A stretch of 64,000 bases of DNA, taken from the NCBI RefSeq assembly GCF_029227915.1, contig NC_079878.1, forward strand, positions 19,094,001-19,158,000, read 5' to 3'. Position 1 is the stretch's first letter; every line of letters starts with the position of its first letter. Below, in pieces: positions 1-64,000 of the stretch. Source of the stretch: Hydractinia symbiolongicarpus (Eukaryota > Cnidaria > Hydrozoa > Anthoathecata > Hydractiniidae). Position numbers and translations under genes: made by a program. The notes beneath the pieces were generated by a model that searched no databases, was not told the DNA's origin, and saw only the letters and a list, made by a program, of their open reading frames with translations.

Positions 1-1337
1 AAAAATCTTAATTAGAAAAGGTATCTGTCTTTAGTATGAACCACACCTAAAAGCACAAATAAGAATAGTTAGTATCGTCACAGGTTCGTTCTTGTGACCC
101 TGTTACATAAAATTATTTATTCTTGTTTTATATAACGAATTTCTAGCTTTTATTCGAAACTCGATTTTTTATGAAAATAAAAAAGGCGGCCCGAAATTAG
201 TTTATAAATATAAATATATATATATATATATAATTTCATATATTTTTCACATATTTTATATCTTAAACACGCTGTTTATATTTAATAGGTTTATATTGTG
301 CAGCCTTATTTTGAATATATGTTTGTTTGTTTATTTTTTGTTTGTTTGTTCGTTACAACAATATATTATGTATTCTGTTCTCCATTTTTTTGTAATCAAA
401 TAAATTCATGTTTTTACCAAGAATTGTTGTTAATCATCTGTGTTTATCATATTTATTTTGTTTCGGTTTTTCCTTCTTTCTTGTCATCAAATATTAAAAA
501 GAGAAAAAAGCCCTAGAGATGAGGTTGTTTTTTCTCTCTTCCTTAGAATATCAATTTGCCGTAAACAGTCTAAAATATTTCATTGCATAAAGAATAACCC
601 TTCTTGTATTTATCGTATATCGCATCTGAAAAATCTTACGACAGCATAATAGACCTTTCCCGAATTTCCTAATTATGCCAAACTCAATTAAAGAGGTCGA
701 TACTAAAAATGATTTTTTCCCTAAGTTCCTTAGCAAAAGGTATAACAAATTACCTAATTTCGTAAATATTTCTGTTTGTTAAGTGTCTCAATTCCGAGCT
801 GAAAGTTACGGTCAAACCCTTCATAGCCGAGCTTCCGAAGAATAGCCTCGTTTTTAAAAAAATTATTTTCTTTAAATCTAAATAAAATCCAACTAGAATA
901 GTATATTGCTCTCTAACAACTTTATTTTTGTCATGATAATTTAATATTCTATCTGAATATCCTTATTTGCACACATAAGAGAACAGACCCATTATAAAAT
1001 TTTAGAAGACGTCATAATTATTATAATTTATGAAATTCGGGAAAGGTGTATTGTTGATGTCTTTTCACGTTACAATGTAAGTACACACATTCAAGTGACG
1101 TAGCGTCGATGACAGTGTAGATCACTTAAGTTTATTTAATTAGTGTTGAGCATTTGCCAAAAAACAAAAGTTTTTATTTACATTAACTTGACTCCATGTT
1201 TGTGAATGTCATGAAAGCGCTAAAGTTGATGCAAAATAATTTGGAGGGTTTTGTCAATAGTTACTGTGAAGAGATTTGTGTGAAGACGTCACTATTTGTG
1301 CAACTTTTCGAAGCGAGCGACATTTTACTGAGCGCGA
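1..1337. other. Gene-free upstream region
   Basis: AT-rich sequence with a short TA microsatellite near 210-232. Small open frames here have no splice-flanked or conserved character. I see no RNA gene or mobile-element end. The last few hundred bases presumably hold the promoter and 5' leader of the PDZ gene that follows. Confidence 0.5.
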
Positions 1338-1393
1338 ATGAACGCTGAAACAAAACAGATAGGTGATATTAATAGGTTAAAAGGAGAAACAGC

Positions 1394-4300
1394 ATGAGAA
1401 AGGTAGGTGATTGGTCAACGTATCTCAACACTTGATTTCTTGATAAAAATGTGATAAAAATGTAACTGATCTTTTTAGAACGCAGGAAGTTTCGTAAATT
1501 ATAAAAAATTCCCAAACTCGTCGAACGAAAACGTAAGTTTTACAAATTTGCTGTTGTTGTTGTTGTTTTTGCGCGTGCGCTCTAAAAATATTTTGAGTCG
1601 GATACGCAATAAAAAGAGAAGATAAAGCTTACTACTACTACTGTAACTAGATTTTAGATTTAGGAAGAACCCTGACAACTTTGTGCATGTTCAAAATAGT
1701 TGCGCCCAGCTTTATTCTGATTCCCCTGGTGTAATTAATTCAAGCCTTTTAATGGCAATTGCGATATATTTTTATCAACTTTTAATTTGTCAATAACTGT
1801 TCATTACTTCTGCTTCGGCTATAAACAATCTTGGATCATTTCTATCACAACAATCATTCATGGAACAGTCAATGAACCTAGTGTATATGGTAAAAAGGAC
1901 TGGGTATCATATCATTAATAATTGTTCCGTATATGTACAACTCACTTTTTGCCATCTTGCAATGTAAACACGCGGTTAAACTCATCTGTCGTGAAAGAAA
2001 TATTTTTTTGTTTCTTTGCAAGCTGAATTTTTTACGTTGAAAACATTAGAGTTTGCACGCCAGCTCTATTTTACAATGAGAACAAACATCTACGAACGAG
2101 AAATTACAAGGAGGCTACATGATAAACTTATGTACATTTGAAACTATATAGCAAGAAAAGAGTTACTTTTGCTGCCGTAGTATCTTACATCGCGTCACAA
2201 CTCCTGCACATGCAAAGCATTTCATGTTTGCGTGTAATAATGGATGCACTGACCCATGTTGGCAGGGATAAGTAAAATGCAGGTATAAACAATCTAAAAC
2301 TTGTTTCTGTGTGACGTATTAAAAGTAGTGCAAAACTATTGGCGAACTATTTAAGCTTCAACACTAATGCGCTTTGTCCGATCTTTTCGCAGGTTGACAA
2401 AAAGAGAAATCGTCTATCTGTTCGAAGATCTTCTGATCCAATTGAAAAACAAGAGTTAACCAGAAAAGGATCTTCCAAGAAGAAGTATGCGGTAGGATAT
2501 TGTAGAATGTTAGTGTGAGTGATATGGAATGAAAAAAATTACAATTTAAAAATCTTCTTTGCGGCGGATTTAACGCTTTACAGATTTGAGTGGTGAGGGT
2601 ATAAGGGAACGCAGCTTGTTGTTTTTGCATTTTCATTTTTTTTTCTATTAAAAACTATTTCTTGGATGGCGCAGTGAATTTGAGGAGGTACGGTATTGTT
2701 ACATGTTTTGATTTTGTAGAACATCAATTCAGACATCCTTCCGAGAAAAAGAACGAGTACAATCGATGTTGAAATACCGGTGAATGAAGCAGGTTGGTCT
2801 GTTGTGTGTTCCCGTTGTTTTTAGAAGCATGAGAAAAGATTGTTTTTAGTTAATATAGTGTTGATAGTTTCGTAACTAGACGATAATACTCGGCATAAAC
2901 CTCTGTCATTGTAGCACACGACAATGTGGTAATGATTTTTCGGAAGCTTTAGGCTAGTTAACTAAAACTTCTTCGTTGCAAGAACTCATATGTCACGTTG
3001 CCATTCAGGGATTGGTGTAATACTCGAAGGCGGTGCAGAAAACAAGCATGACTCGTCCTTATACGTATCTGGGTTTAAACCCGGGAGCGCTGCAGAAAAG
3101 TCAAAAAAAATTGGAATCGGAGATAAAGTAGTACAGGTAGATTTATCTCTAATTTCTACTGTTTAATTTTTTTCTTTTGTTTGATTTTGTTAATAAATTC
3201 CGACGAATAGGCGCGACATCTGCTAGTATTTCTGTTTATAAGCTTCCAACCCAAACATGTATCAATAACAGAGCTTGTTAAAATAATTAGGGTTTCATTG
3301 TAGACTTTCTTGGTAAGCAGGTGAGAATTTGCCGCAAGCTTAAATCTCGTTTCAAAAAGCGTCACACATTAGGCAAATTATTACAATGCTTCAGCGACTC
3401 ACGAAATTATCTTTAGACCTGTTTGTGCTTTTAGGTCTTCAATGATTTAAACTTTTGCTAAAATATTTACTGTCATGAAAGTCGAGGTGATGTTTAAGTT
3501 TTTGCAGTTTCTCTATAAGATCTTTTCTGAAAAACACAATAAAAGAACTAGTGACAGAATTGCCACCAAAAAGATTTTTTAAATGAAATCTTTCTTTAAA
3601 CAGTCCATCTTTTATGTCGTCGTTTTTAACTGTGGATATAGGAGATTTTTATTTTTTTATTTTAAGGAAGGGTTTCTTACGCTTATAAATGGATTTTCGT
3701 TGCGTACATCTCAATGGCATGCCTAAATAACGAAAAAAAATATATACAGTTTATGCGTTTTGTTAAGCTCGTCTGTTTACCTTTATTAATAGAATTTCTT
3801 AAATTTAGTAGTTCCGGTCTAAATTGATTCATTAAATTGCTGCGATGCTTATCGTTTTAGTTGTTTTCATTGCTAAAATTATGCAGGATCTCTTTTAGGT
3901 CGTGTTGTCGTTCGATCAGAATGAGCTGATAAAGCGTGAAGCGTAGATAAAATTGTTTTTTGACCTGATTTGAAGAGAGGTTAAACTCCAACAGTAAACG
4001 ATGTGCAAGCATATGCGAGTAGTGCTATTTTTTAAGTTGAAGAAGAAATCACAGAGTTCTGTTGACAGAATATTTTGTCGGTCCCTGCGCAAAAAACATC
4101 GTGTTACGGAAACACGAAATGCGATAAATAAAGGGCGGGTGATCCTGTGAATTTTTCAACGGGTAACCGACTAGTCTCTTTAGTAATAGCCGTATTCCGT
4201 CTGTCTGTTTGTGGGCGAGAAAAAAGTCGTGTTACGAAAACACGAAATGTGATATATCAAGGACGGGCGACCCCGTGGATTTTTCCACGGGTGACCAGCT

Positions 4301-5675
4301 AGTCTCTTTAATATTACCCGTATTCCATCTGTCTGTTTGTGCGCGAGAAACACGTCGTGTTATGGAACACGAAATGCCATATATAAAGGACGGGCGACCC
4401 GGTGGAATTTTCCACGGGTTAACGACTAGTCCCTTTAATATTAGCCGTCGTCTGTCTGTTTGCCTGTCTGTTACGGAAACACAAAATTCGATATATAAAG
4501 AACAGGCGACCCCGTGAATTTTTCCACGGGTTGATAACTATTCTATATTATGATACCCGTATACGTCTGTCAGTAGCGAAACACACGAAATGCGGTAAAT
4601 AAAGGACGGCCGAACCATGTCATTGACTAGTTTTTTAAAAAAAATTAACATTGTAACAAATTTACCATTACCATGTGTCGTTGCAATGTGTTTCATTTAT
4701 AATGATTTTGCTGATGCGAAAAATACAAGTAGTTGGAATAAAAGAAATTTATATTCAGTTATAAAAAGTTGTTTTATTTTTTTCCCAATGTATTAGATTA
4801 ATAACATCGACCTTCGGAATGTATCTAAGCTGGCAGCGAATTCCATTCTCCGTTCATTTGAAATCACATCAAAAACACAACCAACGAGACACGTGAAAAT
4901 AACTCTCCAAAAGCGAGAGTGGATAGTCGCGAAAAATGAAGACGATAACGCAAAATTGGATATTGTGGTAAGTTTTTTACACATGCATCACGGACGTATG
5001 TTGGTTTTCTTGAGAAAAGTCTTAAGAACAAGATAGATACTTTTACAATTAAAACAGCACTGCAAAGATACGGGTTGAATATAAAAAGTAAGCTTGCTTA
5101 CTCTCTCAATTTTGCTACGCTTTTTGTTATTTCTAACCAGTACTCCAGTAAGCACTTTTTTAATAAGATTTTTGCCGAGTTTCAAATCTTTTGAAACGAT
5201 ACTAGGGGTTCCTTTTTCCTTCTTCTTCTTCTTCTTCTTCTTCTTCTTCTTCTTCTTCTTCTTCTTCTTCTTCTTCTTCTTCTTCTTCTTCTTCTTCTTC
5301 TTCTTCTTCTTCTTCTTCTTCTTCTTCTTCTTCTTCTTCTTCTTCTTCTTCTTCTTCTTCTTCTTCTTCTTCTTCTTCTTCTTCTTCTTCTTCTTCTTCT
5401 TCTTCTTCTTCTTCTTCTTCTTCTTCTTCTTCTTCTTCTTCTTCTTCTTCTTCTTTTTATTATTATTATTATTAATCATAAAACCGGGTTCCATTATATT
5501 AACAAATGATTCTTCTCCCAAAACTTAAACATAAAAGAAAAGTAAAATAGTCGTAAAATAATTTAAATTCACTATATATATAATATCTACAAAATAAAAG
5601 TTTTTGATCACGCGAAGAAACAAACTTCAATAGTTGACGCAAGTAGTTAATGAAAAAAATCCAAACCTGTCATAA
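1394..5675 (+). CDS. Single-PDZ-domain protein, multi-exon
   Basis: Coding exons read from splice sites and phase: 1394-1402 (M-R-K only), 1479-1532, 2393-2491, 2720-2792, 3009-3136, 4797-4967; the probable last exon is 5634-5675. All have AG/GT borders and junctions through 4967 keep one frame (178 codons). Residues 1-78 are basic and Ser-rich, without a recognised domain. Residues ~79-165 form a PDZ domain: carboxylate-binding loop G-I-G-V at 79-82, then YVSGFKPGSAAEK, IGIGDKVVQINN and VSKLAANSILR, the usual order of PDZ core strands and helix. PDZ domains bind C-terminal peptides of membrane or junction proteins. The last exon has a weak pyrimidine tract and is the least certain part; a longer alternative starts at 5724. 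AATAAA lies at 5926. The 9-nt coding start exon is also unproven. A 19-codon upstream ORF begins at 1338 and its TGA overlaps the main ATG. No subfamily recognised. Confidence 0.72.
3137..4089. other. Intron of the PDZ gene, left part
   Basis: Non-coding AT-rich intron sequence between the two halves of the PDZ domain. No recognisable element until the tandem Helitron-like array begins. Confidence 0.5.
4090..4620 (+). mobile_element. Tandem array of ~128-bp mini-Helitron-like units
   Basis: Four to five head-to-tail units, with borders at 4175, 4303, 4430 and ~4542. Each starts with TC directly after CTAG (4171-4174, 4299-4302, 4426-4429) and continues into a CCGTATTCCGTCTGTCTG-type segment. 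Each ends with a hairpin (arms CCCGTGG/CCACGGG around a T-rich loop), then about 10 nt, then CTAG. A 5' TC and a 3' hairpin followed by CTRR are the known termini of Helitrons. The units contain almost nothing but the two ends. In the third border CTAG has decayed to CTAT. Homologous, longer units occur at 43.9-47.0 kb. Confidence 0.68.
5219..5474 (+). repeat. (CTT)79 microsatellite followed by (TTA)n
   Basis: A pure CTT/GAA run of 237 bp (5219-5455) followed by about six TTA repeats. It sits between the last secure PDZ exon and its likely terminal exon. Long GAA/CTT tracts can form triplex structures. The open frames across it are pure repeat translations, not genes. Confidence 0.97.
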
Positions 5676-6606
5676 TAATTTATTATATCATAAAAAAGGA
5701 TTAAAACGGAGAAAACTGGGCACAGAGTAGTGACAACAGAGTAGTGATACACAAAAGATTTAAAAGTGATAGGGTCCGAACATACATAGAAAGCCCAAAG
5801 AAAAGAAACCAAAAAAAGAAAAAAAATCATTGCGAGGACAAACATTTTGCCTCTCTAATAAAACATTTCAAGTTTTTACAAGTCCTTATGTTCTTTGAAA
5901 GATCGTTGAAACTTGTTGCTTGGTCAATAAATGTGTTTTTTTTCACCACGCTCTAGTTTCATTACGTTGTCAGCTCGTGAACTCCTACTTTCTTTCTTCA
6001 TTCGCAAAGGTATAACTTGTTATTGCATGATGCGCAAGTTTCACAGTAGCGAAGTCTTCACTCTTGGAAAGGAATAAGAACGTCCTATCTTGAGCGAAAA
6101 ACAGATGTTTAAAAAAGTGTGTAGGGTGAAGCGTTCATTAATTGTCGGTCAGCTTAATTATCATTCTTAACCTACTTTGAAAATTTAGCACTGTTAAATA
6201 AACCTAAATAAACAATAATCTGGTTAAATAGATTTTAATTACAAGATTTATTTTAAAATCTATGCACTCCACCTATTACACTCTCCACCTCTGAGCATCA
6301 AAAAGCATTAAATTTTATAACATCCTTACTCAGCAGACCCGGAAAGAAAATATTCAGTTTCTTTAAAACTGCACGAAAGCAGATTTGATGTCAAAACGTA
6401 GATCAAAATATTTTACGCATCGCAAGATGGACGTTAGTTCCTTTTATGAAACAAACAAGTAGAAACCAGGCTGATAATGAATAGTTAAAGCAATAGAGAA
6501 TCCACCCAGGCATAACATACATGCAATGTAAAACAAAATGACAAATAAGATCGCGATGTTTTTATTGACATGTTGACACCATGATGGCATAGTGGAAAAT
6601 CTTGTG
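5676..6606. other. PDZ-gene 3' region and intergenic spacer
   Basis: Two AATAAA hexamers on the + strand, at 5857-5862 and 5926-5931, are the likely polyadenylation signals of the PDZ gene. An open frame at 5724-5956 could be an alternative last exon but runs over both signals. The remainder (about 6000-6606) should contain the ANO7 promoter; no TATA box recognised. Confidence 0.5.
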
Positions 6607-9600
6607 ATGGCGAAAAGCAAGAAAGGAAAGAAACTGGAAAGCATTAGTGATTTTCAAAAACGAACAAGTAATGAATACATTCCTCTCACAAGCGAAGAAG
6701 ATAGTCAGACTGCCGCACCAGCCACCTCTAAGAAAACTTTAACCCCTATACCAACAAGAAAGAGCGACGAGCTTCAAATTGTTGACCTTGATAGTGAAAA
6801 GAAGTCAATGGAGGTAGTATAATTATTTGAGAGTAGAGGTCAAGTCGGAAATATTTTAGGATCACAATTGTTACTTCAATGCGCAGTCAGTCCAGAAATT
6901 CATGTGTACAAAAATTTTACTTTTTTTACTTGTTTGTATGATCCTCGTGTAATTCCTCAAGAGAGTTATAATCTTCGGCTATTGCAAAAAAAACAATTTT
7001 TCAACTAAAAAGCGTTGGGAATAACTTATTAGTGCGAATTTGGATAAAAATCGCTCTTATAACTTTAATTCTGCACGAACCCCCAAAAATTCTAATTCGC
7101 ACTTATAAGTTTCGCATTAGACAATTTTTTTTTTACAATAGCAAAAATGTTTATTTTTCTTAATTTTAACTTGGTACATAAAAGGGATATTCAATCAGAA
7201 TAATGCATTTTTCGCTATTATTTTCTCATTTAAAAGGACGTATGTTCCGTCGTCAATTTTTAGCAGTCTTCAAACTTTTCAGGATAACCTACTCGATAAT
7301 CGTCACGAAGTAATAATACCTGAATGCCATTAGTTAAAAATGTTACTTTTTTACACCTAATGAAAGCTTCTCAATTTTTAAAAAGGCGACTAGTCGGTTT
7401 CTTTTACGAAGCAGTTTCTTATCTTATATGAAAAACGTGTATGCAAAAAATAATAATTTGCTTTTAATTTACACAAAACTTAACTTATGCCTAAGTACTA
7501 ATAAAGTATCCTCTTAAAACACCAAAATGTTCCTAATAAATTCTGCCCTTTTTAGCAATGCTGCTGATCCGCACTAATTTACTCTGTTCTAATTTAATTT
7601 AAATTTTTTGAAGCACTTGTTCACTTTTTATTCTTTCAAGTACTGAGGACGAGGTTGAACATTTTCAAAATTGTCTAATTCTTTATATATGAAATCAATT
7701 TCATCGCTATTAATATTTATGAATATTTCAATATGGAAACCTTTTATAAACAATCGACTTTATTGTGAAGATTTAAATTGTTTTTGGAAGAACAATGGTG
7801 TCTAAAACACCTGCCGTTTAATATAAGACAAGATGCAATCCCATTCTGCGAAGTATCCATGCACAACCAAAAGCCACCTAGAGTTGAAAAGATATATTTT
7901 ACACGTGTTTCCTTTTCCTAAATTTCAACTTTAGTGTGGCATAAGTAGCTTCGTCCTTTCACCACTTATTCAATGTCGTACACCGTTTTAAAGGCGATAT
8001 TTCATCATCTGTTTTTCACATGACTATAATTTCACGTCGTCAGTACCAGACCGGCTAATTTATGTAAAATACAGAACAGTCAGATATAAAAAAAAACATT
8101 GGAACTGGGATCAGAAGGAAAAGAAAGGATTTTTGTGGCATAGTTGGAAGTTTTGCAATCAGAATGCCAACAAGGTTATTCTAACGTAATGTCAGTACAC
8201 ACAAGCATGTCTGATGACAGGCTTGCGTTAGGGAACTCGGACTATTTGGTAGGTTATTATACATAGCCCTTACCTACCTACCTACCTAGGTATAGCTAGC
8301 TGGCTACCAAAACCACAACCAAAAATATGGCGCGAATATACTTTGGCAACAATGAGACTGCAAACTATAGCTAGGAAATTTTCTTCCCAAAAATAGAGCT
8401 AATTCAGCCTTTTTGTTTTCCATTATAGGAATTATCCTTTTCTCTTTTCTTTCCAGCTATATACCTTGCAAGAAAGAATCGTGACTTTTATGCCCTCTGC
8501 TTTTACTTGCTTAGCAACATGAAAATTAAAAATTATATGCCATTAAAAATGCATTTAACATTATACATGGTCCATTAATTAATTCATGATGACTGATACA
8601 AGTTGGCAACATGTTGTAAAATATTTTTAAATGGATGCAACAATGTGTTAAGGTTGTACTTGTTAATATAGAAGCTTAGTCTATAGCTATGGCTATCACA
8701 TGAATACATTATATGCTGTGTACGTGGTGAAGACATTTATAGATATTATAGTGAAGATATTATATATTTATTAATTAAAAAATTGGCTAAAATATTTACA
8801 AATAATTTTACACATCACATCAAATTAGGAGTTGTATGAATATAACAACATTAAAACTGCAGTATTGATCCTTCTAACGTACAAGGTGTACTTTTTCTTT
8901 GTAACGATTCAACATTGTTACAAGTAGTAATGATGTTGATATAAGTAATAAAAATGAAGGAAAGTAATAAAGATAAAAGTCCTTTGATTTTAAAGGTTTG
9001 TAACTTGTTGCACTTTCACGTAAACCAGAAGTTTAGCTTAGTAAATGTGTATATACATTATTTTCTTAATGTTTGTATTTGCCAGCAGTAATAATTATTG
9101 ATTATCTACTTACTCTATTCTAAGCAGGTTGTTTTTTGTTTGTCTCAATTTTAAACTGTTAAGCAAAAAATATTTTAAGTTTGGAAATGCAGCAAATTAA
9201 TATATGTGTAATCATGCAAATACATTTAAAATTCAATATGGTTGCCTATTTTTTTAAAAAAATTTGATATATATACAGCAAATATTGTTGGTTTTGCTCT
9301 GTTTATGTTTTGGAGAAGCTAAATAATGACATGATGTGTCATGCAAGGTTGCAATTACTTTTTCAGGCTATTTCAGGAAGTAAGCACCCGTGCAGCACAC
9401 ATATCAAGTGTTTTAGGCTGTTTGTCAGCTGCTATATTTGTGTGCTACATATAATGATAAGAGGCTACAAAACCGGCTGTTGATTTTTTAATTTATATGG
9501 CTGCAAAAATAAATAAGAGCACTGAGGTCAAAAACAACATCTGAAATCATCTTAAATATGGCATTGGACATCTAAAAATAACTTATCTATTCGATATAAG

Positions 9601-12600
9601 TATTTACTATGCCATATGCCATTTACTATGCCTGGTAAAATAAACTTCAAACTTTTTTGAATTAGCTGGCTAGCTATATATTCTTCTTTTTTGCATTTTC
9701 CTCCTTAAATCAAACTTTTGATTTACTGATATATAATATATATTTCAGACCGTAGCTTATTTTAGTGCAAAAAAGAATACTAATTACAATCCTTTTTTAG
9801 AAAATAGCAATAAAAAAGTAGCAAATTCATAAACAAAGTAATTCTTCATAAACAGATTGTCTATATATACAGTTGAGAAAGTGCAAATAATTTTTTGTGC
9901 TTAACCTTTCAAGTGGTGTCTTTATTACACACCTTCATTCAGAATGCGCTAGAATGGAGAGTAATGTTCATGTTGAAGATCTCACTTTAACTGTTTTGTA
10001 GCCTCTTCAACTTCTTATAAACTTTGGATTTGGCATGTGTTATCAATAGCACACTTTAACCAATTTTAAGGTGTGTGTTTGTGGGTGTACACATACTACT
10101 ACACGCCTCCAAAAAAGTCTGTAAATACATCTAAATGGAGCATATAAGCTTTTGCAATATTATATACTAGTCGATAAGGCCTCTGGAAAAAAATTCACTT
10201 AGGCAGAAGAGCAATGGAAAAAATATATAAATTGTTATGCAAATATATTCAATTCTTTTTTAAAAAAATTGTTCACCCATTTTGCCTCTATTGTGTAAAG
10301 CACGAAACACTGATCAAGAAATTGGATTGCATACTTTCAACGATCGATTAAGGAGATATTAGGCTTTAAAAAATTACAAAAATCTGTCAATTGGCAAATT
10401 TTTTTATAGAAATTTGTTTACCTGTTGCCTCTATTGTACAGTGCTTGAAACAATCAAAATAATGTACATATAAAATGATGTACTTTCGCCAAACGGTAAA
10501 AGGAGATATGGGTTTTTAAAAATTTTGCTGATGTCAGCAAAGACCTGTACCAAAATTTTTGTTTAGAAATGTGTTATACAGTTACTTCCATTGCATGGAG
10601 CTTGAAATGCCGATCAAGAAATTGTATATGTTCATTATGCCTTTGAGGAACAGTTAAAGAGATATTGGTGTTTAAAAGTTTTCTAAAATGAGTGGGATAA
10701 CCCAGGTTTAGGAAATTGGTCCCATTTCAGTCCTGGGTGGTCACTATTGACCCACAGAGAAGATGATGCCAGTTATATCCACTCGTTTCCAAGTTATTTG
10801 GCTTTAATGCAATGCAAATTAAATTGTAAACATTGACGTCAATCTTATAGACGTTGGGAGGTAACGTCAAAAGAACTTATTTGTTGTTTAGCAATAATGA
10901 TATAGTCTCTTATTAAGGGTAAAAACTGCATGTAAAAATTGCCCTTTAAAAACACACTAAATTTCCATATCATTATTTATAATAGATGTGGTTTTCACAT
11001 AATGACAATTATTTTTAATGCCAATGGGCATCCATTTATTTCTCAAGAACAAAAATGTTATTTTTCCTATTTTCATTTGACAAAATTTTATCTCACTTCA
11101 GCAATTCATATTTTATTTTGTAATTATACGCTGCAGACCATTATAGGAAAAATAGTTAAACTTAGAGAGAAAATGAGGTTAAAACTTTGTGTTCAGTTAA
11201 CATTTATAGCATATTTTGTTTTAAAAATCACCCTATCTTGTTGTAAAATAGCAATAACATAGCCGTAAGAAGCATAAGTCAAGCTTGGTTCGGAAAAACT
11301 AGAACACTTGCTTGTAAACGTTTAACATTGATGTACTGCGTTTTAAGATTATTATAACGGGATATTACAAAGTTCGAAAATATCACTATTTTAAATTAAA
11401 AATTCCATAATTAAAAATATATACAAAATAAAAAAGAATTTTTAAAATACAGGATTTATGTATATGAATTTAATTTGTAGGAGATGTCTAGTCGAGGGTA
11501 CAACACTTTTGGTGAAGGTGGCAGTGGAGAAGAATATAAAGTAAGTTTACATTTATTATCATGTGTTTAACTAACTATGTATGTTAAATTTGAACAAGCA
11601 AAGATAAAGGGCAACCTATACCAATTTACTGTATCCTTGAGCAACATAATGATGTCAAAATAAAATTAAATATGAATAAGTGTAAATGAAAAACAATTTC
11701 GATATGGTGGAGAAAAAGTAACGAAATGCTACGCGCTGCAACAATCCTATTAAAAGAAATAGTACAAAACCATAAAAAAACTTAAAAAATGCACTGTGTG
11801 GGTAATAAAACTTCCCAAATAATACTGCTGATTATCGACCTGGTGCCAAATCACATAGTGACGACCATCTGCAAAACAATTCTATTTGATAAAAGGTTGT
11901 TGGAAACAGAATGAACTTACAGTAACAGAAGATTTGTGATTTTAATTAGCTACGTCTTATTCTGGAGGGGACAAGAATTAAATATGATGTGTGTGTTTAT
12001 CAGGGTACCGATTCCGGTACCATTTTGAGGTGCACAAAAAGATGAAGTACATGCTCAAGCACCTAAACAACCTAAGAGGTACACGAAATGACATGTACCA
12101 AAAGTTTGAATTTTTGAATCTCTGTGAGAGCATATCTCAAAGATTTCAGCCGAATATGTACAATAACAAAATCAAGAACCTGCATTCTTTTTTTCTTTCA
12201 GCTCTCTCACAATTCTTGCGTATTTTTAGTTCTTTATGAAAGCTCTGCTGCCTTAAAAAGGAAAGCGTCCTGGTTGCAAAACCGTTGTAATTTAGGAGTA
12301 AAAAATTAGCACTTTGGATTTTAAACAACACGCTACACGATTGAATAATAGTTATTCCTTTTATTGTTTAGAGTATTGATGATGAGGATATGAGTGGTGA
12401 GAGGGGAACTTATTTTAGAGATGGAAAAAGAAAAATCGGTATAGAAATGTGATTCTTATGTTTATGCCGTTGCACTTAATGTGCATGATTTTGAAAGTGT
12501 ATCTTTAATTTGTTATAGATTTTGTGTTAGTTTTTGCCGAGGAGGAAGACAAACAACCAGATGCTAAACATTTACAATTTAGAGAGAAATTTTTAAATAA

Positions 12601-15600
12601 TTTGAAGAGATCAAATGTAGAAATGGAAGAGGTATAAAAAATTGTTTGGTGTTATAGTGCATGGTGTTTTTAAACACGCTAGTTATATTTTGTTACTTTT
12701 TTAAATAATTTGTACTGCAGATGATATGAAATTAAGTCTTTCTAATTCAATCTATTTTATGTTAGCAAAGAATTGCTGATGTGCCATATGCCCACTTCAG
12801 CAATTGTTGAGTGTGGATGTGAATTATATAGGCTGAAATTAAACAAATGCAGAAAAAAATTGTTGTTATTTTTAAGAAAGATTCAATGTTTCCAGCTTAT
12901 TGTGTTGATGGGCATCTGCAAAACCTTTTTTTGGCAACATAACCAAGTGAAATAAATTTTCTGGTAAAGATTTTGAGAAAATAGTTACAGTTCTGATGTT
13001 TTATTGATGGTTACTGCCAAATAATATTAGATTTTCATTCTTATATTGCCCAATGGTCAAAAGATTTTTAATACAGAAAATGAATGAACAACATTTATTG
13101 AATATGTAATGGTCTAACAGCAAAGGAATGCTAATTCATTGCACAAACAAAAGAAAATAAGTTTAAGCTATGTTAAGAGGAAGACTTAACTTGAAGTTAG
13201 CCAGGTAATTGCAAAAGTTTCCCCATGTGCTTTTCACCTTCTTATAGATTTTAAACAAAGAGTTTATTTTGCACAAAAACTGGTGACTCGTTCATTTTTC
13301 AAAATGTAAAAAAATTGTTGATGATGTTTTATTCTTTCTGAGAGAAAAAAAAATTCATTCTTAAAATAAACCATCCACATAAAAATAAACTGAAATTAAC
13401 TTTTACACTGCCACGTTGAATATTTTTCACCCTACTGCTACACATGAATTAATGTTAATAGGTTTTAAGGGTATATTATTTGGAGTCAAAATGGTTAACT
13501 ATGTTTCATGTTCATTATGCTCCATATTATCTAGCTCTCTGATTATATTTGTTTAAGGAATTAGCTGATGATAAATCAACGAAGGTTCATTTTATTAAAT
13601 GTCATTGTCCCTTTGAAGTTTTGAAGTACTATGCTGAAGAACTTTCTTTCAAGGCTCCGTTAGAAGTAAGTTGATGTTTTCTTTTAAAGTGCTTAAACAT
13701 ATGATGCTTTAATATATGATTAAAATAACATATGACATGTGACATGCTTCACAAATGAATGATTAAACTTATTAGACACTTATGCACGTTAAAGTTACTT
13801 GATTCCTTTTTGTTTTGTAGAGAAGAAAAACAGATAAAGTTAATTGGTCAGAAAGAATGTTAAATAAGTTTCATTTGCCAAATCCATTCTATGAGGTCAT
13901 TCCGAATCATCCTCCAGATTACTTCACAGCTACTTTTCAGGGTGATAAATTCCATTTGTAAGTTTTTTTGTATGTGTTGCCGTTTTAAAAAGAATTCAGT
14001 AATAAATTTGTCATGCTAACACTTTCTAGGTGCTTTATGCGTAAGGCTGGTTTATAAATTACTATTCTAACTGACCCATGATCCATGGGATGGATGGTTG
14101 GATATAATGACGTTTTTTAATGACAGCACCCATAAATAATGCTTGTAAATAGCATTTTTTTAAGTCAAATTATGACAATTTATATTTCGTGAAAATATCA
14201 GGTTAAAATAAGTTTAAATGACATGAATAAGGTCTTGAATGTTATCCTTGATGAATCAGATATAGAAAAGGATGAGACTGATATTGATTCTGATTGATAA
14301 TATGAAATGACGGTTAACCATTAATTTTTTAGCCAGAAATTGTTAAACCTGTACCACACCAACTTAGATAATTTTAACAAAAACAAAACTTAAAAAATTA
14401 AATTATAAATAAGTACTCGCGAAAAATTTAGAGAAGCTAAATTCGTGACATTTAATCCTCGTGAAAATTTTAAAAAAGGCCTCATTCGCGAAAATAAATC
14501 CACACGGAAATTTTAAGAACAACATTTTTTTCTACATCTTTTTTTTCTTTTTTCATAGAATTCTGTAAGTCATGTAGAAGTTTAATCTTTTTTGTTTTTG
14601 CCTCATGCTTGCAGTATACATAAATTAATATTTACAGTCTCTGAAAGAAAAATCATTCTTGGGTTTTGAGCAGGATCCGTTTTCCTTTTTGCTTTCGGCT
14701 GTACATCAAACTGAACGTTGGCATTAGCATTCTTCTTAAAAAACTACCTGTTATTACTTAATCTTTCAGTTCACAATAGAGTTCTTGTACCATTTCTTCA
14801 TAGCGTTGCAACAGCAAATGGCCTTTAATACTGAAATGGTGACCATCACTTCACACACATTTATTTTTTTATTTGACTCGTCTTTTTTAATGGTAAAGCA
14901 GATCTGTGATGACTGTGATATAAATCTTTGTAACTTTACTATTACAGCAAATACATAGTTTCTTTACAAAAGCCATTTATTATACTTCTGACGGTAACCC
15001 CACACTCAATAAAATTATTTCCTAAAAGTTTGTGATTCACGAAAATAAACCCTCACGAATGATTAGAGAATGGTCAACTCGCGAAACAGTTGTCCACGCG
15101 AAATATTTGGAAACGACCGATTCGCGAAAATTAATCCTCACGAAATGTAATTTTATCCACTTGAGGTACAATCACAAAATAAGTTTTCTTGTATAACTGT
15201 GTAGTGCCCCACAGCCACGTCTTAACATTTTCTGTATGAAAAGAATTGGACAGTTTCACACTAAAATTTTAAGTTTGTTTTGATAAATGACACATTTATT
15301 TCGGAACTGTATAATCATAATCTTTTTTGTTTTTGTTTACAGGTTTATTGGGAGTGAGAATCCTGAAACGTATTTTACCGATACTGAAAGAACTCGTGTT
15401 TGTTATGAAATACTTGAGACTGCGCCTTACGGTAGAAGGCAAAAAGGGGAAATTGGTAACTATGATACTCTGTGTTCTTTGTTCTTATTATTATTTTAGA
15501 GATAGAAATCAGCATTGAACAAGAATACACTCTCATAAGCATGCATCTACATTACTTATTGTTTTATTGTCGTGCATAAAAGTACACCTAAAAACGTCTA

Positions 15601-18600
15601 TGTTGTATTTCAATCTTGAATATTTGACTTTTTTCTGAACAGGAATTGAACGTCTTGTTTCTGAAGGAGTATTTACTGCAGCATATCCTCTCCATGTGGG
15701 CCCCCATAAACGTCCTCGTGAGACAGGACCTGATAATCCTGGAGATGAACCACAACTTAACCAAAGACAGGTTAGAGGTTTAACATAAAATTGTTTAGAA
15801 TAGCTGGATTTATTTTATAAATCTGCACTGTTAATTTGTTAATATTTGACAATTTGTTAATAATGTCACAATTAATAATTTGGCACTGTTAATAATTTGA
15901 CAGCAACTTATTATAATAATATTTACCTAGTATATACACGCACTATACACACTAATATAATCTGCACTTTAATTGTAATGTAGATTTTAAAAATTTTCTG
16001 GGCTCGTTATGTTAAGTGGATTAGATATCAACCTCTTGATCACATCAGGTGAATATTTTTTTTGTCTTATTATGTGTCACATGAAAGTACGTGGTGTCAC
16101 CTGGCTGTTTTTTATGAATGTTTTATGCTTCCTTCGTGTTTGGGAAAAAATGTAAAATTTACCAACCTAGACATTTAATAGTGTGCTAAAATTAAAAAGA
16201 CAGGATTGATTGTAAAATTGCTAATAGTGAAAAATGACAAAAATGTTACTTTCATTTGGCACATTTTCATTTTTTCTTGCTTATGTTGATTACTGCTTTT
16301 TCTAGATTCTCAAAATGTATTGGGGGAAGTGGGGCAAATGGCTGAAATACCAGCCTCTTGATCATATCAGGTAATATCCACAGCCCCACACCTCTTTACA
16401 TTTCTTTTAAATTTTTACTATCTGGAAATTTGAAGCACAATTAATATTTTAGCGAAATAAAAATTTTGGATTTTTTTTTAGGGAATACTTTGGTGAAAAA
16501 ATAGGATTGTATTTTGCATGGCTTGGTAAGTACTATGTTTCACCAATTTGTCCTCCATATATCATTTGTAAATACTTATGAGGTTATTTTTACATCTGTA
16601 GGTCAGTACACTGCATGGCTTTTACTACCATCTTTTGTTGGATTATTAGTATTTATTTATGGACTAGCAACAATTAACTCACCTGATAACAGAGACGCGT
16701 ATGTATACTACAGTATATCATTTCCCAATACTATTTTTTTGTTCCTTAGTGCAATTTTCTTTTCAACGTTTGTTAACAGCAAATTAAGTAAGTAATCGCT
16801 CACTGTTTCTGTCAGTGTATGTTAATTAATAATATGATGACTCTCTAGTTAACGGACAAAAAGTAATTGTACTGGCAAAACCATGCTCAAATACTTTAGA
16901 ATAGGCTTATTTAGCAAGAAGACACAAATGTCAGGCTTCCGTAAAAATTTATATTGAATTTATGATAAGCTAATGTGTTAAAAAATTAAAAAAACATGCC
17001 AGCTTTTCAAGGTCTACGAGAATTGCGTGAAGCTATTCTTATTCCGTGTGCCTTTAATGCGATTGATGATGAAGAATATTTCTTGCTAACTGAATTATAT
17101 ATGTCGAGAGAGCTTTCCCCTTATTGAGATTTTTTTAAATTTAATATAAAATTATGGGATGAACAACGTTGCTTAACTGTTTGCAAAGAACAGTGTGCTT
17201 GGAAATAGAAGGGTTGTGTATTTTTCTAAAACGTTTAGCATTTCCCTGCAGATACATTGATATGGTGTCTAGTTTTGGTACCCTACTGAGTTATTCTTCA
17301 TATACAAATTTGTGTTAGACCTTGTGTATGAGCATCATAATCACATATAACAATTATGGAGCCAAGATTTTTTACAGCGAGCCATACGGCAGCAATATGC
17401 AGATGCACTAAACCAAAATGGTGCATCCCTGCAAAATTGTTTTAGTTTTGATGATGGGACTGTTGTAAGGATAGATAGCCCTCAACAAAATCAAAGAGTG
17501 TGTTACAATGGCCATAAACGTGTGCATGCTTTAAAGTTGTAAAGCATTGCTTTTTACCAAATGGAATCTTTCTGATTTTAAATGACCGTTTGAAGGCAAG
17601 CAAGATGAAAGTACTGTGCGGAACAAATCTGGGACACTGCTAGACCCTTAGGACATGCATGGTATAACGGTCAAGTACTCTGCATATATGGAGACCTTGG
17701 TTAATCACTTTCACCAGCTCAACAAAATACCAAAAAAAGCTATGAGTGAAGTACGAGTGCCAGCAGAATATTTATTTGATAATGTAAAAAAATTCTTTAA
17801 ATTTGTTGATTACAAACGACACAATTGGTTACAGTCCGGTCGAGAAGACGGTGCTCGTGTGTATTGCATAATGCATGTATATGCTTTTATGGAAACATGA
17901 CCTCCAGCTATTTTGAAGAGGAGCCACCATCACTACAAGAATATTTTCAATAAATAGATCTATCTATAACTTTGAACAAATTTTACATATAAATATCTTG
18001 AGTAAACATCGTCATAAACATCCGGAAATGCTGTTGCTGTTAATTTATAAGCTGTAAAATATTTCTTTGTTGATCAGCTTGATGTACAGTTGTTTTTGAC
18101 GCAAAAATTCTATACTTTCTGAAGTTGACTTCTAATGTTTTAAATAACATTCATCGCTTTGTTCAATCAAATCTTGAAATAAAATTTCATATTCAGTTGG
18201 TTGACCTCCAATTCCTGACCTTACATATCTCTTACATATCTTAAGCTCACAAAATATCATTTTAGTTCAGAATTGCTGCAATATTTTGTCAGGCTTGACT
18301 TCAGATTTTTAAGGAAAACATTCACTAGCTGCCCTTTGTCGCATTAACTCCAAATTGCATAAGTTTTTTTAAGAAATTTTGTCGTGTACGCAACTTTGCA
18401 AAATAAGACGCGGTAAAACACCTTGATCTCCAGTCCCTTCCCGCGTTTACCACTGACAAATGTGCGTCTTCTTGCTATATAAGACCAAAACTCTCTAAAT
18501 AACGGACAGCAGTTAGGAATGATCCTATGCGTTATTCTTTTAGGTCTTCTCTTTGTAATAGAAGCAAAGATAGATATAAAATGAAATATACAAAAGATAG

Positions 18601-21600
18601 AAATATATTTTTTATATGAACGAGTCATTGATAATGATTTATTAAATCATTTAAACTGTCTGTCCTTCTGTTTGTAGTAATTATTCCAAAGACCGACAAC
18701 TACTTTTCGAAATAATATGCGAAGGCGCACTTTAGCAGGTTTTAAGCAACAATCATGGGAAAAATTAATGAAACAAAGGTGGTTTAAAACTGTTGACTGC
18801 AAATTCGCGAATTTGCACGCATGTAGGCCTGGTAGAGCGGGTATGCAAAATTTGCTAGTAAAATTCGTTAGTGTACTAGCGCAACGAAATATTCTACGTC
18901 TGGGCCCACGAAAATCGCGAAATTTGAGAAAAATGGATGTGCAGTGCAGGTACCTTTCAAGAGTATGGATTTTACCAAATAACCACCAATAAGTCCGCTG
19001 TGAACATTGAAAAGTAAACTTAAACGAATTCAAAACGCGCGACTCTAAAATAGAAACAACAATGTCATCATTTGTGGTGTCATTTTACTATATTTTATGA
19101 TAGTAGCTACAAACAGCTAGGATTTATATATCGTTCCAATGAAATATCTAGATGTTTTATACATATGCATGTTTTAAAAACTGCCAACATTCTTCTTTTT
19201 TCAGACTTGATATTTGTAACTCGCCAAATGGTACCTACGTCATGTGTCCTCGGTGTGATGAACATATAGGATGCAAATATTGGGACTTAAAACAGAGTTG
19301 TACATTAGCAAAGGTGATTTTTTTACACGTCAGTTAGAATTTAGTTTGCAACTCCCTGCGCATGTTAGAATTTCGTTTGTAACTCCCTGCGCATGTTAGA
19401 ATTTCGTTTGTAACTCCCTGCGCATGTTAGAATTCCGTTTGTAAATCCCTGCGCATGTTAGTTATAACATGTTTTTAAATTTGTTCTTGTTAGGGTGTGT
19501 ATAGTTATGATATATTTATGACGTGTGGTACTGCCTGGTGTTCAATAATATTTCCATGTCTGTTTAGGTGTCGTATCTGTTTGACAATGCTGCCACGGTA
19601 TTCTTTGCTGTGTTTGTTTCATTTTGGGGTATGTATTCTAAAGCTGGTTAGAATTTATTGACTGTCAATGTTTTAATCCTCTTTTATGTAAGATAACATT
19701 TATTTTGCTAACTTTTAATGATGAAAGACTACATCATCTTGAAAGCTTTTGTACGAAATGCAAAGAAGTTGTTTTCTGTTGCTCTTCTTTCTCCAAAACC
19801 CATAACGAAGCAGATTTCGAAAATAGGAACAATTTGATTGCAATATGAATTAAACTTTTCCTTGTGAACTTATGTGCGCTCAACTCATGTAGACTAATAT
19901 AACAAGGGAAGTTTTTAACACTCAACTATAAAAGGTTGGCATGATGAAAAATGGAATACAACTTTAAGAAGTACGTAAGATTTAAAGACTTCGTTGTTTA
20001 CTCTACTGAAACCCAGAGCCAAAATAGCTATTCACAATTACAGCAATTATCTACTTACTGACGTTTTAATAACTTTCATTCATGCATTAAATAACCATGC
20101 CGTTAGTAACTTGAAATACTGTTATTTATTATAGTTATTTTCACTTTTCATTTAGCTGTTTTTTTCTTGGAATTTTGGAAGAGGAAAGAAGTTACTCTAG
20201 CTTACCAATGGGACTGTCTGGATTATGAATCTGAAGTTGAGCGACCACGTCCCACTTTTGCAGCATTGGCACCGACTGTTGAAAGAAATCCCATCACTGG
20301 CATTCCAGAGCCGCATTTTCCAACTAAAGAGAGAGCACCAAGACTGTATTCAGGAATTTTAATCATAGTCACCATGGTAAATTTGTTAAGTTGAAGCAAA
20401 TGTAGGAAGTTTATTCTTGTTTTTTGTATGAGTAAATTTCCTAACGGTTTTTTATTTCAAAACTTTGACATGAAGCTTTTTAAAATCCATTATTGTATAA
20501 ACCATTGGGATTGACTGGATAATTCTGTTTCATTTTCTCCTTTACAGTTCTCCTTTTTCTGAGGCCACTTTTGTGTTTATCGTATCATTTTTGTCTCACT
20601 AATCTTTTCACTTTCATAGGTTTCTCTGGTCTTAATTTTCATGCTGGGTGTTATTGTGTACAAGTTGCTTGTGTATCGACCCCTAGCAAGGAATCCCTTG
20701 ACTGCTTCCAGGGCTTTACAAATTGCAAATATATCTGGTGCTGTTTGTAACTTGATATGTATCATGATCCTGTCCAGGGTAAGCATGATTGTTATTTATG
20801 ACAGGCGTGGTGGTTAACCTGAAAAGTGGTCAATGGTATGCAACTTGTTCTACTTCTTCCGGTTCATATTTTTATTTAGGTGTATGAAAAAGTTGCTTTG
20901 GCGCTGACACATTGGGGTAAGAACGCAAAAAAGTTGTATCCATTTACTTTTTTTTGGCCAATAAGCGTATTTGTCTTTTTGAATATTCTTACGCTGCTGT
21001 TGCTGTGAAAAAAATAATATAGGTTTTGTTTCTCTTTAGAAATGCATCGAACACAAACGGAATATGAAGACAATTTAACCTTCAAAGTTTTCGTTTTTCA
21101 ATTTGTGAACTTTTACGCCTCTATTTTCTATATCGCCTTTTTTAAAGGGAAGTAAGTAACTTTTTATCACTCGTTATTATGTAGTATACTTTAAAAACCT
21201 AACGCCTGTACCATACTTGTGATATTTTTAGAATGATTGGATACCCAGGGCATTACACTCAGCTATTTGGGCTCCGCATGGAAGAGGTTTGCATACATTT
21301 CATATGTTAATGGTGCATATCGAAGATGTAAGATTACTTTGAGGTATTTTCTTTTTTAGTGTGGTCCTGGTGGATGTCTTATAGAGCTTGCACAACAATT
21401 AGTTATTATTATGGTTGGTAAACAGATCATTGGAAATGTGCAAGAAGTTATGATTCCGTAAGTTACATCACCCGCCATAATTTTACGCATTTATTGGTTG
21501 ACACCGTGATTCATGACGGGAAGACACAAACAAAAAAACAGTCAAAATGCAAATGAAACGTGTTTGAAAACTCCCGCCCGTACACGTGTGTGGACATCAG

Positions 21601-23880
21601 ATTTTTATGCAACAACCAAGAATAGTTCAAACTAACAGAACAAACTTAAATCAGTGTGTCAGGAATATCTTGTTTTATGTTATCGATGATGTTAACCACG
21701 CCTTAGCAGGGTCAGTGGTTTATACTATCTTTTTTTAACTTTAGAATAATTAAGCAAAAGTTGAAAAAGCGTAAACGAGGCAAGAAAACAGTTCAAACGA
21801 AACCAAGGTGGGAGGACGATTATGAATTAGTTGAGGATGAAGGATTGTTTGCCGAGTACCTTGAAATGGGTAAGTAGTGCTATTTTTTGATGGTTTATGA
21901 AATACTTCGTTAAATAAAGTTTTTGCAACAGATAGGAACAGGAGGCTTTCGATTAAGAAATAAATTTAATAGCTAAATAAGTTAGAATGATTTTTGTTCA
22001 TAAAACAAAATGTATATGGTTTTTGTTGATGTTGGTATTCGATTTTATTGTGAAAAGAAGTCATGAGGTCAATTTCGGTCTAGTTATTTGTATTATATAT
22101 AGTGTATCGGTCAATCTTTGACAGATATTCATCATATATCTAACGATATTATAACTTAAAGAATCTTTTTTTGAAAGTAGAGTCAAACAAAAACTTCGAA
22201 AACGTCTCATATGCAAAAATTTCGCGAAATATGGGATATTGTCTTATTTGCAAAAGTAAAGTCTAGGTTTTAATTTAGTGATCCAGTTTGGTTTCATCAC
22301 AATTTTTGTGGCTGCTTTTCCGTTGGCTCCATTCTTCGCATTGGCTAACAATATCTTTGAGATTCGTATCGATTCTAATAAGTTGCTATGTGAGACGAGG
22401 CGACCAATTGCTGATCGCGCCCAAGATTTAGGAATTTGGTTTAATATTTTGGATGCGGTGGCAAAGATTGCGGTTATTTCGAACGTGAGTTCAATTTTGT
22501 CGTTTATTTTTTGTATCAGCAGTGGGTGTCTGGAGTTGTGAAATCATCTCTCAACCTCGCCATTCGTCATTTTAAAAATCATTTGTTGCAGGACGAAAAA
22601 CAAAGCATGTATCTCCTACTTGGTTTTTTTTTATTCAGGCTTTTCTAATTGCTTTCACATCAAACTTTTTACCGAAATTATTATATCGTTCCACCATATC
22701 GCCGGATGGTTCACTAGAAGGTTATTTAAATTATTCGCTAGCCACGTCACCACCAAATACCACGGATAATCCGTGCAGGTATGTTACTCTTTTTTTTTCC
22801 AGACAGCTTTTTATTCAATGATCACTAAGTCTTTGCTAACACTAATTTCAGGTATCGAGATTTCCGCGATCCTAACGGCGAGATGACGGCTTTTTATTGG
22901 CATCTGTTGGCGTTAAAGTTGGGCTTTGTTATTGTGTTTGAGGTAATTAATTTGCTTTTCTAAGGATAAGCGAATCTAAAGGAACAGAAATTATTTTCCG
23001 TTTTACTTCGAATGAACGCCCCCATTTTATTCTACCTCGTTAAACGCCCCATTTAAAGAGGCGTTAAATCGAAACATAATGCAGTCAATTTTCGCGACAG
23101 GAACTTTCATTAACATTGTACAAAATATTAGAATAAAATATGGCCGATGCTGCATTAACTTTCAGTATTATTGACGATAATGGTATTATGTTTGTATTAT
23201 TGACGATGACGGTATTATGTTTGTATTATGTAAAAATAGACATTCCACTGGCAAAAACGAAAAAAAAAGTACAAAAACATTAAAAAGCCTTTGATCATAA
23301 AACCACTGACTAGAGCTATGAAATCACCTTGCAGCTACTTTACAGATATCTTGTTTTGTCCTCTAGAAAAGAACTTAAAAAGTTTGAATATAATTGCGTA
23401 ACACTTAGTGTGCGAAACACGCAGGTACGCAAAACAGCGCTAGGTGTTATGAAAAATGCTCCCCATGTTTTAAAGAGGATGAACTGGTCTCCTTACGATA
23501 CCAAAGTGAACTCTGGGTTTTCATTAGCGTTTTCCTTAGCCATTTAATGCCCACTCAAATTTTTGAAAGTGAATTAATTCTTGGCCGAAGAAAACGTTCT
23601 TTTTAAAACGGTCGTTTTAAAACGGTCAAAACGGTCGTTCATTCTAACAGTTAATGTTATCTAGTACGCTTTTTTGCATATAAATTTTTTCTGTTAGCAT
23701 TTCGTATTCGCCACTCATAAGCTGATCGACTTTTTGGTGCCAGACATACCAGAGGAGTTAGATATAGCCATCAAGAGAGAGGCTTACAGGGCGAAGAAAG
23801 CTCTCTCAGATCACCCGTCGCTGATTGACAATTCAGAAGACGAGTTAGATGAAAAGAATATCGACATCAAAGTACGGTAA
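6607..23880 (+). CDS. ANO7: Anoctamin-7-type TMEM16 protein (911 aa)
   Basis: Exons: 6607-6813, 11481-11540, 12372-12438, 12519-12631, 13558-13665, 13821-13957, 15343-15455, 15643-15770, 15984-16048 or 16306-16370, 16482-16525, 16602-16698, 19205-19313, 19568-19628, 20156-20376, 20620-20778, 20880-20916, 21040-21151, 21232-21286, 21360-21457, 21745-21869, 22279-22484, 22639-22778, 22852-22942, 23698-23880. Every junction is AG/GT and in phase; total 2,736 nt. The start ATG has G at -3 and +4. TMEM16 proteins are ten-helix membrane dimers acting as calcium-activated channels or lipid scramblases. The anoctamin dimerisation region covers residues ~85-330. TM1 follows [13 protein letters not shown]. 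Extracellular cysteines lie in [19 protein letters not shown]. Calcium-site acidic residues: E660, E701, E704, E733, D737. [30 protein letters not shown] and VPDIPEEL resemble vertebrate ANO7 more than ANO1/4/5. Odd points: the duplicated exon 9, and Gly656 where other family members have Asn. Confidence 0.95.
6814..11480. other. ANO7 intron 1
   Basis: A 4.7-kb intron, AT-rich. It contains a short TACC run near 8270, an imperfect inverted motif around 7025-7110 (TTAGTGCGAATT versus AATTCGCACTTA) and a reverse-orientation Helitron-like remnant from 10167. Otherwise no gene or element recognised. Confidence 0.6.
10167..10690 (-). mobile_element. Helitron-like remnant, reverse orientation
   Basis: CTAG at 10167-10170 followed by TCGATAAGGCC and TTCACTTAGGCAGAAG is the reverse complement of the 3' end seen repeatedly at 44-47 kb. 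The interior contains degenerate versions of the same family's phrases (GATCAAGAAATTG, TGCTGATGTCAGCAAAG). The terminal hairpin arm is damaged and the 5' end is not clear, so the right border is approximate. The copy is older and more diverged than those in OTUD3. Confidence 0.6.
14400..15150. repeat. Dispersed TCGCGAAA-type repeat in ANO7 intron 6
   Basis: Two blocks (14415-14510 and 15030-15150) contain many copies of short phrases such as TCGCGAAAAT, CTCACGAAA and CACGCGAAA, flanking about 500 bp of ordinary sequence. A fragment around 14770-14860 reads on the - strand like a decayed exon ([18 protein letters not shown]), which I do not recognise. It looks like an old non-autonomous element. 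Its boundaries are not resolved. Confidence 0.4.
15984..16048 (+). CDS. ANO7: ANO7 alternative exon 9a
   Basis: 65 bp, bounded by TGTAATGTAG and GTGAATA. It encodes [12 protein letters not shown] followed by [10 protein letters not shown], the cytosolic segment immediately before TM1. It enters in phase 0 and leaves in phase 2, exactly like exon 9b. Both encode the conserved QPLDHIR of the family, but 9a differs in the first half (FWARYVKW against YWGKWGKW). Confidence 0.88.
16306..16370 (+). CDS. ANO7: ANO7 alternative exon 9b
   Basis: 65 bp, bounded by TGCTTTTTCTAG and GTAATA. It encodes [12 protein letters not shown] followed by [10 protein letters not shown]. Length, phases and position match exon 9a. 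Because 65 is not a multiple of three, including both exons or neither breaks the frame, so only one can be used per productive mRNA. The 9b version (tryptophans and glycines before KYQPLD) is closer to what I recall of vertebrate ANO7. Confidence 0.9.
16996..17952 (+). pseudogene. Decayed Harbinger-type (DDE_Tnp_4) transposase in ANO7 intron 11
   Basis: Scattered frames on the + strand give the order expected for a HARBI1-like nuclease: [17 protein letters not shown], then FDDGTV (first catalytic Asp region), [17 protein letters not shown], a [15 protein letters not shown]-like block, then AMSEVRV and [14 protein letters not shown] near the C-terminus, ending with a PPSLQEYF-like tail. At least four stops or frameshifts interrupt it, so it is inactive. 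The intron is 2.5 kb, the largest among the transmembrane exons, apparently because of this insertion. Terminal inverted repeats were not identified. Confidence 0.75.
19333..19463 (+). repeat. 31-bp tandem repeat, four copies
   Basis: Copies start at 19333, 19364, 19395 and 19426, with a partial fifth at 19457. Each contains TTAGAATTTCGTTTG and CTCCCTGCGCATG with few mismatches. It lies in ANO7 intron 12, directly after exon 12. Confidence 0.93.
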
Positions 23881-24689
23881 CCATGCCGACGACGTTATCC
23901 ATTGGTTGACACACAGTTTTGTGGTGGGCGCGAGTACTTATTATATTGTAAATATATTAACTAGTTTATTGTAAATATAGTAACTAGGGACGCTAAAAGA
24001 CAGGGATATAATGTTTTAAGTTAAAAAAAACAACAAATATTTAAATTGCGTGAAGACAATATTTTGAGTAATAGATACAATGTACGTAGGTGTTGTTCAG
24101 TGTTCATGCTCGTCCTGATGTTGTTGTTCGTTGTTGTTTTTTGTTTTGTAAATATCTTTATTTTTTTATGCACGTTCTCTTTAATCACCATTTTATTTTA
24201 TTAGTAATTTTTTTAAGCCTTTTTGTATTCGTCTGGGGTGTGTCGGAAATTATTTATTTTTTTATGTTGTGAGTTGTGTTCACTGAACTAAACTATCACT
24301 CGGCTTTTTCACGTCCTTTCGTTGCCACTATTTACGGTCAGCGTTATTCTAAAATTAAGCTGCGTACTCAGTTTACTGGTATATTTTCTAAAATGTTCAT
24401 CATTGTTCTTGTTTAATGAATATAAATGTACCACATTTCTGCAGTTTTTTCTTCTAACAAGATTGTTTTAGATCACCCTTAAAACTACATTTTAATACAC
24501 CTGTTTCACATTACGCGCCATTATTATTTCGCGCTAGGGAAGGGAACTGGGTTCTAAGAAGGGGTGTCTCATAAAATCTTCCTTGTGTTCTTCTTTGTTA
24601 AACTTGATAAAAACGAAGTATAAACAACACGCTTAAATTTATCTATCTGCACAAAATCTTTTATTTCAAGAATTATTTATCATGTAAAG
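23881..24689. other. ANO7 3' UTR and downstream spacer
   Basis: Sequence after the ANO7 stop codon, T-rich with several long T runs. I see no canonical AATAAA in the first 500 bp, so the polyadenylation site cannot be placed. No other gene. Confidence 0.4.
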
Positions 24690-25101
24690 TGTAAACTGTG
24701 CTGTTATTGGCTGTTCAATAGCACTAAGAAGTTGCGAAAATGGAAGAAGGAACGATGTGAAATTCACGAAGTTAACCATGAAGAATGTTTATGTCAACAA
24801 CCGTTTAGTTTGTATTGCTTTCCGAGCGTCCTTAGAAATAACCAACAGAGACAGCCTTGTATAAAAGCTATGAGAAGAATTAACCCAGATAAAAGTGACA
24901 GGGTATGCTCTGTTCATTTCGTTAATCCCTAAAGTATCTAGATCCAACACCAGAATTGGGGCACGACGCTCCTGTTACTAAAAAACCTAGGAGAGAACTA
25001 TTTCGACTATCTCTGGAAAAGTCATCTCTTGTTTCAGAAGATGTTCCCAGCAATGAAGCCGGCAAAATTCGGCTCCTAATGAATAAGAAACTGCAAATAT
25101 A
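24690..25101 (+). pseudogene. THAP-domain gene fragment, frameshifted
   Basis: The first zinc ligands (NCAVIGCS) and the rest of the C2CH finger (LRKWKKERCEIHEVNHEEC, then CFPSVLRNNQQRQ, then SDRVCSVHFV) lie in different frames, so at least one indel separates them. A third frame from about 24947 continues with LGHDAPVTKKPRRELFRLS, typical of the linker after the finger in transposon-linked THAP proteins. THAP fingers are DNA-binding modules common in P-element-like and Harbinger-like transposases. No DDE core follows. This is a dead fragment. Confidence 0.72.
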
Positions 25102-26190
25102 ATCGATTACTTGCGGGCATTCACATATTAAGCACACTGCTGAGTCGGCAACCCAAACAAAATTTTAGTCAAATTATTTGTGGACAGAGTAAAATTAAAA
25201 ATATCACACATTTGCAGTAGTACTGACTGTACTACTAATGTCAGAATGTAAATTTAAAAAATTTCACAGGCCTATGTTGATTGTTCGAAATACGCACAAT
25301 TACGTTTTTTCTTTTAAAAGCGGGCCATCTACTTCCTACCGACGACATAGTTTCGGCCAAAGGTTTCTTTCAAAGCATGCCAAATATTGTTGCCCATTTT
25401 TATTATTAGAGTTATTACTTAAGTTGGTTGCTGTAAAAACTTTTTTTACTGCGGAATTGGAAGACCTGTCTTGGCTTATGGTCTGTAACCAAGACATTAA
25501 GAACAGATTATTGTTCCCAGATAAGTTTTAGCTGAGCCGAGCGTTATTCGGCCACTATATTCGGCTTCAATAGCACTTTTAATCACAGTTGTTAAAAACT
25601 CGGAAAATCTGATTTTAGTAATATTTCCCGTGTTCTAGGTGTTAGGTGACATCATATCACATGCCAATTCATCATCGGATTAAAAAATATTATATTTATG
25701 TAATGTATTAATAAAGAATTAGTACAAATGCTCCTATATAAAAATCAAATCCCACGTAGTCGGAACAGAACAAATATTTCAGCTTAGAAAAAACTATTTA
25801 TGGAAGAAATTTTTGAGAATCTTATTTGTACAATTGGCCCGACGCTCAGATTAAAGTTTCGTAAAATTTCGCACTTGTTGTATCCTAAAAACTTAAATTT
25901 AACTTAAAAATCCGCTAAATTTTTTATTTCTTCATACTTTCTGTAGAACCTAAGCCATTGAGTTCTTCGTTGTTCATTTTAAAAAAAAATATTTCTGAAA
26001 GCTAGTTAGACAAAAGACTTATTTTGCAGTTAATAAATTACTGAATTTCCAGCAAAAGTCATCCGCAAAAATATATTCCACAAAATATAGCATTTTAGGG
26101 CTAATCATCTGCAATTTTCTCACGCAGCGTTCACAACTAGGCAACATTGTCTAAAAAAGTTGCATGATACGAAAAAGCTGGTAAACACGT
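25102..26190. other. Intergenic region and OTUD3 3' flank
   Basis: AT-rich. It may contain further remnants of the THAP element to about 25540 (short frames such as LPTDDIVSAKGFFQS). TTTATT at 25923-25928 is a - strand AATAAA about 265 bp past the OTUD3 stop and is the best candidate for its polyadenylation signal. Confidence 0.45.
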
Positions 26191-29100
26191 CTAAATTTTG
26201 ATACGAGGTAAATAAGTTTTTGTCACTGGGGAAATTTGTGCCACAGAAGACGTGTTTACCACAGATGAAGTTTTTTCAACAGAAGGGTTGTGAGTTGTGT
26301 CACTTCTTTTTGTTTCCTCCCTTCGTTTTTTACGATTTTGTTTCGCCAACTCTTTTCGCTGTCTATTAGATAGGTGTCTTTGTTTCGCTTTTTGCGTTTT
26401 TTTCTGCGCGCTTCCTTTGTCTGTTATTGTCCCTTCTTTTTCCTTACAAGAGCAGTTTACAGTATCAACAGAGGCTTTCGAGGTGTTGTTATTTTTTACC
26501 GGCGAAACATCATCCGATAATACATCCAATTTTGTCGAACAAATCAGCGTACTCTCATTGCTTTCACTGTCGTCTTTCACTTCTTCAAGACGTTTTTCTG
26601 ATGTAGGTTTCTCCTTATCTATAAAAAACGTCGGAATTTAAACTGTTTGCATTGTAAAAGAATTTGTCGGATTAACATGGTAAAAAAATCGTCATATTCG
26701 CCCCACAAAGTTTGATCTAATATATGGAATGGCTGAAACAAAAACGCCACTTAATGTCTTTCAAACACCGGAACCACAAAATATATATTATAACATGAAA
26801 AAGACATGACGAAAAAGCTATCGGATTTTGCGTGCATTAAGACGGATGATTTTATTTTTCAAACTGTTTCCAGGATGTTCCGTTTCACATGTTTCATGGA
26901 GGAGGGGGATATTTTTTCTTTGCATTCGAAAGGGATTACCAGCATTTAACACAAATTTAAAATTCCTAGTGTGTCATTTATGACGGTGTGAGTAAAATAT
27001 ATGTTTTTTAGAACTTAACTTCTTTAAATTTTCTACTGTCGCCTCTATATTTTATGTTTAAAGCTTACCTCTCACTTCAAAACAACTTATTCTCATTCAA
27101 TTTCATTTAATAAAGTAAATCTATTTTTGTATGCAAAATCCGATTCAGTGAGTCTGTCATCTTAATCAAGAGCTCTCGCGTAAGCGGCAAACATTAAAGA
27201 ATTTGTAAAAATTGAAGTTTAGGTTTTTGACCTTCAATATGTTGCTCGATCCTAAGGTAACTCGCTGACATCATATACGAGAGTATAACGTTTGCAAATC
27301 TCATATACCTCCTTTCATTTTAACGGCGAACCCTAAAGCAACGTAATAACATCAAAATCAGATTAAATTCGGAAAACGAAGAAACATGCCAATATGGCGG
27401 AGTAAAAATTATCTAAGTGGGAAAAACACAACTTTTAATTTTTTTTTTAATATTTAATTGTTGTTGCAGCATTTATTGCAGGGTTGCGTTTATTTAAGGC
27501 GACATTCAAGGGAGAACAGTGTTTATTTAAGGCGACATTCAAGGGAGAACAGTGTTTATTTAAGGCGACATTCAAGGGAGAACAGCGTTTATTTAAGGCA
27601 ACATTCAAGGGAGAACAGCGTTTATTTAAGGCGACATTCAAGGGAGAATAGTGCTTATTTAAGGCGACATTCAAGGGACAACAGCGTTTATTTAAGGCGA
27701 CATTCAAGGGAGAACAGTGTTTATTTAAGGCGACATTCAAGGGACAACAGCGTTTATTTAAGGCGACATTCAAGGGACAACAGCGTTTATTTAAGGCGAC
27801 ATTCAAGGGAGAACAGTGTTTATTTAAGGCGACATTCAAGGGACAACAGCGTTTATTTAAGGCGACATTCAAGGGACAACAGCGTTTATTTAAGGCGACA
27901 TTCAAGGGACAACAGCGTTTATTTAAGGCGACATTCAAGGGAGAACAGTGTTTATTTAAGGCGACATTCAAGGGACAACAGCGTTTATTTAAGGCGACAT
28001 TCAAGGGACAACAGCGTTTATTTAAGGCGACATTCAAGGGACAACAGCGTTTATTTAAGGCGACATTCAAGGGACAACAGTGTTTATTTAAGGCGACATT
28101 CAAGGGACAACAGCGTTTATTTAAGGCGACATTCAAGGGACAACAGCGTTTATTTAAGGCGACATTCAAGGGAGAACAGCGTTTATTTAAGGCGACATTC
28201 AAGGGAGAACAGCGTTTATTTAAGGCGACATTCAAGGGAGAACAGCGTTTATTTAAGGCGACATTCAAGGGAGAACAGCGTTTATTTAAGGCGACATTCA
28301 AGGGAGAACAGCGTTTATTTAAGGCGACATTCAAGGGAGAACAGCGTTTATTTAAGGCGACATTCAAGGGAGAACAGCGTTTATTTAAGGCGACATTCAA
28401 GGGACAACAGCGTTTATTTAAGGCGACATTCAAGGGACAACAGCGTTTATTTAAGGCGACATTCAAGGGAGAACAGTGTTTATTTAAGGCGACATTCAAG
28501 GGAGAACAGGGTTTATTTAAGGCGACATTCAAGGGAGAACAGCGTTTATTTAAGGCGACATTCAAGGAAGAATAGTGTTTATTTAAGGCGACATTCAAGG
28601 GAGAATAGTGTTTATTTAAGGCGACATTCAAGGAAGAATAGTGTTTATTTAAGGCGACATTCAAGGGAGAATAGTGTTTATTTAAGGCGACATTCAAGGA
28701 AGAATAGTGTTTATTTAAGGCGACATTCAAGGGAGAATAGTGTTTATTTAAGGCGACATTCAAGGGAGAACAGTGTTTATTTAAGGCGACATTCAAGGAA
28801 GAATAGTGTTTATTTAAGGCAGTCACACTGTGAAGCACAAATCTTCTCAATAACTACGCTCAATTATGACTAAAAAGAAAGTGAACATTTAAAACATGTA
28901 TGGAATTTAAAGAGAGAGTTATATTTACATGTGATACTTAAAGTACACTTTCGAATGTCCTGTGTTGCGCAAGAAAAAACAACACTAAAATTTTAAAAAT
29001 AAATCTTTCTCAATTAAACTCATATATAAGAACTTTTTAACTCAAAATCCGCCAAAAAATAAAAACAATTTTAGAAAATTTTAAGAATATGGAAAGCCAT

Positions 29101-32100
29101 GTCAAACAGCTGGGAGGTGGAAAAAAATATATAGGGGGTCGTGAAGACTTGATAAAAAAATTATTTGTTCAAGGTAAACAGTGCAGTCTCTATGAAATTT
29201 TAATTGAAAGTAGCCAATCAATGGACGCCCTAAGATCACCACACAAATTTAGCTGACGACACAAAAATCTGACGTCTGAAGTAATTTAGAGTTTCGAGAG
29301 TGTAGTCATATTTAAAAGTGTTCTTAAAATCATCAACAAAAAATAGATACCGAGAATAAGTGTGTGATGACATTGAATACAGATACAAGCTTTACTCCAA
29401 ACATATTCGTGGAGTGCCTCGTTTTGTAATATAACCTCTTTACGAAACGAGAAGTTTCTTTCAAACTGAATTTTTCTGGTCCACCACTTCCACCATTTTT
29501 GCAACTTGCGTCCGCAGGCAACCCCTGCCCCCTCCCCCTAAAAATAATAAGTGATACTAGTAAGTAGATTCGAGTTAGACCGGGGGAGAGCGGAGTCAGA
29601 CCGGGGGAGGGCGGAGGTTTTTCTGAAGAAAAAATTCAATATATTTCGGGCACACTCTATCAATTCACTCAAAGAAATTCAAACATTAGCCAAAAAAGAC
29701 GGGATTCTTACACAGAGTCATAAAACGAGGCGTTGGCCATTAACTGCGAAAATAATTTTTGAGGAGATCAAAAGAGAAAGTTGGTTATTTTTATATTTTG
29801 TGCGGATACATTGAAAAGCAATCGGAAACATAGTCACTGTAGAAAGTTGCTTATTAAAAAGATGTTTCCAAAATGATGCAATTAGCGAAACGGTATCATA
29901 AACTTTTGTAAATTAAAAATACATTTAGACCAATAACTTCATCTTCTTTTGCTTAATACACAACGGAAATTGGACAGAGAAACATTTCCTCCTAGTAAAT
30001 TTAGAAAGAAAAAAAAAAAGAAATTTAATTAAAAATGAGATAGCTAATTAGGTTTTGAAAGTGCCGAATGAAATATATTTAATTGCACGTTGGAATTTTA
30101 ATCTGTTTCATAAAGATTCGTTGGAAAAGTGGGAGCCATAAGTTGTCATGGAGCCGGAATCCACTGCTGATCGGAAAACGTTGCATAATTCGCAAATCCA
30201 GATCACCTGTTTTAGCATGGTAGACTGTGAACTGTAAGTACAACATGCTCAACCTCCAGCTCAGACATGAGCTTCTGAAGATAGGAGTTAAAAGATCTAT
30301 CTTGACTATGTTAATACTTAATTGATGACATAAATTCGTTGAAATTATCACTCTTCATCGCAGATTATAATAAAAACAATAAAGAAACATTCTGCCTTAT
30401 TTGTCTTTTTATCGAGCACTTAACTTCACAGGTGGAGAGAAAAAGGATGGTGATCTTAAGTATGTTTTGTTATTAAAAGCCATCAAAGTCAGAAGTTTAC
30501 ATATGGCTTTTCATAGACCGTTTTATGTACGGATCATCACATCATTAAAATAAGTTGAAACGTTCGAACACACAACAGATTATGGGAAACGATGCAAGTA
30601 CAGAAGTGAAAGGGGATGGCAAGCGCAAGCGGGAAGGAGGTTTATCACGGAGCAGTTCGTTACGCGTAAACAGAACACCAGCGCAACAAAACTTCGCCCT
30701 GAGAAAAGACTTTGATGGACCTACTATATCAAGCGTAACATCCAATTTACCGATATTAAAAAGATCAAATACTTTCTCGTCGTCCGGGAGTTTTTCGCGG
30801 CCGAACATATATAGTAACAAAACGACCACAGATTTAACGACGTCAATTATCGAAGAGAACAAAAGGTCGGAAATGAACAAATTAAATTCGGATCGTTTAA
30901 ATGAGATGAGCATAGCTGATGACATTGTTGAGGGCGAGATTAAACACGAAGAATACATTTTACGACAGGATGTTGGCTATAAAACAAATTTAACTTCAAC
31001 AGAGTTGCGACAAGAAGGGACTACTTCACAAGTGGTTACAACAACGGCGTCTTCCTCACCTTTTCCATCCATCATCACACACGAATCTAACGAAATAACG
31101 ACAAAAAAATACGAAGAAAAGATAACGCCACCGATTGATCGTCATAGAGCGAATTCTTTAGATTTCACCTTACCTTACAAGTCCCGAGAAAATAAAACAT
31201 CGGGTGATTGTTCACAAGTCGCTTCGGATATGACGATTAAAAAAAATGTTGATAGTAAAATGTTGTTTAACAAGGAAGAGTCAGTAAGAAAATTAAGTAC
31301 GTCTGAACGAAGAAAGAAAAATGTTATACGGTCCCAATCAATGAACACACATGGGACGAGACCGAAAGTAACAGTTCATCGTAGCAACTCTGCTGAAAAA
31401 GACGACATGTTAATAAAACAAAATAGCAGCGCCCCGACGTCAAATGACGGACGCAGTCGTCGTATATCGGATAGTTGTTTATTAAAAGAGCAACATATCA
31501 AGAGGTCCGAACAATTTACTCAGATGTTAAAACAGTATCAACGGCCCGAGCAACGAAATAAAAAGCTTTCTACTTATGGCTTAGGCGTCATCACGGAGAC
31601 GACGAGAGAAGAAACTGACGGGAAAAAATTCAAATTTCAACATCGACGTGAATACTTTGATTCGTGGTTGAAAGACCAAAGTGATCGTATCAATGAACTG
31701 TCGCAGGCTGTAAAAGGAGACAGCGAAAATATTAACAGATTGAGGGCATCATTTCGAGAGAGGGCGTTACGATCTCCGCAAAAAAATTTACTTCCGCGAA
31801 GACCAAACTCTGTCAAGTTACCTCGACGCAAGAACAACATGTACGCCCAAAATATCGCCAGCAGTCCCGAAAGCGAAAGCGATGACTCATTTCTGGAGAG
31901 TTTACGTCTGAGAAAACAAGAACTTGACCAGAACGGAAACAAAATTCGACCAAAAGATCCTTTAAAAAAACAACTGAGTGACACTTTAATTCTGGTAGAT
32001 AAATCTTTTAAACCTAAGTATGAACCTATGCCGCGAAAAGACGGCATTAGGTTTTCAAAACCAACGTCGACGAGCTACAATAATGGCGCAAATAACGTCG

Positions 32101-35100
32101 CTGTCGTTAAGCCAATGTGTTTTCAAAATGACGAGCTCGACAGTGTTAAAGAAACAACACTAATAGCGAATTATGTGACGAGTGTACAGTATCATACGCT
32201 GCCGGAAAGTTTGATATGTAACAACTCCACTCTGTTATATATAAGTGACAAACAAAACATACTAGCAGAAGAGAAAAGTTTAGCTAGTCAAAACAAACAA
32301 CCAGTGGATGGAAAATACATTTGCAGCGATTTAATAAATAAAGAGAGCGATAACTGTGCGTTGAGAAACACAGAATGCAACATTGTGAATCCTTTAAATG
32401 AGAAACTATGCTCGAACGTAAACAGAGATAAAAACACGAAAAATGATAATCATGAAATTCATAAACATGAAATTAATAGTCCCAACATTTCCGCAGAAAC
32501 CGACAACAAATCGCACAATTCTTTTTGCTCGGTCTACCATATCACAGAGTCGCTTTCAAAAGTTATGAGTGATCTTAAAGAACTGAGAAAACAAGACGTT
32601 AGGCTAGCGAGACAGCTTATAGGACTTGGAAAATCGATAAAAGAATTCAAACATCAACAATCGTCAAGCGAAGACGATACAGAACCAGAATAATTTATTT
32701 GGAGCATAAATTATTTGTGAAAAATTCTTGCAAACGTTTAAAAGTTTTTTTATTTAAATGTGATGAATGTTTTTCTCTCTTGTTTTTTGACGTGAGTTTT
32801 GTTGTTCTGGAAGTGCATCCACGCGACAGAATAAAATGGTGACAATGGTAGATTTCATTGAGGAAAACCAAGCATTTCCTTTTTTAGATGCTGTGATCAA
32901 CAAAAGTTACAGCTGTAATCGAGTTCAAATTAGCCCCTGTAAACAATAGGAAGGCAAAAGGATTTTTGTTTATACTTTCGTCTGCCTTGCTTAAGTCGCT
33001 AACAATGCGCAAACAAATAAGGGCCATCAAATTTCACTTAAAATTTATCAGTGAGCACTTGTGCTATCCCTAGTTTTGTCAACTTTACACCAATCTTTCA
33101 TCATCTTATATCACGTGACTATCACGTGATAACTAGACAAAAAACGACCAGTATTTGTAAAGAGAATTTTACAGACCTCAAGCGTTGTGCCACAAGAAAT
33201 AAAATCTTATTTGTGACACGAAATTGAAATCCCATTAAATATTTAAAAATGATAGAAGCGCTCAAAATAAAACAAAACATAATAAACGACCTTTATATAC
33301 ATGTTTGTCGGAATTGCGTGTTATTATCAGATTAAAAAAAACGGCCTAAAGTAAATTCACTTATATGGAAGTAGAACTAATGCAGCGTCGTGCTTAGATT
33401 ACACCGCATTCATATCTTTCTAATTACGATTCAAAACTAAATCCCTGATACTCCCCATGCATGAAACAAAAAAGGAGATTAAATATATACACTAAAGCAG
33501 AAAAAGATCTTACTCAATATGCTCGTCATAAGGTACTGAGTAATTTGTTTTTATATTTCGTGTGGTTTTTACATGATGTCACAATGGTAAATGTTACATG
33601 AAGAATGTAAACAACAGCTCTGCAAGATTACCGTGGCCACATGTTTATAGCATGTTTGCTAAACATGGAAATGCGAAGAAGCTAGTTTGCATTACAGATT
33701 GCTTAAGACGCAAACCATCGACATTATATCTATGCTGAAACTACGATCCTGAACAATAGTGCGCGCAAGAGAATAAATTTCTCACAAAATTGACAACAAC
33801 TGCCCTTTTCGATGTCATTTAATGAAAGAGTTTAAACACTCTAACATCAAAATAAGGAGAAATTGTGCTTTTGTGGAGTGTTGCAGATACAGAGCTACGT
33901 CGTGTGCAAAAAATAACATTCAATCGTGATATATATTTAGTGTAAGTCTCCTTCAACTCTCTTCATCTCACTTTTAAGCAAAACACAAATGACTAACATG
34001 TTCTTAAATTCTTTTTTAATCCAAACAAAAACACAAAATTTCTCAACATTTCATCAATCTATGTACAGAAAGATGGCTGTGGAGAGAAATTCTTCTCAAA
34101 TTTCATTGCACAGCTACAGAGAGATCACTGCACAAATGTTACACCACTCCGCTTTGTTGACAAACAACGATATAAAAACTGAAGCTTTCTACTAACTAAA
34201 AACTATGACAACTATGCGAGTAAATAGAAGTATGTAATTTGTAAGAAGCTTTCTTGGATCAGTGGTGATCTATCTTTACAGTATTTCAACAGAAACTAAC
34301 GGTGAACTACATGTTGTGGCTATCTCTCATATCTTCTTGTGGCTAGTGCTAAATCCAAATATAGACAGAAATCCGTTTTGCAAATCTAAGAATAACATAC
34401 TCTCGGTTGAAATATTTTTAAAACCCCTGGGAAAAATGTTGCGCGACATTTTTGCGACAATAAGAAAAATTGAACTTATCTTTAAATTTAATTTTCCGAA
34501 TTACCAATTATATTTGAAATGACGTTGACAAAGTTCGCCAATTTTAACAAACCCTCTCCAAATGTTGTCTTAATTGATTTTTCTACAAATTGATGAAATG
34601 AAAACGGATAAAAACGTATATCTTATTTTTATATTTAACGTGACGTACAAAGTCACTTTTTTATTTGACGATTTTCCTAAGTTGATCTTTCTCATAATTA
34701 ACCAACTCAAATCATTTGTTATTACTCGAAAGCAAAAGTACCCTAAACATTTCGACTTTAGCGAAAAAAATAATCAAAAAATTAAGGTCGTATTAATATT
34801 TAATACGAGATCTATTTGTTTTTTATGATTATTTTATGTCCACAAACGAGCCAAGGAACATGCCTGTTAATTAGCAATTAATTGCGCAGTCAGAGTTGTT
34901 AAGCAAACATTTTAGGTAATTAAGAAACAATAACGGAAAAGCATAATAGTCGAGAAGATTTGGAATCAACCTCGTCCAACGGATGCCATTATGTTTCGAA
35001 AAATGCAATACGGTGGTTTCCAACATGGTGGCCTTTTCTGTGTATCACAAATTTAAATTAAATCTAGACTATATATTGTCAACTTTAATAATGGTCAGTA

Positions 35101-38100
35101 GTTTCTCCAGGAAATACATTATATGCAGTCCACGGAATACTCTTGTCACTCTCCACCGCGTCTTAAATATATGCAATTTCTACAAGGTCACAAGACAATG
35201 TGTAAACAACAAATGCTGTCTATAACTTGTGATCTACTGCTAATGAAAACAAAAACAGGCATTGATGACTTTATCTCTATTTATACGAGGATGACGAATT
35301 AAATGTTTATCACTTGGACTTTTTGTTAGATAATGACGAGGGGCGGTCCACGTGTAAAAGTGAAGAATTGCAGTGTAAAAAGGATTACCAAATATGTTAC
35401 TTTCATTTTTAATGTTTGCCGTATTTTTCTTTTACAGCGAAGGTTCTACAGAAATTACGTACAAGTTCTTTCCAATAAGCGTCTTTTAAAATTTAGAAAC
35501 ATTTAGAACAAATGTCCCAGCTTAAAGCTTACCTCCCACTTCAAAAAAAGTTCATCTTATTCTGTTTATATTATGTTGAGAATTTGTAATTTAACATTTA
35601 TTAAGTAAAATTTGAAATAATAAAGCTAATATAAAGCCACATTTTCTTGTGTTTACAGCATGCTTCCTTCTCGAAAGCCGCCATTTTTTGATAATCTTTT
35701 TTTCGGATTAAACCCAGTTTGACGTCATCTCCCGGATGGCAAAAAAAGACCCCCTGAACATGTTGCCGCAAAACAATAACTCAGAGAAAAAGAAGAGGAG
35801 TAAATTGTTGCAACTAAGATTAATTTTGTTAATAATTATAAATTGTGTTTTTGTGCTATGGCTTTTTGTAATAAGAATAATAGAAGTAGCGCTGGAAAGC
35901 ATTCCTTTGCCAGTCTTCCAACAGACAAGAAAAAACGAGCTGCGTGTACTCATTAACAGAGTCTATACGCTTTTAAAGTCGAGTTTTAATCACTAGAATG
36001 TTTTGATCAACGTTGGCAAAAAAGACTTTGGCAATTCTAAATCTCTGTCTACTTGTCTTTGCATTAGGCCATATGAAAATTCTGGTATAGGTGCTCGCTC
36101 TTCTACGTTGCGTCTAAGACTTTTCTATTATATTGTGGTACACTAGGCAGGGGATTTACGGGATTTTATTTTGTTCTGCGCGCGTTGTTGATTCTTCTTT
36201 CTTTTTTTTTCTTTTTTCCTTTCTTATATTAATCTATTTTAATTTATTTTTCGTGTCGCGTTTCATTCTCATATCAAAGAACGCTATAGACCCTGGGATC
36301 GAGGTTGCTTGATTTGTTATTATAATAAGCCCAGGGTTGTGTTTTTGCACCCGTTCTTTCTATCTTTACTTCCGAATGGTCGTGATTATTAACGCTGCCA
36401 ATAGTCTAGTCATAAAATGAAGTTTTCTGCAAATCTTCTAAATTAAAAACACTTTCCGAGTCTAACTCTTCTAACCAACACAAACTCTTAGGGATCACAG
36501 CGCGGCATTTTTCGAAAGAGTAAAATAAAATGTCGCCCGCCATGGTTTGCTCTGATAGCCCTAAATAGCTTCTTTTTCACTTTAAAATATACTTTCCGGC
36601 GCCGCGACCCGTCTCCTGTACACAAGTCAGTAAGAGCCAATCTCGTTCTGAGAGCATCGGAATAGCTAAAAAGGCCACGGTTTACTACTAAGCTATTGCT
36701 TCCACTGCCATTCTCATCCTCATACCAGCTTTCCCAGCTAGAGTGTGATTCACTGTCAGGTTTTGTAGACTTTTTACTGGCCGAAACTTCAAAACTAAGA
36801 AAGCCCACAACTTTTTCACGGGAACTCAGTTTTAAAAAGGGGAGTAAAAAACAAGTGTTTACTTATCTTCAGTATATACCTGTTACAAACTCATCTTCAG
36901 TACCCGTTACAAATGTTGAAAAAACAACAACCGCTTTGTCATATAAAAAACCGCTTCGTATATAAAAACATGGGCCAACGGCAGAGTCAGCCAAAATATC
37001 ATCCGGGAGTTGACGTCACAAGCCCTCCCGCGAAGGAATTTATTTACAATCGGGACACAAGATGGCGACTGACACGAAGCTTCTTCTTCAGCTAATATTT
37101 TACAACTTCAACAACGAATATCTTGCGAACAAATCAAAATAAGTGCAAAAGAAATTTTTTTTTCGTTATTAGTACAATATTTTGAGTTGATATTCGAATA
37201 CTTTTTTTAAAGTGGGAGGTAAGCTTTAAGAAGTAAAAAAACAAAGCACAAAATGTGACAAAAAAGACTGCTTATTGAGAGGTTTTAATAATTAACAAGA
37301 TGCTGTGTAGCTATGAAGCTGTGGAATCAATGTTATAACGAAGCTGTGTTTTTTTGTTACTCTAAGATACACAAAGTCTATTTCTAATCACCGACGTACC
37401 GCAAGCCAATAAAAAACTCAAACCCCGCTTGCCTAGCATTTGCAACAGGTGATGCTAGACTAATTACTAAAAATCGTTTTTTTATACTTGTCACAAACAC
37501 AAGACTGAAATATAATGAAATAAAAAGTTACATCATTTTTGAAAAAATAAGGTTTCTAATAAAAGTTGTACCAGTAAAATCATGTTTTAATAAAACAAAA
37601 TCCCTGCATAAGAGCTAGTTTATGTCAATAAAGTATGTACGACATCGAGAAAACACTTTAACTTGTATCACAAAAACAGACTATTTGAGCTGGCATTGTT
37701 AATACTTATTCATAGCATAATTAATCAAAAATGAGCTTTTGGTGCTTGTTTTACAGAGGAAAAATTAAACAGGCTGGCAAAATTGTAGAACCAATCCTGT
37801 TTAGTTACTGAGCCGCAAGTTCAATAATAATATGCGTATTTTATTCAAACTGGTGCAGAAAATTTCTGCGAATCTGAGCCATTTCAGACTAGTTTCATTG
37901 TGATGTGATGTGTTGTATATATTCCCCAGATCTTTTGCGCAAATCGACAGACAAAATAAACATGCAATAAGCCGTAGACCAACCAGCCTATTATAAACTT
38001 TAATTTTGAGTGGAGGCATTTTTTGATCTTGAAATTAAAATCTAGTTTTTGCATGCGGATTAATTTACAACATACATCAGTGAAAATATGCTACTAGCCT

Positions 38101-41100
38101 AACAATTTTTTAACCATAACTAACCAGTCAGGGAGAACTGATACTGAGAACTGATTAGCCTGTAAAGGACAGTTAGTCATTACAGGAAAATTATATGGTA
38201 CCTAGTAAAATTAGCTGCTTATGCGGCTAATTATACAGTAGAGATCTTATTTGCTTAAATTTCCACACTTCTTTTTGATATCTATCTTCCGATAGTCATA
38301 TACCTAGTTCCACAGTATGCTTTAATAAAAAACAAAATAAGGACAAGAAACGACTGTGCATGAAAGATATTCATTTTCAAACTAATACCAGCTAATTAAA
38401 CGTATAATACTGACTTGCTTGCACTACATGGCTTCTTCATAACAAATATGGCTGTTACTGTATAATTAGCCGTATATAGATGAGTTGCGGTGTGATATAG
38501 TTGTTTCGATTTTGCGTTTAAAACAATGGACATGTGCACGCATGAAATAATTAAAACCTGATCTGAAAAAGAGAAAATGACTCATTCCAGCTTCTTTTAG
38601 ATCGTTTATTCCTTGAATCTATAAATTAAAGGAAATAGTCAATTTTCTTTATGTGGTCCTTCTTTTATTGCCTGTAAAGATGCGTGCGCATATACGGAAC
38701 TTTGTAAACATTCGCAACTCATCTATATAGTGTATGTATAATTAGCTGATTCAATTTATGAATGCTCTTAAAACTACAACGCTAAGTTTCTGGAAAAGCA
38801 TTGAAATGACGTAGTCAGTCGTAAAAAACATGGGGAAGGCATACTCTACAATATTGACATATTGAAGAATTTAAGCAAAAAAGATCTCCACCGTATTATA
38901 GTCATATAAGCGCCGACTAACTATGATGTTACAGGCTAATTGTCAGTTCTCCCTGACTGTTAAATCTATTTTTCTAGATAGTCTGCATTTTATTATCTGT
39001 CGATTTTTCAGATTTTATACACACGCGTGGAAATCCCGTCAAAATGTAAACATTGACAGTCGTTTATACCACTAGGATAAAATATTTTATTCTATTGCTG
39101 TAAACGTAACACAATAAATTATGGTGTATGGAAAGATACCTTGTTAAGCAGAGTATTGCAGCTAAAATTTGCAAGGTTATTATTACAATATTTAAGCTAT
39201 ATGCCTTCTTACTTTTGTGGCTAGCTACAGGTTGGTAAAAGATAACACAAGAAGTAATAACGATGGATAGCACAAAATGCACTTATACCAAACAAAATGA
39301 AAAACTTGGGAGAAAAGCACAAAATAGCTACCTAGCTAGCTGTCTGTCTATTGCTCTCAACTGACACTGACTACGTTAGCTAGCCTGCTATATACTTCAG
39401 TTATAGCTAAAATAATAAAAATGATTTTACTAAGATTTACATGGATGTGATGGTATTTTGATTAGCACATAGAAGTATAGAAAACATACAACGTATTTGC
39501 AAGACAAAAAGGTCGAAAACAGATCTTTTCCAAACCTGACCTATGCAACTTTTAAATAGCAGATTAAATGTCAATTTTACTAACCACGTCCAAGATACGC
39601 ATATCTTCACTTAAATCCCAGAAGATCAGGATTTTGTGCGAGCTTTCAGCCGAAACTAGAGGCTGTGTGTTCCACAGCTAATGATTAGAACATATTATTT
39701 TGAAGTTGTTTTAAAGAAGTATCCGTGAAATAAATTATAAGTAAAAAAGAACAATTACCCGTCTCGTTTAAGCTCAATAACTGCAAAATATAACACAAGG
39801 TTGCATCTTGGTTCATCTTATTCTCTACTAAACATTTTCGAATATAATCAGCATCCTATGAAAAACAACATTTCTGAACCAGGGTTGCAGCTTTAGTTTT
39901 TCATCAAATTCAAGCAGATTTTAGGTACATTTCAAACAAAGTTGTTACAACTATACTCATACAATACTGGTGACGCCTTTTTATATACCGAACACGTTCG
40001 GTAATGGTGTTGATACATGTTCTTATTAACAAATACATGAAGTAACCCTTTTGAGTACCTGTAAAACATTTCTGAATGTTTCAACTTAACATCTGTTATC
40101 TGCATGCATCCTACTCACCTGATAACCTGTTTTAATTTGCAACTTTTGTACTGTTTCTTCTACCACTGATTCATCTTCTTTTTCAGTAAAAATACTATTA
40201 TTCAGGTTGCTATTTATTGAATCACCATTATCAACTATAATTTCTTCAACTTCAACATTAGCGTTGCTCTCACCAACACAGCCGACATTATCACTATCAC
40301 TGTTGCTGTCGTCATGCCCTCCTTTCTTTCTATGTTTATTCCTCAAATTTGTTGTAACTTCTCCACCAGTATCGCTGGTTTTATATTCTCCACTACGTCG
40401 ATATCCACCCTCCAACTTTCGAACAGAGGAGTAATGTTGATAGCTATGATAAGCTAGATGAATTTGAACAGAACGCTGTTCATTTGTTCCATCGCTACCG
40501 TTAATAACAAAAGTTGGACTAAAAAAGAACTGAAGTAAGCTTAAGAAGAAAACTTGTTACTTGAAACATCTGTGCACAGAAATGAAAATAACAATCACTG
40601 AGTATACACAAAGGAACACTGTTATAACATTTGAAGAATCGGACGCAGAGTTTTTTGCTAGTTTAATTTATTATGATCCTGGAAACAAATTTCAGTGAAA
40701 GTAACTGACAGATCAATTGTATTGAGGAAGTTAGATAGTGCACTATCATGTTTTGTTTCCCTGAAAATTGAGCAGTGCTATTAGAGACCTACAATCTTGG
40801 ATTATATTCTCAGAAAATTTTGGTTAAAATATGTTGAGACTAGACAGCTAATTTTGAAGTTCGCCACCACAAGTAAAATAGGTAGACTATTTCTATATTA
40901 GATTCACATATTGTGAACTTGTCAAAGTTTAATTGTCAATGTTCAGAGTGGACTTACGATTCAGTATCTCTAAAAATGTGCTTTTTTTGTGGCCATTTTT
41001 TACGAATTTCGGGGCCTTCGTGGACCGCGACGTGGATTATTTCGGTGTGCGGGTGTGCTAGAGAATGTGACTAATTGTGCAATATTAGTTTCGAAAGAAG

Positions 41101-44100
41101 CTACCTACTTGTTGAATTGGTGAATGATAACATCAGCTTTATTATATCTTGCAAATGCCACAATTGAATCATTTCCACCAAATGTACCAAAGGATGACAA
41201 ATTTTGCACTAAATTATAAAATAATAAAATACCATATTTAGGATGACCACATTTCTAAATCATCATGTTGTTATGACTGTGGAATTTTTTTTATCTTTCT
41301 TTACAAATAGGCATTTGGAACAATGTGAAAAATTTTGTGATAATAATTTTTACGATTTTTGATTTGACAATCTTAGAGATTAATTATTGGAACAGAGGCT
41401 TAAATTGTATTGTTTTCTCTGAGTAGTAAGTAATAAAAATATAATTATAATTTATGTGGCATAGATACAAATACTCAATAAACTTGAGTAAAAGACTCAA
41501 GGGTAGATTTTTATTAAAAAAAAAGGTTTATGAATGTCTTTTCCAAGTCCAAAATAATTTAATGTGTACTGTTTTTAGCTTAGTTAAAAAAGTATCAAAT
41601 AGTCAAACAGAGAACTTGTACCATTGTCAAATTGATAATAGGAAATAAAATATTTACAAGCTATGATGTGGTCATATTTGCGCCTTTATATATGATAACA
41701 ACAGGTGGTTATTTACAGTATTGTTACAGCATACACTGGAAACATACAATGGAATACAACGAAAAGCTGCCTCCTATGATTAGTTAAAATACCCTAGTTA
41801 ATTAGAAAGTGCAGCCTTGTGCTAATCAATTTGGCAAATTTTTAGAAATTTTTATTCAAGGTGATTGATGCTTTTCCTCCTTAAATAGAATTTCCGATAT
41901 TAAAGTGTCATTGTTCGGAAGGCCAAATAGAGCATTAAGTTACGAAATTTTTTTTGTCTCTTTTTTCTCTGTGTCTTTGATTGTTTTTAATTTTTTACAT
42001 ATTTTTGACAATTTGCTTAATATTTTCTTGCCGTGGTATTGTTGCTGAAGATTAGTGAGATATTTTCTTGTCGTGGTATTGTTGCTGAAGGTTAGTGAGA
42101 TACTTTCTTGTCGTGGTATTGTTGCTGAAGATTAGTGAGATACTTTCTTGTCGTGGTATTGTTGCTGAAGATTAGTGAGATATTTTCTTGCCGTGGTATT
42201 GTTGCTGAAGATTAGTGAGATATTTTCTTGTCGTGGTATTGTTGCTGAAGGTTAGTGAAATATTTTCTTGTCGTGGTATTGTTGCTGAAGGTTAGTCTTA
42301 AGCTTGTCGCTAGAGCTGTTTGTTTTTTTGATTTTTTTTTCGATTAAAACCAGTTTGACGTCATCTCTTGGATGGCAAAAAAGGCCCCTTAACCATGTTG
42401 CCGCAAAAACCATTTAATGCAACTCAGAGCAAAAGAAAAAGAGTAAATTATTACAACTTTTGGCATCAAGAATAATAGAAATAGCACTAGAAAGCATTTT
42501 TTCTTAGCCTCACATACAGGTAAGAAACAACGAGCTACGTGGATTCATTACCAGAGTCGATAGTCTTTTAAAACAAGGTATTCACGTTTCAGTATAGACC
42601 CTGCGCAAACTCTCGTATAGGCGTGCGCTCTTCTTTTACATTGCGCTATGCCTAGGGCTTCTTTTTTACACGCTTTTTTTATAGAAGTATAAAAATTCTA
42701 ACCAAGCTGGTCATAATTATTTGTTATTCAGTTATTATTCTCTATTGTTCTAAACAATAGACCTATAATTTAAATAACTTTAAATCCCAGCCTGATATTC
42801 TTGTAAAAAAAATTTGGCAGGAATTTGCGAGCTTATTTTTCTCTACTTGCTATTTCCAGCTTGCCGTATGGTCCAACTGAACCTCTTGGCGTTTGCGTGA
42901 AGTTCAAACTCGATCACAGGGAATGTTGTGTTCTTTTGATATAGAAGATAAAAAGCGTACTTGGTATTGTTTTTTTCTTTTTAACACTACTTCATGTTTA
43001 TTTGTTTTCCATGTCACATGCGTGTTTCACCCTCATATGAAAGAACACCATGGGCCCCTAGGACAAGGTTGCATAAATAAGGCCGCGCCCAGCCCATTAC
43101 AACTCTGACCAGAAGGTGTTTTAGCTTTGTGTGTTTACTCACCTGGTCGTGATGAACAATGCTGCCGATAATCTAGCCAAAGAAGAAAGTTTTTTATTAA
43201 CTGTCTTAATGAAAAAAACTGGCTGAATCAAACTGTAAACAACAAAAACTCTGTCTATGTGGGCATTGATGTACATTTTCTACACTTTTGCAGACTTTTT
43301 AACTAAAACTGAAAACCCACAACTTTTTCGTGGGGAAAGTAGCAAAACAAGTTATTACTTATCTTCAGTACCTGTTACAAGCTCATCTTCAGTACATACT
43401 ATAAATATTAAAACACAAAACAAGGGGTCAACGATCGCTCGGTTATAAGGCTAATTCAACGAAATTATTATCTGTGAGTTGACAGTACAAGGCCTCCCGC
43501 AAAGGCAATTATTTACATTTGGGACACTAGATGGTGTCGGCCACGAAGCTTCTACCCTAGCTAAAATTTTGCAACTTTAAAGACGAATATCTTGGGAACA
43601 AATCAAAAAAGTATAAAAGAATATTGTTTTAGCAATTAGTACAATACTTTGAGTATATTTTAGATTACTCTTTTTCAAGCGGGAGGTAAGCTGTAAACAT
43701 GCTTAAAGCAACAGGTACAAGAATTGAAACAAAAAAATAAGCATTTTCCTAAATTTTTGCACACTCATACATTAATTGGAAAAAACTTTGAGTTAGTACA
43801 CATTCTTAATTGTTTAAAGGATTTACAAACAGACATGAATGAGTATAGTGTAGCATAAGTATTATGTGTAATTGTGTTATTGTGATCTATCTCTTATAAT
43901 AATCTCTTATAATAATACGCTAAGTGTGTCCGTCTGTCTGTGACAGGCAAAGTTGATATCGTCATTTTCCTTTGATGTTGCCGAAAAATGCATGTCTAAT
44001 ATGTCAAATTTTCTGACGTTACGACGCGACGAAAATAACACTACTTTAACGTCAATATCCTATATTAAATTAATGAAGCCATTACAGTGCACCTAAAACT

Positions 44101-47100
44101 TTGAGGCCAAATAACTTGGAAACGAGGTGGTGACGTCAATGATTTTTCACCGCGTGGGTAACTAGGGACCAACTAGGACCAATTTGGGTAATTTTTCCAA
44201 ACCTATGTCCCAGAATCCGTTTCGGAATGGACGGGTTGATGACGTCATCGAAAAACCTTCAAATCCTAATATCTCTGCAACCGTTTGTCAAAAACACGCG
44301 ATCCTATACATTTTCTTGATAAGCGTTTCAAGACCTATACAATAAAGGCAGCAGGTATACAAATTTCTAAAAAAAAAATTTGGGGGGTTTGACTGGCCAT
44401 TGCTGACATCAGCAAAATGTTAAAACCCTTATGTCTCATTAACTGCTTATCAAAAAGATATGATCATATACATTTTCTTGGTCAGCGTTTTAACATCTGC
44501 ATAGTACAGGCAACGAATAAACTAAATTTCGCCAAATATTTTTGTAATTGCACTGCTGACGTCAGCAAAAAATCTAAAACAACCTACTTTTCCATTGTCC
44601 TTCTGCCTAAGTGGATTTTTCCACGGGCTTTATCGACTAGTCTATATAATAATACGCTAAGTGTGTCTGTGTGTCTGTGACAGGCAAAGTGGATGTCTTC
44701 ATTTTCCTTTGATGTTGCCGAAAAATGCATGTCTATTATGCTAAATTTTCTGACATTACGGCGCGACGTCAATAACACTACTTTAACGTCAATATCCTAT
44801 ATTAAATTAATGAAGCCATTACAGTGCACCTAAAACTTTGAGGGCAAATAACTTGGAAACGAGGTGGTGACGTCAATGATTTTTCACCGCGTGGGTAACT
44901 AGGGACCACCTAGGACCAATTTGGGTGATTTTTCCAAACCTATGTCCCAGAATCCGTTTCGGAATGGACGGGTTGATGACGTCATCAAAAAATCTTCAAA
45001 CCTTAATATTTCTGAAACTGTTTGTCAAAAGTACATAATCCTATACATTTTCTTGATCAGCCTTTCAAGATCTATACGATGAAGACATTAGATATATAAA
45101 ATTCTGGAAAAAAATTTTATGTGTGATTGCGGGTCTTTGCTGACATCAGCCAAATTTTCAAACCCTTATATTTCCTTATACGTTCGTCGAAAACCCATGA
45201 TCCTATACATTTTTCTCATGAGAGTTTTAGCCTCTACACATTACAGGCAACCAATAAACCAATTTCGCTAATTCTTTTTTGTATCTACACTGCTGACGTC
45301 AGCAAAAAGTCTAAAATAATCAATTTTTACATTGTCCTCCTGCCTAAGTGGATTTTTCCACGGGCTTTATCGACTAGTCTATATAATAATACGCCAGTTC
45401 CGTGTGTCTGTCTGTCACTTTTGCAAAGTGGATTACATTCTTCAAAATTTTCTTTAACAAATACTACACATTACAATAAAATAATAAAATAAATTTTTCT
45501 AACTTTTTTGGGATCTTCACTGCTGACGTCAGCAAAACATCTAAAACAACCTATTTTTCTATTGCCCATCTGCCTAAGTGGATTTCTCCACGGGCCTTAT
45601 CGACTAGATAAGGTCGATAAGGCCCGTGGAGAAATCCACTTAGGCAGATGGGCAATAGAAAAATAGGTTGTTTTAGATGTTTTGCTGACGTCAGCAGTCT
45701 AGTCTAGTATTACTTTAGGCGTCTTTATTTTCTTTATTTTAGTCTAGTTTCATATTTTTATGATTGTGTGGTTTTGATGAGCGTTTAATAAAATATAAGG
45801 GTTTAAAAATTTTGCTGACGTCAGCAATGCCCAGTGAACCCCCTCCCCCCAAATTTTAATTTAGAAATTTGTATACCCGTTGCCTTCATCTTTGAAACGC
45901 TGATAAACGCTGATCAAGAAAATGTAAAGGATCATGTACTTTTAATAAACGGTTGCAGAGGTATTAGAGTTTGAAGGTTTTTTGATGATAATAATACGCC
46001 AGTTCCGTGTGTCTGTCTGTCACTTTTGCAAAGTGGATTACATTCTTCAAAATTTTCTTTAACAAATTCTATAAAACATCGCCTATAAAATTGTTCTGTA
46101 ATTTACCAAACTTTACCGATAAAATAGTATTGACGTCAAAGGAAAGTTAATTAAGATTAGTGAAGCCATTACAATGCACTTAAAACTTTGAGGCCAAATA
46201 ACTTGGAAACGAGGTGGTGACGTCAATGTTTTTTCACCGCGTGGGTAACTAGGGACAACCTGGGACCAATTTGGGTAAGTTTTCCAAACCTGGGTCCCCA
46301 AATCCGTTTCGGAATGGACGGTTTGATGACGTCATCAAAAAACCTTTAAACCTTGATATCTCTGCAACCGTTTGTCAAAGATACATGATCATATACATTT
46401 TCTTGATCAGCATTTCAAGATCTATACGATGAAGGCAACAGGTATACAAATTTCTAAAAAAATATATTTATTTTGTATTTGCACTGCTGACGTCAGCAAA
46501 AAACTAAAACAACCTATTTTTCCATTGTCCTTCTGCCTAAGTGGATTACTAAACGCCTAAAGTAATACTAGACTAAAATAAAGAAAATAAAGACGCCTAA
46601 AGTAATACTAGACTAGACTGCTGACGTCAGCAAAACATCTAAAACAACCTATTTTTCTATTGCCCATCTGCCTAAGTGGATTTCTCCACGGGCCTTATCG
46701 ACCTTATCTACACATTACAATAAAATAATAAAATAAATTTTTCTAACTTTTTGGGGATCTTATATTTTATTAAACGCTCATCAAAACCACACAATCATAA
46801 ACATTTTCTTGATCAGCAGTGTAAGCTCTACATAATGGAGGAAACATGAAAACAAATTTCACATTTTTTTTTTGTATTTGCACTGCTGACGTCAGCAAAA
46901 AATCTAAAATAACCTATTTTTCCATTGTCCTTCTGCCTAAGTGGATTACTCCACGGGCTTTATCGACTAGTATGTTATTATTACTTTAGAAAAAAAAAAA
47001 AAACAAGTAGGTAACTTACAATATTTTTCAAAGGTTACAGTCTCAACCAAAAAGGGTGCAAAATCATCTTTATTTCTTCTCATATATTCTACAGCCTCTT

Positions 47101-48505
47101 TTCGATGTTTACCATGCATATTTTCATCACCATTCAGTTGGTCAGCTAATGCTCTAAATAAACAGTTTCTAAAAGCAAATATATAACAAACTATATACAA
47201 TAAAGTGTTACAGTGCTGTACAATAGGAAATAGCTCATGTTCTGTTATTCAGCCAAGTCTATTTTTCTATTACAGTAATACAATATTTTCATCTGTTTGT
47301 CTGTCTGTAAAAAGTGGATTATATTTCTCAAAATTTTCTTAACACAATCTGTCAAACATCCTATAGAAAATTGTGCTATAAAACAGACAAGTTAATGACG
47401 TCATTAAAAAATTAAATCCCTATATCTCTGTAACAATTCTTCAAAAGCATTTTGAGCTCTACGCAATGCAGGTAACGGCTAAATTTTACGTCAGAATGTA
47501 AAAACGGTTATCCTATATGGACTAGTATATTAACTACGAATACTTTGGTTGAAAAAATCAATAATTAATGTTATTAGACAAATCTAAATTTTTAAAGTTT
47601 TTATAAATCCCTTTACTTATGGCCTGTTGAAAAACTGAGAATAAACACAAAAGTTTCTGAAAATATGTTATTAATAAACAAAGAGCTTTTTAAAAGATGA
47701 TCAAATATGTAATTTTTGTGAATGGCAAATTATAACAGTAAAATTTTTTTTAAATATTAGCCTCATCAGCAGCAACAAAGATACACTGTAGTTTTGCCAC
47801 CAAAATATATTTGTTGGTAATTTGAGAAACAAATCAAGTTTGAATGAAAGAAGGCTTTTTACCAGTCATTGTTAAAGTGTGGGATATACCAAGTTGCAGA
47901 TCCCAGGTTATTGGGTCATTGGAAAAAATTTCAGAGGCCTGGGATGAGCAAACAAGTGTCATTTATGCAAAAAAATTATGTTAATCAATTCACCTTTATA
48001 ATATCTATGCATTGATAAAGTTTGAATGCACATCCCTTAACAGGCCTAAAATTACTGATGGCAGAAAATGTCAAAATTTGCTATTACTTAAATATGACAT
48101 CATAATTTATGCAGCATAAATAAATCTGAAATTCTTTAAATGTGAATATCTTGAGAATGAAAAAAGCTTTTTAAAAAATTTAAAAAGACTTGTTAAACAA
48201 CTTTTTTAGCTCTATAATATAAGTCAACATCACGACATCACTATACCTTGGGTTCCCTTTAAATGTAAAATAGAAAGAAAGAAAAATATGTACCCATCAC
48301 CAGCCACATCTCTCAGTTCAAAACCTTGTGCATGCAATTGTGAATTAAAACTTTTGAAATCTCCATCTTTATTACAGTTTTTGTCACCAGGATGCTTTTT
48401 TAGTAAATTTCTTTGAGCTCTCTCATCTCGCTTACGTTCCATATCATTTTTTCTTTGGCTAGGAGTAGTTCCGCGACCTTTTTTTGACCTTCCCTTTTTT
48501 GCCAT
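26191..48505 (-). CDS. OTUD3: OTU deubiquitinase OTUD3 (461 aa)
   Basis: Exons in transcript order: 48505-48294, 47168-47020, 41208-41109, 40518-40119, 39855-39759, 26618-26191. All have AG/GT borders, matching phases, and sum to 1,386 nt. OTU cysteine proteases remove ubiquitin chains. The N-terminus is basic (KRDERAQRNL). The OTU domain has the catalytic loop AGDGNCLFRA split by intron 1 (Asp70, Cys73), then FGTFGGNDSIVAFARYN, VIIHQFN, and LAYHSYQHYSSVR with the catalytic His182. A 97-bp exon (residues 288-320, ADYIRKCLVENKMNQDATL) resembles the UBA domain of OTUD3. The last exon encodes a Lys/Arg-rich tail (LSNRQRKELAKQNRKKRR). Joining the last exon across a 13-kb intron rests on phase and this OTUD3-like tail, so it is less certain than exons 1-5. 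Human OTUD3 is about 400 aa. Introns 2 and 5 are loaded with mobile elements, and an unrelated gene lies in intron 5 on the other strand. Confidence 0.88.
27058..27430 (+). mobile_element. Left-end remnant of the TTAA/AGCTTACC element
   Basis: TTAA (27058-27061) followed by AGCTTACCTCTCACTTC matches the left terminus of the element at 35522, and the next ~60 bp stay similar. A weak CTAAGTGGG near 27413 may be the decayed right end. The 33-bp minisatellite begins about 55 bp further on. Confidence 0.55.
27486..28820 (+). repeat. 33-bp minisatellite, about 40 copies
   Basis: Unit of 33 bp containing GTTTATTTAAGGCGACATTC and an AAGGGAGAACAG-type tail. Three variable sites define subtypes (GAGAAC, GACAAC, GAGAAT/AAGAAT), which occur in blocks. 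The last ~8 units alternate between AAGGAAGAATAG and AAGGGAGAATAG, a dimeric higher-order pattern. Since 33 is 11 codons and no frame of the unit has a stop on several readings, ORFs of ~470 codons appear on both strands; these are artefacts. On the - strand (sense of OTUD3) each unit contains AATAAA. Confidence 0.98.
28821..30581. other. OTUD3 intron 5, spacer before the nested gene
   Basis: No gene recognised. A short direct repeat (AGACCGGGGGAG at about 29577 and 29597) is the only structure noted. The last few hundred bases should contain the promoter and 5' UTR of the 703-aa gene; an in-frame stop at 30546 precedes its ATG. Confidence 0.45.
30582..32693 (+). CDS. Intronless 703-aa disordered protein, putatively N-myristoylated
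   Basis: A single uninterrupted frame of 2,112 nt. The first ATG after an in-frame stop (30546) is 30582, with A at -3 and G at +4. The protein begins MGNDASTEVKG; Gly2 with Ser/Thr at position 6-7 is a good N-myristoyltransferase signal, suggesting membrane attachment. Most of the chain is low-complexity, rich in Ser, Arg, Lys and Asn, with repeated RSxS-type sites (SRSSSLR, KRSNTFSSS, IRSQSMNT, VHRSNSAE) that look like basophilic-kinase or 14-3-3 sites. A mid-region segment (FKFQHRREYFDSWLKDQ, about residue 355) may be helical. The C-terminus (about 655-691: VMSDLKELRKQDVRLARQL, then IGLGKSIKEFKHQ) matches the spacing of the FAM89/FAM167 helix (L..LR..D..L..QL..L..SI..K). It ends acidic (SSSEDDTEPE). 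It lies inside OTUD3 intron 5 on the opposite strand; AATAAA is 137 bp after the stop. Possibly an adaptor; function not known. Confidence 0.85.
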   Translation: MGNDASTEVKGDGKRKREGGLSRSSSLRVNRTPAQQNFALRKDFDGPTISSVTSNLPILKRSNTFSSSGSFSRPNIYSNKTTTDLTTSIIEENKRSEMNKLNSDRLNEMSIADDIVEGEIKHEEYILRQDVGYKTNLTSTELRQEGTTSQVVTTTASSSPFPSIITHESNEITTKKYEEKITPPIDRHRANSLDFTLPYKSRENKTSGDCSQVASDMTIKKNVDSKMLFNKEESVRKLSTSERRKKNVIRSQSMNTHGTRPKVTVHRSNSAEKDDMLIKQNSSAPTSNDGRSRRISDSCLLKEQHIKRSEQFTQMLKQYQRPEQRNKKLSTYGLGVITETTREETDGKKFKFQHRREYFDSWLKDQSDRINELSQAVKGDSENINRLRASFRERALRSPQKNLLPRRPNSVKLPRRKNNMYAQNIASSPESESDDSFLESLRLRKQELDQNGNKIRPKDPLKKQLSDTLILVDKSFKPKYEPMPRKDGIRFSKPTSTSYNNGANNVAVVKPMCFQNDELDSVKETTLIANYVTSVQYHTLPESLICNNSTLLYISDKQNILAEEKSLASQNKQPVDGKYICSDLINKESDNCALRNTECNIVNPLNEKLCSNVNRDKNTKNDNHEIHKHEINSPNISAETDNKSHNSFCSVYHITESLSKVMSDLKELRKQDVRLARQLIGLGKSIKEFKHQQSSSEDDTEPE
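32830..32835 (+). terminator. AATAAA polyadenylation signal of the 703-aa gene
   Basis: Canonical hexamer 137 bp after the stop codon, in the expected strand and range. Confidence 0.6.
32836..35520. other. OTUD3 intron 5, gene-free stretch
   Basis: 2.7 kb of AT-rich sequence. A small palindrome with two CACGTG cores (TATCACGTGACTATCACGTG, starting near 33110) is the only motif noted. The short frames here show no splice-flanked or conserved features. Confidence 0.5.
35522..37229. mobile_element. TTAA-flanked TIR element, copy 1 (about 1.7 kb)
   Basis: Left end TTAA then AGCTTACCTCCCACTTC; right end reads AAGTGGGAGGTAAGCT then TTAA. The terminal inverted repeats are about 27 bp with one or two mismatches. 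TTAA at both ends suggests a piggyBac-type target duplication, although it could also be part of the TIR. Subterminal regions mirror each other: CCGGGAGATGACGTCA (reverse strand, near 35720) and CCGGGAGTTGACGTCA (37004-37018), each followed inward or outward by an ATGGCG core (AAGATGGCG at about 37060). No transposase frame was found, so it is non-autonomous. Related copies are at 42298 and 27058. Confidence 0.72.
37230..38119. other. OTUD3 intron 5, spacer
   Basis: No gene or element recognised. The phrase TCAGTGAAAATATGCTACTAG (as far as 38095) has a related copy near 61015-61032, so part of this belongs to an unnamed dispersed repeat. Confidence 0.4.
38122..38967. mobile_element. Foldback-like MITE with nested inverted repeats
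   Basis: Outer inverted repeat: AACCAGTCAGGGAGAACTGA near 38122 against TCAGTTCTCCCTGACTGTTAA near 38945, both with an ATTAGCCTGTAA-type phrase just inside. An inner inverted pair lies at TATATAGATGAGTTGCG (about 38472) and CGCAACTCATCTATATA (about 38716). AT-rich, no coding potential. No clear target duplication seen. It lies in OTUD3 intron 5. Confidence 0.6.
38968..39758. other. OTUD3 intron 5, 5' portion
   Basis: Intronic, AT-rich. A small cluster of TAGCTAGC-type words occurs near 39330-39380. No coding exon could be fitted between the UBA-like exon and 26618, although a short one here cannot be excluded. Confidence 0.4.
42021..42297 (+). repeat. 40-bp minisatellite, seven copies
   Basis: Seven units of exactly 40 bp starting at 42021, 42061, 42101, 42141, 42181, 42221 and 42261 (the last truncated). 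Each contains TTTCTTGTCGTGGTATTGTT and GCTGAAG plus a TTAGTGAGA tail, with only a few substitutions. The array ends where the TTAA of the second TIR element begins. It lies in OTUD3 intron 2. Confidence 0.95.
42298..43696. mobile_element. TTAA-flanked TIR element, copy 2 (about 1.4 kb)
   Basis: Left TTAA (42298-42301) and AGCTT are retained, but the left TIR is then interrupted. From about 42340 the sequence follows copy 1 closely (CAGTTTGACGTCATCTC, GTTGCCGCAAAA). The right end is GCGGGAGGTAAGCT followed by GTAA, a mutated TTAA. It carries one TGACGTCA at 42356; the right-hand site is altered (GTTGACAGTAC). Shorter and more decayed than copy 1; no coding capacity. Confidence 0.68.
43903..44640 (+). 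mobile_element. Helitron-like unit A (738 bp)
   Basis: Begins TCTCTTATAATAATACGC and ends with the hairpin GTGGATTTTTCCAC, then GGGCTTTATCGA and CTAG (44637-44640). A 5' TC and a 3' hairpin about 10 nt before CTRR match Helitron ends. No Rep/helicase coding. Contains TGACGTCA at 44240 and 44557. The next unit starts at the following base. Confidence 0.68.
44641..45377 (+). mobile_element. Helitron-like unit B (737 bp)
   Basis: Starts TCTATATAATAATACGC directly after the CTAG of unit A and ends at CTAG 45374-45377 with the same hairpin. It is nearly colinear with unit A over its whole length, so this is a head-to-tail tandem. Contains TGACGTCA at 44977 and 45294. Confidence 0.7.
45378..45607 (+). 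mobile_element. Helitron-like unit C (230 bp, internally deleted)
   Basis: Starts TCTATATAATAATACGCCAG and ends with hairpin (GTGGATTTCTCCAC), then GGGCCTTATCGA and CTAG at 45604-45607. The middle of units A and B is missing. Its last 84 bp form the left arm of a perfect palindrome. Confidence 0.7.
45520..45697. repeat. Perfect 84-bp inverted repeat (palindrome)
   Basis: Left arm 45520-45603, 10-bp loop CTAGATAAGG, right arm 45614-45697, no mismatches seen. The left arm is the 3' end of Helitron-like unit C; the right arm is the same end inverted. A third copy in the left-arm orientation lies at 46618-46701. Confidence 0.95.
45608..46970. mobile_element. Rearranged Helitron-like cluster with inverted segments
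   Basis: Contains a further 5' part (ATAATAATACGCCAGTTCCG at about 45988) and a 3' end at CTAG 46967-46970. Between them are inverted duplicates: 45614-45747 matches 46568-46701 in reverse, and 45759-45798 matches 46759-46798 in reverse. A direct copy of the 45454-45515 segment occurs at about 46708. The cluster ends 50 bp downstream of the OTUD3 exon 2 splice donor (47019), inside intron 2. Confidence 0.7.
47262..47525 (+). mobile_element. Short decayed Helitron-like remnant
   Basis: Contains GTCTGTCTGTAAAAAGTGGATT, a TGACGTCA at 47396-47403, CTCTACGCAATGCAGGTAAC and a terminal CTAG at 47522-47525. The hairpin is lost. It lies in OTUD3 intron 1, on the other side of exon 2 from the main cluster. 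Confidence 0.5.
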
Positions 48506-49297
48506 CTTTAAATAAAAACTTGGAAGTTTTTCAAAAGTCAATACATTTGTTTTTTTGTTTCATTTAGTATTGGATATTCTTTAAAACCAATTTCAACCAT
48601 TCTACAAAAAAAATCATAATCGATGAGTGATATTTTACATAACCAATTAGCCACAATAATATAGATAGATAGATAGATTGATGTGCATATTTTACATGGC
48701 TACCCTCACAAATATCCAAATATACCCTGTCTATTATTAATATAGCTACTGTTTTGCAAGACACTCTTCTGTGTAACAAGAACACTAATAAAAAAACAGA
48801 GTGACCATATAAAATTTAATTCTAATTCTAGATATTCTAGTACCTTTTCAAGTATATTTTTCAGTTTGAAGTACCATAATAATTGGAATTAGTGCTCGAC
48901 ATCATTCAAGCAACCCTTTCGAAATTAGTGCCCATGTAAATGCCACAGAGCTCAATAATCACCAAATTTATTAGAGAAAATCTAACAAATTTAAAAAACA
49001 ACACACCAGATTTTGGTGTGTTGTTTTTCTCTTACAATTTTCCAGTAGGACTTGGTGCCTAGCTAGCTTTCCACTGTGAAAAAACTTTTTCCTGGAAAAG
49101 GGAGATGTGAATGGTGGGCTGTGGAAAAAATATTGCCTGGCAAAAGTTGTTTATTGCAAGTTCCCCATGCAGAATTCTTTTGACTTGACAAAAGTGTCAA
49201 CTAGCCCAAAAACAGTCAGAGCTATCATAGGGAATTTTTCAAAACAAAAATAATGCTTTTCATCCCATAATCTCTTCACTTTTCTATACTTGACCAA
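48506..49297. other. OTUD3 5' flank
   Basis: Promoter-side region of OTUD3. It holds a short TAGA microsatellite (48660-48675), one copy of a ~60-bp dispersed phrase beginning GATGTGCATATTTTACATGG (about 48679-48738) that recurs at 57587, and a perfect hairpin at 48994-49028 (arms AAAAACAACACACCA, loop GATTT). No TATA box assigned. Confidence 0.55.
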
Positions 49298-49302
49298 ATT
49301 AT

Positions 49303-49510
49303 TGTTAGATTCCTGCCATATTTGTTTTTGTTTACTAATGGATAGGTCCAGACTTTTGGTGCCTGTCAAATAGAACGGTATTTGGACTACAGATGGTAGA
49401 GTTAAAAGTATAAAAGAAAAAGGACGTTTTTGTTGACTTATACATAGAAGAAGAAACCATTTTAGTATTTGTTTATTTTATTACCCCCAATCATGGCTGA
49501 AATATTTACC
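49303..49510 (+). repeat. 5' LTR of the copia element
   Basis: Begins TGTTAGATTCCTGCCATATT. Shares GGTAGAGTTAAAAGT, TTATTTTATTACCCCCAATC and ATGGCTGAAAT with the 3' LTR. Its inner end reads TTTACC where the 3' LTR has TTTACA. Confidence 0.85.
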
Positions 49511-49539
49511 CAGCACACCAATAAACCAGTGGCAGAACT

Positions 49540-50090
49540 TGATTTTCAATGGGGACGAAAGAAAATTTGAGATATGGGAAACAAGGATTTTAGGTTACAT
49601 GACATTCAAGGAACTAAAAGAAACTTTAGTTGGAACTAGTAGTAGTGCAATTGATTCAGATAAAATTGAACTTGCATTTGCTGAACTCATACAATCTCTA
49701 TAGATGAACGTGCTTTGTCAATGGTCATTCGTGAAGCAAAAGATGATGGAAGAAAGGCGTCCAAAATGCTAGAAGATTTTTATGCTAGAAGTAGCAAACC
49801 GAGAATAATTACCCTATACAACCAACTTACAACATTGTTGTAAGTTGATGACAATGAATCACTAACTGATTATAAGGGCAGAGAAAGCTGCTGCCACATT
49901 GAGAATGTCAGTGATGTTACAGTTATGGAGTTGCCAGACAGATAGATCCTCATCACACTCTCACAGTAACTTGCAAAAGCAAAACCGTGACTAGCCTGAG
50001 TCTTTAAGTGATAATAGTAATCAGAGTCATTCTTTCGCATTCAAGATCAATGATGACTTCAGTATTAAAGGGATTCCTGCGTCCTAAACA
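49540..50090 (+). pseudogene. copia gag remnant
   Basis: A + strand frame with FEIWETRILGYMTFKELKETL resembles the N-terminal gag segment of copia elements (W..KM..YL..K.L type). It continues through an internal stop and frameshifts to about 50090, where unrelated sequence begins. No zinc knuckle seen. Confidence 0.6.
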
Positions 50091-51035
50091 AAATTTATTG
50101 TAGCCATTTAATTTTATGAGTAAAGTGCAAAAAGTAATACCTTTTTAACATATGTTATTAAGTAACCACATAACAAACCCAAATTCTTGCTGATTTTCGT
50201 CCGCCATTACAGCAGCGCAAAGCGTTTGCTTCAAATAGGCAGTGATTTTTGCTCCATTCCTCTAAAGCTTTATGACGTAACATGAAAGTAGCTTCAAGAA
50301 CAGCATGAGATTTTGCTGCTTATTATAATGTCAATTATTGAAACATCTATAAATATTAAGTAAATTTAAGAAGATTCGAGTTTGATATGGTTCATGTTCT
50401 CTCCTTCCAAGAACTGTTTTAAATTAATCTTGTATTCTGAGAATTTGAGACAATGAATTTATTACATCACCCACTAAAATACACTCCAACGTGTAATTTT
50501 CATTACAAAGATTAAGAAAACTGAAAAACCTCTGCGGAAAAGGGTCTATATGCTATGTCAAGCTGAGAATGTCAGTGATGTTACAGTTATGGAGTTGCCA
50601 GACATATAGATCCTCATCGCGCTCAAACAGTAACTTGCAAAAACAAAACCGTGACTAGCCTGAGTCTTTGAGTGATAATAGTAATCAGAGTCATTCTTTC
50701 GCATTCAAGATCAATGATGACTTCAGTATTAAAGGGATTCCTGCGTCCTAAACAAAATTTATTGTAGCCACTTAATTTTACGAGTAAAGTGCAAAAAGTA
50801 ATACCTTTTTAACATATGTTATTAAGTAACCACATATAACAAACCCAAATTCTTGTTGATTTTCGTCCGCCATTACAGCAGCGCAAAGCGTTTGCTTTAA
50901 TTAGGCAGTGATTTTTGCTCCATTCCTCTAAAGCTTTATGACGTAACATAAAAGTAGCTTTAAGAACAGCGTGGGATTTTGCTGCTTATTATAACGTCAA
51001 TTATTGAAACATCTATAAATACTAAGTAAATTTAA
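49901..51035 (+). repeat. Direct duplication with 664-bp period inside the copia element
   Basis: 49901-50375 and 50565-51035 are near-identical, differing by scattered substitutions and one or two small indels. The repeat includes the end of the gag remnant and the adjoining foreign sequence, so it formed after that sequence had joined the element. Between the copies lie about 190 bp, the end of which (ATGCTATGTCAAGCT) recurs after copy 2 (51037-51051). Confidence 0.9.
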
Positions 51036-51166
51036 GATGCTATGTTAAGCTGGCTCGGAATGCCAAAACGTTTAAGCGCTAGAAACACAATCGGGTGAAA
51101 CGAGTCAAATTTAGTAGGAAAAATTATAAAAATTAGTAAAAACAAGGGAGGTAGGAAAAACAAGCT

Positions 51167-51648
51167 ATGCCGTTTTGCGTTGCTGGTAACTGCAATAACC
51201 AGCCAGAAAACAACAAGAAAGTGTCCTTCCATAGTTATCCAAAGGACCAGAAAGTTTTTAAACGATGGGAAGCTGCAATAGTTTGCACTGAATTATCTAA
51301 GTCCGAAAGGCTTTGTTCTGCTCATTTTGAACCTACTTGTTATGAGGGTAATGAATTTAAAAGTAGGGAGACAACATGTAGAAGGCTGAAAAAGATGCAG
51401 TGCCAATCATATTTCAGCACAAGGAGCTACCGAAGACAAGCCGTTTGTGAGAAACGAGCCGAACACTCAACAGTAATTGATTTGTTGTCAAGGTTTGATA
51501 CTAATTTTTTTACATAGTATAATTCTCTTTTTGATTACTGTAGATTATTGAAGAAGTATTGCGTGAACATCTATCACAACCAGAGATTGTCGATGACGAA
51601 ATTGAAAATATTGAGATTGAAATTAAAGACGCAGATGTAGGATATCAA
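51167..51648 (+). pseudogene. THAP-domain gene, two exons, frameshifted
   Basis: ATG at 51167 opens a clear THAP finger: MPFCVAGNCNNQPENN (first two Cys), then HSYPKDQKVFKRWEAA (invariant Trp), then SERLCSAHFEPTCYE (Cys/His pair). The domain ends near residue 70. The AVP-type motif that normally follows (DAVPIIFQHKELPK) is present but in the +1 frame, so a one-base deletion has occurred near 51392. A second exon-like block (about 51544-51648, EEVLREHLSQPEIVDDEIEN) follows a TACTGTAG acceptor and ends at GTAAGT. It sits inside the copia element, probably as part of a nested DNA-transposon insertion. THAP fingers bind DNA and often belong to transposases. Confidence 0.72.
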
Positions 51649-52320
51649 GTAAGTATAGTACGAATTTCCTTCCATGAATCTTTTTGTTTAGAAAAAATAA
51701 GTCATATTTTACTTCATTTTGCAGGTCGCCAGCACACAAGTACCAAAAATTTTTACTGTGCACTTTTATAATGTAATTTTTTCTCTCTAGCTCAATTTTA
51801 CTTCCATTCTCCACACCCTCACGGCAACCACCATAAAGAGAGCTTAGCACAATCCAAAGCAGCCCGTGTTCCCAATTTGTTGTAAGCCCACCAGGTAAAC
51901 TGGCGGTAAGCAGCGTACCTGTATGTTCTAAAATATAATTTAAGAAGTTTATTAATATGTATGAAGAGTTTGGGGTATGTTTAAACAGAAACAAACACTG
52001 TACCTATAGTTACTTTATTGCGTAACAGAAGATAAGCTCCTTCATGATCAGCTAAATTAACCACGGCGTCCAAAGTACATCGACATTAAGGCAGCCTGAA
52101 AAGAAACCAGAGTGATCGGTAATACATGCTAAAAGGAAAAAACAAATAATTTGTTTACTTCATTTTCAATGAACTGGATTCAGATCCAGTTCATTGAAAA
52201 TGAAGTAACAAAATAAGAAATGGTATATTCTCCTTAGTGGCTCGAAAGGATACGGTAAAATCTCCTCTGATGTTTTTGTGGTTGAAGAAGAAGAAGAAGT
52301 AGAACATGCTTCTGCCATTT
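51620..52320 (-). other. Possible - strand exon fragments of an unrecognised gene
   Basis: Two short readings look protein-like: TASLPGGLTTNWEHGLLWIV around 51800-51900, and from ATG at 52318 MAEACSTSSSSSTTKTSEEI followed by LPYPFEPLRR. The latter resembles the start of transposon-associated cnidarian proteins, but no continuous gene can be assembled. Low confidence. Confidence 0.25.
52155..52208. repeat. Perfect 25-bp hairpin
   Basis: Arms 52155-52179 and 52184-52208 with a 4-bp loop TCAG and no mismatches. It lies in the foreign insert within the copia element. No function assigned. Confidence 0.95.
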
Positions 52321-52596
52321 TAATATTTTTTTCTGCTAAACTCAGTTATTCACTGCCGTGCATTATTGTAATTTCTGTTCTGGTAGTATGGCTAACTTGG
52401 GTTATACTTTCTTATTACATCACACGTCTTTGGAGAGCTGGAGCAAGTGATAACAAACAAGCAGCAAGAAGGCAACAAAATGACAGGGAAGAAACCATGA
52501 ATTTGGAAATTTTGTAAGAGTATTGTGATCTTTTTGTTTACTTTTGTATTATATATTTACAAAATTCGTAATTCTTGGCGTATATTGATTTCAATA

Positions 52597-53091
52597 ATGA
52601 ACTATTGTTTGGGACGCAGAAATCCCTTTAAAATGAATGGTAGTGAGACACTTTTTGTGGATTGTGGAGCAACAACCCATATGTTACTTGAAGCTAGTTT
52701 ACCCAAACACTTATGGACATATGTCGTTATGGCTGCTACACATATTTGAAATCGTTGTTTTGTAGACCGCATCAGAGAAACACCATATATGGTATTATCA
52801 CCAGACTAAAACCTGACATCTCTAAATTACATATTTTTGGAACAATATGTTATGCATTTTTCCATGATAAAAAAAAAACTGGACCCAAGAAGCTGTACAG
52901 GAATTTTTGTTGGGCATGACAAGGAGAGTCCAGCGTATCTAGTTTACTATCCCGAAAGCAGGACTGCATCAAGACATAGACTTGTGATATTTACAGAAAA
53001 ATTCAATGTTGAAGAGTCAAACACAGCCATTAGCAATGACTTATTTTTAACTGAAGCCAATACTAAACGAAGCAGTTCGAAGAAGAAGTAG
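52597..53091 (+). pseudogene. copia protease/integrase remnant
   Basis: A protease-like active-site phrase (FVDCGATTHM) is followed within a few codons by integrase C-terminal sequence (EASLPKHLWTY, then SKLHIFGT, GIFVGHDKESPAYLVY), so the protease end and the integrase catalytic core are deleted. Interrupted by stops and frame changes. Confidence 0.72.
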
Positions 53092-53229
53092 TTCAGAACA
53101 AAGTGAGGACCCAGAGGGTAATCCTGAGACTCTATATCTAACTAGAGAATGTAAAGCTCCGACAAGATATGCTGATTATCACTCTAGTGATTTTGAAGAA
53201 ACCGAATATGATTGTTCTTATCTGAATGT

Positions 53230-53760
53230 TCAAAACACATACAATGAAGCCGTTCAACAAGATGACGCAGATCAATGGATAATTATGATGGAATAAGAGA
53301 TCAACTTTTTGAAGTTCAACAATACATTTACCGAGACACTACTACCCAAAAATAAGCAAGCAGTTGGAGGAAAATTGGTGTACACCATCAAAGGAATTTC
53401 AAGCAACCCAATTTACAAAGCGCGTTATGTAGCAAAAGGATTCAGTCAAAAAGAAGGAAGAGATTACTCAGAAACTTTCTCACCAACTGCAAGAATGGAA
53501 GCCATCAGCACTTTACTACAGGTAGCTGTTCAAGAAGATTGGAACATTCATTAAATTGACGTTAAGAGAGCATATTTATTTACCAATCAAATAGAATGTG
53601 AAGTTTATGTTCAACCGGCTCCTGGATATGAAACAGCCAATAATGTTTGAAAGTTGAATAAATCTTTTTATGGGCTTACACAAAGTGGATGCAATTGGCA
53701 CCAATTGCTGCATGATTTTTTATGTGATATTGGTTTTGTCCAATCTCATGTCTTTCTTGG
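53230..53760 (+). pseudogene. copia reverse transcriptase remnant
   Basis: Contains the copia RT landmarks YKARYVAKGFSQKEGRDY, FSPTARMEAISTLL, then VKRAYL (a catalytic-Asp block of the usual DVK.AFL type) and KSFYGLTQSG. The YVDD-box segment is missing; sequence jumps to a later block at about 53745. Several in-frame stops. Confidence 0.78.
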
Positions 53761-54240
53761 AAATGATTTTGAGGGGGGGGTCGACTATGTCACCATGTCG
53801 CAATCCCATTACCTTTCCGATATCCTTATTTGTTTTGGTCTCAATGATTGTAAACCGAGGAATACCCCATGCGAACAAATCATGCCACATTAGATGAGAC
53901 CAGTGATTCTAAGATGACCGATAACAACACGAAACTATATGCATTTTGTGATGCCGATTGGGCTTCTTCTTTGGATAACAGAAGAAGTATTACCAGTTAT
54001 GGTATCAGCATCAATCTGAGTGGGCCACCTAAAAGTTGGAGATCAGGGAAACAAGTGTCTGTGGCACTTCCAACATGCGAAGCTGAATATATCGCCCCCT
54101 CTCTAACAGCTCAGGAGACTGCCTACCTAACAGGACTTATCAAAGATTTAAAACCACAACCAAGGCGCCTTAGCTTTATTGAAGAACCCAGTGAAACACA
54201 TGAAGGCCAAACATATCGACATCCAATACCATTATATTAG
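53760..54240 (+). pseudogene. copia RNase H remnant
   Basis: LYAFCDADWASSLDNRRSIT (53935-53994) is the first RNase H strand, followed by YGISINLSG and ALPTCEAEYIA (catalytic Glu region). The best-preserved part of the element, still truncated at 54240. Confidence 0.8.
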
Positions 54241-54387
54241 AGAATGTTTTCAACAGAATCATTCTGAAATATATACCATCCAATGAAGACAGAGCCAATA
54301 TTTTTACGAAATCGCCAAAGAAACATTTGTTCAAACACTATTTGTTCGGAGAGTAAATTTTATTGAGAACTTTACGTCAAGTGGGGG

Positions 54388-54556
54388 CGTTAGATTGCGG
54401 CCATATTTGTTTGTGTTTATTATTGGACATGTCCAGACTTTCGGTTCCAGTCAACTGGAACAGTATTCGGACTAAAGATGGTAGAGTTAAAAGTGTAAAA
54501 GAAGAGTTTAGTATACATTTATTTTATTACCCCCAATCATGGCTGAAATGTTTACA
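54388..54556 (+). repeat. 3' LTR of the copia element
   Basis: Aligned to the 5' LTR from GTTAGATT to the terminal TTTACA. The first base of its inner end is C (CGTTAG) where the 5' LTR has T. It shares ATTACCCCCAATCATGGCTG. The target duplication ATTAT follows. Confidence 0.85.
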
Positions 54557-54827
54557 ATTATTCCTGAAATGCTGACTTGGCCACAAAAGCTGCTAAAGCA
54601 TTGTAAACTGCTAATAAGGTGATTCTCCAAATTAGGAATAAGATAGAAGAATAATTAAGTACCCAGGGTCTATTTAGGATTACCTAATTCAACTTCTATA
54701 AATCAAAATCAAGCCAAAAAAATGATTATTCTACCCCTATAAATGAAGCCAGGGTCTGTAATTGGGCAAATTGAATTGGTACCGCAAGTCTTTTTAACCC
54801 CTGTTTTAGTCACGTTTCACTAATTTA

Positions 54828-55621
54828 CAGTAGTCTGAATGTAATCTACCGTGGACGCGAAACTCGCATGAATAGTTACACAGAACAATAGCTTTTGTTT
54901 TTTTAAGAAAATAATTGCCTCGCTGATCAACAATGACCCCACGCGATCAATTGTTTAATCACAATAGGTTGCAAGATCAATTTTAGCAATCTATTTTTGA
55001 AAATTTTAATTGCGGTAATTAAGCAGTTTTTTTTAAAAGTTTAAAAACGAATAGCGGCGATAGAAATGTTTTTTTAGATCCCATTTTAAAAGTTTAAAAA
55101 CGAATAGCAGCGATAGAAATAATTTTTTAGATCGCTTTTTAAAAGTTTAAAAACGAATAGTGGCGATAAAAATGTTTTTTTTAGATCGCATTTTAAAATT
55201 TTAAAATCGAAAAGGGGCGATAGAAATGTTTTTTTAGAACGCATTTTAAAGTTTAAAAACAAAAAGCGGCATTTAATAATTGTGAACAATGCTTCTCGTA
55301 TGTTTCTGAGATTAAACGCGCTGGAATCAACAATACATACTCGCGCAATGTATTATAAAACTTCGCGAAAGATTTTTATTATTTAATTACTTCACGCTAA
55401 TACTTAAGGGAATAGCTTATCAATACATTTACACAATGCATCTCACTATTAGAAAAAATATAATTGCTACGATATTTCTTTGCGAGCGCATTGTTTTTTA
55501 ACACGCAAATATAAACTCGCAAAACGCTCAAGGGATTTAATTATAACAAAAGACAAACGACTGCCGTCCTCCACGCAAAGGTATGATATTAGCGTGTACG
55601 CGGTAGATTACATTCAGACTG
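54828..55621. mobile_element. TA-flanked mariner-like MITE (794 bp)
   Basis: Left end CAGTAGTCTGAATGTAATCT and right end (reverse) CAGTCTGAATGTAATCTACC, with TA on both sides (54826-54827, 55622-55623). CAGT...ACTG ends with a TA duplication are typical of Tc1/mariner elements. No transposase frame. The interior carries a 53-bp tandem array. Confidence 0.78.
55028..55275 (+). repeat. 53-bp tandem repeat inside the MITE, about 4.5 copies
   Basis: The phrase GTTTAAAAACGAATAG recurs at 55039, 55092, 55145 and, diverged, near 55198 and 55251, a constant 53-bp period. Each unit also has GCGATAGAAATG and TTTTTTAGATCGC. Confidence 0.9.
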
Positions 55622-55623
55622 TA

Positions 55624-56378
55624 CCGTAGCAGTGCAAGGCTTTCATCATTCTTTTTCTTCCGCTTTAAAATAGTAGAAAAAGAATGAAGTAATTTGCTAA
55701 ATTAGGATTTATTTAGCCAAATTTAGTTACATTAGGAAATGAAATTGCTGTTTACTAACGAGTCGGGGAGTCTGTAAATTTGTAAAAAATAAACCAAACA
55801 ATCCACGAACAATCTTCGACACCCAACAAAATCCACCATTCACCTTTTAAGCGGTCCTCCGAGTTACGGTTGTTACGTCCGAATGTTATTTCGATAGGGG
55901 ACTAACATAGGGGGATAAAAAAATATGGCTGCGGAATATAGTATTTTTGTAATTTTTATTTTTTTTAAAATTTCTATGCAACCATGCATATTTTTGACGG
56001 TGGCCTAGTTAAACAGAATAATAATTTCCAAGGTAAAATAAACCAAATTTAATCAAGCAAAAAATAATATCTTTTCGAAAAATATTTTTTCTTTAGCTCT
56101 CTTTTTCCTCTAAAGTTTTTTCACTGCTAAATATTTTTCTAAACTTTTTAAAACTGCTCGTGTTGTTACGACAGTCTAATTTGGGTTTTTTGTATTGTGT
56201 TCCATCACTCAAGCGCATATTCGGAATAAACATATATGACTTATTGTGAGATCTGTCAGGGGGTTATTTATTTAATTTTTATTTCTTATTTAGAGAACGA
56301 GTGAATCACAGAGTTGGACGATTTCAGAACGATTTGGCTTTATAAACCAGTGTTGATGACAACCATTGAGGTGTATAA
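55624..56378. other. Intergenic spacer
   Basis: AT-rich, with long T runs. No gene or element recognised. Confidence 0.45.
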
Positions 56379-57097
56379 CTAACAAGAAGAAAAACGTTTT
56401 ACAATAAAAAATAAATTCAAAACAAGAATCTTGTTTTTGTGTTGCATACAGTTTCTGCCTTTTTCTGGGCGTTGTACAGGTGCGATGTATTTTGGTACGT
56501 TGCTAAGATCTGGAACAGCACATTCTTCTTGAGAAGACACTAAATACTCGGCTACCTCTACCAAATCTTCTGTATAGCTCTTAACTTTTTTTGTCAAAAT
56601 TTTTTTTACTACCCAGGCACCAGAAACCTTTGAGTATTGGTGCTTAAACCGCAATTTACCATCTTTCGTTTGAGCGTGCTTTAAGCTTGTGCCAGCATTG
56701 TGATCTAACACTGCTAACAGAGAACGCGCGACCATACCACTGTAGCTAAAATGCCGTTTGGGGCAGTATTTGTTATAAAGGGCATGATATACCTCTAAAC
56801 TGCCAGTATGTTTAAATCCAACTAGGTACTTCAAATCTCGTACCAATAGTTTGTCTCGCACAACTTTCTCCAGCGCTATGAAAGCAGTAGAACCCTCTCG
56901 AAGCCATTTTTTAATTTGGCTGTTGTCTTTACTGAGTTTGGCGTGGGCACAATTCTTGTAATAAGTGTTTCCTTTCCAGTTATGTCTATTACTCACATGG
57001 TGGAAAAGACTGAACCACTTTTCTTTTAAAATTGTTGGATTACCCTCGCATGATGCACAGCACCACCAAAAGTGATTGATAACAGACTTTATCCAGG
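56379..57097 (-). pseudogene. C-terminal part of a THAP-transposon-associated protein
   Basis: An open - strand frame from 57097 to 56379 (about 239 codons), without a start codon of its own. It opens with WIKSVINHFWWCCASCEGNP and LFHHVSNRHNW, a Cys/His cluster that looks like a zinc-binding module (CxxC...HH...H). It continues with KLLVRDLKYLVGFKHTGSLE, YNKYCPKRHFSYSGMVARSL and LDHNAG. I recall this combination from uncharacterised animal proteins whose longer forms carry an N-terminal THAP finger, probably transposon-derived. The N-terminal two thirds are absent here and the last ~25 residues look out of frame with the family. Its relation to the THAP fragment at 51167 is unknown. Confidence 0.62.
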
Positions 57098-57585
57098 GTT
57101 ATAAATCACGGGCACTTTTTTTCCTAGGCCATACAACATTTATCTTTTTTATGAGTGTTTTTCAACATCGTCCCCAGGACTTGTTTGGCTTTTATATTAT
57201 ATTTACCTGTTTTTTCTCCCGTGATTTTATCCTTTCTTCTGTGTGTTTTCGTTATTTACATTCTGACGTGAATATAAAGACTGTTGGTAGAGCATCTGAA
57301 AACAATCTTCTATGCGGGGTGGTACCAAGTAGTTCCGCCTAAAACTAAAATTAATTACAAACATTCTTGCGCAAGGTTTTATTCTTTTTCGGTGAAGGAA
57401 CTCTGTGGAAGCTCAAGTCTTTTTCACGTGATGATCTGCTTGTACATCCGAATGCTGAACAGCTGGGCATGTTTTATTTATGTAAGAATTATAATGTTAT
57501 TAAACGTATTGCTAGCTAATCGACTCAGACATAAAATGAGACTATACTTTGTAGCTTTGTTTACGAAAATTTGCTTCCTGAACAT
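57098..57585. other. Intergenic spacer
   Basis: No gene recognised. The small + strand frames here have no support. Confidence 0.4.
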
Positions 57586-57586
57586 A

Positions 57587-57926
57587 GATGATGTGCATAT
57601 TTTACATGGCTAGCCTCACAAATATCGAGGGATATACCCTGTCTATTATTTTTAGGAGGGGCCATGGCTTAGATGGAGAGTCCTAGAGTATTTAATGCTC
57701 ATTTTGAGCGACGCAGACCCAATTAGGGCCTGCGCTCTACTAGACAACACCCGGCAACATCCAACGGCCCGCACAATGTGCCATCTTCCCAATTTCCCTC
57801 ACATGGCTTGGGTTAACCCGGGGCTATGGTAACATTCACTCGCCCATGTTGAATCGTCGTCAAGAGGAATCGAACCCCGGTCTCCCGCACAGAGTACGAG
57901 AGCTATAACCACTAATCTACGGCGCC
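57587..57926 (-). mobile_element. tRNA-derived SINE
   Basis: Read on the - strand from 57926: GGCGCCGTAGATTAGTGG (box A-like), then about 36 bp on a perfect box B GGTTCGATTCC (57876-57866), as in a tRNA-type Pol III promoter. A ~200-bp unrelated body follows, then at 57645-57587 a ~60-bp phrase that also occurs alone near 48680. That phrase is either the SINE tail or an adjacent repeat. No cloverleaf beyond the promoter half, so not a functional tRNA. Confidence 0.8.
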
Positions 57927-58880
57927 ACAACATATTTACGTCATAAACCGCGCTAGATCCAGTTTTTATAACTGTCGAAGTGGTCTGATAGCGGTCATAA
58001 TTTTCAGAGAAAGAGCGTGAGTTTTTTAACTTTTCCTGTTAGAAGTTTGAAATAAAACTTAAAATTTTGAAGTTGTTGACTTGTGTTCTATGAAATATCA
58101 AAAAAAAATTTTGGGGTTAACTTCCCCTTTAAATATAAAAGTTGTTAGTGTTGTCCTAGAAAAATGCACATTAGCCAGCAAACTAGCTACAGAAATTTGT
58201 AAAATTTAGAACTCATCTTAGCTATCTATCTAGCTGGCTACATTTCTGTAATATTGAGTACAGTAAACTCCGTAACCAGAGTTTTTATCCCACGAGAACA
58301 CAAAAGAAATGATTCGAGATAATGAAAGTTCAAGTTACTGGATGGAAGCTAACTGTATATTCCCGTAATACTGAGTAATTTCTTAGCTCTGTCTAAATTT
58401 CAGACGCTACAAACCTTTTCGTGGTGGTTTAACAAGTAACAGGGTCACAAGATTACCTATGATGCCGATTTTAACGCAAAGAAAGAAGCTTTTCTAAAAG
58501 CTCAGCTTTTTTTGTAAGACGCTTTTTTTCTCCGATATCGAAAACATCCGTGTGTTGCGGAAAACTCTAATAACAAGTCTCAGGTCGGAGGTCCTATTTT
58601 GCTCGGCGACTAACTTTAGAAATTGGAGTAGCTGACATATGGAGGCCATTCCTGTCTCGATTGGTTTTTTCGAAAGCATTGGTTTCTTCAAAATTATACC
58701 CGATGATTCGCTCTTTAAATCTGTTGCGATGTGAAGAAATATATTTTTTATTTTTGTATTTATACATTATTAAATTTCTTAGTGCGCATTTTATTTATTT
58801 ATTATAGAGATGAAATTTTAAAAATACAAAAAAATCATGCGCAATCTCGAAAAAGAAAACTTGGTTAATCTATAAAACTA
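57927..58880. other. Intergenic spacer
   Basis: No gene recognised. A run of TAGCTATCTATCTAGCTGGCT (as far as 58240) is a simple-sequence patch. The last 50 bp lead into the protease pseudogene. Confidence 0.4.
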
Positions 58881-58889
58881 TGGTATGGA

Positions 58890-59760
58890 TGTGAAATGGA
58901 AGGTGGTGAAAGTTTGGTGATATTTCATTTCCTCGCAAAAAAGAACGCTACGTTGGACGTGAAGGTGTAAGAAAGGATAATTTTAAAAAAGCAGACGCTG
59001 ATGTAAGCAATATCATCAATTTGCCAGCAAACAAGCCGAAACAGTACGCGATTATTGTAGAGGAGTTTATCGATAATGTGATAGGTTGTAGTACTGTAAC
59101 TCCGCCTCAATCTCCACCTGTCATTCATTTGATCTCACCCGAGAAAACAGGAAAAACAGACGTTGTCTCTGACCAGTTACCGAGTAAAAAAACTATTGTT
59201 GACTTCGCGTGAAATGGACAAAATTATTAATAACCATATGCTAACCGATGAATCCATCGAAACTGCGCAGCGTTTGCTTCAAAAACAGTTTCCCGAAATT
59301 GGTGGACTTCAGGACACAGTGGTTGGACCTACTGGCGAATTTAAATCAGTGAAGCCTGACCAAAGATTTATCCAAATTTTGCATACTGGTCAGCTTCCCT
59401 GACCATCCTTCCAATGCAACAGCAACGGAATGGTGTTGACTGCGGCTTATTTGCCATCGCTTGTGCAACCTCGCTGGCATTTAGAAAAAATCCGGAAGAG
59501 GTAACGACGATGCACTCCTGGGAAAGCACTTTTTGGAGTGCATTAAACGTGCAATCAATGTCACCCTTTCCAAAATCATCAAAACGGATAAATGTTTGGT
59601 ATTGAAACTTTATTGCGTGTGTCGTAGTATTTTGGGCAATGAAAGGATGGCACAGTGTGACAAGTGCGAAAAGTGTTTCACGAAATGTGTGAAAAGATAC
59701 TAAACAGCGTTTTTAAGAAATCCAACCAAAATTGGTATTGCAAAAGGGGTAAAAGTGTTA
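58890..59760 (+). pseudogene. Ulp1-like (C48) cysteine protease pseudogene with PHD-like end
   Basis: Three frames read in order. The middle one (59213-59400) gives NHMLTDESIETAQRLLQKQF, a helix found ahead of the protease core in transposon-borne C48 proteases. The next (59414-59600) gives QQRNGVDCGLFAIACATSL, the catalytic Gln/Cys motif of Ulp1-type SUMO/ubiquitin-like proteases. The third (to about 59700) gives YCVCRSILGNERMAQCDKC and a following Cys-rich tail like the first half of a PHD finger. The core with the catalytic His and Asp is deleted, and frames change at least twice. Such protease-PHD proteins occur in several animal DNA transposons. Inactive here. Confidence 0.68.
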
Positions 59761-60400
59761 AGTCTTTTTAACTTTTTCTTATCTCTTAAGAAAAAAAAAC
59801 AAAAAAAAAGAAAGTGTTTGATTCCATTCCGCGTGGGTATTCAAGTCGTAGGGGCATAGTCTGTTAGATATTCGGAACAACTCGCGCAAACTCGTCCAAA
59901 ATATTTTCTTTGTGTGTGAACCTCCGACCTGGCACTTGTTATTAGAGTTTTCCGTGTGTTGCCCTGCGAGAATTTCCACCACTTCCTAGAATACGAAAAA
60001 CGATAAAAAGGGGACTAAATTCTAAGTCCAATTAAGACGACATATAACGCGATAAAAAATTATTTTCTTTTTTTCTTATCTTTTTTGTGTATTTTAACAT
60101 TAAAAAGATATGTAAAATTTAAAAGTTAAACTGTTTTTTGTAAACTATTTGATGTATGTATACTTAACAGAGTCCGGAAATTACTCGTTGTGGATGCGTT
60201 AACCCATGGAAGACCACGGATTCAGCTTTATTTTATGGGGAATCACGTGCGGCCAGGCATAGTTTTACAGTATTCTGTGGAATATGAATATGCTATCCTT
60301 TTCCATTCCGCCATTTTCAGGGGTTTCGTTTTTTTGTCTGAGCACGGTTACTTTCTTGTAGAAAAACAGCTTGTTGTAAAGTTGTGTATAAACTAGAACC
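59761..60400. other. Intergenic spacer and promoter side of the next gene
   Basis: AT-rich, with A- and T-runs after the protease pseudogene. TATAAA at about 60387 lies only about 10 bp before the ATG of the next gene and is too close to act as its TATA box. Confidence 0.4.
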
Positions 60401-63400
60401 ATGAGCTGCTTGTTCAGCGAAAAAGGTATGTTGCTGTTTTCATTATACCACGTGCATTCACGTTTATCAAAGTCACTAAAATGTTATATGAATGTTACAA
60501 CAAAATAAAATTAAGAATCAGTATATAAATGTTTAATTCAGATATTTAACCATTTGTAATGTTTAACAATCTTGAAGGTTATCTTCTATTTTATATTTGT
60601 ATTTGGGGTTTAAAGGGTTAGCAATATAGCTAGCTAGCTAAATGTGTTACCAACGTTATGGAAAGTGACAAAAATGATGAACAGAGGAATTATAGACGAC
60701 TTTCATTATGACGCATGTTGTTTATAATCCCCAGACCTCATACGTATGTGGACCATTTCATTCCAAACTTTATTTTCAGGTAGAGGCATCTTTTAACTTG
60801 CAATTAGAATATGCATGACTGCATGGACTTCCTATCTTGATAAATTTTTTGTTTTTATTTTTTTGGCAGGCAAAATAAGCAATTCAATTGGCTAATAATT
60901 CTTTTTAAAAAATTTGATTGGTTAATAAACTATTTTTCTGCTAAAAAGAATGTAAACAAAGCTTATTTCAAGTCATCTATAGCTTGCATGTAGTTTAGAT
61001 TTACATCATATATCAGTGAAAAGATGCTAGAGTAGCCACAGTACAAAAGTTTTTAACCATAATTTGACTTTTTTACCAAGGTCTAAAAACGTAAACATTG
61101 AAACTCATCTATAATAACAACATCAGGTGTGTTATCGCTAGTAGGTCCAAGCACAAAGTTACAAAGTTTAATTAATGACTCCACTTACAACATTAACATA
61201 CATAGGTCGAAATTCTGAGGTTACTGTTTTGCTGTGCCAAAAATCAGGATATGTCAGGACATTTACTCCTGTTCAAGCCTGAGTATTTTTTCAAAGGCAT
61301 ATACATCTAAAAATTGATTTTTTTTTAAACAATCAGCTGAAATGCAGGATTTTTTGTTTTAAAATGTAAATGCCGCGATTGACCATGAATGAAAGATTAA
61401 CTAAGAATGGCCTAATGATGTTTCTTTAATGTTGAATATTAATTGCACTTTTATATACTCATACAATATGTATATATTGCATTAAACATGTGGTCCTTAA
61501 AAGATATGTACTAAATATATGTCTACCTCCATAAGTTTCGAAAATCTTTAATGAACACCCTACGTATTTAGTATTATAGGTTTACTGATGTGTATATAAT
61601 ATGACAGTTTTTTCATATGCTGGAATAATTTTTTGTTATTCATTCATTTTAGGTCTAGATCTGGATACTGCCATAAGTATTTTGGAAAACATTGAAGATT
61701 ATGTCACCATTAATCAACCACCAGTCAAGCCGAAAGGTGGAGAGGTCTTTATTTTCATACCGGACTCTCCTCATGAACAAGGTTAGTCCTTATAGTTTGT
61801 TGTTATTGTATTATGTAGGAATAAAGGAGCCAATGTGAACAAGAAGCCAGAACATGGCTTAGAAAATTACACTTGAATTACACTTGAAAATTACACATGA
61901 ATAATGAAATACTAAAAATGTGAATTTAATTCCCACCACTAAAAGATTAAAGGTGAAAATACAGGTTTAACATGCAAATGTTTGCCATACTGTAATATTT
62001 TTTGTGACAAAACCAAACCTAAAAGAAAATCATGTTCAGCATATTTTTTTACAGTGCCAAATTTTGTTCTGAACAAAGCTAAAAAAACATGAAACAGAAT
62101 TTTTTTCGTAAAATAAATGCATAAATTTTGGCATATTTTGAAGCAACCACGCGATACAGAAATTCAAACTTTGTCCTTCTGATAAAATATTGTGACCTTA
62201 AAGCAATTTATTCTTGTATGGTTATTTAAAAATGCTTTGGCCTTTATTTTTATTTGTGAAGCTCAAATAAAAAAGGTTATTTATTCATTCGCATTACATT
62301 GGTGTATATGCAACAGCTTGCTCATCTTTCCATTAGCCTATTACATAAGCTCCTGCATATGCAATGTTTTTATAATGTGGCCAAATTTTAACATGGCCAG
62401 CATGAATTATTTAAAACTTCCCATAATGTACAGTACTTTTTTAAGCATTTCAGTCTGTATCTAACTTTCTTGTTTTGACTCAATATCTTAAAACGGACCT
62501 AAATGTTTAGCAATTACTGCCATTTTAAAAGTGTCTGTGGTATTAATTCTGCATGTTTATGTGTGGCCAACTTTTTTTGTAAATTTAATATAGAGAATTA
62601 CAAGTGTGATCAATACAGATGGTTAAATTCTGGACCAAAAGAAATCCCCCGAAAAAATCCACTTGTCAAGAAACAGTATTTTATTGGCAAGCTTCCTCAA
62701 GGAAAAACACAAGCATTTCAAAAACATTGTTATGTATTGGTGGGTGATAATCGATTACCATATCCAGTACTTCTACATTATATTGGAGGTAAGATCACAA
62801 TTTCACTAGTTGTATAGATATGGAATGTAGAGAAGAGTGTCATCAGTTTATAGTTCCTTCCAAAATCTGTAATTTAAATTATTTTACAAAGTTTTTTTCT
62901 TTATTGTTATTTTCTTTCTGCCCAACATCCTACACAATTGTTCACAATTTTTAGTAAAAAGAATATATCTTTTTTAGCCAAGCCACTCTGTTTTCAAAAT
63001 TGTGCAATATAATGAAAGTTTAAAAATGAAAAATTCTTAGCTTATATTTGAAAGAAGGAAGCATAATTCATTGCCTAATTTGGGCCAAAATTGAAAATTT
63101 TTTTACTTATAATTCAATATAGTAGTTATGTATATTTGTACACTTGTTTCTGATATCTTTTACTTAAATATTTGCTATTATTTTATGTTTAAATGAGTTG
63201 CAGATGAAACAGTAATGGTTGATTATCCTCATGGAAACTCAAAAAAGTCCAATTCAGCATACTTTGCTATTGCGCCTTCTGTTCGAAGAGATATTGCTAA
63301 TCGAAGCAAAAGTGCAATGCCCACTGCCATTATAAATTCATACAAAACCAGTCCTTCATCTTATTCAGTAAATGAAGCGGGGGAAAAAGACATTAATCCT

Positions 63401-63427
63401 GTATTGACACCAAGAAACAAATCTCAA
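60401..63427 (+). CDS. Unrecognised multi-exon gene, 5' part (191 codons visible)
   Basis: Exons 60401-60425, 61653-61781, 62594-62788, 63204-63427 have AG/GT borders and compatible phases (1, 1, 1, 0), giving 191 in-frame codons; the gene runs off the window. The ATG has A at -3. The protein starts MSCLFSEKGLDLDTAISILE, then GGEVFIFIPDSPHEQ, YKCDQYRWLNSG, KKQYFIG, YPVLLHYIGD, VDYPHGNSKK, NPVLTPRNKSQ. I recall this succession of aromatic-rich blocks (GGEVYIF...DQYRW...KKxYF...VLxHYxG...PHGN) from an uncharacterised repeated family of cnidarian and other invertebrate genomes, possibly derived from a mobile element, but I cannot name a domain. Unlike its neighbours here the frame is intact with good splice sites, so it may be expressed. 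Confidence 0.75.
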
Positions 63428-64000
63428 GTAAGTCTGCCCACATATTAGGAAAATTACGAAAATCATTGATACACAAATCTTTGGCCATAAAATATTGCAG
63501 ACAAAAATATGTTTGTGCAATAACCCTGCATTACAGAGTTGTTGCACTAACCACAAAAAATGTTGCGAAATGAGTGAAAAAACAACATTTTAATGTCACA
63601 AAATGCAAGAGGAAAAAATGTTAATTATATTTTTATTGTTCAGGTATTTTGAGATTTACAGCATTAAAAAAGACATTAGAAACCACATACAAAACTGAAT
63701 TTAGAATAAGATATGCGACAACATACCACAGTAGTTTATGTTGTAAAGGTTTTTTTACGTAATCACAAAATTTTATTTCACTATCGTTTTTTTCACAATT
63801 TATATGGCCTTAGGGTCTTTAATGACAATAAAAGGAAATTCTAAGTAGAAAATCGCTAGTAATTTAGCAAGAATTTTTAAATTTGCACAATGAAATCATA
63901 GCTTTAAAGGTCTATACTGCAACATTAATCACAAAAAATAGTAACATAATGAATAGGTGTATACAACAAACTTGTGTTTCATTTCATATTTCTATTTAAG
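63428..64000. other. Intron 4 of the gene at 60401, to window end
   Basis: Follows a GTAAGT donor. No further exon recognised before the window ends. Confidence 0.5.

Follow-up and report, generated by a model that had tools for sequence, protein, structure and literature searches.

A probable pair of mutually exclusive exons before TM1 in the ANO7 gene of Hydractinia symbiolongicarpus

In this colonial hydrozoan, the gene for ANO7 contains what is probably a pair of tandem exons, 9a and 9b, used one at a time, as judged from the genome sequence. Here it is proposed that a single 65-base exon was duplicated in tandem long ago, giving two coding versions, both of which would have been kept by selection and used singly. 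In this proposal, 9b would be the family-type default and 9a a second version keeping every basic and aromatic position. Splicing would pick one of the two, and transcripts holding both or neither would be lost as out-of-frame, probably by nonsense-mediated decay.

The ANO7 gene and its tandem exons

The window, which is the whole 64,000-nt stretch of DNA that was analysed, corresponds to C4:19094001-19158000 of the 481-Mb genome. The hand-built gene model starts with the ATG at 11484, ends with the stop codon at 23878-23880 and encodes 841 residues, with 23 exons per transcript and introns that are all GT-AG. In its 9b form, the product of this gene corresponds to residues 71-911 of P0001, a protein of 911 aa annotated as "anoctamin-7-like isoform X4" of H. 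symbiolongicarpus. P0001 has one more coding exon at 6607-6813, 5' of the 841-aa model, so that the pair counts as exon 9. Pfam domains found on P0001 include Anoct_dimer (PF16178, residues 103-329, E 9e-69) and Anoctamin (PF04547, residues 332-879, E 2e-165). Among the 120 matches listed of 3547, all numbered names were anoctamin-7 or -7-like, from cnidarians to lungfish, and the remaining entries were named Anoctamin, hypothetical, predicted or unnamed product, or had no name. By the names of these database matches, the gene is assigned to ANO7 (anoctamin/TMEM16G) as the nearest. The exons are as follows.

6607-6813, + strand: exon 1, first coding exon of P0001 (residues 1-69), tblastn 69/69 identical
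11481-11540, + strand: exon 2, containing the ATG 11484 that starts the 841-aa model, gene model
12372-12438, + strand: exon 3, gene model
12519-12631, + strand: exon 4, gene model
13558-13665, + strand: exon 5, gene model
13821-13957, + strand: exon 6, gene model
15343-15455, + strand: exon 7, gene model
15643-15770, + strand: exon 8, upstream of the pair, phase 0 at its end, gene model
15984-16048, + strand: exon 9a, alternative version, 22 residues, last codon finished by exon 10
16049-16305, + strand: intron between 9a and 9b, 257 nt
16306-16370, + strand: exon 9b, family-type version, present in P0001 (residues 312-333)
16482-16525, + strand: exon 10, downstream of the pair, where the TM1 region begins, gene model
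16602-16698, + strand: exon 11, TM1 region, gene model
19205-23880, + strand: exons 12-24 (n=13), remaining anoctamin domain to the stop codon, gene model and PF04547
19205-19313, 19568-19628, 20156-20376, 20620-20778, 20880-20916, + strand: exons 12-16, gene model
21040-21151, 21232-21286, 21360-21457, 21745-21869, + strand: exons 17-20, gene model
22279-22484, 22639-22778, 22852-22942, 23698-23880, + strand: exons 21-24, gene model

Both 9a and 9b are 65 nt long, preceded by AG and followed by GT, entered in phase 0 and left in phase 2. Either one alone joins 15770 to 16482 in frame and gives the 841-aa open reading frame. With both included, a stop is reached at codon 276 (16343, within 9b) with 15 exon junctions downstream, and with both skipped, at codon 246 (16494, in exon 10) with 14 junctions downstream; with these junctions behind the stop, the junction rule would mark both forms for decay.

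The original prediction had named the gene ANO7, taken it as cnidarian, numbered the exon as 9, placed it just before TM1, and described two homologous 65-nt exons with intact splice sites and identical phases, of which both or neither would break the frame. The name and the cnidarian origin agree with P0001, and the number with its first coding exon; exon 9 lies between the Anoct_dimer and Anoctamin domains, with the TM1 region in exon 10; the pair, its sites and its phases are seen in the sequence, with 44/65 bases and 14/22 residues identical between the copies; and the stops at codons 276 and 246 leave one-of-two as the only productive form. That one-of-two splicing is enforced, as was also claimed, stands for the protein frame and not for splicing, since the exons are separated by a regular GT-AG intron. 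At 257 nt this exceeds the intron length at which the usual steric block operates, so that both exons could physically be joined in one transcript, and exclusion would therefore need regulation or nonsense-mediated decay.

No third copy of the exon was found above chance in the window (best other match E 0.15). Four weak non-self matches besides 9a were obtained with other ANO7 exons (E 0.006-0.03) and dismissed as chance.

Other features were noted in the window. The 2.5-kb intron after exon 11 includes a stretch (17020-17950, + strand) which seems by eye to be a decayed transposase-like coding sequence. A perfect run of 79 CTT units is located at 5219-5455. The array at 27486-28820, with about 40 copies of a 33-bp unit at 96% matches, is overlapped by three long open frames on both strands; it is a minisatellite, and these frames are not evidence of a gene. 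An open frame of 714 aa, stop to stop (30549-32693, + strand), has no Pfam match at E 0.001 and is perhaps an exon of an uncharacterised gene. A THAP-domain open frame (PF05485, E 5e-12) at 51155-51517 (+ strand) comes perhaps from a transposon, and another open frame at 53854-54240 (+ strand), with no Pfam match, has a motif which we take to resemble the end of a copia-type polyprotein.

Constraint on 9a and comparison with relatives

None of 100,000 shuffles of the 21-residue whole-codon peptide of 9b reached the BLOSUM62 score of 90 observed between the two exons (best 44). The similarity ends at the exon borders: the intron flanks are identical at 16/60 positions upstream and 11/60 downstream (27/120, against 31% expected by chance from base composition), which differs from the 44/65 (68%) of the exons with a Fisher P of 2e-9, and similarity in the introns around the copies is limited to short, mostly AT-rich words. 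Codon differences fall at 12 of the 21 third positions, six second and three first positions. By the NG86 method, dN is 0.28 and dS is incomputable, as when saturated. In simulations of neutral change (20,000 runs, simplified in that one copy only evolved to the observed divergence), the frame was still open in about a quarter of the runs (5098/20,000 starting from 9b and 5843/20,000 from 9a), 16/20,000 stayed open with at least 13 of the 21 residues kept, and none of the 20,000, from either start, kept the basic-plus-aromatic pattern with an open frame. With flanks at chance, exons at 68% and this simulation result, both copies appear to have been long under coding selection. The same exon-versus-flank identity and neutral simulation place both under coding constraint in these sequences, and most likely 9a is a coding exon that is both old and constrained.

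Eight changes lead from 9b to 9a (M4I, Y5F, G7A, K8R, W9Y, G10V, L13I, K14R). Basic residues are found at positions 3, 8, 11, 14 and 22 and aromatic residues at 5, 6, 9, 12 and 15 in both versions, each of which has one acidic residue, so that net charge is equal. The suggestion that the variants differ in charge and aromatics was thus not borne out, as the five basic and five aromatic positions coincide; the charge argument falls with it, and altered hinge flexibility becomes the better guess.

Of the 120 database relatives listed, 119 entered the residue counts, P0001 included (P0043 was missed by the pattern and is family-type). The commonest family residues are best fitted by 9b, in which G7 (12/119) and K8 (7/119) are minority residues; as far as these sequences go, 9b would be the family-type default. 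In 9a, I4, F5, V10, I13 and R14 each occur in 0/119 relatives and Y9 in three, and A7 (107/119) and R8 (109/119) are majority residues. Several residues altered in 9a are nearly invariant in ANO7 (Y5 119/119, K14 118/119, W9 116/119, G10 108/119), and these changes could be a sign of relaxed constraint. The 9a form was absent from each of the top 22 relatives, of which 18 are named cnidarians and four are unnamed. One of these four, P0003, reads YWGRYRKW, with Y9 as in 9a, R at position 10 and elsewhere mostly family-type residues.

Two narrow word searches for 9a in a set of 5.8 billion proteins retrieved only family-type proteins (2/2 and 8/8 candidates), the eight of the second search looking vertebrate-like by eye. 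This set is clustered at 90% identity, where an isoform differing in one exon is hidden behind its sister, and P0001 represents 16 sequences in it. Version 9b is present in the public protein model P0001, and 9a was found in no protein of the searches made; the public isoform set for Hydractinia ANO7, which presumably has further members given the label X4 of P0001, may already contain 9a.

The listed proteins also differ in the presence of PF00595, which we take to be the PDZ domain. It was found in nine ANO7 proteins (P0011, P0013, P0014 and P0017-P0022), the named ones from corals and two anemones and two of them unnamed, and was absent from the listed Hydractinia, Clytia, Hydra and Rhopilema ANO7 proteins.

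Origin of the pair and choice between its members

In the stretches searched, the C8 paralogue (24.86 Mb) holds a single such exon, LLYYHWGRPGRWFKEQPLDLIR, of 65 nt (counted by hand), with the flanking AG and GT placed identically. When its own exon was used as the query over two stretches of this gene (L013 and L016), only this single copy was found and no pair. A single exon of the same size with the same borders indicates that the exon borders are older than the doubling, which was seen only in ANO7 among the stretches searched. With ANO7 and ANO1/ANO6 queries, strong pre-TM1 matches in the other paralogue stretches never exceeded one apiece (L009 with L002, L012 with L001, and L015), three stretches (L011, L003 and L014) were matched at the TM1 end only, and in L010 and L018 a pre-TM1 match was absent. 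Exon pairs in paralogues other than the C8 gene are possible. Two anoctamin-like match sets lie about 43 kb apart on the same contig (C7:9260827 and C7:9303815), which suggests a tandem anoctamin duplication.

Splice sites were ranked among the 23 of the gene with a leave-one-out matrix of its own sites. The acceptor of 9a is the third weakest and that of 9b the seventh weakest, and the donors rank, from the weak end, 11th (9a) and 10th (9b). Of 21 control windows of equal length, 20 fold less well than the 711-nt region 15771-16481, whose fold z was -3.55, and -3.29 in another run (one control window had -4.45). Read by eye, the predicted fold appears to have an A/U-rich helix by which 9b is looped out. 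The intron-intron duplex looping out 9b was matched by 23 of 200 shuffles and the other two duplexes by 130 and 148, so pairing between the introns was not counted as evidence for an exclusion mechanism. A mix of U2 and U12 sites was also considered, and the sites of the pair are GT-AG. Exclusivity, if real, would come, we infer, from regulation of the weak upstream exon together with loss of the out-of-frame forms.

Other readings of the pair were considered. In one, 9a would be a relic: splicing no longer includes this duplicated exon, and it has yet to decay. Its weak acceptor (third lowest of 23), the five positions with residues seen in 0/119 relatives and the failure of narrow searches of the 90% clustered set to find a protein with 9a all agree with this, and a recent loss of 9a use is possible. 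However, with the flanks at chance and the exon at 68%, unconstrained sequence had time to saturate, yet 9a retains its open frame, its two splice sites and every basic and aromatic position (0/20,000 simulations), and a relic is improbable. It is less probable again that the pair is chiefly an on/off switch, in which regulated inclusion of both or neither would lead to destroyed mRNA and 9a would be minor as a protein. Such a switch needs no conserved peptide, and the peptide of 9a is conserved, although the stops of the both-in and both-out forms, with 15 and 14 downstream junctions, are what a switch of this kind would use. The merging of two alleles or two gene copies into one locus during assembly is hardly credible, since the exons differ at 32% of bases and the introns are at chance, a divergence much larger than between alleles; elsewhere the ANO7 model is intact, none of its other exons is convincingly duplicated in the gene, and the window lies inside one numbered contig, C4. 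The preferred reading is still that of two coding exons used one at a time.

Known exon pairs and the pre-TM1 hinge

In the ion channel CaV1.2, exons 8a/8 are mutually exclusive and reportedly regulated by polypyrimidine tract-binding protein; like ANO7 9a/9b, they exchange one small segment of the protein, which belongs to a different family. Tandem exons of which each transcript takes one are well known, for example from Drosophila Mhc and Dscam1 (PMC9013439). Like the exons of these genes as described there, the ANO7 pair is adjacent, homologous and equal in length and phase, and its length is not a multiple of three, so that including both or none breaks the frame; one version per mRNA would be expected in ANO7. 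Unlike them, the ANO7 set has only two members and is predicted from the genome sequence, and its intron-intron pairing is not beyond shuffles.

Splice variants of TMEM16 proteins include segments 0, a, b, c and d of TMEM16A, exons 4 and 14 of TMEM16B and variants of TMEM16F, according to parts of PMC8835819. Like the ANO7 pair, these variants alter cytosolic parts of an anoctamin, but those parts of the source describe alternative starts, optional exons and an alternative 3' exon, and no swap of homologous exons ahead of TM1. The human ANO7-L and ANO7-S, from the same family, are two transcripts made long and short by other means, as far as the available text of PMC9239746 describes them. No homologous exon pair in any anoctamin was named in the titles and displayed abstracts among the papers listed by literature searches. 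The 9a/9b pair would thus be a known kind of device, with the pair itself apparently new as far as that literature goes.

In the protein, exon 9 (residues 312-333 of P0001) bridges Anoct_dimer (103-329) and Anoctamin (332-879). In an alignment to a solved mouse ANO1 chain, the end of the exon falls on KYQPIDLVR beginning at residue 313, and K14 of 9b (R14 in 9a) aligns with K313 of that chain. According to PMC8640346, K313 of TMEM16A is located on the pre-TM1 segment, in PI(4,5)P2 site A/1 near the dimer interface, and K313-K322 (K281-K290 in TMEM16F) are termed the proximal KR motif; what this motif does in TMEM16F is a matter of dispute. Assuming the same residue numbering in PMC8640346 and the ANO1 chain, exon 9 holds the predicted counterpart of K313 of TMEM16A, a residue of the PI(4,5)P2 site, so the pair would vary a known regulatory joint with its charges kept.

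Two glycines are present in 9b and none at those positions in 9a, and of these changes only G10V departs from the family. The swap, chiefly valine for the usual glycine at position 10, would stiffen the hinge between the cytosolic domain and TM1; with the basic residues in place, the coupling of Ca2+ or PI(4,5)P2 to opening would be tuned and not abolished. A change of hinge flexibility between 9a and 9b is a guess, and the mechanism by which a stiffer hinge in 9a tunes coupling to opening is tentative, and rather doubtful. An AlphaFold2 model of P0001 (alignment of 37 of the 120 listed sequences) had a mean pLDDT of 62 and a pTM of 0.54, and a structural claim from it was dropped because pLDDT was below 50 for residues 317-332, most of exon 9.

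The activity of ANO7 itself is unsettled, with currents in some reports and not in all, and lipid scrambling reported, according to parts of PMC8835819. It is conceivable, and on balance unlikely, that hydrozoans, perhaps all medusozoans, switch ANO7 between a state with a flexible glycine hinge (9b) and one with a stiffer hinge (9a), the basic residues being unchanged, so that the Ca2+/PI(4,5)P2 coupling of ion or lipid transport would differ by cell type. Hydractinia can probably build ANO7 with either of two hinges before the membrane part, and natural hinges differing at 8/22 residues, with charge and aromatic positions constant, would be a ready-made test of the TMEM16 pre-TM1 segment.
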